Assembly: GCF_018919395.1 (NCBI RefSeq)
Contig: NZ_JAHLME010000002.1
Span: 186,001 to 250,000 of the forward strand
DNA: 64,000 bases
Direction of reading: 5' to 3'
Source of the DNA: Geomonas azotofigens
GTDB lineage: Bacteria; Desulfobacterota; Desulfuromonadia; Geobacterales; Geobacteraceae
Part shown: positions 1 to 64,000 of the stretch, piece after piece
Numbering within the stretch: the stretch's first letter is position 1
Layout of the letters: the number at the start of each line of letters is the position of its first letter
Made by a program: the position numbers and the translations under genes
The notes under the pieces: generated by a model
The model's database searches: none
What the model was told of the DNA's origin: nothing
What the model saw: the letters and a program-made list of their open reading frames with translations, nothing else

Positions 1-86
1 AGATAAAAAACTTCAAAAACCGGACGGATTCTGATAATTTCGCTGACTGTTCCGGGCACGTGAAGTGTGGGGCAATGGAGGTAGCG

Positions 87-755
87 ATGCAGGAAACACC
101 GAAGTCGAGCAGCGAGCGTCACATCGAGTCGATCATGCAGCATCTGGAGCCGGGGAGCGACCGGTACGAGGTGTTGGACAAGGCGAAGCGGTTCAAGTCC
201 TCGTGGGTGGAGTTGGGCGAGAAGCTGTTGGACGTCAGCAAGAGGGGTCGTTTTCGTGAGTGGGGTTACGGGACCTTTGAAGAGTACTGTGTGCAGGAGA
301 TACGCATCAAGCGGGGCACCGCCGAGAAGTTGACCATGGCCTACCGGTTCATGGAGAAGGAAGAGCCGCAGTTATTGGATCGGCGCGAGGAGTTGCGTCC
401 TCTTCCCGATTTCAGGTCCATAGATCTGTTGCGTCAGGCCAAGGAGGAAAAGGGTTTTTCCGCCGAAGAGTATGGCGATTTGAGGAAAAGGGTGGTGGAG
501 GATGACAAGAGTCATCCGACCGTGTTGAAGAAGTTCAAGGAAGTGGCCGCGTTGCGTGAAGAGCCCAACCCCGTGGTCCCCTTGAAGGCCGCCGTTTCGG
601 CCGCGAAGCGGTTGGACAACGCGTTGCGTCTTTTGGAGAGTGTGCCGCAGGAGTATGTGCGGCAAGTAGGAGAGTTGTTAGGTCATTTGGAGCAGGAGTT
701 GAATGCCCGCGACCTGGGAGCCGAGACCGAAGCCGGCAACCTCCGCGAGATTTAG
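87..755 (+). CDS. Conserved hypothetical protein, 222 aa
   Basis: I do not recognise a named family. The protein is soluble, highly charged and probably helical, with no signal peptide or membrane segment. The middle (about residues 35-95) reads like a small helical DNA- or protein-binding module, containing 'FREWGYGTFEEYC' and 'RIKRGTAEKLTMAYRF'. A GTG (60) and an ATG (75) lie in frame upstream, but the ATG at 87 has a GGAGG at 77-81 with 5-nt spacing, so I prefer it. The gene is followed at once by a hairpin terminator. A role is not inferable from context: the neighbours are a tandem repeat and convergent transport genes. It is probably real because codon use matches the region and the ribosome site is good. 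Confidence 0.75.
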   Translation: MQETPKSSSERHIESIMQHLEPGSDRYEVLDKAKRFKSSWVELGEKLLDVSKRGRFREWGYGTFEEYCVQEIRIKRGTAEKLTMAYRFMEKEEPQLLDRREELRPLPDFRSIDLLRQAKEEKGFSAEEYGDLRKRVVEDDKSHPTVLKKFKEVAALREEPNPVVPLKAAVSAAKRLDNALRLLESVPQEYVRQVGELLGHLEQELNARDLGAETEAGNLREI

Positions 756-758
756 CAG

Positions 759-795
759 AAAAGCTGTCCCCGGCGGCAGCCGCACAGCTGTTTTT
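759..795 (+). terminator. Rho-independent terminator of the first gene
   Basis: AGCTGT at 762-767 pairs with ACAGCT at 784-789 across a GC-rich loop that can fold further, followed by five T (791-795). It lies immediately after the stop codon at 755. Confidence 0.6.
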
Positions 796-856
796 CCGCC
801 GGTTTTATGAGTTCCCCGTCCACTTTTGTCCACTGGGTCCACCGGGTCCACGTCGT

Positions 857-1056
857 CCACCTGCGGCTGCCACGACCGGTTCTAGTGACGGCTGCGCCGG
901 GTCCAGTCCACCTGCGGCTGCCACGACCGGTCCTAGTGACGGCTGCGCCGGTCCAGTCCACCTGCGGCTGCCACGACCGGTCCTAGTGACGGCTGCGCCG
1001 GTCCAGTCCACCTGCGGTTGCCACGACCGGTCCTAATGGCGGCTGCGCCGCCCCGT
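857..1056. repeat. 50-bp tandem repeat array (four copies)
   Basis: Units begin 'CCACCTGCGGCTGCCACG' at about 857, 908, 958 and 1008, with periods of 51, 50 and 50 bp. The first three are nearly identical; the last copy is degenerate and decays into GC-rich sequence up to 1085. Each unit holds an imperfect dyad centred on ACCGGT (CACGACCGGTCCTAGTG). The array fills the gap between two convergent genes, and no start codon with a ribosome site is seen in it. It accounts for almost all of the 756-1088 gap. Confidence 0.85.
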
Positions 1057-1088
1057 CCACCCGCCGTTGCCGCCCCCGCCCCCGAGCA

Positions 1089-1847
1089 TTACCGGTAGCT
1101 ATCCCAAAACAGCTTCGCCGTCACCGCCAGCACCGAGCAGATGAACACCGGCCTGACGAACCGGGTCCCCTTGTGGATGACCAGCCTGGCGCCGACGCGT
1201 GCGCCAAACGCCTGCCCCGCCCCCATCAAGAGCCCCGCCCCGAACAGCACGTGCCCCCCGGCCACGAAGACCACCAGCGAGACGATGTTGCTCACGAAGT
1301 TGAAGAGCTTGGTGTACCCGGTCCCCTTGCGCATGTCGAAGCCGAGCCCGAGCATGATGGCGATCACCCAGAAGGAGCCGGTTCCCGGACCGAGGAAGCC
1401 GTCGTAGAAGCCGAGCCCGAGCCCCGCCACCGCGTAGAAGAGCCTGCGCGGCAGACGCGGATGCACCTCCTCGGCGCCGAGTTTCGGGGTGAATACGGTG
1501 TAGCAGAGAATGGCGAGCAGCAGAAACGGGATGCACTTCTTCAGAAAGCCCGGGTCGATCTGCTGCACCGTGTAGGAGCCGAGGATGGCGCCGACGGTGG
1601 TCCAGATGACACCGGGGAGCGCGTCGCGCAGGTTGACCGTGCCGGCCTTGACGAAGTGCGCCATGGCGCTGCACGACCCGAAACTGGCCTGGAGCTTGTT
1701 GGTGCCCAGCGCCGCCTGGGGCGGCAGCCCGAGGCCGAGCAGGACCGGGATAGTGATGAGGCCGCCACCGCCGGCGATGGCGTCGATGCAACCGGCAACT
1801 GCGCCGGTAAGGAACAGGACGGGAAAAAGAACCGGTGAAATCTCCAT
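1089..1847 (-). CDS. TauE/SafE family sulfite/sulfonate exporter
   Basis: This 252-aa polytopic inner-membrane protein has about eight hydrophobic segments and the internal two-fold repeat typical of TauE/SafE (DUF81) permeases. The first half carries 'GCIDAIAGGGGLITIP' then 'LGTNKLQASFGS'; the second carries 'GFYDGFLGPGTGSF' then 'GYTKLFNFVSNI'. These glycine-rich signatures and the length are normal for the family, which moves sulfite, sulfoacetate or other small sulfonated or organic anions; the substrate cannot be read from the sequence. Its start lies only 3 bp after the stop of the upstream 724-residue gene on the same strand, so the two are probably co-transcribed. Confidence 0.85.
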   Translation of the reverse strand: MEISPVLFPVLFLTGAVAGCIDAIAGGGGLITIPVLLGLGLPPQAALGTNKLQASFGSCSAMAHFVKAGTVNLRDALPGVIWTTVGAILGSYTVQQIDPGFLKKCIPFLLLAILCYTVFTPKLGAEEVHPRLPRRLFYAVAGLGLGFYDGFLGPGTGSFWVIAIMLGLGFDMRKGTGYTKLFNFVSNIVSLVVFVAGGHVLFGAGLLMGAGQAFGARVGARLVIHKGTRFVRPVFICSVLAVTAKLFWDSYR

Positions 1848-1850
1848 AAA

Positions 1851-4025
1851 CTAACTGCCACTCCCCTGCCTGCTGTTGTCGTTGCGTTTGCGGTACGCCG
1901 TGTAACTTTGTCGTGCTATGGATACTGCCAATGGAATCTCCTTCAATGCTATGGTCGGGTCGGCTACCGCCCGCGCCACGTGATACATGTGCCGCCAGGG
2001 TATGGGGGCTTCCCCTCCTGCCGCCTTGAGCCAGAGCGCTTCCAGCACCAGCCGCTCCAGGAGGACCGGACGCTGCTGTTCCAGGACCTGGTCGCACACC
2101 CGCTCCAGGGCCAGCGCGCCCCTGACCGCCCCGTTGCCGCCGCAGGCGGCCTCGATGACGCGCTCCACCGCGCTCCCCTCCACCTTCCAGCTTCCGAACA
2201 GGGCGCGGTAACGGTGCCACTGGCCCGATTCCTCCATGGCCAGGAGCTCGGGGCTCGGCTCGTCCGGGGACGTCCCTTCGCCCGCCAACTCCTCGCCCAA
2301 CTGCCGTAACAGCTCCTCCGGCTCGGGGCGGCACCCCTTCCAGTGGTCGCGCCCGAGCAGCTCGGCTGCCCGTACCAGCCAGTGCCCGGGGACCCTCCCC
2401 GCCTCGGTCTCCGCCGCGATGGCCATCCCCAGGCGCAGGTCGAGGTACTCCCCGGTGGAGTGCAGGCAGCAGCGCTGGCTGCGGGCGTCCCGGATGAAGT
2501 CCTCGCGGTCCCTGCGGGTCTCCAGCCGGATCACGGTGCAGTCCACGATCCCGCGTCCCTGCCGCAGCGCGAAGGTGCAGCCGGCATAGGCGGCCTGGTC
2601 GGCGACGATGACGTGGAAGACCTGCCCCCCCGAGCCGTCCAGGCAGCTGGCGTACACGATCTCCTCGCTGGCGGGCTCCAGGTGGGCGCACGGGACGCGG
2701 GCCCTGCGGGCGTTGTTGATGGTCTGGTCCACGATGCCGCGGGTCGGCTCGGGAAACCAGTTGCGCGCCATGATCAGGCGGCGCAGCGTGTCCGGCGTCA
2801 GCGTCGCCCCCGCCACCGAGACCAGCATGCGCGCCACCTCGCGGGAAAGCTCCGGGTCGGCGTTGAAGATGAGCAGCGCGGCGATCTCGCGCGGAAACGG
2901 TGCGTCGGCGGTCAAAAGTTCCCAGGTCAGCCCCGGGCGCAGTTCCGGGTCGCTCACCGCGAACAGTTCCAGCATCTCCTGGGCGCCGGCGAACGGGCAG
3001 GACACCCCGGCCGAGGCGAAATGCCTCAGCACGCCGGCGAGGAACTCCTCCCCCGAGGCGGCCCTCAGGTCGACGCGCGGCACCGCCTCCCCCTCCCCCG
3101 GCGCGCAGATCGCCCGCAACTCCGGGATCAGGTTCAAGCGCCCGCGAGCCAGGATGTCGGTCACCATGAGACGCAGCTCCATGCTGCTTCGTTCCCGGTA
3201 CACGCGCAGCGCGAGGGCGCTTTGCAGCCTTTGCATCTGCTGCCGCGCTCCCGCGCGCCCCCCGGCCGTCTCCACCTGGTAGAACTCCAGGGCGAGGGTG
3301 AGGATCCTGAGCGCGGCCGAGAGGCGGTCGTGGTCGACCGGCTCCGCACGCCCAAGCGCCGCGAGCAGCGCCGCCAGTTCCTCGACGGCCAGCGGATCGG
3401 CCAGCAGGTGGCGGTGCAGTTCGTCCTGCAGGCTCAATAGGATGGAGATTGGGGCGCTCACCCCGGCCCGCGCGTAGAGATCCACGAGGCGCGCCATCCC
3501 GGAAGGCTCGACCGTTGCGGTGCGAGGAGGGCGCGGGCAGCAGGAAGCGGCGCCGTGCCGGACCGATTCGTTCAGCATGGCTTCCAGGTCGGGAGCGGGC
3601 ATGGCGCGGTAAAAGAGGTCGCCGGGAAGCGGAAAGGCCCTGCCGTGATAGGGGGTGCCGTCGATCAGTTCACGCACCTCGCCGTAGCGCCGGTACATCT
3701 GCGCCACCCAGTCCGGGCGGGAGTTCAGGGTGTGCACGCAGAAATCGAGGAGTTCGGGGGCGTAGGGGACCTGGTAGCCGGAGCCGTCCAGGTAGGGGCC
3801 GGAAAAGGGACCGTCGCCGTCAAAGCCCAGACAGATCATCGCCTTTTGCCGCTGCTTCTGGTCCAGCACCAGGAAGGTGACCCGGCGGCAGTCGCAGCCG
3901 GGGCTGGTGCAGTAGCACTCGATGAAGGCGTAGCTCCCCTTGGGGATCCGTCCGCTCTGCGAGAGCAGTTCCAGGGTCATGGTGGCCCCGGCCGCATCGG
4001 GAAAGATCTGGTGGTACGGCTTCAT
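1851..4025 (-). CDS. Large hypothetical protein with N-terminal Cys cluster, 724 aa
   Basis: I do not recognise a described family. No signal peptide or membrane segment is evident. Near the N terminus is a compact cysteine motif (C37, C39, C44, C46, within 'CYCTSPGCDC') that could bind a metal. The central part (about 200-420) is helical and leucine-rich. The part from about residue 440 contains further cysteines ('CTFALRQGRGIVDC', 'RSQRCC'). The ATG at 4025 has a GAGGAG ribosome site. A terminator hairpin separates it from gmhB upstream, so it heads its own transcript with the TauE gene. The region has strong GC bias and long opposite-strand frames, but this frame is the coherent one. Confidence 0.7.
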   Translation of the reverse strand: MKPYHQIFPDAAGATMTLELLSQSGRIPKGSYAFIECYCTSPGCDCRRVTFLVLDQKQRQKAMICLGFDGDGPFSGPYLDGSGYQVPYAPELLDFCVHTLNSRPDWVAQMYRRYGEVRELIDGTPYHGRAFPLPGDLFYRAMPAPDLEAMLNESVRHGAASCCPRPPRTATVEPSGMARLVDLYARAGVSAPISILLSLQDELHRHLLADPLAVEELAALLAALGRAEPVDHDRLSAALRILTLALEFYQVETAGGRAGARQQMQRLQSALALRVYRERSSMELRLMVTDILARGRLNLIPELRAICAPGEGEAVPRVDLRAASGEEFLAGVLRHFASAGVSCPFAGAQEMLELFAVSDPELRPGLTWELLTADAPFPREIAALLIFNADPELSREVARMLVSVAGATLTPDTLRRLIMARNWFPEPTRGIVDQTINNARRARVPCAHLEPASEEIVYASCLDGSGGQVFHVIVADQAAYAGCTFALRQGRGIVDCTVIRLETRRDREDFIRDARSQRCCLHSTGEYLDLRLGMAIAAETEAGRVPGHWLVRAAELLGRDHWKGCRPEPEELLRQLGEELAGEGTSPDEPSPELLAMEESGQWHRYRALFGSWKVEGSAVERVIEAACGGNGAVRGALALERVCDQVLEQQRPVLLERLVLEALWLKAAGGEAPIPWRHMYHVARAVADPTIALKEIPLAVSIARQSYTAYRKRNDNSRQGSGS

Positions 4026-4039
4026 GCCCGCTCCTCGTG

Positions 4040-4083
4040 AAAAAGGCCGCTCCCGCCGGTACGGGGACCGGTCGGTAGCGGCC
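4040..4083 (-). terminator. Terminator after gmhB
   Basis: Read on the minus strand, GGCCGCT (4083-4077) and AGCGGCC (4051-4045) form a long imperfect stem with inner CCGGT/ACCGG pairing, followed by a run of five T (4044-4040). It ends the mreB-glycosyltransferase-gmhA-gmhB transcription unit. Confidence 0.65.
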
Positions 4084-4121
4084 GCTGAAAGAAGGCCGTT
4101 CGTCCCTTCCGCGGCGCCGGT

Positions 4122-4706
4122 TCAGCGCCTCTTGCGCTTCCCCTTCCCCTCGGCGGCGAAAATCGCCTCCACGGCGGCCTGCAGGTCGTCGTAGGCGCGG
4201 ACCCCGGCGGGGAGCCTCGCGGCGTCGGCCGCGCCGTAGCCGGTGCGCACCATGAGCGAGACGCAGCCGGCGTTGATGCCCGCCTCGATGTCGCCCAGCT
4301 TGTCGCCGATCATGTAGGAGCGGGACAGGTCGATGTCCAGGTCCTCCGCCGCCTGCTCCAGCATCCCCGGCTGGGGCTTGCGGCAGGTGCACTCCACACG
4401 GTAGTCGCCGACGCCGTGCTCGGGGTGGTGCGGACAGAAGTAGCAGGCGTCGATGGTGATGCCGAAATCGCCCAGCTCCTCGTGCATGCGGTCGTGGATC
4501 GCCTGCAGCGCCGCCTCGTCGTAGAGGCCGCGGCCGATGCCGGACTGGTTGGTCACCACCACCAGGAGAAAACCGGCGTCTTTCAACCGCTGCAGGGCGT
4601 AGGGGACCCCGGGGATGAGCCGGAACTCCTCGACCCTGCACAGGTACTGCACTTCTTCGTTGATGGTTCCGTCCCTGTCGAGGAAAACCGCGCGCCGCTT
4701 GCCCAT
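4122..4706 (-). CDS. gmhB: D-glycero-D-manno-heptose-1,7-bisphosphate 7-phosphatase
   Basis: A HAD-superfamily phosphatase of 194 aa, the normal GmhB size. Motif I is 'FLDRDGT' with catalytic D10 and D12, 'VTNQSG' is motif II, and 'MIGDKLGDIEAG' supplies the acidic motif IV. The zinc-binding loop expected of GmhB/HisB-N is present as 'CYFCPHHPEHG' followed by 'CTCRKP'. The enzyme removes the 7-phosphate of heptose bisphosphate in the cytoplasm during ADP-heptose synthesis for the LPS inner core. It lies 42 bp downstream of gmhA, which catalyses the first step of the same pathway. HisB-N histidinol phosphatase is the main alternative, but the gmhA neighbour favours GmhB. Confidence 0.9.
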   Translation of the reverse strand: MGKRRAVFLDRDGTINEEVQYLCRVEEFRLIPGVPYALQRLKDAGFLLVVVTNQSGIGRGLYDEAALQAIHDRMHEELGDFGITIDACYFCPHHPEHGVGDYRVECTCRKPQPGMLEQAAEDLDIDLSRSYMIGDKLGDIEAGINAGCVSLMVRTGYGAADAARLPAGVRAYDDLQAAVEAIFAAEGKGKRKRR

Positions 4707-4748
4707 GATACCCCTGGCCTTTCCCGCTGCCCTAGTCCCGCCGCACCG

Positions 4749-5321
4749 TCATGAGAAAAGTTCCCGCTCCACCAGGTCGCACAGGATGTGGATCATGGTG
4801 ATGTGCCCCTCCTGGATCCTGGGCGTATCGTGGCTCGGCACCACGAGGGAGAGCTCCGCGACGTTCCTGATGCTCCCGCCGTCCCTGCCCAGAAGGGCCA
4901 GGGTGCGGCAGCCGATCCTCTGCCCCGCCTCCAGCGCCAGCTGCACGTTGGCCGAGTTGCCGCTGGTGGAGATCCCGACCAGCACGTCGCCGGGATTGGC
5001 GTGCGCCTCGACCTGGCGGGAGAAGATCCGGTCGAAACCGTAGTCGTTGCCCACCGCGGTCAGTATCGAGGTGTCGGTGCTGAGCGCCAGCGCCGGGAGC
5101 GCGCGCCGCTCGAGCTTGAAGCGCCCCACGATCTCGGCCGCGAAATGCTGCGCGTCCGCCGCGGAGCCGCCGTTACCGAAGACCAGCAGCTTCCTGCCGT
5201 CGCGAAGCGCCGTGGCCAAAAGCGAAACGGCGCTCTCCAGGGACGGACAGAGGTCCCTTTCGAGCGCCGCTATGACCTGGGCGTGGGCCTGGAGCTGCGC
5301 CTTGATCTCTTCTTTCATCAA
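4749..5321 (-). CDS. gmhA: Sedoheptulose-7-phosphate isomerase
   Basis: A SIS-domain isomerase of 190 aa that converts sedoheptulose 7-phosphate to D-glycero-D-manno-heptose 7-phosphate, the entry step to ADP-heptose. The phosphosugar-binding motif '[16 protein letters not shown]' is intact near residues 48-63, '[11 protein letters not shown]' forms the second SIS loop, and the C-terminal '[15 protein letters not shown]' carries the conserved active-site histidine region. Length and order match GmhA rather than DnaA-initiator-associating DiaA, a close paralogue. The gene sits between a GT2 glycosyltransferase and gmhB on the same strand with short gaps, consistent with an LPS-core operon. Confidence 0.92.
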
Positions 5322-5355
5322 CCCTCCGCGTGCCGCGGGGACGCCACGGCCATAC

Positions 5356-6369
5356 TTAGTGAGCGCGCCCCTGGATGCGCTCGGCGAGCTCGGAGAACGA
5401 GAGGTAGCGCTCGCTCCAGGGGAAGGGAAGCCCGTCCACCGCCGTGACCGGCAGGGTACCGGGATGCTGGGCGATCAGCTTCTCGTAGAGGCGGCGCTTC
5501 ATGCCGTCCCAGGAGAGGCGGGGCAGCGGCACCAGCTTCACGTTCTCGTGCAGGCAGCTAAGGCCCGACTGCCGGGCCGCCTGGCTCAGCGCGTGGGGGA
5601 GCAGCACGGTGTAGCTGTCGCCGTGACGAGCCCCCTGGACCAGCCATTCCAGTTTCTGGCGCAGGAGGTCCAGTTCGACCCCCTTGGGGACATGCAGGAG
5701 GTAACTCCCCCCCTCGCCCCAGCGGTCGCGGAACGCGGTCATGCTCCGCTGCAGGGTCTCCCGGCGCCTCAGTTCCGATCCCAGCGGCACCTCCTCCTGG
5801 TGGCTCACCGCCGGCCCCGGCACCAGCCAGGTGAAGTACCCCTTGGCGCAGGCGCGCCGGGTGAAGTCCTTGAGGCACCAGGCCCCGCCGTCCAGGTGTT
5901 CGTCGAAGCCGCCGGTCTCAAGGTACAGCTCGCGACGGACCACCATGGCGGCGAAGGAGCCGCTGGCGACCTCGCACGGCCCCTCGCACGGCTCGCCCGG
6001 GTCGAGGCAGGGAAGCAGGATACCCGCATCCGGGTGCCCCTCGGCGAACTGCAGCAGCGGGTCGAGCCAGCGGGCGGTGACTATGCTGGTGTTGCGCAAA
6101 AGGGCCAGAAACGGGGCCGTTGAGCTCTCGAAACCGCGGTTGGCGGCGCGCACGAACCCGATGTTGCTGTCGTCGCGCATCAAAAGCGCGCGCTCGTCCA
6201 GCCCGTCCGCGAACTCCTGCAACATCCTCTCGGTGTCGCGATCGGAGCCGTAATCAACGATGATGAGGCGGGCGTTCGGGGTGTGGTTGATCAGGTTGAC
6301 CAGGCAGTTTCGAGTCTCATCGGGCCGGTTCCAAACGGGTATGATGACGTCTATGACAGCGTCGGTCAT
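5356..6369 (-). CDS. GT-A fold family 2 glycosyltransferase (divergent)
   Basis: The 337-residue protein opens with the GT2 nucleotide-sugar signature '[18 protein letters not shown]', followed by '[10 protein letters not shown]'. The '[15 protein letters not shown]' segment is typical of rhamnosyl-type GT2 enzymes. At the usual metal-binding position ('LNND' in relatives) this protein reads '[13 protein letters not shown]', so the expected aspartate is missing. The rest of the fold is kept, including '[12 protein letters not shown]'. No membrane segment is seen, so it acts in the cytoplasm. It lies between mreB and gmhA, suggesting LPS or surface-glycan assembly. Whether it is catalytically active, uses another metal ligand, or is degenerate cannot be told here. 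Confidence 0.8.
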
Positions 6370-6411
6370 GGGAATCCCTCGGACAGAAACGGCGGATGTG
6401 AGAACAGGAAA

Positions 6412-7584
<1,173 letters not shown>

Positions 7585-7697
7585 TCAGTATACTGCTTCA
7601 TTCTACCGTTGCTTTTGCGATTAAAGTATATTATCATTCGCAACTCTTGATTATGAATTAGACTCAATTCTTATGAGCGCAAAGGAGCCGAACCGGA

Positions 7698-9275
7698 ATG
7701 CTAGGCGTAATGAGGAAGTACAAGCAGTCCATTGTCATCAAAGTCGTATTCATCGTCATCGTTCTCTCTTTCATAGGGACCATCTTCCTGGTCTGGGGCA
7801 AGGGCGGCAGTGACGGGCGGGGTGGCAAGAGCTATGCGGCGACGGTCAACGGCACCAAGATATCCCTGGAGGAATTCCAGAAGAGCTACTACCGCACCCG
7901 CGGCCTCTACGAGCAGATCTACGGCCGTACCCTCACCCCTGAGCTCGAGAAGCAGATGGGGATCAAGAAACTGACCATCGACACCCTGATCGACAACGTC
8001 CTCATCCTGGACGAGTCCAAGAAGATGGGGATCAAGGTCAAGAAGGACGAGGTCGCCGCCGAGATCGCCAAGGTCCCGGCCTTCCAGAAAAACGGCGCCT
8101 TCGACTTCGGTGTCTACCAGCAGACCCTGAAGGCCAACCGCATCACCCCCAAGGACTTCGAGGAGTCCCAGGAGCAGGAGATGGTGCTGCAGAAGACCCG
8201 CAACAAGATCAAAGGGTCCGCCACGGTGACCGACGCCGAGGTCAAGGAAGCCTACAAGAAGCAAAACGACAAGGTGAACCTCGCCTACGTCTCCTTCTCC
8301 CCCGCCGACGTCAAGGGGAGCATCAAGCTGACCGACCAGGAGCTCACCAGCTACCTGCAGGACCACCAGAACGAGTTCAAGACCCCCGAGCAGGTCTCCG
8401 TCGCCTACACCGTGGTCAACCCGGCCCAGGCCGCGGGCAACGTGAGCGTCACCCCGGAAGAGGTGCAGACCTACTACCAGAAGAACATCGACCGCTACCA
8501 GGGCAAAGGGGGCATCCTTCCCTTCGCGGAGGTGAAGGACAAGGCCACCGCCGACGCCCAGAAGCAGAAGGCGGCCAAGGAAGCCTACGAGAAGGCCGCC
8601 GCCGCGGTCAACAAGTTCAAGACCAGCGGCGACCTCGACGGGGCCGCCGCCTCCCTGGGGGGCAAGGTCGAGAAGACTCCGCTTTTCACCGCCAAGGCGC
8701 CGGTGGCGTCGCTTGCCGGCGAGAGCGAGGTGGTCGCGCGCGCCTTCGCCCTGAAGCAGGGTGAACTGGGCGGCCCGGTCGAGACCGCTAAAGGGATCTA
8801 CCTGATCAAGGTGCTGGACAAAAAGGCTGCCGCCGTGCCGCCGCTGGCCCAGATCAAGGGCGCGGTCGAGGCCAAGGCGGTCGAAGTCAAGGCTGCCGAC
8901 CTGGCCAAGAAGAAGGCCGAGGAAGCGCTCGGGCAGCTCGCCAAGGGCGGCGCCGCCAAGGAGACCGGCAGCTTCGGCTACGCCCCCACCGGCGCCGTGC
9001 CGACCATCGGCACCTCCCCGGAACTGATGGAGGCCGCCTTCACCCTGAACACCCCCAACCAGGCCGCCAAGCAGCCCTTCAAGGTGGGTGACCGCTGGTA
9101 CGCCGTGGCGCTCAAGTCCCGCACCGAGGCGCCGCTTACCGGCCTTGCCAAGGACTCCGGCACCATCAAGGCCGCCCTGCTCCCCAAGAAGCAGCAGGAG
9201 GCCCTGGACAAGTGGGTCAAGGAACTGCGCGCCAAGGCGAAGATCGACATCAACCCGCTGGTGATCCAGGACTAA
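7698..9275 (+). CDS. PpiD/SurA-type membrane-anchored peptidyl-prolyl isomerase/chaperone
   Basis: A 525-aa inner-membrane protein with one N-terminal anchor (about residues 13-34) and the rest in the periplasm. After the anchor comes a SurA-N-like helical domain (about 45-200, 'ATVNGTKISLEEFQKSYYR'), then a lysine/alanine-rich parvulin-like region (about 240-390) ending in 'GELGGPVETAKGIYLIKVLD', and a C-terminal helical part. This is the PpiD arrangement: chaperoning of newly translocated envelope proteins. The parvulin domain is divergent, so isomerase activity is uncertain. An AGGAG precedes the ATG. It is divergent from mreB and upstream of purC. Confidence 0.85.
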   Translation: MLGVMRKYKQSIVIKVVFIVIVLSFIGTIFLVWGKGGSDGRGGKSYAATVNGTKISLEEFQKSYYRTRGLYEQIYGRTLTPELEKQMGIKKLTIDTLIDNVLILDESKKMGIKVKKDEVAAEIAKVPAFQKNGAFDFGVYQQTLKANRITPKDFEESQEQEMVLQKTRNKIKGSATVTDAEVKEAYKKQNDKVNLAYVSFSPADVKGSIKLTDQELTSYLQDHQNEFKTPEQVSVAYTVVNPAQAAGNVSVTPEEVQTYYQKNIDRYQGKGGILPFAEVKDKATADAQKQKAAKEAYEKAAAAVNKFKTSGDLDGAAASLGGKVEKTPLFTAKAPVASLAGESEVVARAFALKQGELGGPVETAKGIYLIKVLDKKAAAVPPLAQIKGAVEAKAVEVKAADLAKKKAEEALGQLAKGGAAKETGSFGYAPTGAVPTIGTSPELMEAAFTLNTPNQAAKQPFKVGDRWYAVALKSRTEAPLTGLAKDSGTIKAALLPKKQQEALDKWVKELRAKAKIDINPLVIQD

Positions 9276-9385
9276 CACCGGCAGCAGGGAAGGAAACACA
9301 GCTTACAAGTGCGAGGTGGAGGGTGCAGGTGCACTCTTCACCTTTAACTTTTCACGCTCACGGCGAATAAAAGGAGAATGCACCA

Positions 9386-10276
9386 ATGACAACACCGGTA
9401 CTCAACACTGACTTCCCCGGCCTCAAACTTGCCGCACGCGGGAAGGTGCGCGACATCTACGACCTCGGAGAGACGCTGCTCATCGTCACCACCGACAGGA
9501 TCTCCGCCTTCGACGTCATCATGAACGAGGGAATTCCCAACAAGGGGTACGTCCTGACCCAGATCTCCGCCTACTGGTTTCGCCAAATGGAAGACATCAT
9601 CAAGAACCACATCATCTCCACCGATGTGGCCGATTTCCCCGCTGAGTGCCAGCCCTACGCGGACGTCCTGGCCGGCCGTTCCATGTGGGTGAAGAAGGCC
9701 CAGCCGCTGGCCGCCGAGTGCATCGTGCGCGGCTACATCTCCGGCTCCGGCTGGAAGGACTACCAGCAGACCGGCGCCATCTGCGGCATCAAGCTCCCCG
9801 AGGGTCTCAAGGAAAGCGACCGCCTGCCCCAGCCGATCTTCACCCCCTCCACCAAGGCCGAGCTCGGCACCCACGACGAGAACATCTCCTTCGAGCAGAT
9901 GTGCGAGATCTGCGGCAAGGAGATCTCCGAGAAGGTGCGCGAGGTGACGCTGAAGATCTACGAGAAGGCGCGCGACCTGGCCGACCAGAAAGGGATCATC
10001 ATCGCCGACACCAAGTTCGAGTATGGCATCCACGACGGCGAGCTGATCATCATCGACGAGTGCATGACCCCGGACTCCAGCCGCTTCTGGCCCAAGGAGA
10101 GCTACCAGCCGGGCGGCCCGCAGCCCTCCTTCGACAAGCAGTTCCTGCGTGACTACCTGGAGACCCTGGACTGGGGCAAGACCGCTCCGGCGCCGCCCCT
10201 TCCGGAAGAGATCGTCAGGAAAACCGGCGAGAAGTACATGGAAGCGCTGGTGAAGCTGACCGGCAAGGGGATTTAA
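9386..10276 (+). CDS. purC: Phosphoribosylaminoimidazole-succinocarboxamide synthase
   Basis: Catalyses ATP-dependent joining of CAIR and aspartate in purine biosynthesis, in the cytoplasm. At 296 aa it belongs to the longer, yeast-like PurC type. Diagnostic stretches are '[20 protein letters not shown]', '[17 protein letters not shown]', '[11 protein letters not shown]' and '[16 protein letters not shown]'. An AAAAGGAG ribosome site lies upstream of the ATG. It is followed by a strong terminator, so it is probably the last gene of its transcript. No purine-riboswitch-like structure was apparent in the 110-bp gap before it. Confidence 0.96.
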
Positions 10277-10305
10277 GGCAGGCTAAGACAAAGACTAAGA
10301 CAAAG

Positions 10306-10342
10306 AAAGGCCCCGCACCGATCACGATGCGGGGCCTTTTTC
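10306..10342 (+). terminator. Rho-independent terminator of purC
   Basis: The 12-bp arm starting AAAGGCCCCGCA at 10306 pairs with TGCGGGGCCTTT from 10328, with a 10-nt loop and a T run. Confidence 0.85.
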
Positions 10343-10370
10343 TTGCGAACGTTGCCGCTCGCCCGACGCC

Positions 10371-10727
10371 CTACCCTATCAACTTGGCCAAGCGCGACCG
10401 CTCTTTCATAAGCCTTGCCTCGCCATCCTCCAGGGCCTTCAGAAGCCCCTTCTTTGCGCTGTAGGCCATGTCCTTGCCGCGGTCGAGGATCTCGGAGGCT
10501 CGCTCGCCGACCGCCTCGGCCATCTCCCCTACCTGCTCGGTGAAATCCTCCACCGCCTCCAGCGCGTCTTCACCTTTGCGGCGCGCCTTCTTGGCGTAGC
10601 GGCCGAGCTCCTTGCGGGTTTTCTCGCCGCTTTGCGGCGCGTACATGAGCGCAACCCCCGCCCCGATGATCCCTCCGGCCAGGAGCAGCATCGCCCCAAC
10701 CATCACCTTGTTATCTCTTTCGGCCAT
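10371..10727 (-). CDS. YtxH-domain protein
   Basis: A 118-aa protein with one N-terminal hydrophobic segment ('VGAMLLLAGGIIGAGVALMY') followed by the YtxH signature 'APQSGEKTRKEL' and a long amphipathic, charged helical tail with apolipoprotein-like heptads. YtxH proteins are small membrane-anchored general-stress-type proteins of unknown biochemical role. A second, shorter YtxH gene lies at 30349-30585. The gene converges on purC and shares the terminator region. An AGGAGGGGC ribosome site precedes the ATG. Confidence 0.85.
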   Translation of the reverse strand: MAERDNKVMVGAMLLLAGGIIGAGVALMYAPQSGEKTRKELGRYAKKARRKGEDALEAVEDFTEQVGEMAEAVGERASEILDRGKDMAYSAKKGLLKALEDGEARLMKERSRLAKLIG

Positions 10728-10894
10728 AGCCCCTCCTCCTTCGCCAGCGTTGTTTTTTTTCGGACTGCCTCCCTATACTACCCGATGCCGCCTCTTTGCC
10801 AAGCGCGCTTCTCATTATTGCTAGGAAGCACCCGGTTAAGCGTGTATAGTTGTACCGTTATAGAACACCCAGTGACAGACCCGCGAGGAGCACC

Positions 10895-11998
10895 ATGGAT
10901 CAGAAATACGATGTACTTATCGTCGGCGGAGGCCCCGGTGGCGTGGCCGCCGCTTACTTGTGTCACAAGAACGGCCTGTCCCACCTCCTGATCGAGGGAG
11001 GCAAGTCCATTTTCCAGGGCATTGCCAACACCTATCCGGAAGGGAAGAACGTCTATCCCTCCAAGCCCAAGGAGAACCCGGAGCCCTTCCTGGTCGAGGA
11101 ACTGCGTCCGCCCGACAAACCGGTCACCGTGGAGAAATACATCCAGTACGTGCAGCACTTCGTCCAGCACGAGGGGCTCAACGTACTGACCGAAACCCAG
11201 TTCGAGAACATCGAGGAGGGGCGCGATTACCTGAAGGTGCACACCTCCCGGGGAACCTTCCAGGCGAAGAAGGTGCTGCTCGCCTTCGGCAGTTCCATCC
11301 CCAAGGAATTATCGGTGTACGGTGACGCCAAGATGGTCGCCAAGAGCCTCGACGACCCCAAGAAGTACATCGGGGTGCGCACCCTGGTGATCGGTGGGGG
11401 AAATTCCGCCGCCGACGTGATCATCTCCATCCTTAAGGAGAAGAGGAACGCCAACGACAAGGAACCCGTGTACTGGGCGCACGTGGCCGAGACCTTCGAC
11501 GTCAACAAGGAGACGGCGCAGCGCCTGGGCGAGGAGATCCTCCTGGGGGGCAACATCAGGCTCCTGCCCGGCGCCACCCCGAGGATCGGCGAGGTGGACG
11601 ACGAGGGCGTGGACCGCCTGGTGATCAGGGTCAGCGAGGACAAGATGGCCGGAGGGATCGAGCGCTACCACGCCATGAGTTTCCCGATGAAGAACGTCAT
11701 CGCCTGCATCGGCAGCCAGGGCCCCACCTCCATCTACGACAAGATCGGCGTGCAGACCATCGCCTGCGCCGAGGGCGTCTGCCAGGTGGCCAAGGAAGGG
11801 GACCGGTTGTTGCTCCTTACCGCCGACTTCGAATCCACCCGGAAGGGGGTCTACGTGATCGGCGGCGCCATCTCCCCCTCGTATATGCGCATCAACCAGG
11901 GCGCCATCCAGGAGGAGCGGCACCCGAACCTGATCTACACCGCCGTCAACGACGCCCACCACGTCGTCGAGGCGATTATGAAGAAGATAAAGAAATAA
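10895..11998 (+). CDS. Thioredoxin-reductase-like FAD/NAD(P) oxidoreductase lacking CxxC
   Basis: A 367-aa flavoprotein with an N-terminal FAD Rossmann motif ('DVLIVGGGPGGVAAAYLC') and a second dinucleotide motif for NAD(P)H ('TLVIGGGNSAADVI') around residue 165. The C-terminal 'GVYVIGGAISPSYMRIN' holds the FAD-ribityl aspartate region in a divergent form. The redox-active CxxC of thioredoxin reductases is absent, which places it with ferredoxin-NADP reductase or YpdA-like members. Electron partner unknown. I start at 10895, preceded by GAGGAG with suitable spacing; an upstream in-frame ATG at 10850 has no ribosome site. A perfect palindromic terminator follows. Confidence 0.8.
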   Translation: MDQKYDVLIVGGGPGGVAAAYLCHKNGLSHLLIEGGKSIFQGIANTYPEGKNVYPSKPKENPEPFLVEELRPPDKPVTVEKYIQYVQHFVQHEGLNVLTETQFENIEEGRDYLKVHTSRGTFQAKKVLLAFGSSIPKELSVYGDAKMVAKSLDDPKKYIGVRTLVIGGGNSAADVIISILKEKRNANDKEPVYWAHVAETFDVNKETAQRLGEEILLGGNIRLLPGATPRIGEVDDEGVDRLVIRVSEDKMAGGIERYHAMSFPMKNVIACIGSQGPTSIYDKIGVQTIACAEGVCQVAKEGDRLLLLTADFESTRKGVYVIGGAISPSYMRINQGAIQEERHPNLIYTAVNDAHHVVEAIMKKIKK

Positions 11999-12006
11999 GG
12001 TGTACC

Positions 12007-12030
12007 AAGGGGAGCCGGCCGGCTCCCCTT
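12007..12030. terminator. Bidirectional terminator between convergent genes
   Basis: A perfect 24-bp palindrome with 12-bp arms (first arm AAGGGGAGCCGG at 12007-12018) lies 9 bp after the flavoprotein stop and 26 bp from the stop of the convergent lipoprotein gene. T/A tracts flank it only weakly. Confidence 0.7.
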
Positions 12031-12055
12031 TCCCCCATCGGGAGTCAAGCCGTTG

Positions 12056-13273
12056 TCACTGGCTGATCTCCACCTGCAGTCCCGCGATCTCCGCGCCGTT
12101 TTTATCCACAGCCTTGAATGAGAGCACCCCGAAATCCGAGGGAAGGTAGCTGACCCCCACGGGGAGGTCACAGACCACGGTCAGAAACTCCCCTGTAGGC
12201 GAACCCGTTGCCTGGGGTATGGAGACCGTGAGCGTCGCCGGCGCCGCCTGGTTGGCCGGCTGAAATACCCCGATGGTGTAGAGATCCGTGGGGAAGACGC
12301 CGCTCGCCACTACGGCCCGTGCGTCCGCCTGCCGGTATACGAAGTCCGTGACCTTGACCGACACCCCCGGTGGCAGGGAAAGCCGCACCGTGATGCCGTA
12401 GATGGATGCCCCCGGCGCCAGGGTGCCTGCCGTCGCCAGATGCAGGATCATGGTGCCGCCGCCGGCATTGGCAAGATTGGTGGCCGAGGCATCGGTCACA
12501 CCCGTTTCGTTCAGCGGCGAGGCGAGGTATGCCGACAGGGAGCTCTGGAAGCGCTGCCCCAGGTCGGGAGAAAGGGCACTGTCCCCAGCGAGATCCGCGC
12601 CGTACGCAGCCAGACAGGCATCCAGGCTCCCCCCGTAATAGTCGCGCACCATCTGGGAGAATGCTGCCAGCGCCAGGGCGTAGTCCTTCTGCTCCTGCCC
12701 GGTGCCGACCTCGGCGAAATCGCTCGCAGTGGCGGCGATGGGCTGCGTGGTCAGAACGTCGACCTTGAACAGCTTGGAGATGAGCTTGTTCGCGCTGTCG
12801 ATACGGGTGGCTACAAGCGGCGTCCCGGCCGCGCGCACCGCGAGCTCCGTCAGGGGGGTGATGGCAACCTGCATGGTGCCCGAAACGGTCGTGGTCGCTG
12901 CCCTGAGGGGTGCTGCCGCCGGAATGGTGCGCGGTTGCCCCGTGGCTTCGTCGAGGTAACTCCCCCCCGATACGGTGAAGAGCGCGGCCCCGGTGATGTT
13001 GACACTGGTCGTGTACTGGCCGAAGGCGTTGGTGACGGCCCCCCCCAGCCGCTTCCCGACCGTGCCGTTGCTCGCCAGGGCATAGACGTCGACCGTACCG
13101 TTCTCAATGATCCCCTTGGAGGCGGTACCGCCAACCCGCTTCAGGACTGCATTCGGGACAGTACTGCCGCCCGTGTTGTTGTCCGGCCCCTGGAAACCGC
13201 CCGCGCCGCATCCCGAAAGTAGAGCCGTCACCCCCACCACCAGCAGTGCGAACACACTCAAACTTTTTCCCAT
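12056..13273 (-). CDS. Exported lipoprotein with C-terminal cohesin-like domain
   Basis: A 405-aa protein with a type II signal peptide ending in lipobox 'LLSGC' (C21), so it should be lipidated. Residues about 45-120 resemble a carboxypeptidase-regulatory/transthyretin-like fold ('GTVDVYALASNGTVGKR'). The centre is helical. The last ~130 residues look like a beta-sandwich of the cohesin type, finishing 'VLSFKAVDKNGAEIAGLQVE'. The gene lies 51 bp after a 2290-residue protein whose C terminus is dockerin-like, and both are probably in one transcript. I infer that this lipoprotein anchors the giant protein to the membrane through a non-cellulosomal cohesin-dockerin contact. Domain calls are by eye and the cohesin assignment is the weaker one. 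Confidence 0.65.
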   Translation of the reverse strand: MGKSLSVFALLVVGVTALLSGCGAGGFQGPDNNTGGSTVPNAVLKRVGGTASKGIIENGTVDVYALASNGTVGKRLGGAVTNAFGQYTTSVNITGAALFTVSGGSYLDEATGQPRTIPAAAPLRAATTTVSGTMQVAITPLTELAVRAAGTPLVATRIDSANKLISKLFKVDVLTTQPIAATASDFAEVGTGQEQKDYALALAAFSQMVRDYYGGSLDACLAAYGADLAGDSALSPDLGQRFQSSLSAYLASPLNETGVTDASATNLANAGGGTMILHLATAGTLAPGASIYGITVRLSLPPGVSVKVTDFVYRQADARAVVASGVFPTDLYTIGVFQPANQAAPATLTVSIPQATGSPTGEFLTVVCDLPVGVSYLPSDFGVLSFKAVDKNGAEIAGLQVEISQ

Positions 13274-13324
13274 GCCGCCCCTCCCCTGTATATATTTTCG
13301 CTTGCAGCCCCACCCCTGCCCGCA

Positions 13325-16300
13325 CTAGGCCGGCGGTGCCAGGGATCCGACGATGATGCGCAGGATCAGCACAGCGTCTCCTATGTCTATGCTCCAGTCG
13401 GGGGCGGACGCGCCCCCCACCAGGGGGGCCAGGTCCCCCGAGACCAGGAAGCCGTCCAACTGCGGGCGCATGCCGACTGAGACCTGCAGGGCCAGCAGGG
13501 CGTCGCTTATGTCGGTCTTTCCGTCGGCGTTCAGGTCGCCCGTCGGTGTGGCGTAAATGACCCTCCTGGTGACAACCGTGGCTCCACCAGCCTCGTTAGT
13601 GGCAGTCACCGTCACGGGATAGAGCCCTTTGGTTGTGAGCGGGATGGTCTGACTGAACGCGCCATCCACCACCGGCGGGGTATAGAACTGTCCGTTGACC
13701 GCTATGGTGACCCTTACCGACGTCACCGTGTCCGTTGCCGTCCCCGACACCACAAGAGAGTTCTGCCCCGGCCGCACGTCGCCCGACGGTGAGGTCAGGG
13801 TCAGGGTGGGCGCCTCCGTCTCGTGGGTCACGGTGATGACGCGGGTCGACGAGAGGTTCGCCTGCGTGGTGGCCGTGAGCGTAATGGTGGTTACCCCGAC
13901 TGCCAGGTTGTCCAAGAGCTGGCTGAACAGCGAGCCGGCAAGCACAGAGGCGGTGAAGTCGCGGGCGCCGGAAGGGCCGGAGACATGGATGCCAAGGATG
14001 CAATCGTGATCGACGCTCCCGGTGATCATGAGCTGTGACTTGTTGGTCTTGTATTCGTCAGACGCCGGTGCGGTGAGCGCGATGACCGGCACTGCCTGAT
14101 CGAGGACCACGCTGCTCGTCGAGTGGCTCGCGTTCCCCGCAAGGTCGATGGCAACCACCGTTATCACGTTGGTGCCGGAGGTAAGTTCGATGGTTTTGCT
14201 GAAGTTCCCCTCGGCGTCTACCGCCAGACTGGTGCCGTTTAACTGCAGCGACTGGACCCCGCTCAGGGGGTCGACGACCCTGCCTGAAACCGTAAACTGC
14301 TGCATGCTCGTGTAGCTGTGATCGGGGGGGAGAGCGACGGAGAGCGACGGCGAGGCCAGATCCCAGATCAGCGTGGCATCGCTGGTAGAAACGTTGCCGG
14401 CCTGGTCGATGCTGGTAAGCCTGAGCAGATAGGTGCCCTCCTGGTCCGCGCTCACCGTGGTGGCGAGAGAGTCCGGAGAACCGAAGGAAACCGTGCCCGG
14501 CCCGCTTGCCTGGCTCCAGCGGAAGGTAAGCTGCGTGGTGCCGCTGGCAAAGCCGTACTGGGTAAAGGTGGCATTATGGGCGCTGCTGGGCCCTGCGCTT
14601 ACCAGCGGCAGTTGCGTGGTCCAAAGCAGCGCCAGCGTGTCACTGGAGCGGTTACCGGCCGCATCGGTTGCGGTGATGCGCAGCGAGTAGCTACCGTCCG
14701 CGGTGGCCGATATCTGCGGCGACAAGGCGGTCCCATCCGAAAAGGCGATGTTGCCCGGCCCGGAAAGCTGCTCCCAACGGTAGGTGAGCGGGGTTGCGTC
14801 GCTGGCCGTGGCGGCCGGGATGAAGGGCGCATTGACGACGCGGCTGCCGCCTGCCACTACCTGGGGCGCCGTGGTATCCCAGGTAAAGGAGACCTCGATC
14901 ATGCTGCTGTTCCCGGCGGCGTCGGTCGCGGCGAATTGCAGCAGGTAGACGCCGTCCTGGTCGGCGCTGGCGTTCGTAGTAGCGCTCCCCGGCGCTCCGA
15001 GGGTCACCGTTCCCGGCCCGGATAGCTGCTGCCACCGGTAGACCATCGGCGTGGCATCGCTTGCGTTTACCGTGAGGTCTACCGCGGTAGCGGTAGTGAC
15101 AGGCACCGGCTGGACCAGATAAGGCGCGGTGGTGTCCCAGGTTACGGCGACGTCGCCGGTGCTGCCGTTGCCGGCCGCATCGACGGCGGTAAGCCGGAGC
15201 ACGTAGGCGCCGTCCCGGTCGATGGCAACCGTGGAGCTTGCTCCTGACGGCGGATCGAAGGTGACGGAACCGGGCCCGCTGACCTTGCTCCAGGCAAGGG
15301 TGGCTGCAGTGGCGTCGGCGACGTTTCCGCTTTGCAGGAAGGGGGCGTTGGCTGTGCGCCCCACTCCTGCGCTGACCGCGGGACGTGTGGTGTCCCATAC
15401 CATGGAGCAGTCCGAGGAGGCGCTGTTGCCGGCCGCGTCGGTTGCGGTGAGCCGCAGGGTATAGCTGCCGTCTACGCTGGCGGAAATGTTCGGTGTCAGG
15501 GCAGCGGGGTCGGAGAAGGCGACCGTCCCGGGCCCGGAAAGTTGCTGCCAGCTGTAAGTGGAGGGATTCGCGTCGCTTACGGCTGCAGCGGGGGTGTAAG
15601 GGGCGTTACTCACCCGGCTCCCCCCCGCGTCCACCTTAGGCAAAGTGGTGTCCCAGGTGAGGGTGACATCGGCAGACGCGCTGTTCAAGGCTTCGTCGAT
15701 GGCGGTAAGGCGCACCAGGTAGACCCCGTCAAGATCCATGGAGACCGTGGTGCTGGCCGAGGCGGGAGAGCTAAAGACGACCGTCCCCGGTCCGCTCACC
15801 TTGCTCCAGGAAAGCAAGGTAGCCGTCGCGTCAGACACGCTCCCGGTCTGGCTGAACGCGCTGTTTGCGGCATGCGCCGGGCCGGCACTGACCGTCGGGG
15901 ACGTGGTGTCCCATACCAGTGCAACATCGGATGAGGCGCTGTTTCCCGCGGCGTCGGTCGCGGTCAGACGGATCAGGTAACTGCCGTCCCTGTCCATGGA
16001 TACCGTCGTGCCGGCGGCGGACGGTGAGCCGAAGCTGACCGTCCCCGGCCCGCTCACCTTGCTCCAGGAAAGCGTGGTGGACGTCGCGTCGGATACGGTC
16101 CCAGTCTGGGTGAAGGCGATCCCCGCGGTGCGCCCTGTTCCGGCCCCGACTGCCGGCAGCGTCGTATCCCAGACGATGATGACTTCGCCGTAGGCCCTAT
16201 TGCCGCCGCCGTCGGTTGCAGTCAGCCGGAGCGTATAGCTTCCGTCCTTATCCATAGATATCGTCGTGCTGGCACTGGCGGAGGAACCGAAACTAACCGT

Positions 16301-19300
16301 GCCCGGCCCGCTCTCCTGGCTCCAGGAAAGCGTGATTCCGGTGGCGTCGGACACGCTCCCTGTTTGGGTGAAGGCGCTGTTGGCCGTGCGTGTCGTCCCC
16401 GCGCTGACCGTCGGGAGCGTGGTGTCCCAGATTAAGGTAACGTCCGCGGAGGCGCTGTTCCCTGAAGCGTCGGTTGCCGTCAGGCGGAGCAGGTAGCTGC
16501 CGTCCCTATCCATCGATACCGTCGTGCCGGCGGCTGACGGGGAACCGAAGCTCACCGTCCCCGGTCCGCTCACCTTGCTCCAGGAAAGGGTCGTAGCGGT
16601 TGCGTCCGAGACGCTCCCGGTCTGAACGAATGGGGCGTTGGCCGTGCGGCTGGTACCTGCACTTACGGATGGGGGGGTGCTGTCCCATACCACCGTCACA
16701 TCCGAAGAGGCGCCGTTTCCCGCGGCGTCGGTTGCCGTCAGGCGAAGCAGGTAGCTGCCGTCCTTATCCATCGAAACTGCCGTGCTGGCGGCCGACGGGG
16801 AGCCGAAGCTCACCGTCCCCGGCCCGCTCACCCTACTCCAGGAAAGCGTCGTCGCCGTGGCGTCGGAGACGCTCCCCACCTGGGTGAAGGCGCTCCCGGC
16901 GGTGCGGGGAGTCCCCGCGCTGACCGTGGGGAGCGTGGTGTCCCAGATTAAGGTAACTTCTGAAGAGGCGCTGTTCCCTGAAGCGTCGGTTGCCGTCAGG
17001 CGGAGCAGGTAGCTGCCGTCCTTATCCATAGACACCGTTGTGCTGGCGGCGGACGGGGAATTGATGGCGACGGCACCCGGTCCGCTCACCTTGCTCCAGG
17101 AAAGGGTCGTAGCGGTTGCGTCCGAGACGCTCCCGGTCTGAACGAATGGAGCGTTGGCCGTGCGGCTGGTACCTGCACTTACGGATGGGGGGGTGCTGTC
17201 CCATACCACCGTCACATCGGAAGAGGCGCCGTTTCCCGCGGCGTCGGTTGCCGTCAGGCGAAGCAGGTAGCTGCCGTCCTGATCCATCGAAACCGTCGTG
17301 GTGGCGGCCGACGGGGAGCCGAAGCTCACCGTCCCCGGTCCGCTCACCCTGCTCCAGGAAAGCGTCGTCGCCGTGGCGTCGGAAACGCTCCCCACCTGGG
17401 TGAAGGCGCTCCCGGCGGTGCGCCCCGCCCCGGCGCTCACCGCGGGGAGGGTCGTGTCCCACACCACCGTCACATCGGAAGAGGCGCCGTTTCCCGCGGC
17501 GTCGGTTGCCGTCAGGCGGAGCAGGTAGCTGCCGTCCTGATCCATCGAAACCGTCGTGCTGGCGGCCGACGGGGAGCCGAAGCTCACCGCACCCGGTCCG
17601 CTCACCCTGCTCCAGGAAAGCGTCGTCGCCGTGGCGTCGGAGACGCTCCCCACCTGGGTGAAGGCGCTCCCGGCGGTGCGCCCCGCCCCGGCGCTCACTG
17701 CGGGGAGGGTCGTGTCCCACACCACCGTCACATCGGAAGAGGCGCCGTTTCCCGCGGCGTCGGTCGCCGTCAGGCGGAGCAGGTAGCTGCCGTCCTGATC
17801 CATCGAAACCGTCGTGCTGGCGGCCGACGGCGAGCCGAAGCTCACCGTCCCCGGCCCGCTCACCTTGCTCCAGGAAAGAGTCGTCGCCGTGGCATCGGAG
17901 ACGCTCCCCACCTGGGTGAAAGCGCTCCCGGCGGTGCGCCCCGCCCCGGCGCTCACCGCGGGAAGGGTCGTGTCCCACACCACCGTCACATCCGAAGAGG
18001 CGCCGTTTCCCGCGGCGTCGGTTGCCGTCAGGCGAAGCAGGTAGCTGCCGTCCTGATCCATCGAAACCGTCGTGCTGGCGGCCGACGGGGAGCCGAAGCT
18101 CACCGTCCCCGGCCCGCTCACCCTACTCCAGGAAAGCGTCGTCGCCGTGGCGTCGGAGACGCTCCCCACCTGGGTGAAGGCGCTCCCGGCGGTGCGCCCC
18201 GCCCCGGCGCTCACCGCGGGGAGGGTCGTGTCCCAAACAAGGGAGGTATCCGCGAAGGCGACGTTGCCCGCGGCGTCGGTAGCGGTCAGGCGCAGCACGT
18301 AGCCGCCGTCCTTGGTGGCGACTACGTCGGTCTGCAGGGAGTTTGGAGCGCCAAAGGTGATGTTGCCGCTCCCTTGCACCATGCTCCACTGCACTGCGAC
18401 CGCTGAGCCGTCGGTGGCCGTGGCGGTCTGCAGGTAGCTCGCCGAGCGCGTTTGCCCGGGGGCCACCGACACAGCGGGAGGCGCCGTGTCGATGGTCCAG
18501 CTCCAGCTGGCCGCGGCGCCGATGTTGCCGGTGAGGTCGACGCCCCTCACCGCGAAGGTGTGCCGGCCGTCCGGGCTCCCGGAAAGGTCGAGCGCCACCG
18601 GCGAGTCACAGGAGGCGAATGCCCCCGCGTCCAGGCTGCAGGCGAAACTTGAGCCGGCCTCGTCGCTGGTGAAGGTGAAGGTGGCGCTTCGCAACACCGT
18701 CGGATCAGCAGGATGCCCGGTGATGCTGGCCGTCGGCGCGTCCGTGTCGATGATCACGATCTTCGAGGCGCTCAGGTTGGCCTGGGCGCTGACCGGCGGA
18801 TCGGTCGCCTGGTTGCCGGCGCCGTCGAGGAGTGCGCCGCTGACGGAGGCGACATCAAGCCCCGCGCTCATCTCTCCGGCTGCGACGGTGTAGACCGCGG
18901 TGCAACTCGTCACCCCCGCCAGGGCGCCGCAGCTCGCATTGCCGCCGCTCGACAGGGTGAGGGTCAGCCCCGAGGAGGTAACGGCTTCGCTGAACGAGAG
19001 CGTGAGGGGGATCAGGGCCCCTGCGCCGTAGCGTCCCGCCGCAGCTGTCGTCGTGACCGCCGTTATCGCCGGAGCCGACGTGTCCAGGAGCAGGGTCCGC
19101 ACCACCGTCGCCTGGTTCCCGGCCTGGTCCGCGCAGGTTACCGTCACAGGGTAGGAGCCGTCCCCCCCCAGCGAAAGCTGCTGGCTGAAGGAACCGCCAG
19201 CCACGCTGGGGGAGTAGTTCTGCCCCCCCGCCGCGATGGTCACCGAAACGGCGCTGTCGGGATCGCTCGCACTCCCGGCGATGACCGGTGTCCTGCTGTT

Positions 19301-20197
19301 GGTGCTCTTATCCTGGGGTGGCTGGGTCACCTGCAGGTTCGGCATGCTGCCGTCGAACAGGACGCTTCGCTTGGCGACCGCGCTGTTTCCAGCCAGGTCG
19401 GTCGCGGTGACGGTGATGGTGTTGAGCCCGTGTTCGAGGGTGACGGCGGCGGAAAACAAGGTGCCGTCCTGCTCGGCACCCTGGGGGCTCCCGGCGCCGA
19501 GGGTGACCGTCACCACCGATTCCTCGTCGACGTTGCCGGCGACCGTGACGCCCCCCTGCGAGGTGACGACGTTGTCGGCCGGCGAGGTGATGGTAAGGTG
19601 CGGTGCCGACAGGTCGAGCCGGATCACCCTGCTGTCGGTCACGCTGTTGCCCACCTGGTCGGTGGCAACCACGGCTATGGTGTTGGGGCCGCTGACGAGG
19701 GTGACCGCGCCGCTGAAGGCGCCGTCGGGCTGGACCTGAACGGCGTCACCGTTTATGGTCACCACTGCCGGAGCGCTCGCCGCGTCGGTCGCACTACCTG
19801 CGATGTTCAGAAGGGAAACGTTGGTGACGGCTCCGCCGGGGAGGGTGGAGACGGTAAGGACGGGGGCGTTCGCGTCGACGTAGATCTCGGCGCTCGCAGA
19901 GGCCGGATCGTCCTTATCGCTGGTAGCCGTGATGGTATGACTGCCATCGGTCAGGCCCGAAACGACTGCTCCCCAGGCGGCCGGAGAGGGATAGCTGACC
20001 GGACCGACCACCGCTCCCGGGACGTCGAGGGTGACGGTTGCCCCCTCCGCACAGGTGCCGGTGACCGTGAGGCTCGCGTTCAAATAGGGAGAAGAAAGGG
20101 GATCGATGGTCACTGCGGCCCACGCTGAGACAGGGGTCGCAAAAAGGAAGGCCAGCATCAGCGCTCCCGCCAGCATACGCACGTAGCCGTAGTGCAT
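13325..20197 (-). CDS. Giant secreted Ig-like repeat protein with dockerin-like C terminus, 2290 aa
   Basis: A Sec signal peptide (cleavage near 'VSAWA') is followed by several Ig-like domains of about 90 residues (about 30-570) built on 'VT.T..DLAGN' motifs. Then come 16 copies of an ~86-residue PKD/REJ-like unit (about 575-1949), typified by 'LSWSKVSGPGTVSFGSPSA' and 'GSYLLRLTATDAAGN'. More Ig-like domains precede a C-terminal dockerin-type pair, 'GDLNADGKTDISDALLALQ' and 'SIDIGDAVLILRIIVG', of which the first keeps the Ca-binding D-x-N-x-D-G pattern. The architecture fits a long extracellular adhesin stalk. The gene follows the fapE-like gene and precedes the cohesin-like lipoprotein. The ribosome site AGGAGGG supports the ATG at 20197. 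Units 2-5 are almost identical, indicating recent amplification. Confidence 0.85.
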   Translation of the reverse strand: MHYGYVRMLAGALMLAFLFATPVSAWAAVTIDPLSSPYLNASLTVTGTCAEGATVTLDVPGAVVGPVSYPSPAAWGAVVSGLTDGSHTITATSDKDDPASASAEIYVDANAPVLTVSTLPGGAVTNVSLLNIAGSATDAASAPAVVTINGDAVQVQPDGAFSGAVTLVSGPNTIAVVATDQVGNSVTDSRVIRLDLSAPHLTITSPADNVVTSQGGVTVAGNVDEESVVTVTLGAGSPQGAEQDGTLFSAAVTLEHGLNTITVTATDLAGNSAVAKRSVLFDGSMPNLQVTQPPQDKSTNSRTPVIAGSASDPDSAVSVTIAAGGQNYSPSVAGGSFSQQLSLGGDGSYPVTVTCADQAGNQATVVRTLLLDTSAPAITAVTTTAAAGRYGAGALIPLTLSFSEAVTSSGLTLTLSSGGNASCGALAGVTSCTAVYTVAAGEMSAGLDVASVSGALLDGAGNQATDPPVSAQANLSASKIVIIDTDAPTASITGHPADPTVLRSATFTFTSDEAGSSFACSLDAGAFASCDSPVALDLSGSPDGRHTFAVRGVDLTGNIGAAASWSWTIDTAPPAVSVAPGQTRSASYLQTATATDGSAVAVQWSMVQGSGNITFGAPNSLQTDVVATKDGGYVLRLTATDAAGNVAFADTSLVWDTTLPAVSAGAGRTAGSAFTQVGSVSDATATTLSWSRVSGPGTVSFGSPSAASTTVSMDQDGSYLLRLTATDAAGNGASSDVTVVWDTTLPAVSAGAGRTAGSAFTQVGSVSDATATTLSWSKVSGPGTVSFGSPSAASTTVSMDQDGSYLLRLTATDAAGNGASSDVTVVWDTTLPAVSAGAGRTAGSAFTQVGSVSDATATTLSWSRVSGPGAVSFGSPSAASTTVSMDQDGSYLLRLTATDAAGNGASSDVTVVWDTTLPAVSAGAGRTAGSAFTQVGSVSDATATTLSWSRVSGPGTVSFGSPSAATTTVSMDQDGSYLLRLTATDAAGNGASSDVTVVWDSTPPSVSAGTSRTANAPFVQTGSVSDATATTLSWSKVSGPGAVAINSPSAASTTVSMDKDGSYLLRLTATDASGNSASSEVTLIWDTTLPTVSAGTPRTAGSAFTQVGSVSDATATTLSWSRVSGPGTVSFGSPSAASTAVSMDKDGSYLLRLTATDAAGNGASSDVTVVWDSTPPSVSAGTSRTANAPFVQTGSVSDATATTLSWSKVSGPGTVSFGSPSAAGTTVSMDRDGSYLLRLTATDASGNSASADVTLIWDTTLPTVSAGTTRTANSAFTQTGSVSDATGITLSWSQESGPGTVSFGSSASASTTISMDKDGSYTLRLTATDGGGNRAYGEVIIVWDTTLPAVGAGTGRTAGIAFTQTGTVSDATSTTLSWSKVSGPGTVSFGSPSAAGTTVSMDRDGSYLIRLTATDAAGNSASSDVALVWDTTSPTVSAGPAHAANSAFSQTGSVSDATATLLSWSKVSGPGTVVFSSPASASTTVSMDLDGVYLVRLTAIDEALNSASADVTLTWDTTLPKVDAGGSRVSNAPYTPAAAVSDANPSTYSWQQLSGPGTVAFSDPAALTPNISASVDGSYTLRLTATDAAGNSASSDCSMVWDTTRPAVSAGVGRTANAPFLQSGNVADATAATLAWSKVSGPGSVTFDPPSGASSTVAIDRDGAYVLRLTAVDAAGNGSTGDVAVTWDTTAPYLVQPVPVTTATAVDLTVNASDATPMVYRWQQLSGPGTVTLGAPGSATTNASADQDGVYLLQFAATDAAGNSSMIEVSFTWDTTAPQVVAGGSRVVNAPFIPAATASDATPLTYRWEQLSGPGNIAFSDGTALSPQISATADGSYSLRITATDAAGNRSSDTLALLWTTQLPLVSAGPSSAHNATFTQYGFASGTTQLTFRWSQASGPGTVSFGSPDSLATTVSADQEGTYLLRLTSIDQAGNVSTSDATLIWDLASPSLSVALPPDHSYTSMQQFTVSGRVVDPLSGVQSLQLNGTSLAVDAEGNFSKTIELTSGTNVITVVAIDLAGNASHSTSSVVLDQAVPVIALTAPASDEYKTNKSQLMITGSVDHDCILGIHVSGPSGARDFTASVLAGSLFSQLLDNLAVGVTTITLTATTQANLSSTRVITVTHETEAPTLTLTSPSGDVRPGQNSLVVSGTATDTVTSVRVTIAVNGQFYTPPVVDGAFSQTIPLTTKGLYPVTVTATNEAGGATVVTRRVIYATPTGDLNADGKTDISDALLALQVSVGMRPQLDGFLVSGDLAPLVGGASAPDWSIDIGDAVLILRIIVGSLAPPA
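14350..18475 (-). repeat. 258-bp coding tandem repeat, 16 units, inside the Ig-repeat gene
   Basis: The period is 258 bp (86 codons). Units in 17040-18230 are near-identical at DNA level, including synonymous positions. A higher-order 516-bp duplication is also visible: the stretch around 16590-16740 recurs at 17106-17260. Units outside this core (14350-16000) have diverged at most positions. The pattern indicates homogenisation by unequal crossing-over or slippage at the N-terminal side of the array. Confidence 0.9.
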
Positions 20198-20249
20198 CTT
20201 GTCAACCCTCCTGTCCCGGAAATCGCATCGAGGCGTACGGCAAAAACAG

Positions 20250-20357
20250 GAAAACTACGCGACCTGCGCACTGTTTGGTGCAGGACTGCGTAGCAAGCTG
20301 CATCGGCAGCCTTACGCTGAACGGGTCCCGCGCGGGCCGTTTAGCGCAGGGTGCCGC
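20250..20357 (-). promoter_or_regulatory. Strongly structured leader between the fapE-like gene and the giant repeat gene
   Basis: The 218-bp gap 20198-20415 holds nested inverted repeats. CTACGC (from 20253) pairs with GCGTAG (to 20293), enclosing CCTGC/GCAGG. A larger stem joins GGCAGCC (20305) to GGTGCC (to 20355), enclosing CGCTGAACGG/CCGTTTAGCG and CCCGCGCGGG. No T run follows, so this could be an attenuator, an RNA-processing site separating highly expressed cargo from the giant gene, or an unrecognised riboswitch. It does not match the c-di-GMP GEMM consensus as far as I can see. Confidence 0.4.
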
Positions 20358-20415
20358 AATAATAGCTTGGTACGGCGCCGGTCCGGCCGGTTCGCACCGG
20401 CAGGAGGCAAGACTA

Positions 20416-20898
20416 CTACCTTACGGCGTTGATCATCTGCTGCCGCAGCGCCGACTGAAGGCTTATGTCGCGGAAGATCGACATGTTCGCGAGCTGGGCG
20501 TTGATGGCCAGATGGTTGCTGATCACCTGCCTGTCGAGCGTGTTCTGGATTACCGCCAACCCTCCGGGAAGCGAACCCGTTCCCTGCGCAGCGTGGAAGA
20601 GGTTGCTCCCCTCCGGCCCGATCTGCACCAGGGTGGTCCCCGCGCCGCTTTTCATGGCGCCGGCGGATGAGAAGTTGAAACTGCTGGATGCGCTCAGGAC
20701 GCCGTTGACGTAGACCGCGCGCTCGATGCCGAACGAGACGAGGAGGCCGTCCTGGCCGAAAAAGCCGCCCCGGCTTGCCGCGAGCTCAGCCTCGGCCACG
20801 GCGGGCGCCGCCATCGTTTCTTGCGCCGGTTCCGCCCCGGCCCGGGAAGCGAACAGCAGCGCCACGGACGTTACCAGGATGATCCCTTTGGTTTTCAT
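20416..20898 (-). CDS. FapE-like exported protein with double-glycine-type motif
   Basis: A 160-aa Sec-exported protein (signal to about residue 22). Directly after it, residues 34-45 read 'VAEAELAASRGG', which aligns with the bacteriocin leader consensus LSxxELxxIxGG recognised by C39 peptidases. The mature part is rich in small and polar residues. It ends with 'GGLAVIQNTLDRQVIS' and 'HLAINAQLANM', a motif shared with the two other fibre-type proteins of the locus. Its position after fapB- and fapD-like genes matches fapE in the Pseudomonas fap order. The FapE name is by position and character, not by clear sequence identity. AAAGGGG precedes the ATG. Confidence 0.6.
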   Translation of the reverse strand: MKTKGIILVTSVALLFASRAGAEPAQETMAAPAVAEAELAASRGGFFGQDGLLVSFGIERAVYVNGVLSASSSFNFSSAGAMKSGAGTTLVQIGPEGSNLFHAAQGTGSLPGGLAVIQNTLDRQVISNHLAINAQLANMSIFRDISLQSALRQQMINAVR

Positions 20899-20927
20899 GG
20901 TGTTACCCCTTTAAGCGTACCGACCGC

Positions 20928-21629
20928 TCAAAAACCTCTGCGTGCCGTCAGGAAAAGAGTCGGATCCAGCAACTGTGCAGTCGTAAGCGGTTCCACCCCC
21001 GCCAACATCCTCCTTGCCGGCCACTCGCCCGGTTCGTTGAAGTGCCGGCTCGCCAGGTCCTTGTGACTGCGCACCAGGAACACCAGGCCATTCCACCACC
21101 GCTCGAACTCACCGCGCGGCACCGTTCGTGCGCCCTGCGCCGGGTCCCCCAGAAGCACTTCGCCTTTGGTGACCCCCTTCAAAACGATGAAGTGCCGGTA
21201 CCCCCGGATGTTGACCAAGGCGATGGCGGGAATCCCCACCTTTTCCAGTTTGTCCAGCGTGATGCGGTAGCCGTCGGCCTGGTAGCCGCGCCGCTCCAGG
21301 TACTTTTTCATGTCGAGCAGGGAAAACCCCTCGCGGCGGATCTTTTCCTTGTCGCCGTTTTCGAACATGGCGACGAACACTTGGTCCTCACTGACCCGGT
21401 CCTCGTAGTGGTAGGTCAAAAGGGTGGCGAGGGCCGCCGAACCGCAGCTGAAATCGTACTGCTGCTGCACGGTCCTTTTGAAGCGGAGCTCCTTCACGCT
21501 GGTCACGGGGACGTTGACGTTGCCAAGGAACGCGCCGGGCACGGCGACGCTTCCTGCCATGCCCGGCGTGGGCGCCACCTGGAGCACGGCGGCAAAAAGC
21601 AGCGCAGTCTTGATAGCGGAACGTGGCAT
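20928..21629 (-). CDS. fapD: Sec-exported C39 family cysteine peptidase (FapD-like)
   Basis: A 233-aa protein with an N-terminal signal peptide and a stand-alone peptidase C39 domain. The oxyanion glutamine and nucleophile appear in 'QQQYDFSCGSAALATLLTYH' (Cys about residue 62), the catalytic histidine in 'GYRHFIVLKG' and the aspartate in 'VLLGDPAQG'. Unlike ABC-transporter-linked C39 domains it has no membrane or ATPase domains, so it should work in the periplasm. FapD of Pseudomonas functional-amyloid operons is a C39 protein of about this size. It lies between fapB- and fapE-like genes, 11 bp after the former. Likely substrates are the exported neighbours carrying leader-like motifs. GGAGG ribosome site. 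Confidence 0.82.
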   Translation of the reverse strand: MPRSAIKTALLFAAVLQVAPTPGMAGSVAVPGAFLGNVNVPVTSVKELRFKRTVQQQYDFSCGSAALATLLTYHYEDRVSEDQVFVAMFENGDKEKIRREGFSLLDMKKYLERRGYQADGYRITLDKLEKVGIPAIALVNIRGYRHFIVLKGVTKGEVLLGDPAQGARTVPRGEFERWWNGLVFLVRSHKDLASRHFNEPGEWPARRMLAGVEPLTTAQLLDPTLFLTARRGF

Positions 21630-21640
21630 GGCGCCTCCGG

Positions 21641-21994
21641 TCAGCGTACGCTCAGGTTGAGGATGAAAGAACTCTGGATCACGTTCTGATTGCCCGTGTT
21701 CTGGATAATGGTCGCGACCCCGTTGGTGGCGCCGAACGCGTTGTCGCCGACCACGTTGGTACCGGTTCCGGACGAAGTGAGCAGGTTGCTCGCCACAGTG
21801 GCGCTCGACTCGGAACTGTTGATCGTGTTCACCATCTCTTCGACCTGCACCCCTTGTCGCCCGGTCTGCTGGGCCATGGCGCCCTCGGCAAGCGGCGCGC
21901 CCAGATCAGCCTGCCCGATTTCCGAGGCGACAACCGGCGGGGCGAAGGCCATGCCAAGCATCACTGCAAAGGTAACGATGTGCTTGCGTATCAT
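21641..21994 (-). CDS. FapB-like minor amyloid subunit candidate
   Basis: A 117-aa exported protein with signal peptide (to about residue 24). Residues about 35-46 read 'LAEGAMAQQTGR', in register with the leader-like motif of its neighbours though the central E-L is A-M. The mature region is rich in Ser, Thr, Asn and Gly and ends 'GVATIIQNTGNQNVIQSSF', the QN-containing motif seen in the FapC- and FapE-like proteins. Size, composition and place between the fapC- and fapD-like genes fit a FapB-type nucleator. It has no cysteine. AAAGGAAA ribosome site. Confidence 0.6.
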   Translation of the reverse strand: MIRKHIVTFAVMLGMAFAPPVVASEIGQADLGAPLAEGAMAQQTGRQGVQVEEMVNTINSSESSATVASNLLTSSGTGTNVVGDNAFGATNGVATIIQNTGNQNVIQSSFILNLSVR

Positions 21995-22099
21995 GGCCGT
22001 TTCCTTTCTTGGGCCGCGATGAGCCCGTCGGGTACGCAGTACGGGCCCCGGTTCGTACCGGGGCCCGCTCCTCTATGTGGCGGCAGGTCCGCCCCCCTG

Positions 22100-23119
22100 T
22101 TACTGCCCCGGGTTCAGGCTGAGGTTCGACTGAACGTTTATCGAAGGCTGGATCAGGGAATTCATGCCGCTGTTCTGGGTCACGGTGGTGATCCCCGCTG
22201 CGCTCTGGAAAGCGGAGCCGGAGATGTCGTTGTTGCCGGTGGTGATGTAGGCGCGCTTGCCAAGGTCGACGGAGTTGGCGGAAACGGCGCCCTCGAGCTG
22301 GGTGCTCGACACGGCTACGGCCACGTCGCCGATGGTGATGCTGAGATCATGGCTGTCGGTCGCGCTTTCGGACTTGTTGACCGACACGGCATTGTAGGAG
22401 TCCTTGATTTCGGTCTCGTTGTTGGTCTCGGTCTCGGTTTTGCTGAAGTTGCGGTTATCGCTTCTAGTCACGTTGGTGGTGTTGAAGGATTCCTCGTTCT
22501 CGGTCTTTGAGTTGCCCGAGGCGACGGTATTGCCGGACTCCTTGTTGGAAACCGAGTTATCGGTGTTGTTGGAATCCTTGGTGTTGACCGAGTTGTCGGT
22601 CGGGGTGATGGTCACCGTCTTGGTTGCGCTGTTGCCCGAGGCGATCGAGTTGCCGGACTCCTTGTTGACATTCACGTTCTCGGTCTCGGTGGAGGTGTTG
22701 TACGATCCCTTGGTGTTGACCGAGTTGTCGGTCGGGGTGATGGTCACCGTCTTGGTGGCGCTGTTGCCCGAAGCGATCGAGTTGCCGGACTCCTTGTTGA
22801 GGTTCAGGTTCTCCGTCTCGGTCTTCGTGAAGGTGTTGAACGATTCCTTGTTGGTGGTGGAGTTGTCGGTCGGGGTGACGGTCACCGTCTTGGTGGCGGT
22901 GTTGCCCGAGGCGATGGTATTGCCGTTTTCCTTATTGACGGAGACGCTGTCGGTAGAGCTCAAGGTATTGCTGTTGCTGGTGCTGCTGGTTGCGCTGCTG
23001 CCATCCACGGCGACGGCAGCGCCCAAAGCGCCGTCGTTGGAAGCATCTATGGCGTAGGCGAAGCTGGAAAGGGATACCACTGCTGCTGCGGCCAGGATGG
23101 CGACGATACGTGATTTCAT
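22100..23119 (-). CDS. FapC-like major amyloid subunit candidate with Asn/Thr/Ser repeats
   Basis: A 339-aa exported protein (signal peptide ending near 'SFAYA'). The mature chain is low-complexity and polar, with four imperfect ~45-residue repeats centred on 'NKESGNSIASGNSATKTVT' and linkers such as 'PTDNSVNTKGSYNT'. The C-terminal part (about 250-339) is less repetitive and ends 'GITTVTQNSGMNSLIQPSIN', resembling the ends of the FapB- and FapE-like proteins. No cysteine is present. Repeats separated by linkers and rich in Asn and Gly are the FapC plan. I start at 23119, preceded by AGGAGGA; an upstream in-frame ATG at 23149 lacks a site. A weak -24/-12-like GG-N10-GC lies at 23146-23159. 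Confidence 0.65.
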   Translation of the reverse strand: MKSRIVAILAAAAVVSLSSFAYAIDASNDGALGAAVAVDGSSATSSTSNSNTLSSTDSVSVNKENGNTIASGNTATKTVTVTPTDNSTTNKESFNTFTKTETENLNLNKESGNSIASGNSATKTVTITPTDNSVNTKGSYNTSTETENVNVNKESGNSIASGNSATKTVTITPTDNSVNTKDSNNTDNSVSNKESGNTVASGNSKTENEESFNTTNVTRSDNRNFSKTETETNNETEIKDSYNAVSVNKSESATDSHDLSITIGDVAVAVSSTQLEGAVSANSVDLGKRAYITTGNNDISGSAFQSAAGITTVTQNSGMNSLIQPSINVQSNLSLNPGQ

Positions 23120-23232
23120 GACTTCCTCCTTTTCGTGTGTTGACTGCATTGGAATGGCCTACTAAGTGCACCTCTTCCCGCCGGGCCATGGCCCCGGCGT
23201 AAAACCTTCTGCTGCATCTTCTATGAGACATC

Positions 23233-23574
23233 TCAGTGCCGCTGCTGTGACCGGGCGACCGCCCTCCCCTCGTCCCACAGCTTCACGTCGCTTAGCTGCA
23301 GCGAGGGTTGCAGTGGCGCTCCACCCAGCAGGTAACGCCCGTGCACCGCGTTCAGTTCCTCCGCCGGCAACGGCGCCCCCTCCAGTTGGTTGAAACCCTG
23401 CTGCTTGGCGGCAAACGCTCCCCTTGCGGCTCCCCCTTGCGAAACTGGGGCCCGTTCCTCACGGGGGGGCGATGCGACCTGGTCCGTCGTGGCCGCAGAA
23501 CCGGTCGGCGTCATCTCCGCGCGGGCCGCTGCCGTCGGCAGCAGCAGGGCAATGATCAGCATGAATCGTTTCAT
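23233..23574 (-). CDS. Small exported protein with leader-like motif, first gene of the amyloid operon
   Basis: A 113-aa Sec-exported protein of no family known to me. Its signal ends near 'AAARA'. Residues 69-80 read 'LPAEELNAVHGR', matching LSxxELxxIxGG at L, E-L, the hydrophobic position and the first glycine; a true GG follows five residues later. GGAGG with 5-nt spacing supports the ATG at 23574 rather than the GTG at 23580. It is first downstream of a near-consensus sigma-54 promoter and upstream of the fapC-like gene. By position it could be a FapA-like chaperone, but sequence alone does not show that. Confidence 0.6.
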   Translation of the reverse strand: MKRFMLIIALLLPTAAARAEMTPTGSAATTDQVASPPREERAPVSQGGAARGAFAAKQQGFNQLEGAPLPAEELNAVHGRYLLGGAPLQPSLQLSDVKLWDEGRAVARSQQRH

Positions 23575-23617
23575 GATCACCTCCGCTACGTACCTCGTGA
23601 ATCCACACCCATGTATA

Positions 23618-23632
23618 GCACGCTCCGTGCCA
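23618..23632 (-). promoter_or_regulatory. Sigma-54 (-24/-12) promoter of the amyloid operon
   Basis: The minus strand reads TGGCACGGAGCGTGC. This matches TGGCAC-N5-TTGC with one mismatch and has the invariant GG and GC exactly 10 nt apart. The expected start of transcription is near 23606, giving a 5' leader of about 32 nt before the ATG at 23574. The gene immediately upstream encodes a sigma-54 activator. Confidence 0.8.
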
Positions 23633-23709
23633 GGAATTTTCAGACGAGATTACGGCTACTTACGGGGCAAAGCGGGCACGGTTTTGTAAAAGGGAGTAGG
23701 ACACTCTTT

Positions 23710-23766
23710 TTTACACTACGTGTGGTTAATACGTAATTTCAGGGACTTGAGTGTAAAGGGTGTAAG
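23710..23766 (-). promoter_or_regulatory. TTTACACT-type boxes, putative activator-binding region
   Basis: TTTACACT (23710-23717), AGTGTAAA (23750-23757) and GTGTAAG (23760-23766) lie 80-135 bp upstream of the -24/-12 promoter, the usual distance for a sigma-54 enhancer site. The same octamer in both orientations recurs upstream of the fapF-like gene at 26660-26696. Confidence 0.55.
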
Positions 23767-23784
23767 GGGGGGGCGCGCCCCCCC
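23767..23784 (-). terminator. GC-only hairpin after the regulator gene
   Basis: A perfect palindrome GGGGGGGCGCGCCCCCCC lies 41 bp beyond the regulator stop. No T run follows, so termination is uncertain; it may be a pause or insulator between the regulator and the enhancer boxes. Confidence 0.35.
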
Positions 23785-23824
23785 GGAGGGAGTGGGGACC
23801 GGCGGAAGAGCCGGGCCGATCAGC

Positions 23825-25399
23825 TCAGGAAAGGGAGAAGGGGATGGGCGCCGCGTTGTGGGAGCTGCCGGGCTCGGTGTGGGGGGGATCGGTGTGGGGG
23901 ACGCCGGGATCGGTGTGGGGGACGCCGGGGTCGGTGTGGGGGCCGTTGGGGTCGATGCCGTGGCGACGCATGGACGCGTAAAGGGTGGGCCTGCTTACCC
24001 CGAGCACGCGTGCGGCACGGGTGACGCAGTAGCCGGTTTGCTCAAGAACATCGATGATCTGTTCGCGGCTGTCAGCCAGTGCGTAGGGCTGCTTGTTGCG
24101 CACGAAGGGGGCGACCCTCGCCAGCTCCAAATCCTCGGGCTCGATCGCCTTGCCGCTGGCCATCACCAGTGCACGCCGCACCTTGTTGATAAGCTCCCTC
24201 ACGTTGCCGGGCCAGTCGTAGGCGCTGATTGCGGCAAGCGCCGCGGGAGAGAAGCCTTGCAGTCCGCTTTGTTCCATGGCGCCGAAACGCTGGAAGAAGT
24301 ACTTGGCCAGAAGGATGATGTCGTCTCCGCGCTCGCGCAAGGGGGGGAGCGTTATGCTGATCGTGTTCAGACGGTAATAGAGGTCGCGTCGAAAGGTACC
24401 CTGGTCCACCATGGCGGCCAGGTTGCAGTTGGTCGCTGCGATGATGCGGACGTCCACGTGGGTGCCGCGCTTACCCCCGACACGCTCCACGGTGTGGTCT
24501 TCGAGAAAGCGCAAAAGCTTGGCCTGGAGCGGCGCGGGGAGTTCGCCGATCTCGTCCAGGAATATGGTGCCCCGGTCGGCCAACTCGAAGCGTCCCGCCT
24601 TCCTCGCGTAGGCGCCGGTGAAGGCTCCTTTTTCGTAACCGAACAGCTCGCTCTCCAGCAACTGTTCGGGGATGGCCGCGCAGTTCACCACTACCATCAA
24701 CTGGTCCCGGCGCTGACTCCTTTCGTGAATGGCCTGGGCGGTAAGTTCCTTGCCGGTGCCGCTTTCCCCGAGGATCAGGATGTTCATGTCGGTGCAGGCG
24801 GCCTTGCGTATGGTGGCAAAGACTTCCCGCAGGGCCGGGGCGGTCCCGACGAATTCGTCGTTGCCGCAACCGGGGGATGCCCCGATGATGCTCTGGTCAA
24901 CGGTGGTTAGCAGGCGCAGCAGAAGTCCCCCGTCGCAGCGGGAAAGTCTGCTCTCCAGTCGGGCCAGGAACGTGGCATGCAGGTGGCGCTCCAGGTATCC
25001 GCTATCCATGACGTCCAGAGGAGTACGGCAGGCGCCGCACAGGGTGCGATCGTTCTGCAACTCCCCGCCGCAGTACGGGCAGCTGCCGTTTACCGGGGTC
25101 TGCTTCCTGAGAAAGGACCAGATCGCGTCATACGCCTGCTTTTCAGGGAAATAGAGCCTGAACACCGTGCTCTTGTGCGAACTGCGCAACGGGTGCGCGG
25201 GGAGCTCCACCCGGGTGTGGGGGGGGAGGTTGATGTTGAGGGTGCATCCCTCCTCCGAGATGGGCCCCATGCCGCTCACCATGGCGCTGCTCAGGCTGAG
25301 CTCGTTCACAACGACCGCCTCTTCCACGCGGCGCTTGCCTGAAAAATAGACGGCACGGCCGCTCAAGCGGGTCTTGATGCGTATGTCCATGCGCGGCAT
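23825..25399 (-). CDS. PilZ-like/zinc-ribbon/sigma-54 activator (AAA+, Fis HTH)
   Basis: A 524-aa regulator. Residues 1-105 look like a PilZ domain: an R-x3-R start ('RIKTR'), then 'NELSLSSA' at the usual D/N-x-S-x2-G place and a beta-rich body, suggesting c-di-GMP input. A four-cysteine ribbon ('CPYCGG', 'CGAC') follows at about 110-135. The AAA+ domain has Walker A 'GESGTGKE', the sigma-54 loop 'GAFTGA' and an R-finger region, and 'VTRAARVLGVSRPTLY' is a Fis-type HTH. The tail carries the repeat 'PHTDPGVPHTDPGVPHTDP' and is probably disordered. There is no phosphoreceiver domain. The gene sits between the fapF-like and amyloid-subunit genes, directly upstream of a -24/-12 promoter it is likely to drive. 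GGAGAA precedes the ATG. Confidence 0.85.
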   Translation of the reverse strand: MPRMDIRIKTRLSGRAVYFSGKRRVEEAVVVNELSLSSAMVSGMGPISEEGCTLNINLPPHTRVELPAHPLRSSHKSTVFRLYFPEKQAYDAIWSFLRKQTPVNGSCPYCGGELQNDRTLCGACRTPLDVMDSGYLERHLHATFLARLESRLSRCDGGLLLRLLTTVDQSIIGASPGCGNDEFVGTAPALREVFATIRKAACTDMNILILGESGTGKELTAQAIHERSQRRDQLMVVVNCAAIPEQLLESELFGYEKGAFTGAYARKAGRFELADRGTIFLDEIGELPAPLQAKLLRFLEDHTVERVGGKRGTHVDVRIIAATNCNLAAMVDQGTFRRDLYYRLNTISITLPPLRERGDDIILLAKYFFQRFGAMEQSGLQGFSPAALAAISAYDWPGNVRELINKVRRALVMASGKAIEPEDLELARVAPFVRNKQPYALADSREQIIDVLEQTGYCVTRAARVLGVSRPTLYASMRRHGIDPNGPHTDPGVPHTDPGVPHTDPPHTEPGSSHNAAPIPFSLS

Positions 25400-25504
25400 T
25401 ACTGTTTCTCCTGTTTCCCGGCTGGCGTGTCGGCCATCTCGCCGCCTTCGCTCGCCTCCGCCTCTGCCGCGACAGCCGGCGATCCCCCCCGCGCTGTCCC
25501 ACGG

Positions 25505-26566
25505 TCAGAGGTTGAAGGGTACCTTTACGGTCAGTTGCACGTCGGGCGCCGCCTGGGTGAGTCCCGCGCCCAGGGAGAACACGTAGCTCATCCTGTCGCT
25601 CGCCCGGTAGGAAAAGCCGATGAGCAGAGTCCCCAACTGGGTTACCATGGTCCCGGGAAGGTAGCTCTCGTTGCGCTTCACCCGGCCGACGATGCTGTGA
25701 TCGTAGCCGAGGCTGATCGAGGTCTTGTCGTTGAGGGCGAAACCCAGGCCGAAATTGGCGTCCACGATATCCCCGGGATCGACGTCGCCGACGCCGGGGA
25801 TGCTGCGGGGAATGTTGGCCATGTAGCTCACGCTGCCGAAGAAGACGGCCGGATCGGAGGGAACGATGAGGGTAAGTCCGGGCTGGATGCCCCAAAAGCC
25901 CGAACCGGTCGGGAGCCGGGTGTAAAAGCCGGTGGCCTGGTCCACCGGCATTTCGAAGGGGTCCTTGCCCGTGTTCGACTTCACCCGCAACCCGAGCAGC
26001 CAGTAGGACGGTCCGGTGCGGTTCAGCTGGTAGCGCAGGCCGAATTCAATGTCCCCGAGATCGTTGCCGTCGGCCGTGAAAACGCTCGTGACGTTTTGTC
26101 CGCCGGTGCCGGCCGAGTCGGTCGAGGTGGACTCGGTCCGATAGACGTAAGGGATCTTGACCTCCCCCTCCAGCCTGCTGGTAAGCCCGTAGCGCAGCCC
26201 CAGCGCTCCGACGAGGGTGTTGCTTTCAACGTTCTTGATGTTGATGAGGCCGACCGTGATGGAAGGGATTATGGTATAGCCGACCACCGAGACGAGGTTG
26301 GTCGAAGAGTGGGAGTACTGGAAGGAGGGCTCGAAGACGAGCTGGCCGCGCGGAGTGAGCGCCCCCCCCTGTTCGAAAAGCGCGGCGCCGTCCACGGCCG
26401 GCTTCTCGTCCTGAGGCTTGACCCCGACAGGTTGGGCTGGAAGCTGGCTCCCCGCGCCCTTCCCCTCCGGTGCGGCGCGCTGTTCCTCGCTCATTGCCTC
26501 GGTAGAGGTTGACAGCAGCACTGCGAAAGCAATCAGTAATGACAGAGATCTCACTAGTCGACTCAT
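25505..26566 (-). CDS. fapF: FapF-like outer-membrane amyloid export porin
   Basis: A 353-aa protein with signal peptide, then a short polar/proline-rich linker (about 25-60), then a beta-barrel. The segment 'ALTPRGQLVFEPSFQYSHSS' followed by 'VVGYTIIPSITVGLI' and 'LGLRYGLTSRLEGEVKIPYV' is highly characteristic of FapF, the pore that secretes Fap subunits. The C terminus ends in F-x-L ('KVPFNL'), as for outer-membrane barrels. Compared with Pseudomonas FapF the N-terminal coiled-coil/plug region is short. It is first in the locus; the regulator follows after 105 bp. The 442-bp upstream region contains TTTACACT boxes. Confidence 0.85.
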   Translation of the reverse strand: MSRLVRSLSLLIAFAVLLSTSTEAMSEEQRAAPEGKGAGSQLPAQPVGVKPQDEKPAVDGAALFEQGGALTPRGQLVFEPSFQYSHSSTNLVSVVGYTIIPSITVGLINIKNVESNTLVGALGLRYGLTSRLEGEVKIPYVYRTESTSTDSAGTGGQNVTSVFTADGNDLGDIEFGLRYQLNRTGPSYWLLGLRVKSNTGKDPFEMPVDQATGFYTRLPTGSGFWGIQPGLTLIVPSDPAVFFGSVSYMANIPRSIPGVGDVDPGDIVDANFGLGFALNDKTSISLGYDHSIVGRVKRNESYLPGTMVTQLGTLLIGFSYRASDRMSYVFSLGAGLTQAAPDVQLTVKVPFNL

Positions 26567-26659
26567 AGCATTCCTTTCCTTTGCACAAGTGACCGTCTGC
26601 GAGATATATTTCCATTAATTTATTATATGTCAAGGCACACTGACACATAAAATTCACAC

Positions 26660-26696
26660 TTTACACTTAGTGTAAAGACAGTGTAAATGTGTAAAA
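26660..26696 (-). promoter_or_regulatory. TTTACACT palindrome and direct repeats upstream of the fapF-like gene
   Basis: TTTACACTTAGTGTAAA forms an inverted repeat at 26660-26676, followed by AGTGTAAA (26680-26687) and TGTGTAAAA (26688-26696). The cluster lies 95-130 bp upstream of the fapF-like start in an AT-rich stretch (26590-26780). I could not find a convincing -24/-12 promoter here. A TTGACA occurs at about 26627-26632 on the minus strand, with only a poor -10. The rest of 26567-27008 holds a terminator (26913-26946) and nothing else I can support. Confidence 0.5.
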
Positions 26697-26912
26697 TAGT
26701 AACAGAGACAACAGTAGACACTTCTCTTTCGATGCGAAAAAGCAATCCTGTATGTTAAGTTTTATTGCTTAACATTTTCTTTTTTATCCACCGCCTGTAT
26801 CGTGTCGTCGTGGCGCGAGGTTGGTGGCGTGCGCACAATGCCAGAGGACCGGCACGGGATCCCCCAACGGGGAGCGGGGACGCGCGCAGGCATCCTTTCG
26901 GACGCGGCGCAC

Positions 26913-26946
26913 AAAAAAATCCCGGCGGCCACGCAGGCCGACGGGA
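26913..26946 (-). terminator. Terminator of the TPR gene
   Basis: A stem of about 12 bp (ATCCCGGCGGCC at 26919-26930 with GGCCGACGGGAT at 26936-26947, one mismatch) is followed on the minus strand by seven T (A run at 26913-26919). It lies about 60 bp after the TPR stop codon. Confidence 0.75.
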
Positions 26947-27008
26947 TAAGGGTTTTTTCCGGGAGAAGCGTTACCGGCAATCTCCCGTGTGAAAAAGCGG
27001 CGCCTTCG

Positions 27009-27800
27009 TTACTTCATCTCCTCCTTGAGCCCCTCGATGACCGCCTTGACCTCCGCGATCATCTCCCTTGCCTGCGGCGAGTGTTCCCGCTTCAGGTAGT
27101 TCTCGAAGTGCTTGATGGCGTCCGCGGTGCGGTCCTGGTCGATGCAGATGTTGCCCAGGGTCAGGTAGCTCATGGTGAATTCCGGGTCGAGGCGGATCGC
27201 CTCCAGCGTCTCGCGCTCGGCCGCCTCCAGGTCGTCCATGTCGTAGTAGAGCTCGCCCAGGTTGAAACGGGCGGTGGCGTCGGTGGGGTCGATCTCGATT
27301 CCCTTGTGGTAGGCCGCGATCGCCTTCTCGTTTTCGCCCAGGCCGTAGTAGAGGTCCCCCATGGCGTTCAAGGCGAAGACGTTGCCCGGATCGAGCTCCA
27401 GCGCCCTCTCGAAGGCCTTCAGCGCGTCGTCGGCACGCTCCATGGCGTTGTAGACGAGCCCCATGCTGACGTAGCCGTCGCAATCCTTGGGCTGCAGCTC
27501 GGTCACCTTGCGGTAGCAGGCCAGGGCGTCCTTGTGCTTGCCCGACTCGAAGTAGACGTCGCCCAGCGCGGTCAGGCCGTCCAGGTCCTCCGGCGCCAGC
27601 TCCAGCCCCTTCTTGAGCGCGGCGATGGCGTCATCGACGTGCCCGGCTTCGGAGTACGCCTCGCCGAGGTAGAAGTACCCCTCCGCGTTCTGGGGCTCCA
27701 GCGCGATGCAACCCTTGAATGCCTCGATGGCCTGGGCGTATTCGCCGGACTCCATCTGCGCTATGCCGTTTGCCAGCTTTTCATCAAAAGTTGTTGCCAT
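27009..27800 (-). CDS. Tetratricopeptide repeat protein (seven TPRs)
   Basis: The 263-aa protein consists almost entirely of seven consecutive 34-residue TPRs (about residues 10-245), with typical signatures such as 'AEGYFYLGEAYSEAGHVDDA' and 'ALNAMGDLYYGLGENEKA'. No signal peptide is present, so it is a cytoplasmic scaffold; partner unknown. Three in-frame ATGs occur at 27818, 27806 and 27800. The AGGAGG lies inside the first candidate's codons and has 8-nt spacing to 27800, which I choose. It is divergent from ptsP and has its own terminator. Confidence 0.85.
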   Translation of the reverse strand: MATTFDEKLANGIAQMESGEYAQAIEAFKGCIALEPQNAEGYFYLGEAYSEAGHVDDAIAALKKGLELAPEDLDGLTALGDVYFESGKHKDALACYRKVTELQPKDCDGYVSMGLVYNAMERADDALKAFERALELDPGNVFALNAMGDLYYGLGENEKAIAAYHKGIEIDPTDATARFNLGELYYDMDDLEAAERETLEAIRLDPEFTMSYLTLGNICIDQDRTADAIKHFENYLKREHSPQAREMIAEVKAVIEGLKEEMK

Positions 27801-27962
27801 TGCCATTGCCTCCTCCACGACTCCAATCGGATTTCATTGGCGCACACTATAACAGAGAAGCCACCCCTTTGCCAACTTAAGACCGACTAAAAATGCATTA
27901 AAAGCTTTCACATATCATTTTTCTCATCTATACTGCGGCAATCACACGCAAAGGGGATGGCA

Positions 27963-30305
27963 ATGCCAGAGGAGGCTGGTGAGCAACTGGGACTGAGGAC
28001 GTTGGAGGACATCAGCGCGCTGATTCTCCAATCCCACGATCTGCAGGAGACTCTGGACAACATCGTTAACCTGGTGGCTAAGAGGATGTCCTCTGACGTC
28101 TGCTCCATCTACCTCCTGGAGGAGGATGGCGAGACGCTGAGGCTGCACGCGACCCGTGGTCTTTCCAGGCTCTCGGTCGGCATCACCATGAAGATCTCGG
28201 AGGGGCTCACCGGCCTCGTCCTTGAGCAGCGCGGCGTGGTCGCCACCGACAACGCCCCCCGGCACCCCCGCTACAAGTACTTCAGGAAGACCAAGGAGGA
28301 GAAGGTCCTTTCCTTCCTCGGTGTCCCCTTCTTCGAGCGCGACACCCCCATGGGGGTCCTGGTCATCCAGAACCGCGAGGCCAGGACCTTCACCCCCCAG
28401 GAGATCAGCGCCGTCTCCACCATCGCCTGGCAGATCTCCAGCATCGTCTCCAACGCCAAACTGCTCGACTCCGTGCGCAAGAAGGAGGAGGAGCGCGCCT
28501 TCTACGCCGCCGAGGTGGACCGCCTCAAGAAAAGCGGCGTCCTCAAGGAGGGAGGCCGCCCGTCGCGCAAGTCCCCCTCCGCAGCCGCCCTGACCGGCAT
28601 CGGCATCTCCCCCGGCTTCGCCCTGGGCAAGGTCTCCATCCTGCACCACAGGGGCGCCAGCGAGGAGGCTGTGCTGGAGCGGGCCCGGCCGCGCGCGGAA
28701 GAGCTCAACATGTTTCAGCAGGCCCTGGAGAAGGCCCGCATCCACACCATCTACATGGAAAAGAGGATGGGGGAGCTCCTCTCCGAGGCGGACGCGTCCA
28801 TCTTCCACAGCCACCTGATGATCCTCGAGGACCGCGGTTTCATCGCCAAGATCACCGCCCTCATCGAGGAGGGACTCGGCGCGCACCGCGCGGTGAACCA
28901 GGTGGTGGAGGCCTACGTCTCCGCCTTCGCCAGGATGGAGGACCCTTACCTGCGCGAGCGCTCCGCCGACATGGAGGACATCGGCCGCAGGATCTGCGAC
29001 GCCCTGAACGGCCACAGCAAGCACCGCGAGCGCCTGCGCGACGAGCGCATCATCGTGGCGCGCGAACTGCTCCCCTCCGACCTCGCCATCATGGACCACG
29101 GCAAGGTGATCGGCATCGCCACCGAGAAGGGAAACCAGAACGCCCACTCCGCCATCATGGCGCGCGCCCTCGGCATCCCCGCCGTCTTCGGCGTGGAGGG
29201 GCTCTTGCAGCGGGTCGGCGTCAGGAGCGAGGTGGTGGTCGACGGCAACTCCGGCTGCGTCTACATAAACCCGGACCAGGGCGTCAAACAGGAGTACGTG
29301 CGGCTGCAGGGGGAGTTCGACCAGAAGCAGCGCGCCCTGGAGGAGATCCGCGACCTCCCCGCCCGCACCCCCGACGGCTGCACCATCACCCTCCTGGCCA
29401 ACATCGGCCTTTTAAGCGACCTGAAGGTGGCCCACCTGCACGGGGCCGAGGGGGTCGGCCTGTACCGCACCGAGTTCCCCTTCATGACCCGCGCCTCGCT
29501 CCCGACGCGCCAGGTGCAGGCGTCGGTGTACCGCAAGGTGCTGGAAGGGTTCCCCGGGCTGCCGGTGCACATACGGACCCTCGACATCGGCGGCGACAAG
29601 GGGCTATCCTACTTCCCGCACCCCAAGGAGGACAACCCGTTCCTGGGGTGGCGCTCCATGCGCCTGTCGCTGGACCGGGAGGACATCCTGAGGGAGCAGC
29701 TGGCCGCCATACTGATCGCCTCCACGTCGGGGAAGTGCAACGTGATGTTCCCGATGATCTCGGGAGTGGACGAGGTGCGGCGCATCAAGGCGATCCTGGA
29801 GCAGGTGAAGGACGAACTGACCCGCGAGGGGCGCGGCTTCGACGGGGAGATCGGGCTTGGGGTGATGGTGGAGTTGCCGGCGGCTGTGCTCGTGGCCGAC
29901 ATGCTGGTGAAAGAGGTGGACTACCTGAGCATCGGCACCAACGACCTCATCCAGTACACCCTCGCCTGCGACAGGAACAACCCCAGGGTGAGGAAATGGT
30001 ACGACCCGTACCATCCGGCGGTGCTCCGTTCGATCAAGAAGGTGGCGGTTGCCGCGGCGGACGCGGGGAAACCGGCGTCGCTGTGCGGCGAGATGGCGGG
30101 AGAGCCGATCAACGCGATACTGCTCATGGGGCTTGGCCTGCGCAGCTTCAGCCTGTCGGCGCCCAACATCCCCCGGGTGAAGGAGGCGGTACGTCGCATA
30201 AGCCTGCAAAAGGCGCGGGAGATCGGCGACCGGGTGCTCGGCATGGAGAGCGCCCAGGCGATACGGGAATACCTGGAAGCGACCCAGCGGGAACTGGGGC
30301 TTTAG
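27963..30305 (+). CDS. ptsP: Phosphoenolpyruvate-protein phosphotransferase with GAF domain
   Basis: This 780-aa cytoplasmic protein has an N-terminal GAF domain (about 15-165), then the Enzyme I domains: HPr-binding/N-terminal (about 205-330), swivelling phospho-His domain with 'GNQNAHSAIMARALGIPAV', and the PEP-binding barrel with 'EGVGLYRTEFPFM', 'RTLDIGGDKGLSYFP' and 'SIGTNDLIQYTLACDRNNP'. It starts the nitrogen-type PTS relay by transferring phosphate from PEP to NPr. The usual GG-x-T-S-H around the active histidine is replaced by G-N-Q-N-A-H, though the histidine is kept. AAGGGG six nt upstream supports 27963; the ATG at 27957 would abut the site. A terminator follows. Confidence 0.93.
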   Translation: MPEEAGEQLGLRTLEDISALILQSHDLQETLDNIVNLVAKRMSSDVCSIYLLEEDGETLRLHATRGLSRLSVGITMKISEGLTGLVLEQRGVVATDNAPRHPRYKYFRKTKEEKVLSFLGVPFFERDTPMGVLVIQNREARTFTPQEISAVSTIAWQISSIVSNAKLLDSVRKKEEERAFYAAEVDRLKKSGVLKEGGRPSRKSPSAAALTGIGISPGFALGKVSILHHRGASEEAVLERARPRAEELNMFQQALEKARIHTIYMEKRMGELLSEADASIFHSHLMILEDRGFIAKITALIEEGLGAHRAVNQVVEAYVSAFARMEDPYLRERSADMEDIGRRICDALNGHSKHRERLRDERIIVARELLPSDLAIMDHGKVIGIATEKGNQNAHSAIMARALGIPAVFGVEGLLQRVGVRSEVVVDGNSGCVYINPDQGVKQEYVRLQGEFDQKQRALEEIRDLPARTPDGCTITLLANIGLLSDLKVAHLHGAEGVGLYRTEFPFMTRASLPTRQVQASVYRKVLEGFPGLPVHIRTLDIGGDKGLSYFPHPKEDNPFLGWRSMRLSLDREDILREQLAAILIASTSGKCNVMFPMISGVDEVRRIKAILEQVKDELTREGRGFDGEIGLGVMVELPAAVLVADMLVKEVDYLSIGTNDLIQYTLACDRNNPRVRKWYDPYHPAVLRSIKKVAVAAADAGKPASLCGEMAGEPINAILLMGLGLRSFSLSAPNIPRVKEAVRRISLQKAREIGDRVLGMESAQAIREYLEATQRELGL

Positions 30306-30312
30306 AAAAACG

Positions 30313-30345
30313 AAGGCCGGGTCCCATGGGGAGCCCGGCCTTTTT
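30313..30345 (+). terminator. Terminator of ptsP
   Basis: AAGGCCGGG (30313-30321) pairs with CCCGGCCTT (30334-30342), followed by T residues. It lies 8 bp after the ptsP stop and just before the stop of the convergent YtxH gene, so it may serve both. Confidence 0.85.
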
Positions 30346-30348
30346 GGT

Positions 30349-30585
30349 CTATATCCAGCAGTCGCCGCCGTCGTAGTTCATCTGATCGGAGCCGTTCTTC
30401 CTGGAACGCAGCTTCGCGTTGCGCACGCACCCTTTCAGCTTGTCCATCGCCTCGTCTTTCGCTTCGCCCAGCTTCTCGCGGACCTCGCGACCGGTTTTCG
30501 GGGTAAAGAGGAGAGCGGCACCCGCGGCTACCGCGGCTCCGGCCAGGAAGGCCAGCAGAGCGGCCTGTTCGCTTTTCTTCGACAT
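30349..30585 (-). CDS. Small YtxH-domain protein
   Basis: A 78-aa protein with an N-terminal hydrophobic segment ('ALLAFLAGAAVAAGAALLF') and the YtxH hallmark 'TPKTGREVREKLGEAKDEA'. The C-terminal tail is polar with two cysteines (C53 and C76). It is shorter than the YtxH protein at 10371-10727 but has the same plan: a membrane anchor plus an amphipathic charged helix. Function unknown. Ribosome site AAAGGAG lies upstream. Confidence 0.8.
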   Translation of the reverse strand: MSKKSEQAALLAFLAGAAVAAGAALLFTPKTGREVREKLGEAKDEAMDKLKGCVRNAKLRSRKNGSDQMNYDGGDCWI

Positions 30586-30717
30586 GTCGTATGCTCCTTT
30601 TTGGTTCTGGAAGTTGTAACCGGAGAAAAATGTGCAGTCATTCTTATCACATTCCGCAGCGCAATAAAACCCCCAACAACAAATAAAGACGCTTTTCCCG
30701 TCATCCGGTTTTCTGAT

Positions 30718-30746
30718 TTGAATTGAACCGCATTAGATGCTACTAT
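30718..30746 (+). promoter_or_regulatory. Candidate sigma-70 promoter of the parvulin gene
   Basis: TTGAAT (30718-30723), a 17-bp spacer, then TACTAT (30741-30746), 31 bp upstream of the preferred ATG at 30778. Confidence 0.45.
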
Positions 30747-30777
30747 CCGTCGGTAAATAATCTCAAAGGAGATGTAC

Positions 30778-31875
30778 ATGTTTTCCTTCAAGAAATCCTC
30801 TGTGCCCGTCGCTGCAGCCCTCTTATTGGCCTTGACGCTTCCCGCAGCCGCGCAGGAACCCGTTAAGGAACCCGTTAAGGAAGCGGCCAAAGAAGCTGCC
30901 AAAGACCAGGGCAAGGACCCGCTCAAAGAGGCCGCCGAACTCGCCAAGGAGCAGCAGCTGCGCGAGCAGTCCCAGCAGTCGCAGCACCCCGCCAACATCG
31001 CGGTGCTGCGCGTCAACGGATCCGTGATCACCAAGCTGGACATGGACCGCGCCCTCAAGGTCATGCTGGCCCAAAGCCAGGTGAAGCAGCCCCTGGCGCC
31101 CGAGGCCCAGAAGGAAGCCGAGGCCGCCGTGCTGGACCAGCTCACCTCGGTTGAGCTTCTGTACCAGGAGGCGAAAAAGCTCGAAATCCCCGACCTGGAC
31201 AAGCAGATCGCCGACAAGGTGTCCGTGAACCGGGCCAAGTTCAAGACCGACCAGGAGTTCATCGAGGCGCTCAAGAGCGTCGACATGACCATGCAGGACA
31301 TGAAAGACTTCACCCGCAAGGACATCGTCATCAACAACTTCATCGAACAGCAGTTCACCGCCAAGGCGGCGGCCACCGACGCCGAAGCGAGGAAGTTCTA
31401 CGAGGATAACAAGGACGCCTACTTCAAGCAGCCCGAGGCCGTTCGCGCCAGCCACATCCTGGTGGGTGCCGACGCCAAGGCGACCCCCGAGGAGCGCAAG
31501 CGCGCCAAAGAGCGGGCCGAGGCCCTGCTCAAGCGGGTGAAGGCCGGCGAGGATTTCGCCGCCGTCGCCAAGGCCGAGTCCTCCTGCCCCTCCGCGAGCC
31601 AGGGAGGCGACCTGGGCGCCTTCGGTCGCGGGGAGATGGTTCCCGCCTTCGAGAAAGCCGCCTTCGCGTTGAAGACCGGCGAAGTGAGTGGCGTGGTCGA
31701 GTCCGAGTTCGGTTACCACATCATCAAGGTCACCGACAAGCAGGAAGCCGGCGCCGAGAAGTTCGAGAACGTGAAGGACAAGATAGCCGACTTCCTGAAA
31801 AAGCAGAAAGTGCAGCAGGAAGTGTCGAGCCTCGTCGAGCAGTTGAAGAAGACCGCGAAGATCGAGAAGAACTAG
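30778..31875 (+). CDS. Exported parvulin-type peptidyl-prolyl isomerase
   Basis: A 365-aa protein with a signal peptide (cleavage near 'LPAAAQ'), a short Lys/Glu-rich repeat ('EPVKEPVKEAAKEAAK'), a SurA-N-like helical domain (about 75-215), and a canonical rotamase domain (about 220-325) with 'RASHILVGADAKATPEE', 'CPSASQGGDLGAFGRGEMVP' and 'FGYHIIKVTDK'. It is likely to fold outer-membrane or exported proteins in the periplasm. The two tandem 'GTTAAGGAACCC' DNA units produce the repeat after the signal. AAAGGAG with 6-nt spacing favours 30778 over the ATG at 30772. Followed by a strong terminator. Confidence 0.9.
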   Translation: MFSFKKSSVPVAAALLLALTLPAAAQEPVKEPVKEAAKEAAKDQGKDPLKEAAELAKEQQLREQSQQSQHPANIAVLRVNGSVITKLDMDRALKVMLAQSQVKQPLAPEAQKEAEAAVLDQLTSVELLYQEAKKLEIPDLDKQIADKVSVNRAKFKTDQEFIEALKSVDMTMQDMKDFTRKDIVINNFIEQQFTAKAAATDAEARKFYEDNKDAYFKQPEAVRASHILVGADAKATPEERKRAKERAEALLKRVKAGEDFAAVAKAESSCPSASQGGDLGAFGRGEMVPAFEKAAFALKTGEVSGVVESEFGYHIIKVTDKQEAGAEKFENVKDKIADFLKKQKVQQEVSSLVEQLKKTAKIEKN

Positions 31876-31898
31876 TCCCGCACCTCCGTTGCTGCAAC

Positions 31899-31930
31899 AA
31901 AAAAGGGCCCGTCGATACGGGCCCTTTTTT
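31899..31930 (+). terminator. Terminator of the parvulin gene
   Basis: AAAAGGGCCCGT pairs with ACGGGCCCTTTT around a four-base loop CGAT, followed by extra T. This is a very stable intrinsic terminator. Confidence 0.9.
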
Positions 31931-32059
31931 CGTTCTGGATTTACGCCTCCATCCCCAACGGAGTCCGGAAAGCGCCTGCTACGTTGCCACGAAGTGCCCC
32001 TCGCGAACTCACGCCCCCCGTGCGATGGGGGGACAGGGGGGATTTGCCTTGGCCTTGGC

Positions 32060-32575
32060 CTATGCCGCCGTCGTCGGCGGCGGTACGAACACCCTCGCCG
32101 CCAGCTCGGTATCGAGCATCAACAGTCCCTGCCCGTTGTCCCCGATCAGCTTCAGCTTCCCGATGATATCCCGGTCGTTCTCCTCCTCCTCGATCTGCTC
32201 GGTGACGAACCACTGCAGGAAGATGTTGGTGGCGTGGTCCTTCTCGGACAGGGCGAGGTCGGTAAGCTCGTTGATGGAGGCCGTGATGGTGAGCTCGTGC
32301 TTCAGGGTCTGCTCGAACATGTCCAAAAGGTTCTTGAACTCCGCCGGCGGCGCGGCGATGGCCTGCAGCTTCACGTGCTCGCCGCGGCTGTTGATGTAAT
32401 TGTAAAACTTCATGGCGTGAACCATCTCTTCCTGGTACTGGACCATGAACCAGTTGGCGCTTCCTTTGAGTCCGATGGAAGAGGCATAGGAAGACATGGA
32501 GAGGTAGAGATAGGCGGAATAAAGTTCGTTGTTGAGCTGTTTGTTGAGAGCGGCGCCCAGCTTTTGGGTCAGCAT
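32060..32575 (-). CDS. ftnA: Bacterial non-haem ferritin
   Basis: A 171-aa four-helix-bundle iron-storage protein forming 24-mer shells. The ferroxidase ligands fall at exactly the E. coli FtnA positions: E17, E50, H53, E94 and Q127 ('NNELYSAYLYLSM', 'QEEMVHAMKF', 'KHELTITASI', 'TEQIEEE'). No heme-binding methionine of bacterioferritin is apparent. The start at 32575 is set by AAAGGAGG upstream; a longer upstream frame is unrelated sequence. It converges on the parvulin gene. The 121 bp between its start and the next gene hold no obvious Fur box. Confidence 0.94.
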   Translation of the reverse strand: MLTQKLGAALNKQLNNELYSAYLYLSMSSYASSIGLKGSANWFMVQYQEEMVHAMKFYNYINSRGEHVKLQAIAAPPAEFKNLLDMFEQTLKHELTITASINELTDLALSEKDHATNIFLQWFVTEQIEEEENDRDIIGKLKLIGDNGQGLLMLDTELAARVFVPPPTTAA

Positions 32576-32697
32576 CGGGTTTTCCTCCTTTAGATCAAAT
32601 GGCAGATAGTCTGGAACAGCATTCTTCGTGGGTCCAGATACTATGTTACCCAAGGCTGTGCCGTTGGCAAGCGAGGTATACGCGAGGAGGACAGGTC

Positions 32698-33510
32698 TCA
32701 GGTACGGGAATCGACGGGGCGGCTCTCCCCCTGGAGATGGCGTTTGTAGATCCTTGCGGCGGGAGTCTTCAGATAGAGCAGCAAGGTGGCGAACTCGGTG
32801 AGGGCCGTCAGGTAATCGGCGCCGCGAACCTTGGACCCCTTGACGTCGCGCCATTCCTGCAGCGGGATCTCCACCCAGTTGGCGCTCACCTCGTCGCTGG
32901 AGCACTCAAGCACCAGGGGAAAGCGGGCCAGCATCTCGACGTCGAAGGTCCACCTCACCTTGAAGGGGGCGGAGAAGACCATCTTGAGCGCGGTGGAATT
33001 GCGGAAGATCTTGGCGCCGCACTGGGTATCGTAGACGTTCATGCCGAGGAGCAAGGAGGCGCAGGTGGCGAAGATCCGGCCCAGGTAGTGCCTGAGCGGC
33101 CTGCGCCTGATCCTTCTCCCCAAAAGGCGCACGCGCGAGCCAAGCACCGCGTCGACCTGGCGCTCTTCCAGCACCTTTCGAAAATCCGCGATGACCTCGA
33201 GCGGCGTGGCCAGATCGGCGTCCCAGTAGCCGACGTAATCGAAGGGCCCGTCGCTCGCCTCGAGCATCCCGCGCCGGACCGCCTCGGCCTTGCCGCAGTT
33301 CCTCTCCAGATCGAGCACATCGACCTGGGCGGGAAAGCTATCCCTCATCGATTTCAGTATCGCCGAGGTGGCGTCCGTACTGCCGTCGTTCACGAAGAGG
33401 AAGGACAAGGAGGGGTCGCTGTGCAGGGCGGCGAGGAAAGCCTGCGGGGTAAGGCGCTGCGCTTCGTTGTAACAGGGGACTACGATCCGTGTTTTTCGCA
33501 CAGCACCCAT
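32698..33510 (-). CDS. Polyprenyl-phosphate sugar GT2-type glycosyltransferase
   Basis: A 270-aa GT-A fold enzyme of the dolichyl-phosphate-glucose/mannose synthase type. It shows 'RIVVPCYNEAQRL', 'FLFVNDGSTDATS', the metal-binding 'DAD' in 'GYWDADLATPLEVI', and 'YDTQCGAKIFR' with the C-terminal 'EIPLQEWRDVKGSKV' typical of DPM/Alg5-like enzymes. No clear transmembrane pair is present. The start at 33510 overlaps the 3' end of the upstream methyltransferase by 31 nt; a more distal start would add unrelated residues. The two genes probably act together on a lipid-linked or surface sugar. Confidence 0.85.
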   Translation of the reverse strand: MGAVRKTRIVVPCYNEAQRLTPQAFLAALHSDPSLSFLFVNDGSTDATSAILKSMRDSFPAQVDVLDLERNCGKAEAVRRGMLEASDGPFDYVGYWDADLATPLEVIADFRKVLEERQVDAVLGSRVRLLGRRIRRRPLRHYLGRIFATCASLLLGMNVYDTQCGAKIFRNSTALKMVFSAPFKVRWTFDVEMLARFPLVLECSSDEVSANWVEIPLQEWRDVKGSKVRGADYLTALTEFATLLLYLKTPAARIYKRHLQGESRPVDSRT

Positions 33511-34220
33511 CCTGTGAGGCCGGGAATCTTTAATCCCAGGCGCCCCGCGGCAAAGAGCATCTTGTTGTCCAGTTTCAGCGCCAGGTGGAGCATAGAGGTG
33601 ATCAGCGCGCCTCCGCGCCACCCCCCTACCCCTTCGGAGGCGTCGGCGGCTTTGAGCAGTTTGAAGAGCACCAGCTTCGGCAGCAGCAGGGATGCGAACA
33701 GGTAACCGGAACGACGCACCGTCAGCCCGGCGGCCTCGGCGACCCGCACCAGTTGCGGCAGGCTGTAGCGGCGGTAGTGGCCGAGAAAGACGTCATGTCC
33801 GCTGAAGATGCCCTGAAAGGCCGGCACGGTGATCAGGACCAGGCCGGCGGGAGCGAGGTGCCGCCGCACCACGCCGTGGAGGAAGGGACCGTCATCCTCG
33901 ATATGCTCGAGCACGTCCAAAAGAAGGACCAGGTCGAAGCCCCCCTCCTCCGGCAGTTCCTTCCGGAAGGTGATACCCGCCTTGGTCGCCGCGAACTCCG
34001 CCAGTTGTCGCGGGGAAAGGTTACTGTCCACCGCTGTGATGGCACGGCCAGCGACATCCCTGAACAGAGTCTCGGCAACGAAACCGTCGCCGCAGCCAAT
34101 ATCGAGGATGCGCATTCCCGCGGTCAGGTGCTCCGAGAGGATGTCGCGCAGCGCCTCCACTCGGGCGGTTTCCCATGGGTGCCTCGTGTGCTGCCCCGCC
34201 TGTGCCTCTTTCAGGTCCAT
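33480..34220 (-). CDS. Class I SAM-dependent methyltransferase
   Basis: A 246-aa Rossmann-fold methyltransferase. The SAM-binding motif I is 'MRILDIGCGDGFVAETLF', the post-I acidic residue lies in 'AITAVDSN', and motif II/III is 'FDLVLLLDVLEHIEDDGP'. The C-terminal half has a hydrophobic stretch ('GYLFASLLLPKLVLFKLL') often seen in methyltransferases of glycan or quinone pathways. It overlaps the downstream glycosyltransferase gene by 31 nt, which indicates translational coupling. Substrate unknown; a lipid-linked sugar is plausible from context. Confidence 0.8.
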   Translation of the reverse strand: MDLKEAQAGQHTRHPWETARVEALRDILSEHLTAGMRILDIGCGDGFVAETLFRDVAGRAITAVDSNLSPRQLAEFAATKAGITFRKELPEEGGFDLVLLLDVLEHIEDDGPFLHGVVRRHLAPAGLVLITVPAFQGIFSGHDVFLGHYRRYSLPQLVRVAEAAGLTVRRSGYLFASLLLPKLVLFKLLKAADASEGVGGWRGGALITSMLHLALKLDNKMLFAAGRLGLKIPGLTGWVLCEKHGS

Positions 34221-34366
34221 GCCGCCGTAACCATGCCCTTGTCAGTCCAGTTAAGATGGCGCCAATGTCTCACATCGCCAGTGCATAGTCAACGGTTGCG
34301 GGCCACTGCTCCTCGATACGTCCAGACTCCCCTCTCCTCCCGGGAGAGGGTCGGGGGGAAGGGATC

Positions 34367-35128
34367 CTATTTCCCCGTCCGCTCCATGAATATCTTGATC
34401 AGGTCGATGGGCACCGGGAAGATCGTGGTGGAATTCTTCTCCGCCGCAATCTCCGTCAGCGTCTGCAGGTAGCGCAACTGCAGCGACATCGGCTCGTTGG
34501 CCATCACCTGCGCCGCCTGGGCCAGCTTCTCGGAAGCCTGCAGCTCGCCCTCGGCGTGGATGACCTTGGCGCGCCGTTCGCGCTCCGCCTCGGCCTGTCG
34601 CGCGATGGCCCGCTGCATCTCCTGCGGCAGGTCGATGTTTTTCACCTCGACGGTGGAGACCTTCACCCCCCAGGGCTCCGTCTGCCGGTCCAGGATCTCC
34701 TGGAGTTCCTTGTTGATCTTTTCCCGGTTGGCGAGGAGTTCGTCGAGATCCACCTGGCCCAGGACGCTCCTGAGAGTCGTCTGGGAAAGCTGGCTGGTCG
34801 CGTACAGGTAGTTCTCCATCTCGACCACCGCCCGCACCGCGTCCACCACGCGGAAGTAGACGACCGCGGAAACCTTGACGGTCACGTTGTCGTGGGTGAT
34901 CACGTCCTGGGAGGGGACGTCCATGGCGACGATGCGCAGCGAGACCCGCACCAGGCGGTCGATGCCCGGGATGATCAGCACGAGGCCCGGCCCGCGCACC
35001 TTCTTGACCCGGCCGAGCCGGAACAAAACCCCTCGCTCGTATTCGGGGAGAATGCGGATCGCGTTGGCCAGAAATGCCACGACAAGGAACAGGACCACCA
35101 GGACCGGAAACACATTCACCACGTTCAT
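34367..35128 (-). CDS. Slipin (SPFH/stomatin-like) membrane protein
   Basis: A 253-aa protein with one N-terminal membrane segment ('[19 protein letters not shown]') followed by an SPFH/Band 7 domain: '[17 protein letters not shown]', '[20 protein letters not shown]' and '[20 protein letters not shown]'. A coiled-coil region '[19 protein letters not shown]' follows. This is the prokaryotic slipin pattern, usually partnered with an NfeD protease-like gene. No nfeD gene is adjacent here. It probably scaffolds membrane microdomains. Confidence 0.9.
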
Positions 35129-35205
35129 GATTCCCTCCGCGGACAGCTCTTATTAAAAAGCAGAAAAACCCGCCCAAGTATATCGGAACAAGGCTTTACG
35201 TCAAA

Positions 35206-35220
35206 TTGGCGTATTGCCAA
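35206..35220. promoter_or_regulatory. Dyad TTGGC-N5-GCCAA upstream of the response regulator
   Basis: A perfect inverted repeat TTGGCGTATTGCCAA lies 52-66 bp before the regulator start, in the divergent gap with the slipin gene. It may be an operator for a dimeric regulator; the binding protein is unknown. Confidence 0.4.
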
Positions 35221-35271
35221 ATGCAGCCATCCATGTTATTGAAGAAATCTCTAACACTGGGAACCTACCGA

Positions 35272-36648
35272 ATGAAACCCACCATAAAAATACTTCTCAT
35301 AGAAGACGACGACGGCAGCCGCGAGGCGATGCTCATCCTGCTCAAGGCGAGCGGGTTCGCCATCAAGGGGTGCTCCAGTGGCAAGGAGGGGCTGGACCAG
35401 TTGGCCGGCGAGCCGTTCGACATCGTCATCAGCGACCTGTTCCTGCCCGACATGAACGGCATCGACATCCTGACCCGGGTGAAGCAGGATTCCCCGCGCA
35501 CCGAGGTGATCCTGGTCACCGGCCACGGTTCCGCCGAGACCGCCGTGCAGGCGATGAAGAAAGGCGCCTACGACTACATCACCAAGCCCCTCAACATCGA
35601 GGAGCTGCGCATCATCATCGACAAGGCCGTCGAGAAGGGTCAGCTGTTAAGCGAGAACGTCTACCTGAAGAAGCAGTTGCAGGACAAGTACGAGTTCGCC
35701 AACATCATCGGCAACTCGCAGGCCATGCAGCAGCTCTTCTCGCGCATGAAGAGGATCATCAAGACCGACTCCACCGTGCTCATCCTGGGGGAGTCCGGCA
35801 CCGGCAAGGAGCTGGTCGCCAAGGCGATCCACTTCAACGGCAATAGAAAGGACAAGCCCTTCATCGCCGTCAACTGTTCCGCCATCCCGGAGAACCTCCT
35901 GGAGAGCGAGCTGTTCGGCCATGTGAAGGGGGCCTTCACCGGCGCGGTGAAGGAGAAGGTCGGCAAATTCGAGGCCGCCAACTACGGCACCATCTTCCTT
36001 GACGAGATCGGCACCCTCCCCATGCACCTGCAGACCAAGCTCTTGCGCGTGCTCCAGGAGCAGGAAGTCGAGCGGGTCGGGTCCAACAAGCAGATCAAGC
36101 TCGACGTCCGCGTCATCTCCGCCACCAACGTGAACCTCGAGGAGGAAGTCGCGCGCGGCAACTTCCGCGAGGACCTCTTCTACCGGCTTAACGTCATCCC
36201 CGTCCTCATTCCGCCCCTGCGTGAGCGCATCGAGGACATCCTCCCCCTCACCCGTCATTTCCTGGAGAAGAACTGCCGCAGCATGCAGCGTCCCACCATG
36301 CACCTCGACAAGGAGGCCCTCGAGGCGTTGGAGGCGTATCCGTGGAACGGCAACGTGCGCGAGTTGGAGAACATCATGGAGCGCATCGTCGCCCTCACCG
36401 AAGGCGACGTGATCACCCTGCGCGACCTTCCCGCCAACATTGCCAAGAACTACCAGGAAGGCGCCCACTCCGTCAGCGTCACGCCGGCAGGTATCGACAT
36501 GGTGCAGGCCATCAGCGAGATCGAAAAGCGCATGATCGGCGAGGCCTTGCAGTTGTCCGGCGGCGTCAAAGCCCGGGCCGCCGCCATGCTCAGCATCAAC
36601 CGCACCACCCTCGTCGAAAAGATGCGCCGCCTGGGTATGCCGCTGTAG
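35272..36648 (+). CDS. NtrC-family sigma-54 response regulator
   Basis: A 458-aa regulator with a receiver domain (about 5-120; phospho-acceptor D55 in '[14 protein letters not shown]', acidic pocket 'IEDDD'). The AAA+ sigma-54 activation domain (about 145-380) has Walker A 'GESGTGKE', 'GAFTGA' and Walker B 'GTIFLDEIG', and '[18 protein letters not shown]' is the Fis-type HTH near the end. The start at 35272 fits the family; upstream in-frame codons from 35206 would add 22 unrelated residues. No histidine kinase is adjacent, so it is an orphan here. A degenerate copy of its last codons lies at 37491-37552, beyond the HEPN/MNT pair. Confidence 0.93.
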
Positions 36649-36749
36649 ACTCGCCGTTAGTTGTCGTTGTTGTTGCTGCTCTTCGCTCGGCCCCACTACC
36701 GCCCTAAAGACCTATTGAAAAACCCGAACGTTGAAAGAAGGAGTCGGAC

Positions 36750-37172
36750 GTGCCTGGAGGTATTCGCTGGAAGCAGCGCTTCAACAATTACCTGAGGGCG
36801 CTGAACATCTTGACAGAGGCAGTACAACTGGCGGAAGAACGGCAACTGACCAAACTGGAAGAACAGGGCATGGTTCAAGGCTTCGAGTTCACCCATGAGC
36901 TGGCCTGGAATGTCCTGAAGGATTATCTGGACGAGAAAGGAATTGTCGGCCTCATCGGGTCGAAAGACGCGACACGTGAGGCCTTCAAAAACGGGCTCAT
37001 AGAAGACGGTACCGCCTGGATGGACATGATAAAAGCTCGCAATCTCAGTTCCCACACCTATAATCCAGAGACGGCGGAGGAAATCGTAGGCAACGTCCTT
37101 ACCCGCTTTTACCCTCAATTTAAACTGATGGCGGAAAAATTCACTGTGCTGGCTGCGGACGAGGACGACTGA
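36750..37172 (+). CDS. HI0074-type nucleotidyltransferase substrate-binding (HEPN-like) protein
   Basis: A 140-aa all-helical protein of the HI0074/HEPN-related family: 'RFNNYLRALNILTEAV', 'EEQGMVQGFEFTHELAWNVL', 'IGSKDATREAFKNGLI', and the R-N-x-x-x-H element 'KARNLSSHTYN' (variant of the HEPN RNase motif R-x4-6-H). Such proteins pair with a minimal nucleotidyltransferase as a toxin-antitoxin module in which the partner modifies or neutralises the HEPN protein. The GTG start has AAGGAG 7 nt upstream. Its stop overlaps the partner's ATG by one base (TGATG). Confidence 0.88.
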   Translation: MPGGIRWKQRFNNYLRALNILTEAVQLAEERQLTKLEEQGMVQGFEFTHELAWNVLKDYLDEKGIVGLIGSKDATREAFKNGLIEDGTAWMDMIKARNLSSHTYNPETAEEIVGNVLTRFYPQFKLMAEKFTVLAADEDD

Positions 37173-37483
37173 TGCCCTACGGCTTAAGCGAGGAGACCAT
37201 CGAAAAGATCTGCGATGTTTTCAGCCGTCACCCCAGTGTCGAAAAGGTCGTCCTGTACGGATCACGGGCGAAAGGCAATTTCAAGCCCGGGTCCGACATA
37301 GACCTCACCCTTTACGGCACACTCCTCACAACGTCCGAGCTCGGCTCCATTGCAGAAGAGCTTGACGACCTTTTATTGCCCTACAAGATAGACCTCTCCC
37401 TGTTTGCCCGACTGAATCACGCGGAGTTAACGAATCATATCGAGCGGGTCGGAGTGTTGTTTTATCAAGGATCATCCAGTTAA
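37172..37483 (+). CDS. MNT-type minimal nucleotidyltransferase (HI0073-like)
   Basis: A 103-aa protein with the polymerase-beta superfamily signature 'GSRAKGNFKPGSDIDL', which gives the G-S and D-x-D catalytic elements, and a further acidic residue in 'YKIDLSLF'. It forms the canonical MNT partner of the HEPN gene that it overlaps by one base. In characterised MNT/HEPN modules the nucleotidyltransferase adds nucleotides to the HEPN toxin. The pair lies directly downstream of the response regulator and is bounded on its far side by a decayed copy of that regulator's 3' end. Confidence 0.9.
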   Translation: MPYGLSEETIEKICDVFSRHPSVEKVVLYGSRAKGNFKPGSDIDLTLYGTLLTTSELGSIAEELDDLLLPYKIDLSLFARLNHAELTNHIERVGVLFYQGSSS

Positions 37484-37490
37484 GACCGGT

Positions 37491-37552
37491 GCCGCCATGC
37501 TCAGCATCCCCCCCTGGTCGAATAGATGCGTCACCTCGGCATGCCGCTGCAG
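37491..37552 (+). repeat. Decayed duplicate of the response-regulator 3' end
   Basis: The segment matches 36580-36648, the last 23 codons of the sigma-54 regulator. The first 18 bases (GCCGCCATGCTCAGCATC) are identical; then a 7-base deletion and scattered substitutions follow, and the match resumes through GTCGAA, AGATGCG and ATGCCGCTG to the stop position (now CAG). The HEPN/MNT pair sits between the intact and decayed copies. The rest of 37553-37690 shows nothing I can assign. Confidence 0.8.
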
Positions 37553-37693
37553 CCTTTCGCCCCTCCTGCCCTTCCTTCTTCCTTTCCCTCACCCCCTGTT
37601 GCCGGCCAGTGCACACAACTCCATAGGAGATTCCATGCTGACCGCTGAATTTGCATAAGCGCCCACAGCCCACAGCCCATACCCCAGCACCCA

Positions 37694-37736
37694 AATGACA
37701 AAAGGCACCGGCAACGCCCAGGTGCCTTTTGTCATT
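37694..37736 (-). terminator. Terminator of the 93-aa gene
   Basis: Perfect 16-bp arms (37694-37709, starting AATGACAAAAGGCACC, and 37721-37736) enclose an 11-nt loop. The minus-strand gene stops 27 bp before it, and the TTTTGTCATT arm provides the T-rich side. Confidence 0.8.
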
Positions 37737-37763
37737 GGATTGGGAACAAGCACTGCTCAGGAC

Positions 37764-38045
37764 TTAAATGACTTCATAGATGCGAACCTCGGGCTGGTCT
37801 TGCAGGTACGGGCTGAGTTCCTCCACGACATCTTTCGTGAAGAGCTTGCTCTCGAGGTAGGCTTTGGCATCGGCAACAGTGGCGAAACCGTGCAGAACCT
37901 GGACGTCCTCCTCCCTGACGAGCAGTTGCTTCGACTGCGCCCCCTTGATCTGCTTCAGGAATGGTTCCTTGTACTTCTTGTACACTTCAGCGGCGGCGGG
38001 CCGATTTTCATCGGACACCTTCAACGTGATCTCGAGATACGCCAT
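37764..38045 (-). CDS. Small ABM-like (dimeric alpha/beta barrel) protein, hypothetical
   Basis: A 93-aa soluble protein with alternating strands and helices: 'MAYLEITLKVS', a Lys-rich helix, 'SKQLLVREEDVQVLHGFAT', then 'DAKAYLESKLFTKDVVEELS' and 'PEVRIYEV'. This resembles the ferredoxin-like half-barrel of antibiotic-biosynthesis-monooxygenase/DUF1330-type proteins, which dimerise. I do not recognise a specific family and assign no reaction. The ribosome site GGAGG and a perfect terminator show that it is an independent gene. Confidence 0.65.
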   Translation of the reverse strand: MAYLEITLKVSDENRPAAAEVYKKYKEPFLKQIKGAQSKQLLVREEDVQVLHGFATVADAKAYLESKLFTKDVVEELSPYLQDQPEVRIYEVI

Positions 38046-38343
38046 GGTGTTCCTCCTTTCCAGTTTTTGCAGCGGTATCGCAGCAGGTAAACATTTTACC
38101 AGATTTTACCGGGTCTCCTTCTCTTCATACAGCAGGTACAGCTGCCTCAACTGATAGTTCCCGCCCGGCATTCATGAGATTTTCAGATTCGAATGGCGAA
38201 CACACTGCAAACATCGAACAATTAGGGATGTCCACCTTTCCCTCCCGATATTGATCGGATCCTGTCGCCTTTCGGGGGCGTCAGCATTTGGCGATGTACA
38301 GAACGAGCTATCCTTCTTTGACTTATACAGCCTTTTAATTTAA
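38046..38343. other. Intergenic stretch without identified features
   Basis: AT-richer than the flanks. I see no coding frame with a ribosome site, no RNA gene and no clear repeat. It lies upstream of a decayed toxin-antitoxin remnant, so it may be the relic of a larger deleted element. Confidence 0.4.
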
Positions 38344-38496
38344 TCTAGGCACCACCTGCTCCAATCACTGGACGTGCCTGACCAGGAAATTGAAGGGCAG
38401 TGGGCACAAGAAGCCACTGAACGCTGGGAAGGCTACCTTGCTGGAACAATCCCTTCCGTCTCCGCATCCGAGGCTTTCGAAAAATACAAGCCATGA
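38344..38496 (+). pseudogene. N-terminally truncated addiction-module antitoxin
   Basis: The open frame runs from a stop at 38341 and encodes 'LLQSLDVPDQEIEGQWAQEA' then 'TERWEGYLAGTIPSVSASEA' and 'FEKYKP'. This matches the C-terminal half of the putative addiction-module antitoxins (the TIGR02574 type that precedes RelE/ParE toxins), whose members read like 'LLESLD...EVE..W..E...R..'. No start codon with a ribosome site precedes it and the N-terminal half is missing. Its stop overlaps the start of the toxin remnant (ATGA), as in an intact module. Confidence 0.7.
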
Positions 38497-38569
38497 AAGT
38501 TAGGTTGAAATTGTCGTTGTAGCCATTGCGCACATGCATCGAAAGCCGATGTACTGGAAAAAACTTTAA
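38493..38569 (+). pseudogene. Internally deleted RelE/ParE toxin
   Basis: The remnant begins ATG-AAA-GTT and shifts within a few codons into a frame encoding 'VEIVVVAIAHMHRKPMYWKK' plus a final leucine and stop. The 'A-x-A-H-x-x-R-x-P-x-Y-W' ending is the hallmark C terminus of RelE/ParE plasmid-stabilisation toxins. About 70 central residues are gone. The overlap with the antitoxin stop is preserved. Confidence 0.7.
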
Positions 38570-38581
38570 GATCTAGGAACC

Positions 38582-39115
38582 ATGATGAACGAACAAAGCA
38601 CCGTGCGCTGCAGCTTGGAGCGACATGTGGATGCGATACTCGAAATATTCAACGACGCGATCGTGCACTCGACCGCACTCTACGAGTACCAGCCGCGGAC
38701 ACGGCAATTCATGCAGAACTGGTTCGAGAGCAAACAGTCAGCCGGGTTCCCGGTTATCGGTATCGAGGACGGGGATGGGGTGTTGCTTGCGTTCGGGAGT
38801 TATGGCACCTTCCGTGCCTTTCCTGCTTTCAAATACACGGTGGAACACTCGGTATATGTGCACAAGGATCATCGTGGGCATGGACTGGGCCGTGCGGTGA
38901 TGCAGGAGTTGATAGCGGCGGCCAGGGAGAATGGGGTGCATGCCATGATAGGCGGCATCGATGCGACCAACACCGGAAGTATCGCGCTGCATGAGCAGCT
39001 TGGCTTCAAGCACGTCGGCACCCTCCCCCAAGTCGGCTTCAAGTTCGGTGCCTGGCTCGACCTCGCCTTCTACCAGTTGTTGCTCGATACACCCGCCGAT
39101 CCGATCGATGGCTGA
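38582..39115 (+). CDS. GNAT N-acetyltransferase, phosphinothricin-acetyltransferase-like
   Basis: A 177-aa GNAT enzyme. The acetyl-CoA pyrophosphate loop is 'VHKDHRGHGLGRAVMQELI' (R/Q-x-x-G-x-G/A). The downstream 'GGIDATNTGSIALHEQLGF' and 'VGFKFGAWLDLAFYQ' are diagnostic of the PAT/YncA branch, which acetylates phosphinothricin, methionine sulfone or related amines. Substrate not determinable. Two adjacent ATGs (38582, 38585) follow a weak AGGA. It lies between a decayed toxin-antitoxin locus and a tandem array. Confidence 0.88.
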   Translation: MMNEQSTVRCSLERHVDAILEIFNDAIVHSTALYEYQPRTRQFMQNWFESKQSAGFPVIGIEDGDGVLLAFGSYGTFRAFPAFKYTVEHSVYVHKDHRGHGLGRAVMQELIAAARENGVHAMIGGIDATNTGSIALHEQLGFKHVGTLPQVGFKFGAWLDLAFYQLLLDTPADPIDG

Positions 39116-39220
39116 TTGACCGCGCCGGCCTGCCGAAGGTGTATCAGGTCGGTGGCACCTCCTCTGGTTTCCGCTGCCATGGCCAGTGTCCTTCCCTGAA
39201 GCAAGGACTACCACCAGGAA

Positions 39221-39579
39221 ACGCGACCTCCTAGTTAGGGGACGCGGCATCCTAGTTAGGGGACGCGGCATCCTAGTTAGGGGACGCGGCATCCTAGTTA
39301 GGGGACGCGGCATCCTAGTTAGGGGACGCGACATCCTAGTTAGGGGACGCGACCTCCTAGTTAGGGGGCGCGGCATCCTAGTTAGGGGGCGCGGCATCCT
39401 AGTTAGGGGACGCGACCTCCTAGTTAGGGGACGCGGCATCCTAGTTAGGGGACGCGACCTCCTAGTTAGGGGACGCGACCTCCTAGTTAGGGGACGCGAC
39501 CTCCTAGTTAGGGGACGCGACCTCCTGGTTAGGGGACGCGGCATCCTGGTTAGGGGGCGCGGCATCCTGGTTAGGGGGA
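39221..39579. repeat. 21-bp tandem repeat array, about 17 copies
   Basis: The unit is CCTAGTTAGGGGACGCGGCAT with variants (GACCT for GGCAT, GGGGGC for GGGGAC, CCTGGTT for CCTAGTT near the end). The period is a strict 21 bp with no spacers. Because 21 is divisible by three, frames stay open on both strands (e.g. an L-V-R-G-R-x-x heptad on the plus strand), but I see no ribosome site for them. The array fills the gap between the convergent GNAT and FnIII-like genes. The remaining 39580-39776 shows no further copies or genes. Confidence 0.92.
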
Positions 39580-39776
39580 TCAGGCCTCCGGAATTACGGG
39601 ATTTGGCCACCTGATAGTGCGGTTTGGCGCTTCTTGGATAGGGGGAGATCGTGGTTTGGGGACGCTGGGACCAACTTAAGGGGGCACAGGTAGATGGTTG
39701 GTGATGTTAGTCCAGACGAGGGGTGATGTGAATGGAGGGTGCCATGACGGCACCCTCGCAGGTTTCCCGGGGGAAT

Positions 39777-40430
39777 TCAAGAGATCAGGACGCTGGTGAT
39801 CGAAGACCAGGGCCCGGGGCCATCAGGACCGTGGTGCCTCATCCTGAAGAAGGTATTGCCCGGCTCAAGATCATCCAGGAGCATATTTTTGGCATCAGGG
39901 AACATGGATTTGTGGAACCAATCCGACTCGCTCGCAGGGTCCTTGGTATTGATATGAATCTCATGGTTGTACGCGCCAGGCGATGAACTTGCTCTAGCCA
40001 TGGCTTTTCTCGGTTCCCCTAAATTGGTGACAGTGAAATCGGGGGGAGAGGCAAGAGGCAACTTGGTCCTGCGGTAAGTCCTACGCTCTTGAGCGATGTT
40101 GAATCCAGTAGTGTACAGGGCATCTGGGTTCCGCATCGACACAGCCTCCAGGAACGAGGCCATCTCATCGAGGAGGGCAATGATCTCTTCAATGAGTTTG
40201 TCCCGGTCGCGGATCAGAAGCCGGTCGCCATTACTGGCCAGGCGGTAGGCTGTTGCCAGCGCCGTAACCAGTTCGACGAACTTTTGCAGGAGCGCGGCAT
40301 TGCCTCCCCAGACCGAATCCGGATAGTTCTTGTTGCCAATCAGGCTGAGATGCACCTTCTGTGTAAATGAAAGAAACTCCTTAGGACTAAGCCGACGATA
40401 GTCCCTCTTTATTCTCTTCTGCATGGCCAT
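39777..40430 (-). CDS. Hypothetical protein with C-terminal fibronectin-III-like domain
   Basis: A 217-aa protein without a signal peptide. Residues 1-120 are helical and charged ('LVTALATAYRLASNGDRLLI'). The last ~85 residues have the cadence of an FnIII domain: 'NLGEPRKAMARASSSPGAYN', a Trp ('SDWFHKSMF'), 'LEPGNTFFRMRHHGPDGPGP' and 'WSSITSV', matching the W...L-x-P-G-x-x-Y/F-x-x-R-x-R...G-x-G-x-W-S pattern. A cytoplasmic FnIII-containing protein is unusual and I do not know its role. AAAGGAGG lies 5 nt before the ATG at 40430. Confidence 0.7.
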   Translation of the reverse strand: MAMQKRIKRDYRRLSPKEFLSFTQKVHLSLIGNKNYPDSVWGGNAALLQKFVELVTALATAYRLASNGDRLLIRDRDKLIEEIIALLDEMASFLEAVSMRNPDALYTTGFNIAQERRTYRRTKLPLASPPDFTVTNLGEPRKAMARASSSPGAYNHEIHINTKDPASESDWFHKSMFPDAKNMLLDDLEPGNTFFRMRHHGPDGPGPWSSITSVLIS

Positions 40431-40587
40431 TGATGCCTCCTTTGCCGTGGTGCGTTGGCTATCCGTTAAGATTAACCTACACTAATCGTGCTAAAGGATA
40501 TAGAGCACCTTCCGGGATGTCAAGCAACAGAGCGAGGTCTTTTCATTGCGGTGCGACTACAGGATATGCGCCGCACTTTGGGGCAGG

Positions 40588-40908
40588 TCACTCCGATACC
40601 GGCGGTGCCCATTTCAGCTTCGGGCCTGACTTTTTTGGCGCTTCCGCCGACTCCTTCCCGCCAGCGGGAGCGGACTGCTTCCCGAGCAGGAGTGCCCTTA
40701 CCTTTTCGGAGAGGGGAACGGAGGTCTCGCCGACGGTAATATCCTGAATATCTTTGGCGTGCCCGGCCAGCTCGATGGTCTGTTTCTCCCCCGAGGCGTA
40801 CTTGATGACCAGTGTGTCGGCAAGGGCCGTCCCGCTGATGGCCACAGAGATGACGGCTGCCCCTAACGATTTTAGTTTCCACTTCATACGGACTCGGTTA
40901 AGCTTCAT
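40588..40908 (-). CDS. Small exported hypothetical protein
   Basis: A 106-aa protein with a long basic n-region followed by a signal peptide ('LGAAVISVAISGTALA') and a ~70-residue mature part containing 'VIKYASGEKQTIELAGHAKD' and a Lys/Pro-rich tail. The mature segment resembles small beta-strand pairs that precede sugar- or peptide-binding modules, but I do not recognise a family. AGGAG with 6-nt spacing supports 40908; an internal ATG at 40887 would give a shorter n-region. Confidence 0.65.
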   Translation of the reverse strand: MKLNRVRMKWKLKSLGAAVISVAISGTALADTLVIKYASGEKQTIELAGHAKDIQDITVGETSVPLSEKVRALLLGKQSAPAGGKESAEAPKKSGPKLKWAPPVSE

Positions 40909-41076
40909 GAACTACTCCTATTTCTGAGATAGAGGAAACCACTGTGTACAAATACGACGACGACATGACGGGCACGACGCCAAAGTTCACACTTTTTAAC
41001 TCAGATGTTTGGTTGCACAGGGCACGGGCCGGATAAGCTCTTTCATGCGAAGGAAAGTTCACCGCCAAATGCATCT

Positions 41077-42852
41077 TCAAAGGGATATACGGCCGCTTGA
41101 AACTTCGTAAACATTTACGTCTGGATTGCTCGCTTCTGGAATAATCCGCAGAGAAGGATGCTGCCCAGAGAGGAAAGGTGCGAGAATGGCTTTGTAAGTA
41201 TCTTGGTCCCTTGATTCGATACTTTTTTGGCTAAATAGCACATACTTCACACCTGTTGAGCGTAGAAAATCTCGCCGCCACTCTTCCGACGTGTCAGGTT
41301 GTAGGAAACGTGACCAGAGAGCCATCTTCTTCATGAAATCCGGGGTTTCAGCCCAGTGACCAGCGTGGACCGGATGTCCAGTCAACCCCGGAGTGAAACA
41401 GGCCAAGGTGTAGTCGAAAATTTCATATTTTCCTGTCGATGGATCAAGTGCAATCCAGGGGAGCGGTTGGATGACCGATTGAGGTGGTGTCTTGGATCGA
41501 ACCCAGTCAAGCGAACTCACTTCACCCACAAGAAGAAAAGGACGCACCCGCCCCCCCCTCTCCGATCCCTTATTCTTCGAGAGAAGAACGATACTGTTGG
41601 TAACGAAACGCAAATTTGATAACGATAGAAAGATAATGATGCAAGAAAGCACTATCCTTCTCCAATTTGGGCCAATAGGAGTCAGCATCATGGTAAGTGC
41701 AGCGCCGGCAAGAATCGCGAGAGGCAGATGCGCGCCCATAATCATTTTTCTTTGAAACGCCACGGGGAGATATGAGACCGCTACGTTAACGATGAACCAA
41801 ACCACCAAAAAACACCGGGGATTAAATGCCAGCGAATTTGCCGCAACACGTTCAGTACGGAATACCGGCATCCTCCTACGATTCAACGCGCCAACCACGC
41901 CTAGTATGAAAACGGGTCCGAATCCAAGCAAGTACATGAGAAGCGGCGGAGACAACGTCTCTATAGCTACGCGTTTGGCAAATACATGCTCTGTTTTCAG
42001 AAGCCATACCATGTAACCAGTTGAAACCGCGGTTAGACCGCTGACAATACCCCACCTCTTCAACGATCCGGTACCGATACGGCGGTCAACTACGAACTGT
42101 ATGATCAGATAGCAGTTCCATGCGGCCATAATTGGAATCACATCGTAAGTATGAATATTCCCCAATAGAAGCCCGCACATTCCTGCCAATAATGCGTATC
42201 GAGGATCTCCGGTGCGCTCTGCAGTGATGAGCCAGCCGACGATCCCGACCATCAAAAGCAGGGACACTGTAAACAGGGGGTAGAGGTAAATACTGAGGAA
42301 TGAAATGGCCTCCGGCTGCCAGATATCCACGGGTCCCAGACGATCCAATTGCCAGAATGCGGGGATCCATCCGAATCCCGCTGAAAAGCAAACAACAAGA
42401 AAAGCATTTATTTTGGACTGTCGCCCCTCAAGGAAAAGACCGACCAGCCACCAGATAGCTCGCAGGAAACAAACACCCAGGAGAAATCGGGCCACCAGAT
42501 AAACCACGATAGTGGATAAACCCGTGATCCGCGCCATGCTGCCAAGGGAAAGAAAAAACAGGTTAAATTGGTAGTTTAGCTGGAACTCGTTCGTGAATAA
42601 ATTACGATGAAAGAAGTGCCCATCGGCCGCCTGCTGCATCCAGGAAAGGTAGACACAAGGATCGGAGATAGTGTAGTTGAACCAGGAGTAGTAACCGAAT
42701 TCGGGCCGGCTACCCCGCAAGAATTCACCATAGAGATAGGGCATCGAAGTGATGACCATCACACATACGGAGACGAGCCAGACGGTGAGATTGCCTTTGC
42801 TACCGAATGATGAATTGTACGGCCTGCCTGCTGGCGTGGATTTCTCAGTCAT
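41077..42852 (-). CDS. Polytopic membrane protein, GT-C-like
   Basis: A 591-aa protein with about 11-12 membrane segments and a C-terminal soluble domain (about 450-591). The first periplasmic loop carries acidic residues ('YYSWFNYTISDPCVYLSWM'), and 'PIMAAWNCYLIIQFV' is one of many hydrophobic helices. The plan resembles GT-C glycosyltransferases or oligosaccharide-modifying enzymes that use polyprenyl-linked sugars. I cannot assign a family with confidence. Its ATG lies within the 3' end of the preceding gene (8-nt overlap), so the two are translationally coupled. Base composition is lower in GC than in the first 40 kb. Confidence 0.7.
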   Translation of the reverse strand: MTEKSTPAGRPYNSSFGSKGNLTVWLVSVCVMVITSMPYLYGEFLRGSRPEFGYYSWFNYTISDPCVYLSWMQQAADGHFFHRNLFTNEFQLNYQFNLFFLSLGSMARITGLSTIVVYLVARFLLGVCFLRAIWWLVGLFLEGRQSKINAFLVVCFSAGFGWIPAFWQLDRLGPVDIWQPEAISFLSIYLYPLFTVSLLLMVGIVGWLITAERTGDPRYALLAGMCGLLLGNIHTYDVIPIMAAWNCYLIIQFVVDRRIGTGSLKRWGIVSGLTAVSTGYMVWLLKTEHVFAKRVAIETLSPPLLMYLLGFGPVFILGVVGALNRRRMPVFRTERVAANSLAFNPRCFLVVWFIVNVAVSYLPVAFQRKMIMGAHLPLAILAGAALTMMLTPIGPNWRRIVLSCIIIFLSLSNLRFVTNSIVLLSKNKGSERGGRVRPFLLVGEVSSLDWVRSKTPPQSVIQPLPWIALDPSTGKYEIFDYTLACFTPGLTGHPVHAGHWAETPDFMKKMALWSRFLQPDTSEEWRRDFLRSTGVKYVLFSQKSIESRDQDTYKAILAPFLSGQHPSLRIIPEASNPDVNVYEVSSGRISL

Positions 42853-44554
42853 TGAAACCGCCTATTACATATTGTCTGAGGCAATAGAGCAAAAGCGTCG
42901 CCAGTGATAGCAGCGACAGGTATTTCGCGAGGCGCCTGACCGGCGTGTCGACAAAGTTCAGGGTAAGGGTGTGCCTGCCCTGCGGCACTCGGACCAGCAT
43001 CGCTCCGCTTTGCTTCTCGATCCCTACCGGTGTCTTCACACCATCAACTTCGGCCTCCCAACCCGGGTAGAAAGAAGTCCCTATCCTGAGCATCGAGGGC
43101 GTCAAGGCGTTTACCTCAACGCTCCTTCGTTCAGCGTCCCATTTACTTATCGCAGATGAGGCAACGCCGGAAAGCGTCACAACGCGCACATGCTTTTGCG
43201 CCAGCAGTTGGTCGGGATCCGATACGGTTTTCGGCGTATATTCCAGCGCCACGCTATAGCCAGCGTAATCTTTGGGATGTGTCTTGTCGCTCCGGACTAC
43301 GATGACTAGCGAAACCAGCAAGGTGGCACCCAGGCAGTAGAACACGGTCCTGCTCCACCGGCCTGAGACCGCCCCTGGACCCGCCTCCCGCAATGAGATA
43401 AACCTCCCGAGTAAAAAACAGAGCGACAACTCCATCATCGATATCCAGCGCCACGGGAATTGCAAAGTGGGCAAGCCGGGGACCAGACCCCAAACCGGTT
43501 GCGACAGCGGTATGGTAAGAAAGAAGGCGATCAGGAACAGCATGATGAAAAAGGAGTGCTGCGAGAGGTCCTTCTTTTTGACGTTTCGCGAAAGCGCCAG
43601 TACCAACGCCAGGAACAAGGCCAGTTCCAGGAGGGTCGCGGCGTGAAGCATGAGCCTGAAATCGCGCAGCCCTTGCGTGAGACCGTCGAGCAGGAACAAG
43701 AAGTTCTGCCTGTAGTCGCCGACACTGCACTTCACGATGTAGTCGATGTGGACGAAACTGCGCTCCAACACGGCCGGAAGCAGGTAGAACGACGAAAGCC
43801 CGAGCCCCACGGCCAATGCGAAAAGAGCTAGGCGGAATGCCTTGCCATCCTTGTGCAAATGGTAATTGAACAGGAGATATGCGCCAAGGACCCAGGTGAA
43901 GATAAACCCGGATACCAGGTGGGTCAGTATCAGACCGGCATAGCTCAGGCTCAATCCTGAAAAATACGCCCGCTTTACCGGGGCTGTGAATATGCCGTGC
44001 GTACAAAGGATAACCAGGGGGAACCAGGCGAAAGCGAACAACTCGGCAAAAGTGCCGCGGGCATAAAGATCAAGAAGATGGAACGGCAGTACCTGGTAAA
44101 GAATGGCGGCAAAGAGACCACCTTCCCGGCCTGACAGCCGCGCCGCGGCGCATGACATGGCGATTCCCGAGAAGAAGAAAGCAGACCACGTACTTATTAC
44201 CATCGAGACAGGGATAGAACCGACCAGCAAATTCAGTGACGCGGCGAAATAGTAGCTCAGGGGCGAGTAGAAGATGAAATTCGGACTACCGTAGCCGTTA
44301 TTTGCCCCGCCTAGCCAATGCGGGATAATGGTACCGCTGCCGAGAGCGCCGGCGAACTGGCCCGCCTGGAAGAGATGGAAACCGATGTCGTGTGAAACCG
44401 GCAAGGCCATCCGTACCACGGGCTGAAAGGTGCAGTACAACGCCGTGAACGCAATGAGCAGACAAGCGGTGGCAGTCCCGCAGGAACCGGCTTTAGCGTT
44501 GAGTGTGACTGGCAGGATCGGCATATTGAGGCGGTTCCCGGTCAGGTGTTCCAT
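42845..44554 (-). CDS. PTPS-related/YfhO-like polytopic membrane protein
   Basis: A 569-aa protein with about 12 membrane helices. The N-terminal part ('SHDIGFHLFQAGQFAGALG', 'HWLGGANNGYGSPNFIFYSP', 'YARGTFAELFAFAWFPLVIL') matches the 6-pyruvoyl-tetrahydropterin-synthase-related membrane family, a misleading name for GT-C-like proteins. The C terminus ('GTSFYPGWEAEVDG', 'VRVPQGRHTLTL') is the YfhO-type beta domain found in lipid-linked sugar transferases. It is coupled by overlap to the next membrane protein. The start at 44554 has a weak ribosome site; 44524 is an alternative. Confidence 0.78.
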   Translation of the reverse strand: MEHLTGNRLNMPILPVTLNAKAGSCGTATACLLIAFTALYCTFQPVVRMALPVSHDIGFHLFQAGQFAGALGSGTIIPHWLGGANNGYGSPNFIFYSPLSYYFAASLNLLVGSIPVSMVISTWSAFFFSGIAMSCAAARLSGREGGLFAAILYQVLPFHLLDLYARGTFAELFAFAWFPLVILCTHGIFTAPVKRAYFSGLSLSYAGLILTHLVSGFIFTWVLGAYLLFNYHLHKDGKAFRLALFALAVGLGLSSFYLLPAVLERSFVHIDYIVKCSVGDYRQNFLFLLDGLTQGLRDFRLMLHAATLLELALFLALVLALSRNVKKKDLSQHSFFIMLFLIAFFLTIPLSQPVWGLVPGLPTLQFPWRWISMMELSLCFLLGRFISLREAGPGAVSGRWSRTVFYCLGATLLVSLVIVVRSDKTHPKDYAGYSVALEYTPKTVSDPDQLLAQKHVRVVTLSGVASSAISKWDAERRSVEVNALTPSMLRIGTSFYPGWEAEVDGVKTPVGIEKQSGAMLVRVPQGRHTLTLNFVDTPVRRLAKYLSLLSLATLLLYCLRQYVIGGFND

Positions 44555-44566
44555 GAGGCTGGAAGA

Positions 44567-44995
44567 TTATTGTTGCCTAAGGTGCGAGATGTTTTGTATC
44601 TTGCGAGCCGTCCGGTTCTTGAATAGCCCCCATGGGCCGGACCTCGCGAACAGATCACAATACCTGGCCAGCCGGAGATAGACCTCCGGCGGCGCCTGGC
44701 GAACCAGCACGTAGTCGTAGTATGCGCCGTGCTCCTGCCACGAAAAGTCCGCCACTTTGTGCGGATAGGGAAGCCGTAACCCCGGCCGGTACTGCACCGG
44801 ATCATGGCGTTCGGGAAGAGGGTCGGGTTTGCCCCTCCGCCCACAAGCAGTTGATAATAGTCGGCGTCGTGTAAGTGTATTTCGTTGAAACACGCACCAG
44901 ATTCCGACTACCAGCCAGTCAGCGCCGCGGGCAATACCGCGCGGTGCGAGATGCTCCTTCTCCCATATCAGTCCCATCATATCGGCATGAGCCAA
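44567..44995 (-). pseudogene. Frameshifted C-terminal fragment of a membrane-protein soluble domain
   Basis: Coherent protein sequence continues across three frames on the minus strand: 'ADWLVVGIWC', then in another frame 'NEIHLHDADYYQLLVGGGAN' and 'PTLFPNAMIR', then back to 'RLPYPHKVADFSWQEHGAYY' and 'YVLVRQAPPEVYLRLARYCD'. At least two frameshifts are therefore needed, and no start region remains upstream. The fragment resembles the end of a glycan-island membrane protein like its two downstream neighbours, but I cannot name the family. Sequencing indels are an alternative explanation. Confidence 0.55.
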
Positions 44996-45019
44996 AACTT
45001 CTGACCCCGGAGGCGAACC

Positions 45020-45454
45020 ATGTACAACTACGACGAGGAAATGAACAGCAGCGGCCAGCAGTTCCAGTTACCCGGATGGATAGCCTGCGCCCCCTTCGAG
45101 GAGTACCTCGGCATGCAGGTAGAAGAGGCCAAGGACGGGCGGGCGGTCCTTACCATGCCGTTCAAACTGAAACTGGCGCAGGGGGTGGGACTGATGCATG
45201 GCGGTGCCATCACCTCACTGGCGGACACCGCCGTTGCCATGGCCATAAAGAGCATCCTGCCCGAAGGCTCCGACTTCGTCACGGTAGACCTGCACCTGAA
45301 GTTCTTCGCCGCGGTGCGGGAGGGATCAGTGCGCGCGGTGGCCCGCGCCATCCCCAAAGACGAGCGCAAGATCGTGGGAGAAGCGGAGATCTTCAACGGC
45401 GACACCAAGGTGGCCGAGTTCAGCGCCTTCTTCATCGTCAAGGCAACGGTGTGA
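45020..45454 (+). CDS. PaaI-family hotdog thioesterase
   Basis: A 144-aa single hotdog-fold acyl-CoA thioesterase. The helix and active-site loop 'GLMHGGAITSLADTAVAMAI' carries the conserved H-G-G and the catalytic acid D, and 'DFVTVDLHLKFFAAVREGSV' forms the central strands. The family hydrolyses phenylacetyl- or other aryl/acyl-CoA; the substrate is open. GGAGG precedes the ATG. It is transcribed against the glycan island and overlaps the 3' end of the convergent glycosyltransferase by 17 bp. Confidence 0.88.
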   Translation: MYNYDEEMNSSGQQFQLPGWIACAPFEEYLGMQVEEAKDGRAVLTMPFKLKLAQGVGLMHGGAITSLADTAVAMAIKSILPEGSDFVTVDLHLKFFAAVREGSVRAVARAIPKDERKIVGEAEIFNGDTKVAEFSAFFIVKATV

Positions 45455-46475
45455 TCCGTTCCTCAATGGCACTGCTTCCGTCGCCGTCCTGCTGCTCAAA
45501 AATTCTGCCATGTTGACCGACTTCGGTGGACGCTGCGCGTACTGTTTGTTCTATGAAATAGCGCGGTCGCCTTTTAGTCTCGAGATAGACCTTGGCAACG
45601 TATTCCCCTACGACTCCGATGCTCAGCATCTGTATGCCACCGAGAAAATAGATCGGAATTACGGACGAGGCCCATCCCGGAATTGTGGAATTGAGGACAA
45701 AATGACCGTAGGTGACCCAGACGACCATGGCGATACTCAATGAGCAGACCACGATACCCAAGGCGGAAATTAGACGCAGGGGCATAATGCTGAAAGATGT
45801 AATACCATCAATGGCCAACCCCAACATGCGCCTTAGTGGATATTTCGACACCCCCGCAAACCTCTTGACGCGATCGTAATACACGGCTGTTGCAGGAAAC
45901 CCCAGTTGCGGCACAATTCCGCGGAGAAAAAGGTTAACCTCGGAATACTCACGCAGACTTTCAACAGCCCGTCTTCCAAGTAATCTGAAATCCGCGTGTC
46001 CATAGACGACCTTTGCTCCCATCAAGCGCAGGAGTTTGTAATAGGCTTGGGCCGATGAACGTTTGAATGTGGTATCAGTCGCACGGGATCTACGGACGCC
46101 ATAGACTATGTCGAATCCTTGCTGGAATCTGCGTACCATCTCTTCGATGGCATTAACATCATCCTGGAGGTCAGCATCGATAGTGACTATCGCATCTCCT
46201 TCCACCGTCAAAACGCCAGCAAGCAATGCGCTCTGGTGCCCCCTGTTGCACGACAGTTTGATTCCGCAGACCCGTGACTCTGTCAAAGCTAAAGACTGTA
46301 TTATTTCCCAGGTTTGATCAGTGCTGCCATCATCAACAAAGCAGATTAGGCTTCCGGCCGCGATGACGTTGTCGTTTTGTAGACGGTTTAACAATTCCAC
46401 CAAACGGCGTCCGCTTTCAGGAAGGACTTCTTCTTCATTGTAGCAAGGCATAACTATAGCAAGCCGTGTAGTCAT
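45438..46475 (-). CDS. GtrB/DPM-type polyprenyl-phosphate glycosyltransferase
   Basis: A 345-aa GT2 enzyme with two C-terminal membrane helices (about 225-295), the GtrB/ArnC plan. Motifs: 'LAIVMPCYNEEEVLPES', 'LICFVDDGSTDQTWE', 'NRGHQSALLAG', metal site 'VTIDADLQDD', and 'GVSKYPLRRMLGLAIDGITS'. It would attach a sugar from a nucleotide donor to undecaprenyl phosphate on the cytoplasmic face, supplying GT-C enzymes nearby. The last residues form a polar tail ('HGRIFEQQDGDGSS') that extends into the thioesterase 3' end. AAAGAGGG precedes the ATG. Confidence 0.9.
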   Translation of the reverse strand: MTTRLAIVMPCYNEEEVLPESGRRLVELLNRLQNDNVIAAGSLICFVDDGSTDQTWEIIQSLALTESRVCGIKLSCNRGHQSALLAGVLTVEGDAIVTIDADLQDDVNAIEEMVRRFQQGFDIVYGVRRSRATDTTFKRSSAQAYYKLLRLMGAKVVYGHADFRLLGRRAVESLREYSEVNLFLRGIVPQLGFPATAVYYDRVKRFAGVSKYPLRRMLGLAIDGITSFSIMPLRLISALGIVVCSLSIAMVVWVTYGHFVLNSTIPGWASSVIPIYFLGGIQMLSIGVVGEYVAKVYLETKRRPRYFIEQTVRAASTEVGQHGRIFEQQDGDGSSAIEERITPLP

Positions 46476-46540
46476 TGCTGTCCCTCTTTGGAATCAAATA
46501 AAAATCAATTTTAGGTACTTACTCTTGATGCCAGTCCAGT

Positions 46541-47146
46541 TTATTTAAAATAGGGATTGATGCTAAGGTAGTCTCCCTGGATATTGTCTTTCCACACCAC
46601 GCACAAGCTTTTAAGCTGCATCAAGAATCTTAATAGGATATTGATCTGGCGAGGTCGCATAGTTTCTAAAAACTTGTTACGCTCTATAAAATGAATAATT
46701 TCCTTTCTTGGATCGTATCCGCATAACCATTTATGAATGGGGTCGTTATTTCGAATGTAAAGGTCTACGCTATAGTACGGGACTTCGATATAGCCAGCCT
46801 TAGCGATCCGAGATAATTCAGAGCAGGTGCGAACTGGATCTTCCAGATGCTCGAGAACATGGCTACAAATCAAGAAGTCGAAATATTTATCAGCGAAGGG
46901 ATAAGGGAAGACATTGAGGTCTACATTATAAAACACTGACGATTTTTTTTTCCGGATGCCGAACCCACCACGTTGAATATCCGCACTTGCGGCTTGATCG
47001 ACGAGAACGTTGGCGTGTTTGTTAGGGAAATGGCCGCAACCAAAATCAGCAATTAAGACCATGTCTTTATGAATTAAGGGCTTGATCAATAAATTACGTT
47101 TAACCGTCAAGATAATCTGCATCAGAAACAAAAAAAATCTATTCAT
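46541..47146 (-). CDS. SAM-dependent methyltransferase-like protein, AT-rich gene
   Basis: A 201-aa protein with a methyltransferase-11-like core: 'DMVLIADFGCGHFPNKHANV' (motif I with the G-x-G replaced by G-C-G), then 'FPYPFADKYFDFLICSHVLE' and 'HLEDPVRTCSELSRIAKAGY'. An N-terminal hydrophobic stretch precedes it. The start at 47146 overlaps the preceding methyltransferase stop by 8 nt (ATGAATAG), preferred over 47176. GC content is clearly below that of the window, and codon use suggests acquisition with the rest of the glycan island. Confidence 0.75.
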   Translation of the reverse strand: MNRFFLFLMQIILTVKRNLLIKPLIHKDMVLIADFGCGHFPNKHANVLVDQAASADIQRGGFGIRKKKSSVFYNVDLNVFPYPFADKYFDFLICSHVLEHLEDPVRTCSELSRIAKAGYIEVPYYSVDLYIRNNDPIHKWLCGYDPRKEIIHFIERNKFLETMRPRQINILLRFLMQLKSLCVVWKDNIQGDYLSINPYFK

Positions 47147-48035
47147 GCCTTGATCCTTCAAGAGAAAAGCGCGCATTTTTAATCAATGTGAATACAGTAG
47201 TCGAGTTGGGAAACAGGCATGAGAGCAGGTAACATAGGGGCATGAAAGCCAGGAAGAGGGAATGCCGGTATCGCCCGGCGAGTACCGTGGCCAGACTCCC
47301 CGCCCAGGTATTCGGGAAGATACCATATCGACTGTCCGCAAGGCGGAATCCGTGAGATTTAGCTAGAATGGATAGACTGTCCCCCTCCGGGAAACTTATA
47401 TGACGAGGGGCATCTAGCCCATGCCAATGTTTTCTGAATTTCCGGGCTTCCCAAGATCTAATATTGGGTACAGCTATGTGCACAATGCCACCATCCTTTA
47501 GAATCCTGCTCCAGAATCCGAAAACCAAGTGTAGGTCTGTGAGGTGCTCAACGACGAAATGTGCTGTGATTACATCCACTCTTTCTTTGAGATCACCTTC
47601 TGCTTCACCAATGCTGTTATAGACTTTACATCCCAACCGCTCACGTACACGTTCTGCCTGCTCGCTGACGGGCTCAAAACCAATGATCTCACCAACATCA
47701 TCACGAATCGATTCGAGGTAAGAACCATCACCGCAGCCGAAATCCATTAATACAGCACCAGCGGCACTTTCCTTTGGTTCAAAATAGACCCTACGAATCA
47801 TGACCCTCCGGGCGAGGGAAAAGAACCAGCTCCTTTCATGGTGCATAGGATAGCTTTCTGGATAGAAAGTTCGTGTATCACACGGTATCGGAACTTGCTG
47901 AACTAGCCGGCATCCTTCACACACCCCGTAGTCCACAACATATGGCGTACACAGGTATAGGTCCTCGCATCTCTCAAGCCAGTGATCCTTCACTGGTTGA
48001 CCACATGCTATACACCTTGAAATGTCCATAAGCAT
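47139..48035 (-). CDS. Zinc-ribbon plus SAM methyltransferase (surface-sugar type)
   Basis: A 298-aa protein with an N-terminal four-cysteine ribbon ('CIACGQPVKD' and 'YGVCEGCRLVQ') followed by a class I methyltransferase domain ('GAVLMDFGCGDGSYLESI', 'GFEPVSEQAERVRE', 'DVITAHFVVEHLTDLH') and 'GLDAPRHISFPEGDSLSI'. The H-W-x-G-L-D-A-P-R-H segment is typical of methyltransferases in O-antigen and exopolysaccharide clusters. Hydrophobic residues near the C terminus may touch the membrane. Coupled by overlap to the next methyltransferase. AGGAG site before 48035; the ATG at 48029 is an alternative. Confidence 0.82.
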   Translation of the reverse strand: MLMDISRCIACGQPVKDHWLERCEDLYLCTPYVVDYGVCEGCRLVQQVPIPCDTRTFYPESYPMHHERSWFFSLARRVMIRRVYFEPKESAAGAVLMDFGCGDGSYLESIRDDVGEIIGFEPVSEQAERVRERLGCKVYNSIGEAEGDLKERVDVITAHFVVEHLTDLHLVFGFWSRILKDGGIVHIAVPNIRSWEARKFRKHWHGLDAPRHISFPEGDSLSILAKSHGFRLADSRYGIFPNTWAGSLATVLAGRYRHSLFLAFMPLCYLLSCLFPNSTTVFTLIKNARFSLEGSRHE

Positions 48036-48126
48036 TTACTCCTGACCAAAAACGAAATGGAGTTACGTTTCCACAAGCCCCTGTATTGATATGATTCGGT
48101 TGGAAAAGCAACCCTACGTTGAATGA

Positions 48127-48975
48127 TCAGCCCCCACCTAGCATAAGACGGTAAACCACCATCCTCAGTATCTGATTCATGGCTGCCATCACACTTCCAC
48201 CTAGAACTGCCATTCTCCCTATGTCGAATCGACCTGTGGCCGCGACTTTTTCCATGAATTCCTTGAATTGGGCGTACTGGTTACGACCGATGATCGCGCT
48301 CCATTGTGTCGGAGAAATACGGAAGCAGGCCAGAGGCGATTTTAAACAGTAACCGGGCCCATATTCCAGTAGCCGCACCCAATAGTCCAAATCAATTACG
48401 TAGGGGATCCGCCCATCAAAGCCTCCAACCTTGCGGGCCACATCAGCGCGAAAGAGCACCGCACTAGGCTCTCCGATCACATTGGTTCCTGATCGAACGC
48501 ACCTCTGCAAAATTGTCTTACCGTCAACCTCACCTTCAGGCCAGGGTGCCGACCGATCAAATAAGCGGGTCCCGTCGGGGCGGATGATAGTACGGCTGCA
48601 GAAAGCCAGGACCGCAGCTGCATTTTTTTCCAAGGCCGCAACCTCGATCGCCAGACAGTCAGAGGATAGAAGATCGTCTTGATGAAAAAGTTTCACATAT
48701 TTCCCGGAAGCTGCAGCCAATGCTCTGTTCCAGTTTCCCTCAGGCCCAATTCGCTCATTATTGCGTGAAAAATGGATTCTGGTGTCATCAAAACGATTGT
48801 GAACGACGCAGCTTGAGTCCGTCGAACAATCATCAAAGATGAGCAACTCGAAGTTGGTATAACTTTGGGCCAAGACGGAATTGATTGCCTCTGTAACGTA
48901 CCGCTCGCCATTGAAAATCGGCAAGCATACAGAGACAAGAGGTCGTTTTTCATATGATGAAGTTTTTTGGCTCAT
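48127..48975 (-). CDS. Family 2 glycosyltransferase
   Basis: A 282-aa GT-A enzyme: 'PLVSVCLPIFNGERYVTEAI', 'FELLIFDDCSTDSS', and metal/acceptor region 'YVKLFHQDDLLSSDCL' with the D-D pair. 'VGGFDGRIPYVIDLDYWVRL' is the usual acceptor-side motif of O-antigen GT2 enzymes. Cytoplasmic or peripheral. The start at 48975 gives the normal N terminus; 49008 is possible but adds unrelated residues. Neither has a strong ribosome site. It belongs to the AT-rich glycan island between methyltransferases and a DUF2079 protein. Confidence 0.85.
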   Translation of the reverse strand: MSQKTSSYEKRPLVSVCLPIFNGERYVTEAINSVLAQSYTNFELLIFDDCSTDSSCVVHNRFDDTRIHFSRNNERIGPEGNWNRALAAASGKYVKLFHQDDLLSSDCLAIEVAALEKNAAAVLAFCSRTIIRPDGTRLFDRSAPWPEGEVDGKTILQRCVRSGTNVIGEPSAVLFRADVARKVGGFDGRIPYVIDLDYWVRLLEYGPGYCLKSPLACFRISPTQWSAIIGRNQYAQFKEFMEKVAATGRFDIGRMAVLGGSVMAAMNQILRMVVYRLMLGGG

Positions 48976-49026
48976 GGTTGTCGATTTGCTAAAGCGTTTG
49001 GTGCACATTTAAAAGTATACAGTCTC

Positions 49027-50685
49027 TCAAGGCTGTTCTGTTTTAACCTTTTGCAGAGCAGTTGCATATGCTTCAGCGGTGATTTTCCAGGTGTGACGGA
49101 GACTGACCAATTTATTTCTGACCGGTTCATCGCTGACTCTAGTTTTGGAGCTTCGAGAGACGACCAGCCAAGGCTCAATCCATAGGTTTACTGCATAATC
49201 AGGGTTATCCAGTAAACATTCTACGGACGCCAGGTACTCTGCAGGGTCCATCTGCAAGTGATGCGCAATTGTACCAATCGCGTATCTGTTGTGAGGCAGA
49301 ATGTTGTAAGTGGGGCTGTCAAGCCACAGCACAATTGTGTCTGGCTGAACTAATTTGCATGGGTAACGAAAAACCAATTGGCGCTGGGTAAAATGAGGAC
49401 CTATGTTTGCCTGCACTGCTAGGGAGGCATGCTCGGGAATCACGGCGTGAACCCGTTTCAGATAGGGGTCCGGAGTCTTTGCCCACTGGACAGGTTTCCA
49501 CAAATTAAGCGCTCCAGGCAGTGGCAATGGAGCTACGATATAACAGGATGCCACAGTCAATATGAGGGATAAGGTCGTCATAAAAGCAGCCGCCATCCGG
49601 TTAGCAAACAGCAATGCGATCCGCCGGACACCATAAATCGCCGAGGCGGTCAGTATGGGTACCAGCGTTACGCTGTGGTAAGACATGACTGATCGTGGCA
49701 TGTGATTCGCGGATAGTGTGTTAGCAGCAAGATCAGCGATCGCAGGCAAAAGCCAGAGTGGAGCGGCCAGAAACAACCCAAGGAATGGGAACCCCAGGAA
49801 AGAAAAGTACCTGGAAGCCGCGTGGGTTGAAAAAACTCTGCGGAGCATCACAAAAGGATGAAAAACAATATTGCCTATTACCTCGGAGAATGTTGAGCCA
49901 AGCCAGCCATATCGACTATCCTGCCCCGCCGGATCTACAATCATTGAATGAGTGCCAGAGGGCGAAAGAGCAGGCATGATTATTCCCGGAACCAGCACGG
50001 TATGCAGCCCCCCTACACAAATGACAAAAAGCCCACGCTTCCAATCACGGTGTTTTAGCCCCCATAGTGCACCCAGGCCTGCCGTCGTGAGGCCCAACTG
50101 CTCTTGAATCAGCAGGAGACAGAAGCAGCAAATCATCAGCAGGCGGAATTCCTTTCTCTCCACAGCCAGTAGCGCTCCAGCGATAAAGGGTACGGCGATT
50201 GTAACCGGGTGGAAGTCCCAGGCCCCAGCACTCAGCAGAAAAGGATTGAGAAGGTAGATGACGGCCCAGAGCATGCCTATCTTTTCGGAATTATGAACAC
50301 TTTTTGCAAGGAGGAAGACGGGCCAGGCAGCAACAGATAGGGCAAAAGCCTGGGCAATTGCGAACCATTCGGTAGCGGGTGAAAGTGCGTAAAGCGGAAC
50401 AAACAGAAGCAAGAACAAATTGAAATGACAGCTAAGCCAATTTATCGGCCGGCCGAATGCGTTATTTGTGTCAAGAAACCACTGACCATGTAGCGTCCCC
50501 CATACCGCTTGGTCGAATAGCCCCAAGTCGTTCAGGGAACTCATGTTTCCCCAATTACGAAATAATCCCATCATGAGTAACAGCACGAAATACAGGCAGA
50601 CGATGGCGGCCAGTACCCTGCGCATTGGAACCTTTTCTTTCAAAGCAGTGGTCGCTTTCATTTGTAAGGGACGTCCTCTACTCAT
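49027..50685 (-). CDS. DUF2079 polytopic membrane protein
   Basis: A 552-aa protein with about ten membrane helices. The N-terminal 'NDLGLFDQAVWGTLHGQWF' and 'FHPVTIAVPFIAGALLAVER' are signatures of DUF2079, a GT-C-like family of unknown substrate. The C-terminal soluble segment ('PHNRYAIGTIAHHLQMDPAE') would lie outside the inner membrane. The ATG at 50685 overlaps the preceding stop (ATGA); a GTG at 50703 lies further upstream. The TolA-like gene just before it is GC-rich while this gene is AT-richer, so the junction near 50.69 kb looks like an island boundary despite the coupled overlap. Confidence 0.82.
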   Translation of the reverse strand: MSRGRPLQMKATTALKEKVPMRRVLAAIVCLYFVLLLMMGLFRNWGNMSSLNDLGLFDQAVWGTLHGQWFLDTNNAFGRPINWLSCHFNLFLLLFVPLYALSPATEWFAIAQAFALSVAAWPVFLLAKSVHNSEKIGMLWAVIYLLNPFLLSAGAWDFHPVTIAVPFIAGALLAVERKEFRLLMICCFCLLLIQEQLGLTTAGLGALWGLKHRDWKRGLFVICVGGLHTVLVPGIIMPALSPSGTHSMIVDPAGQDSRYGWLGSTFSEVIGNIVFHPFVMLRRVFSTHAASRYFSFLGFPFLGLFLAAPLWLLPAIADLAANTLSANHMPRSVMSYHSVTLVPILTASAIYGVRRIALLFANRMAAAFMTTLSLILTVASCYIVAPLPLPGALNLWKPVQWAKTPDPYLKRVHAVIPEHASLAVQANIGPHFTQRQLVFRYPCKLVQPDTIVLWLDSPTYNILPHNRYAIGTIAHHLQMDPAEYLASVECLLDNPDYAVNLWIEPWLVVSRSSKTRVSDEPVRNKLVSLRHTWKITAEAYATALQKVKTEQP

Positions 50686-53306
50686 TGAACATACTCTTTC
50701 CACACAAGTCCAGATTCCCCATTGAACTTGGTTACACCCTCCGAGTCCTGCATGGTGCCGGTGAAGGCCGCATCGTCCTCCCAGACTACTCCTTCCGGCA
50801 TCAGGATCCTGGTCACGATAGCCTTGCCGCTGATCTTTTTCGTCCCCAGTTGCTTTGTCTTGCCGGCGGTTTTGCTCATCTCCTTTATCTTGACGGTGAA
50901 GCCCGCCGACGCAGACCCGCCACCTTCCGCTTCGGCGACGAAGGTGTAGATCCCTTCCCCGGTCTTTTCGACGATCGCCTCTTTGGTGTGCTCCGGCGTC
51001 TTCACCACTACGGGCATTATTTTCTGCTCGCGTCTCGCTTCGGCGCGGGTCAGCGGCCTGCTCCTTCTCGATTTGGGATATTCGCGGAAAAGCACCGTCA
51101 GTTTGAGATCTCCCCCACCGGAGACTACCAGCTTCAGGTCGCCGTGAACGGAGGGGATCACTATCCCCTTCTCTTCGGGCGGCTTCTCGGACGGCTTCGG
51201 GCCAACCGTCTCCTTGGGCGCCTGCTTCGCCGCGGGCTGTACCGGACTCGGCACCGCAAGGGGAGCACCCGCAGCCCCACCCGGAACCGCAGCTTTCGCT
51301 AAAGCTGCCAAACGCGTCCGTTCCGCCGCCGCGCGGTCCCTGGCCGCCTGGGCGGCGGCCTGACGCGCTTCCTCCGCTTTTTGGGCCGCCAGCCGTTCCC
51401 GCTCGCGCGCGAGCTGTTCCGCCCGTGCCCGCTCGGCCGCCACTCTTTCCAGCTCGTCTTTGCTTTTCTGCTGCTCCGCTCTTTGCTTTTCAGCCGCAGC
51501 CTGGCGCGCCTGTTCCGCTTTCTGAGCTGCCAGTTTTGCCCGCTCGCGCGCCAGCCTTTCCGCCTCGGCCCGCTGGGCGGCCTTTTTCTCCTGTTCCGCC
51601 CTCTTCCTCTCCTGTGCCGCCTGCTCGGCGAGCCTCTTTTTCTCAGCCGCAGCCTGCTGGGCGAGATTCTTTTTCTCAGCCGCAGCCTGCTCCGCGAGCC
51701 TCTTTTTCTCGGCCGCCGCCTGGCGGCGTTGCTCGGCCTTCTCCGCCGCCTGTTGCTCCCGCTCGCGCGCCTGCTTTTCCGTCTCGGCGCGCTGGTCCGC
51801 CTTTTTCTCCTGTTCCGCCCTCTTCCTCTCCTGCTCGGCCTTCTTCTTCTCTTGCGCCACCTGCTCGGCCAATTTCTTTTTCTCGGCCGCCGCCTGGCGG
51901 CGCTGCTCGGCCTTCTCCGCCGCCTGTTGCTCCCGCTCGCGTGCCAGCCTTTCCGCCTCGGCGCGTTGCGCCGCCTTCTTCTCCAGGTCCGCCCTCTTTT
52001 TGTCCTGTTCGGCCTTCTTCCTTTCCTGAGCCGCCTGTTCGGCGACCTGCTTTTTCTCGGCCGCCTCCTGGCGGCGCTGCTCAGCCTTCTCCGCAGCAAG
52101 CCGCTCCCGCTCGCGCGCCTGCCTTTCCGCCTCGGCGCGATGGGCCGCTTTTTTCTCCAGTTCCGCCTGCCGTCTCTCCTGCGCGGCGAGTTCGGCCTCC
52201 CTCTTCCTCTCGGCAGCAGCCTCGCGCTCCTGTTCGGCCTTTTCAGCAGCCAGCAAAGCCCGCTCCCTGGCCTGCTTTTCCGCCACGGCGCGCTGGAGCG
52301 CGACACGCTCCCTCTCCGCTTCCATCCTTTCCTGCAGTTCCTGCTGGGCGCGCTCCGCGGCCGCCCTGCGCTCCATTTCCACTTTTTCCGCAGCGGCTTT
52401 ATCCCTGTCTCGCGACAGCCTGTCCTGCCGTGACCGCTCCGCAGCCTTGCGATCCAGCTCGGCCTGTCTTTTGGCCCGCAGCTCCTGTTCGGCCCTTTTC
52501 GCCTCGGCGGCCCGGCGCTGCAGTTCCGCCTTCGCGGCGGCCGCCTGCTCCCGCTCGAGGGCAAGTTTTTCCCGCCGCGCCTTTTCCGCTACCAGCCGCT
52601 CCTGTTCCGCCTTCTCTTTTGCCGCCTTCTCCTGCTCAGCCTTGAGTTGCGCCGCCTCGGCCGCCTTGCGCTGAGCCTCCGCCTTTTCGGCGGCTTTGCG
52701 TCGCTTGGCATCTTCGGCTGCCTGCCGTTGCCGCTCCTCTTTCAAAGCCTCCTGCCGCTTGCGCTCCGCTTCCTCCTGCACGCGTGCGGCCTGCTCGGCC
52801 GGGTCCGGTTGAGGCTCAGGCGCGGCTTCTTCCTCCGCGGAAGCGTCATCCTCTTCCTGGTCCTCTTTGGCGTCGGGGACCAGGGCGGCGGTCTGGCGCG
52901 GTCCCTTCGGAGGCATGTTTTGTCGGGGGGGGGAAGTCTTGGCGGATGCCGGAACGGTCATGGCGTCGGGCGCAGGCTCCGCCTGAGGTTCGTCGGGCAC
53001 ATCCGCGGCATCGACCGGTGCCTCCATGCTCACCGGCGCTTCAGGCTGCCGCGGGAGCGTTTCGGCTGCGGACTGGGCTAGTGGTTGCGCGCTTTGTTCA
53101 TCAGGAGTCGCGGACGCGGCCATGGGCAGGGACGACGGGGTAAACCAGAGGATATCGAACCGGGCCTTGGTCCCGGTCTGGGGAATGAACAGTGACGATG
53201 AGGTCAAAACGAGGAACAGCAACGAATGCACAGCCAGGGAACCGAAGATGGACCAGGCTATCTCGCAGCGGCTTACCTTTCTAGTCAGCAAGACGTAATC
53301 TTCCAT
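50682..53306 (-). CDS. TolA/TonB-like protein with ~500-residue charged coiled coil, 874 aa
   Basis: One N-terminal membrane helix ('AWSIFGSLAVHSLLFLVLTS', about 17-38) is followed by a Pro/Ala-rich periplasmic linker and a very long Ala/Glu/Lys/Arg segment (about 168-670). The latter has repeating 'AEKAEQRRQAAAEKK' blocks, probably a single alpha-helix or coiled coil long enough to span the periplasm. The C-terminal domain (about 715-874) is beta-rich ('HGDLKLVVSGGGDLKLTVLF', 'GEGIYTFVAEAEGG') and does not look like TolA-III or TonB-CTD. The energy-transducing plan is TolA-like, but no exbB/D is in view. Its stop overlaps the DUF2079 start. Confidence 0.75.
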   Translation of the reverse strand: MEDYVLLTRKVSRCEIAWSIFGSLAVHSLLFLVLTSSSLFIPQTGTKARFDILWFTPSSLPMAASATPDEQSAQPLAQSAAETLPRQPEAPVSMEAPVDAADVPDEPQAEPAPDAMTVPASAKTSPPRQNMPPKGPRQTAALVPDAKEDQEEDDASAEEEAAPEPQPDPAEQAARVQEEAERKRQEALKEERQRQAAEDAKRRKAAEKAEAQRKAAEAAQLKAEQEKAAKEKAEQERLVAEKARREKLALEREQAAAAKAELQRRAAEAKRAEQELRAKRQAELDRKAAERSRQDRLSRDRDKAAAEKVEMERRAAAERAQQELQERMEAERERVALQRAVAEKQARERALLAAEKAEQEREAAAERKREAELAAQERRQAELEKKAAHRAEAERQARERERLAAEKAEQRRQEAAEKKQVAEQAAQERKKAEQDKKRADLEKKAAQRAEAERLAREREQQAAEKAEQRRQAAAEKKKLAEQVAQEKKKAEQERKRAEQEKKADQRAETEKQAREREQQAAEKAEQRRQAAAEKKRLAEQAAAEKKNLAQQAAAEKKRLAEQAAQERKRAEQEKKAAQRAEAERLARERAKLAAQKAEQARQAAAEKQRAEQQKSKDELERVAAERARAEQLARERERLAAQKAEEARQAAAQAARDRAAAERTRLAALAKAAVPGGAAGAPLAVPSPVQPAAKQAPKETVGPKPSEKPPEEKGIVIPSVHGDLKLVVSGGGDLKLTVLFREYPKSRRSRPLTRAEARREQKIMPVVVKTPEHTKEAIVEKTGEGIYTFVAEAEGGGSASAGFTVKIKEMSKTAGKTKQLGTKKISGKAIVTRILMPEGVVWEDDAAFTGTMQDSEGVTKFNGESGLVWKEYVQ

Positions 53307-53379
53307 AATTCATTCCAAGTAGGCGTTATAGCACTTTGATGACTCTTTCTTACGTCCGGCCGGCATTTCACCCTTCCGG

Positions 53380-55017
53380 TCAGGCCTTGTCGTCCTTGTC
53401 GCTTTGAGGAACCGGCCGTACCGAAGGGTACTTTCTGATGAGGTACTGGTACTGCGGCACGTTGCGTACGAAGATGTTGGCAACCTTATCCGCGTAAATG
53501 AGCTTCCACCCCGGGTTTGCCTGCAGGTACCGGGAAAACGGCGAGTTGGCGTCGAAGAAGACCCACGAGATGCGGTACTTGTCCAATACCCCTTCCCATC
53601 CCAGCTGGAAGTTGGTCACCTTCTTGTATTCCTTCACCCTGGTGGCGCCGTACATGTCGAGCCTGCCGTCGATGAAGACCTTGTACATTGGGGCCGCGCT
53701 GTAGATCACGCAGTCTCCGAATTCGTCGTTGTTGAACATGTTGCCGCTGATCCTCTCCCTCTTGAGGAAATCGATCGCGGCTACCGGCTTCACTTCGGGG
53801 CTGAAGGCGAACTCGATTGTACCCGCATAGATGGCGGCAAGCACGGCGCAGACAGCGACAGCAGGCCAGAGATGGCCGTAGGACCTGGCATCGATGGCGG
53901 CAATGTTGCGGGACCGGGTTTTGAGGAAACTGGCCAGTTTCAGATCGGATCCCTTGAGCATCTGATCCAGGTGCTTACCCCAGATAGGGGTCACCACGAT
54001 GACGAAAAGTGGTATGTACCGGGCGGAGAAGAGTGCCATGTAGAGGAAAAGGACCACCAGGGCGGCCTCGATGAAGTTCAGCTTCACCTTGGAGAAGCCC
54101 AGGGTGGCAACCAGCCCCAGCAGGTAGACCTCGAACCACCTGACGTAACTCTCGTGGAAATTGGGCGAGAGAAACTCCGAAACCGTGTCCATGAGATCCT
54201 TGGAGGACGTCAACTGGAACGGGAACAGCAGGATGTGAAAGCCGTAGGGGTTCACCAGGGTGACGACCAGGCACAGCGCTGTGGCCACGCCAAGGGCGCG
54301 CAACTTCGCCAGGCTTGGCCTCCTCTCCCCCTCCTTTTTGAGCACCAGGTCGAGACCGTTGCCCAGCAGGTAGACCCCCAGCAGCATGAAGCCCCCCATG
54401 AAGCCTCCATGCAGGTTGACCCAAAGAAGCATGATGACCGGCAGCAGGTAGAGCCCTTTTTGTCGGCCCTCGTACTGGAAGCGGTCCAGCAGGCGGTGCC
54501 AGATCACCATGAACAGCATGGAGATGATGTGGGGTCTCGCCAGCCAGTGCATGCACGATGCGGCAGTGGTCAGAACGACCAAGGGGATGGAAATAATGAT
54601 GTTGTCGAGGGTTGCATCGACAACCTTGAACAGGAGGTAGAAGGTGAGCGCGATCAGGAAAGCGTAGAAGGTTACTACGCCGGTCAGCCCGGAGAAACCG
54701 TGGATAACCGCCATGACAACCTCGGACAGCCATTCGTGCGCGGTCCAGGGGAGCGGCGGAGAAAGGTAGGAGAACATGTCGTAACGGGGGATGGCATGGG
54801 TCTTCAGCATGTACTCGCCGGCGCGGACGTGGTAGCCGGTATCGCCGTCGCCGAGCAGGTTCTTCCCGGAATGGACGGTCATGAGCAGAAATACGGAGAT
54901 GAAAAGGAAGTCTCCGATGGAGGGAATCAGGAAGGAAGAGCCGCTTTTCGGTTTGATCAATCCGTGCCACCTTTTCAGTTCGCTACCTTCTCCAGCTACC
55001 GTCATCACCGGGTCCAC
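53380..55017 (-). CDS. Polytopic membrane protein, GT-C-like, unknown substrate
   Basis: A 545-aa protein with about ten hydrophobic helices and a soluble C-terminal domain (about 410-545). The first periplasmic loop has 'GDGDTGYHVRAGEYMLKTHA' and 'YLSPPLPWTAHEWLSEVVM', with acidic residues where GT-C enzymes bind metal. The C-terminal 'VFIDGRLDMYGATRVKEYKK' and 'YRISWVFFDANSPFSRYL' are conserved features of an unnamed bacterial family resembling DUF2723/GT39 proteins. Starts at GTG 55017 or ATG 55005; neither has a strong site. Placed between envelope genes and a DUF192 gene. Confidence 0.72.
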   Translation of the reverse strand: MDPVMTVAGEGSELKRWHGLIKPKSGSSFLIPSIGDFLFISVFLLMTVHSGKNLLGDGDTGYHVRAGEYMLKTHAIPRYDMFSYLSPPLPWTAHEWLSEVVMAVIHGFSGLTGVVTFYAFLIALTFYLLFKVVDATLDNIIISIPLVVLTTAASCMHWLARPHIISMLFMVIWHRLLDRFQYEGRQKGLYLLPVIMLLWVNLHGGFMGGFMLLGVYLLGNGLDLVLKKEGERRPSLAKLRALGVATALCLVVTLVNPYGFHILLFPFQLTSSKDLMDTVSEFLSPNFHESYVRWFEVYLLGLVATLGFSKVKLNFIEAALVVLFLYMALFSARYIPLFVIVVTPIWGKHLDQMLKGSDLKLASFLKTRSRNIAAIDARSYGHLWPAVAVCAVLAAIYAGTIEFAFSPEVKPVAAIDFLKRERISGNMFNNDEFGDCVIYSAAPMYKVFIDGRLDMYGATRVKEYKKVTNFQLGWEGVLDKYRISWVFFDANSPFSRYLQANPGWKLIYADKVANIFVRNVPQYQYLIRKYPSVRPVPQSDKDDKA

Positions 55018-55045
55018 GCCCTGGCGGGCTTTCGGGGGAGGAACA

Positions 55046-55387
55046 TCACGTAATCTGAATCCGGTTTCCTACCGCGGTAACAGCGGTATCGAGGGCACCC
55101 TCAGGCAGTTCCAGCACGCTGTGGGCCTGAGAGCAAAAAGGGGACACGCGGTTGGGGCGCAGCGTCTTCGCCATGGCCACCACCCGCATGTCCCGGTCCA
55201 GGAAAAGCACATCGATGGTGAATCTCATCCCGAAGGTGTGCACGCTGCTGCAGGGCTTGATCCATAGCCCTCTCCCGGCGGGCAGCTCGCGCCGCCCGAG
55301 GAGACCTTTCAGCCGGCCGAAGAAGCTCTCGGCCAGGTCAACATCCCGGGCCAGCATCTTGCCGGTATCGAGATCCACCGCCTCCAT
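55046..55387 (-). CDS. DUF192 family protein
   Basis: A 113-aa protein with the DUF192 core: 'FFGRLKGLLGRRELPAGRGL', 'SSVHTFGMRFTIDVLFLDRD' and 'VLELPEGALDTA'. DUF192 proteins form a small beta-fold with no established biochemical role and often lie near secretion genes. No signal peptide is seen here. The start is 2 bp after the stop of the outer-membrane protein gene, so translation is probably coupled. Confidence 0.85.
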   Translation of the reverse strand: MEAVDLDTGKMLARDVDLAESFFGRLKGLLGRRELPAGRGLWIKPCSSVHTFGMRFTIDVLFLDRDMRVVAMAKTLRPNRVSPFCSQAHSVLELPEGALDTAVTAVGNRIQIT

Positions 55388-55389
55388 GG

Positions 55390-55998
55390 TCAGTCGAAGG
55401 GGTGTTCGGGGAGGAAGAGCCGCACGCCGACCATGCCCAGGAAGCTGGTGGGGTCGTACTCCAACGCGGTCGTCTTCAGATCCCCCTTGGGCGCGAAGAC
55501 CCCTTTCAGTTCCGCTGTGAAGGCGACTCCCCTGGTCACGAAGTAATCGACACCGGCGCTAACGTGCCCGCCGGTGGTCCAGGAGAGGTCGAACTTGTCG
55601 TCGAAGTTGTTGGTGAAACTCCCTTGGATGAAATCGACACCCGCCCCCAGGTAGGGAACCAGCTGCCGGTCCGGGGTGAAGCGGTACTGCAGCCCAAGCG
55701 AGATGTCGGTGAGGGTGACTTCCCCGACTTTGCCCCCGCCGTTTTCGACAGCAAGGGACGGCGCATGGGTGATGTCGAGTTCGGCCGCGAAGTTATTGCC
55801 GAGGCCGTAGATGAGGCCGCCGCCCGCGGCGAACCCGGTGCGGGACTTGGTGGTGCCGCTGATCAGGTCGTCCTGCACCGGCATCTGAAAGCCGAGCTTG
55901 CCGGTAAGGCCGAGCCGGCCGTCAATGCCGGCGGCATAAACGTTGGTCACGGCCAGTATGGTCGTTATGAATGCCAAGATTGCTACTCTGCTCATCAT
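55390..55998 (-). CDS. Outer-membrane beta-barrel protein (OmpW/OmpA-like)
   Basis: About 202 aa with a signal peptide (ending near 'TNVYA') and an eight-strand barrel pattern. Alternating hydrophobic strands include 'RTGFAAGGGLIYGL', 'ISLGLQYRF' and 'LVPYLGAGVDFIQGSF', and 'LGMVGVRLFL' forms a closing strand. The ATG at 55998 (or 55995) directly follows a G-rich site; an upstream TTG at 56007 is less likely. It is probably a small porin or structural protein, placed between the Ig-like lipoprotein and DUF192 in the Tad-downstream cluster. Confidence 0.75.
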   Translation of the reverse strand: MMSRVAILAFITTILAVTNVYAAGIDGRLGLTGKLGFQMPVQDDLISGTTKSRTGFAAGGGLIYGLGNNFAAELDITHAPSLAVENGGGKVGEVTLTDISLGLQYRFTPDRQLVPYLGAGVDFIQGSFTNNFDDKFDLSWTTGGHVSAGVDYFVTRGVAFTAELKGVFAPKGDLKTTALEYDPTSFLGMVGVRLFLPEHPFD

Positions 55999-56095
55999 CC
56001 CCCCCAATCAAGATCCGTTGGATAATTAAATACCACACTACGGGGAGCCATACCGGGCACAGCTCCCCTTATGAGGAAACTCAGTCAAGCCCTGC

Positions 56096-57958
56096 TTACG
56101 GCTTCTCCTGCTTTAGGGTAACGATGAAACCGCCGTAGGAGGAGAGTGCAACACCTCCGACACTCGCGGATGCCCGGTAAATGATGGACTCGGTATTGGT
56201 GAGTCCGTCGCCCGGTGCGGCCAGCGAGACGTTGCAGGTGAAGATCCCAATGCCGTGGTCGTCAGTGCGTATGGTGACGGTCTGCGCGGGAACGGCCGGC
56301 AGCGGCGGAACCAGCGTCACCACGGTATCCGGATTGCGACCGGTATTGTACAGATCGATGGTAACGTCGACGCCTGGCATCGGGTTACCATTATTGTCAA
56401 GTACCTCAAACGGAACCAACTGCTTAAAGGTGACCAACCCCACATAACCGGCTGCCACCGTGCCGGAGAGGGTGTTGAGATTGCCGTCCGGATCTGTGGC
56501 TGACTTCGACGTTACAAAGTCGATAACATAACTGTTCTGGCGCACGATCTGGATCGTTGTGTACGCGATTATGTCGATGTCGTCGTTTACCCGCGTGCGC
56601 GACTGCACGATGATGCTCGAGCCGGTAATGGTCGTACCCGAGCGCAACCGGAAGACGGCTGTGCCCGAGGAATCAGTATTGACCATTCCTTCGGCATCCG
56701 TTGCCACAACGTTCCCAGACATGTCGATTATGCTGGCCGGCCCCGCCAACACCTTGAAGTAAACCGGCGTCGCCTGAATCGGCTTCGGAGGCGCCTGCAG
56801 GTCCGTCACGGTTGCCGTCAACAGGACGTCCGTACCGATACCAACGGTAGGCTTGTCGCTTGTCAGGGTCATCCTCACGATGGAGGCTGAAAGCGGTGTG
56901 GTGGTAATTTGGACCGGCGCGACGGCGGTGACGATGGTTTCTTTTACCGTTGCCGATGCCTGGAGAATCACGGCAGAAGTGGAACCGGTGCTTACCGCCC
57001 GGACCCTGGCAATCGCGGTACCGAGTGAATCCGTCACGGCCAATCCGGTTAGGACAGTAGCTTCACCGTCAGAGACATTGAAGGTCACTGTCTGGTTCAC
57101 CACGGGATTGCCGCCGGAATCCTTCAGATTCGCAGTAACATAGAATTCCTCGTTGTTGTCCACTACCTGTTTGCTGGGGGTCATGGTCATCTTGTAGTTG
57201 ACCGACGAAAGTGTGACGGGAACTATCTGGAAAGGAATCACCGCCGTGATGTCGGAACCGTTCACGGTGGCTACAGCTTGGACAATGACGTTGGCAACGG
57301 CCGCAGAGTCGCCGGCTTTCACAATCGCAGCGGCCTGGCCGTTTGAATCGGTCACTGCGCTGCCGATAACCATGGTTGCCGGCCCCGCCGTCACTGAGAA
57401 AGTGACCAGTTTATTGGCGATGGGGTTGTTGGATCCATCCTTCGCCGTTGCCGTGACCACTTGCTCCTGGTTGGGGCTGACACTGAAGGAGGTCGTCGTG
57501 AGCGACAGCCTGGTGCTGACGAGGTTCGCATCGGCGGGAGAGACCTGGAAACTGCCGTAGCCGACAACGCTGTTCGCGGCTCCCTGCACTATGACGTTGG
57601 TGGTGACGTTGGTGGTTCCGGCTCTTATGAACGCCAATGCCACGCCGTTAGAATCTGTCAGCGCAGAAGTGGTGACGGCGGTGGCCGGTCCTGCCGAGAT
57701 GGTGAAATTCACCGCCCGGTTGGCGATAGGCGCGTTCGCGGAATCTCGCAGGGTTGCCGAGACGATCAATTCCTCGTTCGCTAGTGCTGAAGATTTGCTA
57801 GGGAGCAGCGTGAGAGTGAACGGCGGAATGGCGTTGCCGACCGGTCCTCCTGGATTCCCGATAAAGGGGTCTTGGTTACCGCTGGAACTGCTGCCACATC
57901 CTGCAAGTGACATGACCAGGACCGGCAAGAGAACGAGTGCCCAGATTATACGTCGCAT
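56096..57958 (-). CDS. Lipoprotein with Big_1 (invasin-like) Ig repeats
   Basis: A 620-aa protein with a type II signal peptide and lipobox 'SLAGC', then four to five invasin/intimin-type Ig-like domains of about 100-110 residues. The hallmark recurs: 'NEELIVSATLRDSANAPIAN', 'VNFTISAGPATAV', 'TDSNGVALAFIRAG'. The last domain diverges ('GVDVTIDLYNTGRNPDTVV'). The protein should sit on the envelope and extend outward as an adhesin or scaffold. GAGGAGGG precedes the ATG. It lies directly after the Tad genes and could contribute to pilus-linked attachment, though no direct link is shown. Confidence 0.85.
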   Translation of the reverse strand: MRRIIWALVLLPVLVMSLAGCGSSSSGNQDPFIGNPGGPVGNAIPPFTLTLLPSKSSALANEELIVSATLRDSANAPIANRAVNFTISAGPATAVTTSALTDSNGVALAFIRAGTTNVTTNVIVQGAANSVVGYGSFQVSPADANLVSTRLSLTTTSFSVSPNQEQVVTATAKDGSNNPIANKLVTFSVTAGPATMVIGSAVTDSNGQAAAIVKAGDSAAVANVIVQAVATVNGSDITAVIPFQIVPVTLSSVNYKMTMTPSKQVVDNNEEFYVTANLKDSGGNPVVNQTVTFNVSDGEATVLTGLAVTDSLGTAIARVRAVSTGSTSAVILQASATVKETIVTAVAPVQITTTPLSASIVRMTLTSDKPTVGIGTDVLLTATVTDLQAPPKPIQATPVYFKVLAGPASIIDMSGNVVATDAEGMVNTDSSGTAVFRLRSGTTITGSSIIVQSRTRVNDDIDIIAYTTIQIVRQNSYVIDFVTSKSATDPDGNLNTLSGTVAAGYVGLVTFKQLVPFEVLDNNGNPMPGVDVTIDLYNTGRNPDTVVTLVPPLPAVPAQTVTIRTDDHGIGIFTCNVSLAAPGDGLTNTESIIYRASASVGGVALSSYGGFIVTLKQEKP

Positions 57959-58107
57959 GCTCCCTCCTCGATAATGACGAATTCATTACACGTATGCTTC
58001 AGCACAGGAAAGCCGCAGTAGCATTTGCAGCGGCTCTCGGAGCGTCCAAAGGTGTCGGCGCGAGACAAATCGGTAGATCCCCCGAATTGACCGCGCCTTC
58101 GATGGAG

Positions 58108-58191
58108 CTACTTCTTCGCCAGCCTCGAATAGATGAGAGCCAGTTCGACCGCGATGACGAGCAAGACGATGCTGTTGAAATCCATTTGCAT
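58108..58191 (-). CDS. 27-residue single-helix membrane peptide in the Tad cluster
   Basis: A short frame with a textbook ribosome site (AAAGGAGG, 7-nt spacing) encodes 'MQMDFNSIVLLVIAVELALI' followed by 'YSRLAKK'. This is one hydrophobic helix with a glutamate inside it and a basic C-terminal end, suggesting a small inner-membrane peptide. It lies 54 bp after tadC and before the Ig-lipoprotein gene on the same strand. It is too short for a Flp pilin and lacks the G/E-Y processing site. It may be a regulatory micropeptide of the secretion platform. Confidence 0.6.
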   Translation of the reverse strand: MQMDFNSIVLLVIAVELALIYSRLAKK

Positions 58192-58245
58192 GTGCTGCCT
58201 CCTTTGTTGCTGCGCTGTCCCCTTACGGGGCCTCTGCCGGTTCGA

Positions 58246-59157
58246 CTACTTTAAAAGTACGTGGCTGATCTGGACGTAGGCCGGGCCGAGGATGACGACC
58301 AGGAGCGCCGGGAAGACGAACAGGATCAGGGGGAAGATCATCTTGATGGTGGTCTTGGCCGCGGCTTCCTCCGCCATCTGCCTTCTCTTGGTGCGCAGCG
58401 ACTCGGAATGGACGCTCAGGGCCTGGCTTAAGCTGGTACCGAAGCGCTCGGTCTGGGAAAGCATGGTGACGAACGCCCTGACGTCGTCAACCATGGTCCG
58501 CTCCGCCATGTCCTTCAACGACTCGATCCTTGGTTTGCCCGCCCGGGTTTCCATGGTGGCCACCTTGATCTCCTTGGCAAGCGGGTCGTTGGCGAACTGC
58601 GGCGTCTCGGTGGTCTTGATGAGCGCGGCGTCCATGCTGAGGCCGGCGTCGACGCAGACGGTGATCAGGTCGAGGATGTCGGGGAGCGTGTGGAAAATCT
58701 TCAGTTTCCGCTCGTTGCACTGGTTGTAGAGCCAGTAGCTGGGCGCCAGGTAGCCGATGATGGCCAGGATCGCCGTCACCATTATCACCTGCCGGTCGAA
58801 TTCCAACCCCTTGGAGACGACGTAGAGAAACAGGTAGAGTCCAGGGAGGGCGCAGGTCAGAAGGATCTTCGCGCCGAAGAATACATAGACGCTTTCCTTT
58901 TTGTAGCCGGCGGCGACAAGCATCCTGGAGTACTTGTTGCGCTCCTTGGAGGAGAGGTTCAAGACCTTGCCGATCTCGCTCAGCTGGTCGTACCACCTGG
59001 GCGCCTCGGGGACCAACTCGACCTTGCTCACTTCCTGCGGTTCGAACTTCTCGAGCCTCGTCTGCACCACGCTGCGCCGGGACAGGTAGGGATAGATGGC
59101 CGCCGAGGTCAGGAGCACTATGGCGAGGAATACGGTCGCTGTTATGGCGTAAAGCAT
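58246..59157 (-). CDS. tadC: Tad secretion platform protein TadC
   Basis: A 303-aa inner-membrane protein of the GspF/TadC family with a helical cytoplasmic domain ('LPDILDLITVCVDAGLSMDA', 'TERFGTSLSQALSVHSESLR') and three to four membrane segments, ending 'LFVFPALLVVILGPAYVQ'. TadC pairs with TadB to form the platform for Flp pilus assembly. It starts 9 bp after the tadB stop, with GGGGAG upstream, so it belongs to the same transcript. Length is typical. Confidence 0.9.
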   Translation of the reverse strand: MLYAITATVFLAIVLLTSAAIYPYLSRRSVVQTRLEKFEPQEVSKVELVPEAPRWYDQLSEIGKVLNLSSKERNKYSRMLVAAGYKKESVYVFFGAKILLTCALPGLYLFLYVVSKGLEFDRQVIMVTAILAIIGYLAPSYWLYNQCNERKLKIFHTLPDILDLITVCVDAGLSMDAALIKTTETPQFANDPLAKEIKVATMETRAGKPRIESLKDMAERTMVDDVRAFVTMLSQTERFGTSLSQALSVHSESLRTKRRQMAEEAAAKTTIKMIFPLILFVFPALLVVILGPAYVQISHVLLK

Positions 59158-59166
59158 GAGGCTCCC

Positions 59167-60132
59167 CTATATCCTGATCCGGATGATCTTCCTGATGACG
59201 AACAGACCCACAACCTGCAGCACGATGGCGAGGGCCAGGACGTAGAGCCCCTTGGTCTCCTTGTAGAGCGCCGACTCGTACTTCGGGTTCAACACGTTGA
59301 AGAGGATGAAGGTGACCACGGGGAGCGCCCCGAGGACGTAGCCGGTCATCCTTCCCTGCGCGGTGTAGACCCGGACCTGGCGCCTGATCTTCAGCCTCTC
59401 CCGTATGGTCTTGGCGAGGTTCTCCAGAATTTCGGAGAGGTTGCCGCCGACGTCGTTGTTGATCGCTATCGCCGTGGTGAAGAACCTGAGGTCGAGGCTT
59501 TCGATCCTCTCATTCAGGTTGGTCAGCGTCTCGGTGATCCTGAGGCCCAGCAACTGCTGCTCGTAGGCGGTCTTGAAAAGCTCACCCACCGGGTCGGCGA
59601 TCTCCTCGCCGACCAGCTGGATGGCGCTGTTGAACGAGTGCCCGGCGCGCAGCGAGCGGGCGATCATGGTGAGGGCGTCGGGAAAGAACTCGGTGAACCT
59701 TTCCAGGCGCTGCCTGATCTTGAACTGCAGGTAGGCGAAGGGGACCAAGGAGACCAGCACCGCGACGACGAGGGCGACAAGCACCGATTTCCACACGACG
59801 AGAATGAGTACCAGCGCGAAGACCGTGATGCCGCCGGTCACCATGAGGAACCGGGACGCGGTGATGTCGAGCCCCGCATGGTCCAGCTTCTTGTCCAGGT
59901 CCCGGGTCAGCGGCAGCCGGGCCAGGATCTGGTCCAGCGGGGGGATCTCCCTGATGATCTCGGACCTCAGGTCCTCCGGCATCCCCTGCGCGCTCTTGTC
60001 CCTCGCCAGGCGTTGCAGCCTTCTTTTCAGCTGGTACTTGGGCGAGTTTCTGACCGTGGCGACGCCGAGATAGATGGCGACACAGAAACAGAACATGGCC
60101 AGAAACGTTATGATCAGGATCGGTACCAGCAC
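59167..60132 (-). CDS. tadB: Tad secretion platform protein TadB
   Basis: A 321-aa GspF-family platform protein: membrane helix at the N terminus, 'LPLTRDLDKKLDHAGLDITA', the cytoplasmic domain 'FFPDALTMIARSLRAGHSFN', 'DVGGNLSEILENLAKTIRER', and C-terminal helices. TadB is the larger partner of TadC. It uses a GTG start with GGAGGG upstream, 11 bp after the tadA/cpaF stop. The order ATPase-tadB-tadC is the standard Tad arrangement. Confidence 0.9.
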   Translation of the reverse strand: MLVPILIITFLAMFCFCVAIYLGVATVRNSPKYQLKRRLQRLARDKSAQGMPEDLRSEIIREIPPLDQILARLPLTRDLDKKLDHAGLDITASRFLMVTGGITVFALVLILVVWKSVLVALVVAVLVSLVPFAYLQFKIRQRLERFTEFFPDALTMIARSLRAGHSFNSAIQLVGEEIADPVGELFKTAYEQQLLGLRITETLTNLNERIESLDLRFFTTAIAINNDVGGNLSEILENLAKTIRERLKIRRQVRVYTAQGRMTGYVLGALPVVTFILFNVLNPKYESALYKETKGLYVLALAIVLQVVGLFVIRKIIRIRI

Positions 60133-60143
60133 TTCCGTCCCTC

Positions 60144-61448
<1,305 letters not shown>

Positions 61449-61474
61449 GGGCTGCCCTCGTAATGGTTATCGGA

Positions 61475-62599
61475 TCAGAGCTTGACGATGAGCTCGGCCA
61501 AGTTCGTGATCGCCTTGCTGACCGCTGATTTGGGGGACATCTTCACCACCGGGACCCCCTTGTTGATCGACTCGACCACGTCCATGTACTCGTTCGGGAT
61601 GGTCTGGAACACGGTGTGGCCGAGCACCTTCTCGGCGTCCTTCACCTGGATGTCCGCCTTCGGGAGGTAGCGGTTCACCACCAATTTGAGCCGGTCCTTT
61701 CTGAGCCCCTTTCTCTCCATGGCGGAGAGGTAGCGCTTGGCGTTTTTGAGCGCGGGGAGGCTGAGCGCCGTGGTGAAGAGGATCAGGTCCGAGGACTCGA
61801 AGATCGCCATGTTGCAGCCGGCGAGCGGCCCGCCGCAGTCCACCACCACGTAGGTGAAGACGCCGCGCAGGAACTCGAGGATGCGGTGCACCTGCTCGGG
61901 GGTGATGGAGATGGCGTCATCCACCTCGTTCGGCTCGGTCAGGACGAACGGCCCGGAGGAGTGCCTCGTCATCACGGTCATGAGGAAATTGGCGTCCAGC
62001 CGGTCGATGTTGCTCGTGACGCTGCTTAAGGTGTAGGTCGGGTTGACGTCGAGGAAGGTGCCGACGTCGCCGGAAAAGAGGTTCAGGTCGACGAGCGCCA
62101 CCTTGGTCCCCTCAGAGGCGAGGCTCGCGGCGAGGTTGACCGCGACGGTGGTGGTCCCGGTCCCACCGGTGGGGTAGTAGACCGAGATCAGCTTTCCCCT
62201 CGGGGTCTCCTCGGACTTGCCGAAGAAGAAGCGGCCGACCTTCTGCAGGGCCTGCTTCAGTTCCTCCTGGGTCACCGGGCGCAGCATGTACTCCACTGCA
62301 CCCGCGCGCATGAGAGACAGGATCCAGTCGGAGCTCTTTTCCGCGGAGCTCACGATCACTGAGGTCCGGGGGAACCTAGAGGTGATGTACTGAACCTCCT
62401 GCATGCCGCGCTGGATGTCGTTCACTTCCAGGATGACCACGTGCGGGGCGCTCTGCTCCATGATCCTTACGGCGGCGGTGAGACTTTCGGCCGACCCCAC
62501 TATGCTGATCGTTTCCGCGAAAGGCCTCAGGGTCGCCTCGATGGATTCCCGTGCGGAGGCGTCGCTGTCGATGATGACTAGTGTTATAAGTGGCGGCAT
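61475..62599 (-). CDS. tadZ: TadZ/CpaE polar-localisation ATPase with pseudo-receiver
   Basis: A 374-aa protein. Residues 1-120 form a receiver-like domain ('TLVIIDSDASARESIEA') in which the phospho-acceptor position reads glutamate ('VVILEVND'), so it is probably not phosphorylated. The C-terminal ParA/MinD-like ATPase has the deviant P-loop 'PTGGTGTTTVAVNLA', lacking the usual lysine, as is common in CpaE/TadZ, and 'VVDCGGPLAGCNMAIFESSD' as Walker B region. TadZ positions the Tad machine in the cell. It is the gene before tadA. Confidence 0.9.
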   Translation of the reverse strand: MPPLITLVIIDSDASARESIEATLRPFAETISIVGSAESLTAAVRIMEQSAPHVVILEVNDIQRGMQEVQYITSRFPRTSVIVSSAEKSSDWILSLMRAGAVEYMLRPVTQEELKQALQKVGRFFFGKSEETPRGKLISVYYPTGGTGTTTVAVNLAASLASEGTKVALVDLNLFSGDVGTFLDVNPTYTLSSVTSNIDRLDANFLMTVMTRHSSGPFVLTEPNEVDDAISITPEQVHRILEFLRGVFTYVVVDCGGPLAGCNMAIFESSDLILFTTALSLPALKNAKRYLSAMERKGLRKDRLKLVVNRYLPKADIQVKDAEKVLGHTVFQTIPNEYMDVVESINKGVPVVKMSPKSAVSKAITNLAELIVKL

Positions 62600-62635
62600 A
62601 GAAGGAGAATCCTTATACAGACATTTCAGTGATTA

Positions 62636-63670
62636 CTATTTAACAAGCACGGCCGACCCACCCACGAGAGCCGGGTCACCGCAAGGGTAGCACTGAAGCA
62701 GACTGAAAGTCAGTCCGGGCTCCGGTGCCAAGTCCACAGCTGTAATTCTGGCTATGGCATACCTGGTCAATGGATATGGGATCGGTTGATCTCCGGGTGG
62801 GCATGACGGTACAGTCACTCCTCCTACGACCGCCGAGTCAACCACGGGTACAATGACCTCCCAATAGGGGAGACCCGATGCAGCTTTTTGTGCAATAAAC
62901 TCATCCTGCACTTCCTTGACCAGATTCATATTTGCCCCGTTAGTGGTGTACATGGCGGCATTGCAAACATCTGGAGGATTCAATACTCCATGGATGTAAT
63001 CAATAACGTCCTGGGAATCCATCCGCTGGGAGTCGAACAGGAAAACAGTCCAGCCGATGGTGTACTCTGCCGGTGGCGCCCCCGAACCTGTTTGCCTGAA
63101 ATAAAATTTAGCGGGCGTTGTAGCCGTGCAGGCGGTCTGGCACAAGGTGATGGGGATAGTGGGTCTCGGTGGACGCGACGCAATCGCCTCGGCTGACACG
63201 GTCATTTCAGACCACCCCTCCCCTCCCCCCTGAAGCAGGCCAAATATTCTCCCGAAAAAGGTATGCACCCGGCCTTGTTCGGCGGCGCTGGCTCCAGCCT
63301 CGGTCCTTCTTGCCACGACGCGCACTGCATTGGACGGATTTCTTGAGGCAAGGAATTGCGGTGTCAACGTCGAGTTCCAGTTGCCGATGGTCACGTCTCC
63401 GTCCGTGATCGTAACCGCATCGCCGGCAGCCTTGTTGGTGGCGGCAAACTGCTTAGCCTTCTGTCGTACCGAGGTGGGGTCTTTAAGATTCACGGCCGCG
63501 CCGGCAAGGGCGCCCGCGTCGGCGGCGTTTTGCAGCTGCCCCTTGGCGACGTACATGTACCCCATGTCGACCGCGAGGCTGACGAAGGCGACGAGGACGA
63601 CCAGCATCAACGCGATGTAGACGACGGCAAAACCTCTGCGGTCCTTTCCTACTCTCCTAAAGGCATCCAT
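62636..63670 (-). CDS. TadG-like pseudopilin/pilus-assembly protein
   Basis: A 344-aa protein with an N-terminal type IV-like leader and helix ('RRGFAVVYIALMLVVLVAFV' and 'SLAVDMGYMYVAKGQLQNAA', then 'DAGALAGAA'), the TadE/TadG signature. A large extracytoplasmic part follows, with cysteine pairs ('LCQTACTA', 'LLQCYPCG') that could form disulfides. TadG-type proteins act in fibre assembly or anchoring. The start overlaps the secretin 3' end by 22 nt. The C-terminal half is rich in Pro and Cys and has no recognised domain. Confidence 0.8.
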   Translation of the reverse strand: MDAFRRVGKDRRGFAVVYIALMLVVLVAFVSLAVDMGYMYVAKGQLQNAADAGALAGAAVNLKDPTSVRQKAKQFAATNKAAGDAVTITDGDVTIGNWNSTLTPQFLASRNPSNAVRVVARRTEAGASAAEQGRVHTFFGRIFGLLQGGGEGWSEMTVSAEAIASRPPRPTIPITLCQTACTATTPAKFYFRQTGSGAPPAEYTIGWTVFLFDSQRMDSQDVIDYIHGVLNPPDVCNAAMYTTNGANMNLVKEVQDEFIAQKAASGLPYWEVIVPVVDSAVVGGVTVPSCPPGDQPIPYPLTRYAIARITAVDLAPEPGLTFSLLQCYPCGDPALVGGSAVLVK

Positions 63671-64000
63671 GACAGTTCCTTCTCCTGTTCAGGAGTGAGC
63701 TTCCTGTCCGTCGGAAGCACGGTCCTGGTCCCCGGCGCCGCGGCCTTCACGAGCTTCGGCGTGATGCAGAACACGAGCTCCTTTTCCTTGATCTCCTTGC
63801 TGTTGGTGCGAAACAGCGCTCCAAGGATCGGGATGTCGCCCAAAAGGGGGATCTTGGACATGTTCTTGATTTCTTCTTCCTGGAGGAGGCCGGCGAGAAC
63901 CAGGCTTTCGCCGTCTCTCAACTCGACCGACGTCTCAATGGTCCTGCTGTCGATGATTGGGTAGCCGTTGATGGGGAGGAAGCCCTGGATGCTGCTCACC
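63649..64000 (-). CDS. Tad secretin RcpA/CpaC, C-terminal part (cut by window edge)
   Basis: Only the last ~116 residues are in view; the gene continues past position 64000. They contain the secretin C-terminal signature 'TSVELRDGESLVLAGLLQEE' followed by 'KIPLLGDIPILGALF' and 'KELVFCITPKLV', which form the inner gate and barrel end of the outer-membrane pore. This is the RcpA/CpaC type expected ahead of tadG, tadZ and tadA. Upstream genes of the Tad locus (pilin, prepilin peptidase, RcpC) are presumably beyond the window. Confidence 0.9.
   Translation of the reverse strand, partial: VSSIQGFLPINGYPIIDSRTIETSVELRDGESLVLAGLLQEEEIKNMSKIPLLGDIPILGALFRTNSKEIKEKELVFCITPKLVKAAAPGTRTVLPTDRKLTPEQEKELSWMPLGE

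Follow-up and report, generated by a model that had tools for sequence, protein, structure and literature searches.

The window, a 64,000-nucleotide stretch of the Geomonas azotofigens genome, carries seven minus-strand genes that together resemble a fap locus, along with candidate regulatory sites and two further genes (Table 1). The first-pass annotation had described these seven as a porin, an embedded regulator and the cargo of a functional-amyloid system, and an ORF check bears out the layout: all seven frames are present, and the activator gene lies between the porin and the cargo. GC3 is 0.77-0.85 in each of the seven ORFs. The same gene set is found again in other genomes, so the locus is not a chance assembly. 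By inspection, the 115-aa frame opens with GTG and has a better start at an ATG two codons in, behind GGAGG, and for the 349-aa frame the likely start is codon 11, right ahead of the signal peptide. The gene order (F, activator, A-like, 349, 117, D, E) is not the single-operon order fapABCDEF, a difference that counts against reading the locus as a Fap module.

Table 1. Genes, putative leaders and candidate regulatory sites of the locus, with their basis.
Feature	Position	Strand	Basis
FapF homologue, outer-membrane secretion porin	25505..26566	-	NCBIfam FapF, PDB FapF chains
Sigma-54 activator	23825..25399	-	Pfam Sigma54_activat 7e-71, HTH_8 2.4e-8
Possible FapA, 115 aa: Sec-type signal, leader LPAEELNAVHGR, LWDE motif	23233..23580	-	hhalign
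Putative C39 leader LPAEELNAVHGR of 115-aa protein	23335..23370	-	sequence comparison
349-aa Asn/Ser/Thr-rich repeat protein, putative main fibre subunit	22100..23149	-	TRF, hhalign
117-aa B-like subunit: Sec-type signal, leader, one C-terminal repeat (GVATIIQNTGNQNVIQ...)	21641..21994	-	hhalign, position
Putative C39 leader LAEGAMAQQTGR of 117-aa protein, without E-8	21857..21892	-	sequence comparison
FapD homologue, C39 peptidase with Sec-type N-terminus	20928..21629	-	NCBIfam FapD, Pfam C39
FapE homologue (profile level), 160 aa: Sec-type signal, leader VAEAELAASRGG, beta-hairpin, linker, C-terminal QN repeat	20416..20898	-	
Putative C39 (double-glycine) leader VAEAELAASRGG of FapE homologue	20764..20799	-	sequence comparison
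Sigma-54 -24/-12 promoter TGGCACGGAGCGTGCT, upstream of cargo operon	23617..23632	-	motif scan
Palindrome TTTACACTAAGTGTAAA upstream of fapF, candidate activator site	26660..26676		
Half-sites TTTACACT + AGTGTAAA upstream of cargo operon, candidate enhancer sites	23709..23757		
2290-aa giant Ig/PKD-repeat protein	13325..20197	-	Pfam, repeats, presence/absence comparison
405-aa lipoprotein	12056..13273	-	lipobox by inspection, presence/absence comparison
~15-kb presence/absence module	about 12000..27009		same-genus genome comparison

The porin and the C39 protease had been called FapF-like and FapD-like, and profile searches agree. The porin matches the NCBIfam FapF model at E 1.2e-44 and the solved FapF chains in the PDB at E 3.9e-34 to 5.7e-33, its residues 52-351 aligning with the solved barrel; since its score of 152.8 bits compares with a cut-off of 700, it is a FapF homologue and not an equivalog. 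The protease matches NCBIfam FapD (E 9.4e-51, 172.2 bits; cut-off 330) and Pfam C39 (9.4e-23), has a signal peptide that was read by inspection only, and carries the catalytic-type residues Q56, C62, H146 and D162, with Q, C, H and D invariant in 97/97 aligned FapD. That both scores lie far under the NCBIfam equivalog cut-offs is a point against a Fap module. So is the apparent absence from the porin of the N-terminal coiled coil reported to be vital for FapC secretion in Pseudomonas (available text of PMC6173800): by inspection only, the stretch from signal peptide to barrel is short, Pro/Gly-rich and without an obvious coiled coil. A crude heptad score for FapF was discarded because the signal peptide itself scores.

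The 160-aa protein, likewise proposed at first pass to be FapE-like, is at the level of profiles a divergent FapE: 59 FapE-like proteins align with 11 true or intermediate FapE at hhalign P 2.9e-7 over 28 columns. The NCBIfam FapE model matches 3/36 relatives (best E 0.0015) and gives no match to the window protein itself. Its AlphaFold2 model has a mean pLDDT of 62, and a fold search with this model returned no match at E <= 0.001 (best E 1.1); PDB profile searches gave one chance-level match for the FapE-like alignment (E 0.6) and none for the B-like alignment. In the 86 loci compared, whose named members come from the top 80 among at least 578 relatives, a FapE-like protein lies directly after FapD in 59 and a member of the B-like family directly before it in 63. 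Duplicates (L021, L023 and L025, of L016, L013 and L018) were dropped before these counts, and L085, labelled Anaerolineae, was retained; over 9.8 kb it has almost the same sequence as L078 (Alphaproteobacteria). The recognised proteins, picked by length, gave 56, 36 and 54 rows in alignments A2, A3 and A4.

Among the other cargo proteins, the 115-aa protein is possibly a FapA, given hhalign P 5.9e-5 when compared with two proteins at the FapA position in locus L119, an intermediate Fap system, and P 0.099 with a seven-sequence FapA set. The 117-aa protein shares one repeat with the C-terminus of the 349-aa protein, and this C-terminus aligns with the B-like family at hhalign P 5.5e-10. For the 349-aa protein, TRF gives a 132-bp unit in 2.6 copies. 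The B-like repeat weakly resembles FapB (P 2.2e-4), and the 349-aa protein gives P 0.05 against FapB. The suggestion that the 349-aa protein is FapC-like did not survive comparison with three FapC and then with ten: we found no FapC relation for its family (P 0.025), and the B-like family scores P 0.034, against 1.7e-12 for FapB versus the same ten FapC as a positive control. This is a further point against the Fap-module reading. FapF and FapD homology, a divergent FapE, a possible FapA and a repeat weakly resembling FapB nonetheless place the locus in the Fap superfamily, as a divergent member. The 349-, 117-, 160- and 115-aa proteins do lack cysteine, as the first-pass annotation had remarked, but this does not set them apart from Pseudomonas, as Fap of P. 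putida and P. entomophila are also described as without Cys motifs (PMC3684753, in part), and we do not count it as a novelty.

In Pseudomonas, FapC secretion needs catalytically active FapD, whose target has been called unclear, and Fap proteins are stated not to have canonical C39 sequences (PMC5557850, in the text available). The published C39 rule is Leu(-12)-X3-Glu(-8)-Leu(-7), with -4, -7 and -12 sitting in the groove (PMC6363468, in part). FapE-position proteins have a Sec-type signal and then a leader fitting L-12, E-8, L-7 and a double glycine, and the FapE-like family also meets a hydrophobic -4; in the 36-row FapE alignment no columns are invariant except RGG and a single Asn. Across the loci compared (their named members taken from the best 80 of at least 578), 81/85 frames that immediately follow FapD carry a leader pattern, which was written after the FapE-like sequences had been read; shuffles average 2.2 and reach at most 8, and 9/489 distant ORFs carry it. 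Column counts of the leader are descriptive, because features of the leader served to pick the site. True FapE follow the C39 rule except for K/R at -1, their leader ending GR or GK; operons that score above the curated FapD cut-off have the leader in their FapE too, and it is conserved in register across FapE from Alpha-, Beta- and Gammaproteobacteria and Geobacteraceae (by record titles). This conservation covers near relatives of the window's FapD and 11 true or intermediate FapE and, with named loci taken from the top 80 among at least 578, is not claimed for every FapD.

Some features of the leaders count against the module reading. In the window, -1 is Arg in two of three, set against the GG, GA or GS of published sites, and the leaders of B-like proteins are less regular than those of FapE-like proteins. 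On the B-like side a loose pattern, it too written after sequences had been read, fits 73/85 frames upstream of FapD (loci whose named members come from the best 80 of at least 578), with a shuffle mean of 17.9 (maximum 26) and 123/489 distant ORFs matching too. A strict canonical pattern fits 3/64 B-like proteins (shuffles 1.1) and 0/11 true FapE, and matches 11/86 FapD as well (shuffles 2.1). A relaxed pattern, at 52/59 FapE-like against 48 in shuffles, was not clearly better and was set aside. The idea that the -1 K/R of true FapE pairs with an acidic FapD pocket was also dropped, although some acidic columns differ, because the window pairs RGG (FapE) with TGR (117-aa protein). From the sequence comparisons, the short leader tags are probably FapD cut sites.

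The activator combines AAA+, a Fis-type HTH, an N-terminal PilZ-like region and a zinc-ribbon-like segment; Pfam detects PilZ (PF07238) at 2.6e-9 in the relative L013 only, and not in the window activator itself. A cis-encoded regulator had been thought to distinguish this locus from Pseudomonas, and we reject it as a novelty: BrfA is an adjacent sigma-54 activator published for Pseudomonas fap (PMC9207406, in part), 6/6 operons above the FapD cut-off have a sigma-54 activator frame at a distance of 68-1465 bp from fapF, and the -24/-12 promoter is likewise published for Pseudomonas fap, so that the regulator is no distinction here. TGGCACGGAGCGTGCT is the only match with 1 or 0 mismatches in the 64 kb. 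By motif count alone it would be lost, with 25 sites at up to 2 mismatches against 29.8 expected, so only position and conservation count: the site is on the operon strand in 7/9 own-family loci and on the opposite strand in 0/9, and across all 86 loci (their named members from the best 80 of at least 578) it is on the operon strand in 35 and on the other in 15. The palindrome TTTACACTAAGTGTAAA recurs, less perfectly, in L015 and L017, and was not seen upstream of fapF in L019; in this comparison of upstream sites the first cargo frame was assigned manually, the start in L118 was estimated, and no shuffle control was used.

The unit of gain and loss extends past position 20416, and includes the 2290-aa and 405-aa genes. 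This block of ~15 kb (about 12.0-27.0 kb) is absent as one piece in 16/19 same-genus genomes, in whose empty sites position ~11,999 is joined to ~27,010 with 93-333 bp between. The giant protein has Ig/PKD domains (Pfam), a signal-like N-terminus and a weak dockerin-like end, and its gene holds a 258-bp repeat in 10.2 copies. The 405-aa lipoprotein has the lipobox LLSGCG by inspection and matches no Pfam family. A phmmer match to the giant protein lies near FapD in 7/8 own-family loci, and within flanks of up to 8 kb of 77 named loci (named loci being the best 80 of at least 578) only in L024. Neither this giant neighbour nor the leader motifs had been picked up at first pass. The expected conservation of the cluster across Desulfuromonadota is rejected, with FapD strong in 8/58 relatives and the FapE profile matching 1/297 phylum genomes, the window's own; the viral contigs searched held no relative.

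We consider it probable that the locus encodes a divergent module of Fap type for secretion and fibre assembly. Sequence shows that F and D are homologous to their Fap counterparts and that E is so at profile level, that the leaders are present and conserved, that the promoter site recurs within the family, and that the genes are gained and lost as a unit. The sigma-54 activator would sense c-di-GMP or a surface cue via its PilZ-like domain and fire the -24/-12 promoter of the cargo operon, whose products, judging from signal peptides recognised by eye, would reach the periplasm via Sec. There, FapD would bind the FapA-, FapB- and FapE-like proteins at their helical leader and cut them after G-G or G-R, licensing the cargo for passage through FapF. 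Outside the cell, the QN-repeat C-termini of the 117-, 349- and 160-aa proteins would nucleate and build an amyloid-like fibre, and the giant Ig/PKD protein, gained and lost with the operon, may stand beside it.

It is unlikely that a Fap-derived core instead serves a non-amyloid main cargo, with FapF and FapD exporting or anchoring a surface fibre or adhesin of which the giant Ig/PKD protein is the working part and the small proteins are adaptors. A C39 protease and porin pair of this kind also belongs to Fil, a putative pilus system, and the FilB and FilC models match here at E 7e-32 and 5.2e-8, below FapD and FapF and short of their own cut-offs (110.9 bits vs 475 and 32.6 vs 630). In 6/10 further loci (L126-L129, L131, L132) the pair is present without a leader-bearing protein directly downstream of its protease, and the giant gene shares the gain/loss unit of the operon. 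However, the locus does encode FapE-, B- and A-like cargo that bears leaders and QN repeats, and the restriction of the giant match to L024 in the flanks of named loci also counts against this alternative. We think it quite improbable that the leader is an uncut docking or chaperone motif for FapD; some C39-like domains do chaperone without cutting in type I systems, but the catalytic residues are kept in every aligned FapD, and a C38A mutant of FapD abolishes FapC secretion in Pseudomonas (both from available text of PMC5557850). Export of a peptide toxin or bacteriocin, with the C39 protease freeing bioactive peptides from GG-leader proteins, is very improbable: the leaders are of GG type and 1/36 FapE-like proteins weakly matches 'mediterrocin' (E 0.0091), but no ABC exporter family is found among nine proteins scanned in Pfam, the parts behind the leaders would measure ~33, 71 and 115 aa, with QN repeats in the two longer ones, and the locus has signal peptides, a porin of the FapF kind and fap-style regulation.

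As a probable divergent Fap-type module, the locus shares with Pseudomonas fap and its BrfA/RpoN control (P. fluorescens PF07) the FapD and FapF homologues, the N-terminal block of FapE, a possible FapA, a sigma-54 activator near fapF and a -24/-12 site before the cargo operon. It differs in subunits that are almost unrecognisable by sequence, with no FapC relation found, in gene order, in a FapF without an obvious coiled coil, in an activator N-terminus that is PilZ-like and not VpsR-type, in RGG where Pseudomonas FapE has RGR/RGK, and in the giant protein and lipoprotein of its unit. Co-localised fapD/fapF homologues have been reported outside known Fap systems in five additional phyla (PMC6173800, in part), and to that shared pair this locus adds FapE-, B- and A-like partners and leaders. 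With double-glycine leaders of the ComA/LahT type, which the C39 domains of peptidase-containing ABC transporters cut, the leaders here share a hydrophobic -12, L-7, G-2 and G-1, E-8 in most and a hydrophobic -4 in most; here, in contrast, the leader follows a Sec-type signal, -1 may be Arg or Lys, the protease is free and periplasmic, and the substrate would exit through a beta-barrel. Most novel, from sequence, is the leader on FapE-position proteins, the adjacent sigma-54 activator and the -24/-12 promoter being already known.

We lean towards a two-signal export code in Fap-type systems, in which a Sec signal is followed by a C39 double-glycine-type leader read by periplasmic FapD. The leader would be carried by FapE, by FapA and, in a broad non-Pseudomonas branch, by the small FapB-like subunit, with GR/GK in place of GG in Pseudomonas-type FapE, and many FapD/FapF 'false positives' of earlier surveys would be complete divergent Fap systems. 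A 2013 survey counted 96% of FapD and 69% of FapF model matches as false positives (PMC3792158, in part); if the leader code is true, part of these would be Fap-type systems with diverged cargo. In one Geobacter-type genus, the unit would gain a giant surface protein. The conserved leader names the expected FapD cut site to the residue, and makes the question of the FapD substrate directly testable.

The locus in this 4.97-Mb assembly is a divergent Fap-type module. All seven genes of the first-pass annotation stand as described there, and the FapF and FapD model matches that it anticipated were obtained: the porin matches NCBIfam FapF at E 1.2e-44 and solved FapF chains at E 3.9e-34 to 5.7e-33, and the protease matches NCBIfam FapD at E 9.4e-51 and Pfam C39 at E 9.4e-23. 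Because both score far under the NCBIfam equivalog cut-offs, we treat them as homologues rather than same-function equivalogs. The 160-, 117-, 115- and 349-aa products gave no convincing Pfam or NCBIfam family match.

The wide occurrence of FapD/FapF pairs is already known, with co-localised homologues described from five additional phyla in the text available to us (PMC6173800). A scan of named species genomes recovered at least 578 FapD relatives, and related loci were seen in, among other named records, a Geobacteraceae MAG, Geotalea sp. SG265 and Geomesophilobacter sediminis. Among 58 related genomes, 10 have a FapD match (strong in 8), including 3 of 19 genomes of the same genus. Our comparison set of 86 loci comprises the fetched named loci (the best 80 of the at least 578 relatives), the window and eight further loci, with three duplicates dropped. 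FapF is present in 81 of these, the 117-aa family is recognised in 64 (directly 5' of FapD in 63), and the FapE-like gene in 59, always directly 3' of FapD. A sigma-54 activator occurs in 52, within 400 bp of FapF in 44.

The FapE-like proteins carry a putative C39 double-glycine leader behind the Sec-type signal. C39 domains recognise Leu(-12)-X3-Glu(-8)-Leu(-7) ahead of the double-glycine site, and in a co-crystal positions -4, -7 and -12 sit in a hydrophobic groove (PMC6363468, as far as available). Across 70 FapE-like and true FapE sequences, in which the site was picked partly by these same features, -12 is V/L/A/M/I in 70, -8 is E in 43, -7 is L/M in 70, -4 is L/M/I/V in 54, -3 is R and -2 is G in all 70, and -1 is G in 59 and R/K in 11. 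The only invariant columns of a 36-sequence family alignment are R, G, G and one N. The leader pattern occurs in 81 of 85 frames directly 3' of FapD (shuffle mean 2.2, maximum 8 in 200) and in 9 of 489 distant ORFs. The FapE model has a helix at residues 36-42, directly ahead of GG44-45, with a local confidence of about 63-64. Where similarity recognised no FapE (27 loci), reading the downstream frames still revealed the leader in 24, the others being L020, L030 and L053. Two of these loci, L078 and L085, are near-identical yet filed under Alphaproteobacteria and Anaerolineae, a conflict that probably reflects a binning error in one MAG. The genome of L016 holds another FapD/FapF pair, L020, which is more distant; ahead of it lie two small exported proteins containing the leader-like sequences LTDQLLDAITAG and LSDEEMDLVTAG. 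Six Fil-type loci (L126-L129, L131 and L132) have a FapD/FapF-like pair followed by a frame of ~541-563 aa, with no leader-bearing FapE-like gene directly downstream of the pair; L123-L125, fetched alongside, yielded no FapD match.

A strict canonical pattern is found in 35 of 59 FapE-like proteins (shuffles 1.8, maximum 6) and in none of 11 true FapE. Elsewhere it appears in 3/64 B-like proteins (shuffles 1.1), 0/19 repeat proteins, 4/81 FapF, 3/52 activators and, above shuffles (2.1, maximum 6), in the N-terminal 190 aa of 11/86 FapD. A B-like pattern with G[GR] is present in 29 of 64 B-like proteins, against 0.6 in shuffles.

True Fap operons were sampled by searching 293 genomes from the order of a Marinobacter locus, which yielded six FapD scoring over the curated cut-off, plus several intermediates; ten regions were read. 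All 11 true or intermediate FapE have the leader, -1 being K or R. FapE-like profiles align with true FapE at P 2.9e-7, through the leader and the block behind it, and with B-like profiles at P 1e-10, spanning leader and C-terminal repeat. At P 2.2e-4 the repeat of the 117-aa protein aligns with the C-terminus of FapB (two further pairs of that run gave 0.22 and 0.3), and the 349-aa protein has the 117-aa repeat at its own C-terminus (P 5.5e-10). The 349-aa protein had been called FapC-like, a label that we drop: against ten FapC it shows no relation (P 0.025), whereas the positive control, FapB versus FapC, gave 1.7e-12. A leader and an LWDE motif link the 115-aa protein to proteins in the FapA position of an intermediate system (P 5.9e-5), but not to the wider FapA set (P 0.099). 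[LIV]WDE occurs in 9 of 3482 ORFs of 80-260 aa, 8 of them with the leader, loosely defined, ahead of the motif. One genome, that of L119, has two tandem Fap gene sets, with FapA-position, FapB, repeat protein, FapD and FapE genes doubled.

A -24/-12 site precedes the 115-aa gene. Such sites lie on the operon strand in 7 of 9 own-family loci and on the other strand in none. Of ten true or intermediate fap operons, nine have a site with a score of 9 or more out of 11 whose start is 59-102 bp ahead of the first cargo frame, a count without shuffle control. A -24/-12 promoter with an adjoining activator, BrfA, is already published for P. fluorescens PF07 (PMC9207406, in the part available). A domain scan of eight other activators found PilZ in that of L013, VpsR above cut-off in those of L037, L058, L073 and L113 and below it in L047 and L119, and neither domain in that of L019. 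PilZ and VpsR are both linked to c-di-GMP. From this general background we infer a c-di-GMP input to the activator. The HTDPGVP repeats of the window's activator are absent from the relatives L015 and L017.

Features of the window and their positions
Feature	Position	Description
Sequence resuming after the TPR gene in genomes lacking the block	~11,999 down	
Tandem repeat, giant Ig/PKD gene	15694-18312	258-bp repeat, 10.2 copies, 81% match
Tandem repeat, sigma-54 activator	23885-23942	21-bp repeat, 2.8 copies; extends C-terminus (HTDPGVP repeats)
-24/-12 site, TGGCACGGAGCGTGCT		ends 42 bp ahead of the 115-aa gene ATG, 36 bp ahead of GTG; only site with <=1 mismatch in 64 kb
TPR gene	27,010	

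The surrounding ~15-kb block is carried by three genomes of the same-genus set. Of 19 same-genus genomes, 16 have sequence from the block's far side 93-333 bp past the TPR gene. Since the whole block is missing there, the giant Ig/PKD protein (2290 aa) and the lipoprotein (405 aa) share the presence or absence of the fap genes. In 7 of 8 own-family loci, phmmer places a match to the giant protein close to FapD, with the caveat that repeats of the Ig/PKD kind readily produce matches. Of the 77 named loci counted, L024 alone has such a match within the flanks examined. The homologues of the giant protein in the two same-genus copies measure 1860 and 2462 aa.

In Pseudomonas, FapC secretion depends on the FapD catalytic Cys, and the available text of the same paper states that the FapD target "remains unclear", suspects FapE as a substrate and describes Fap proteins as lacking canonical C39 sequences (PMC5557850). 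Among the titles and abstract openings listed in our searches, we found no report of such a leader. By inspection, the leader of the FapE-like proteins of L033, L034 and L035 comes after a membrane helix at the N-terminus and a long coiled coil; given this placement, a cut would free FapE from an anchor. The chief value of the module is that it makes a probable FapD recognition code visible.
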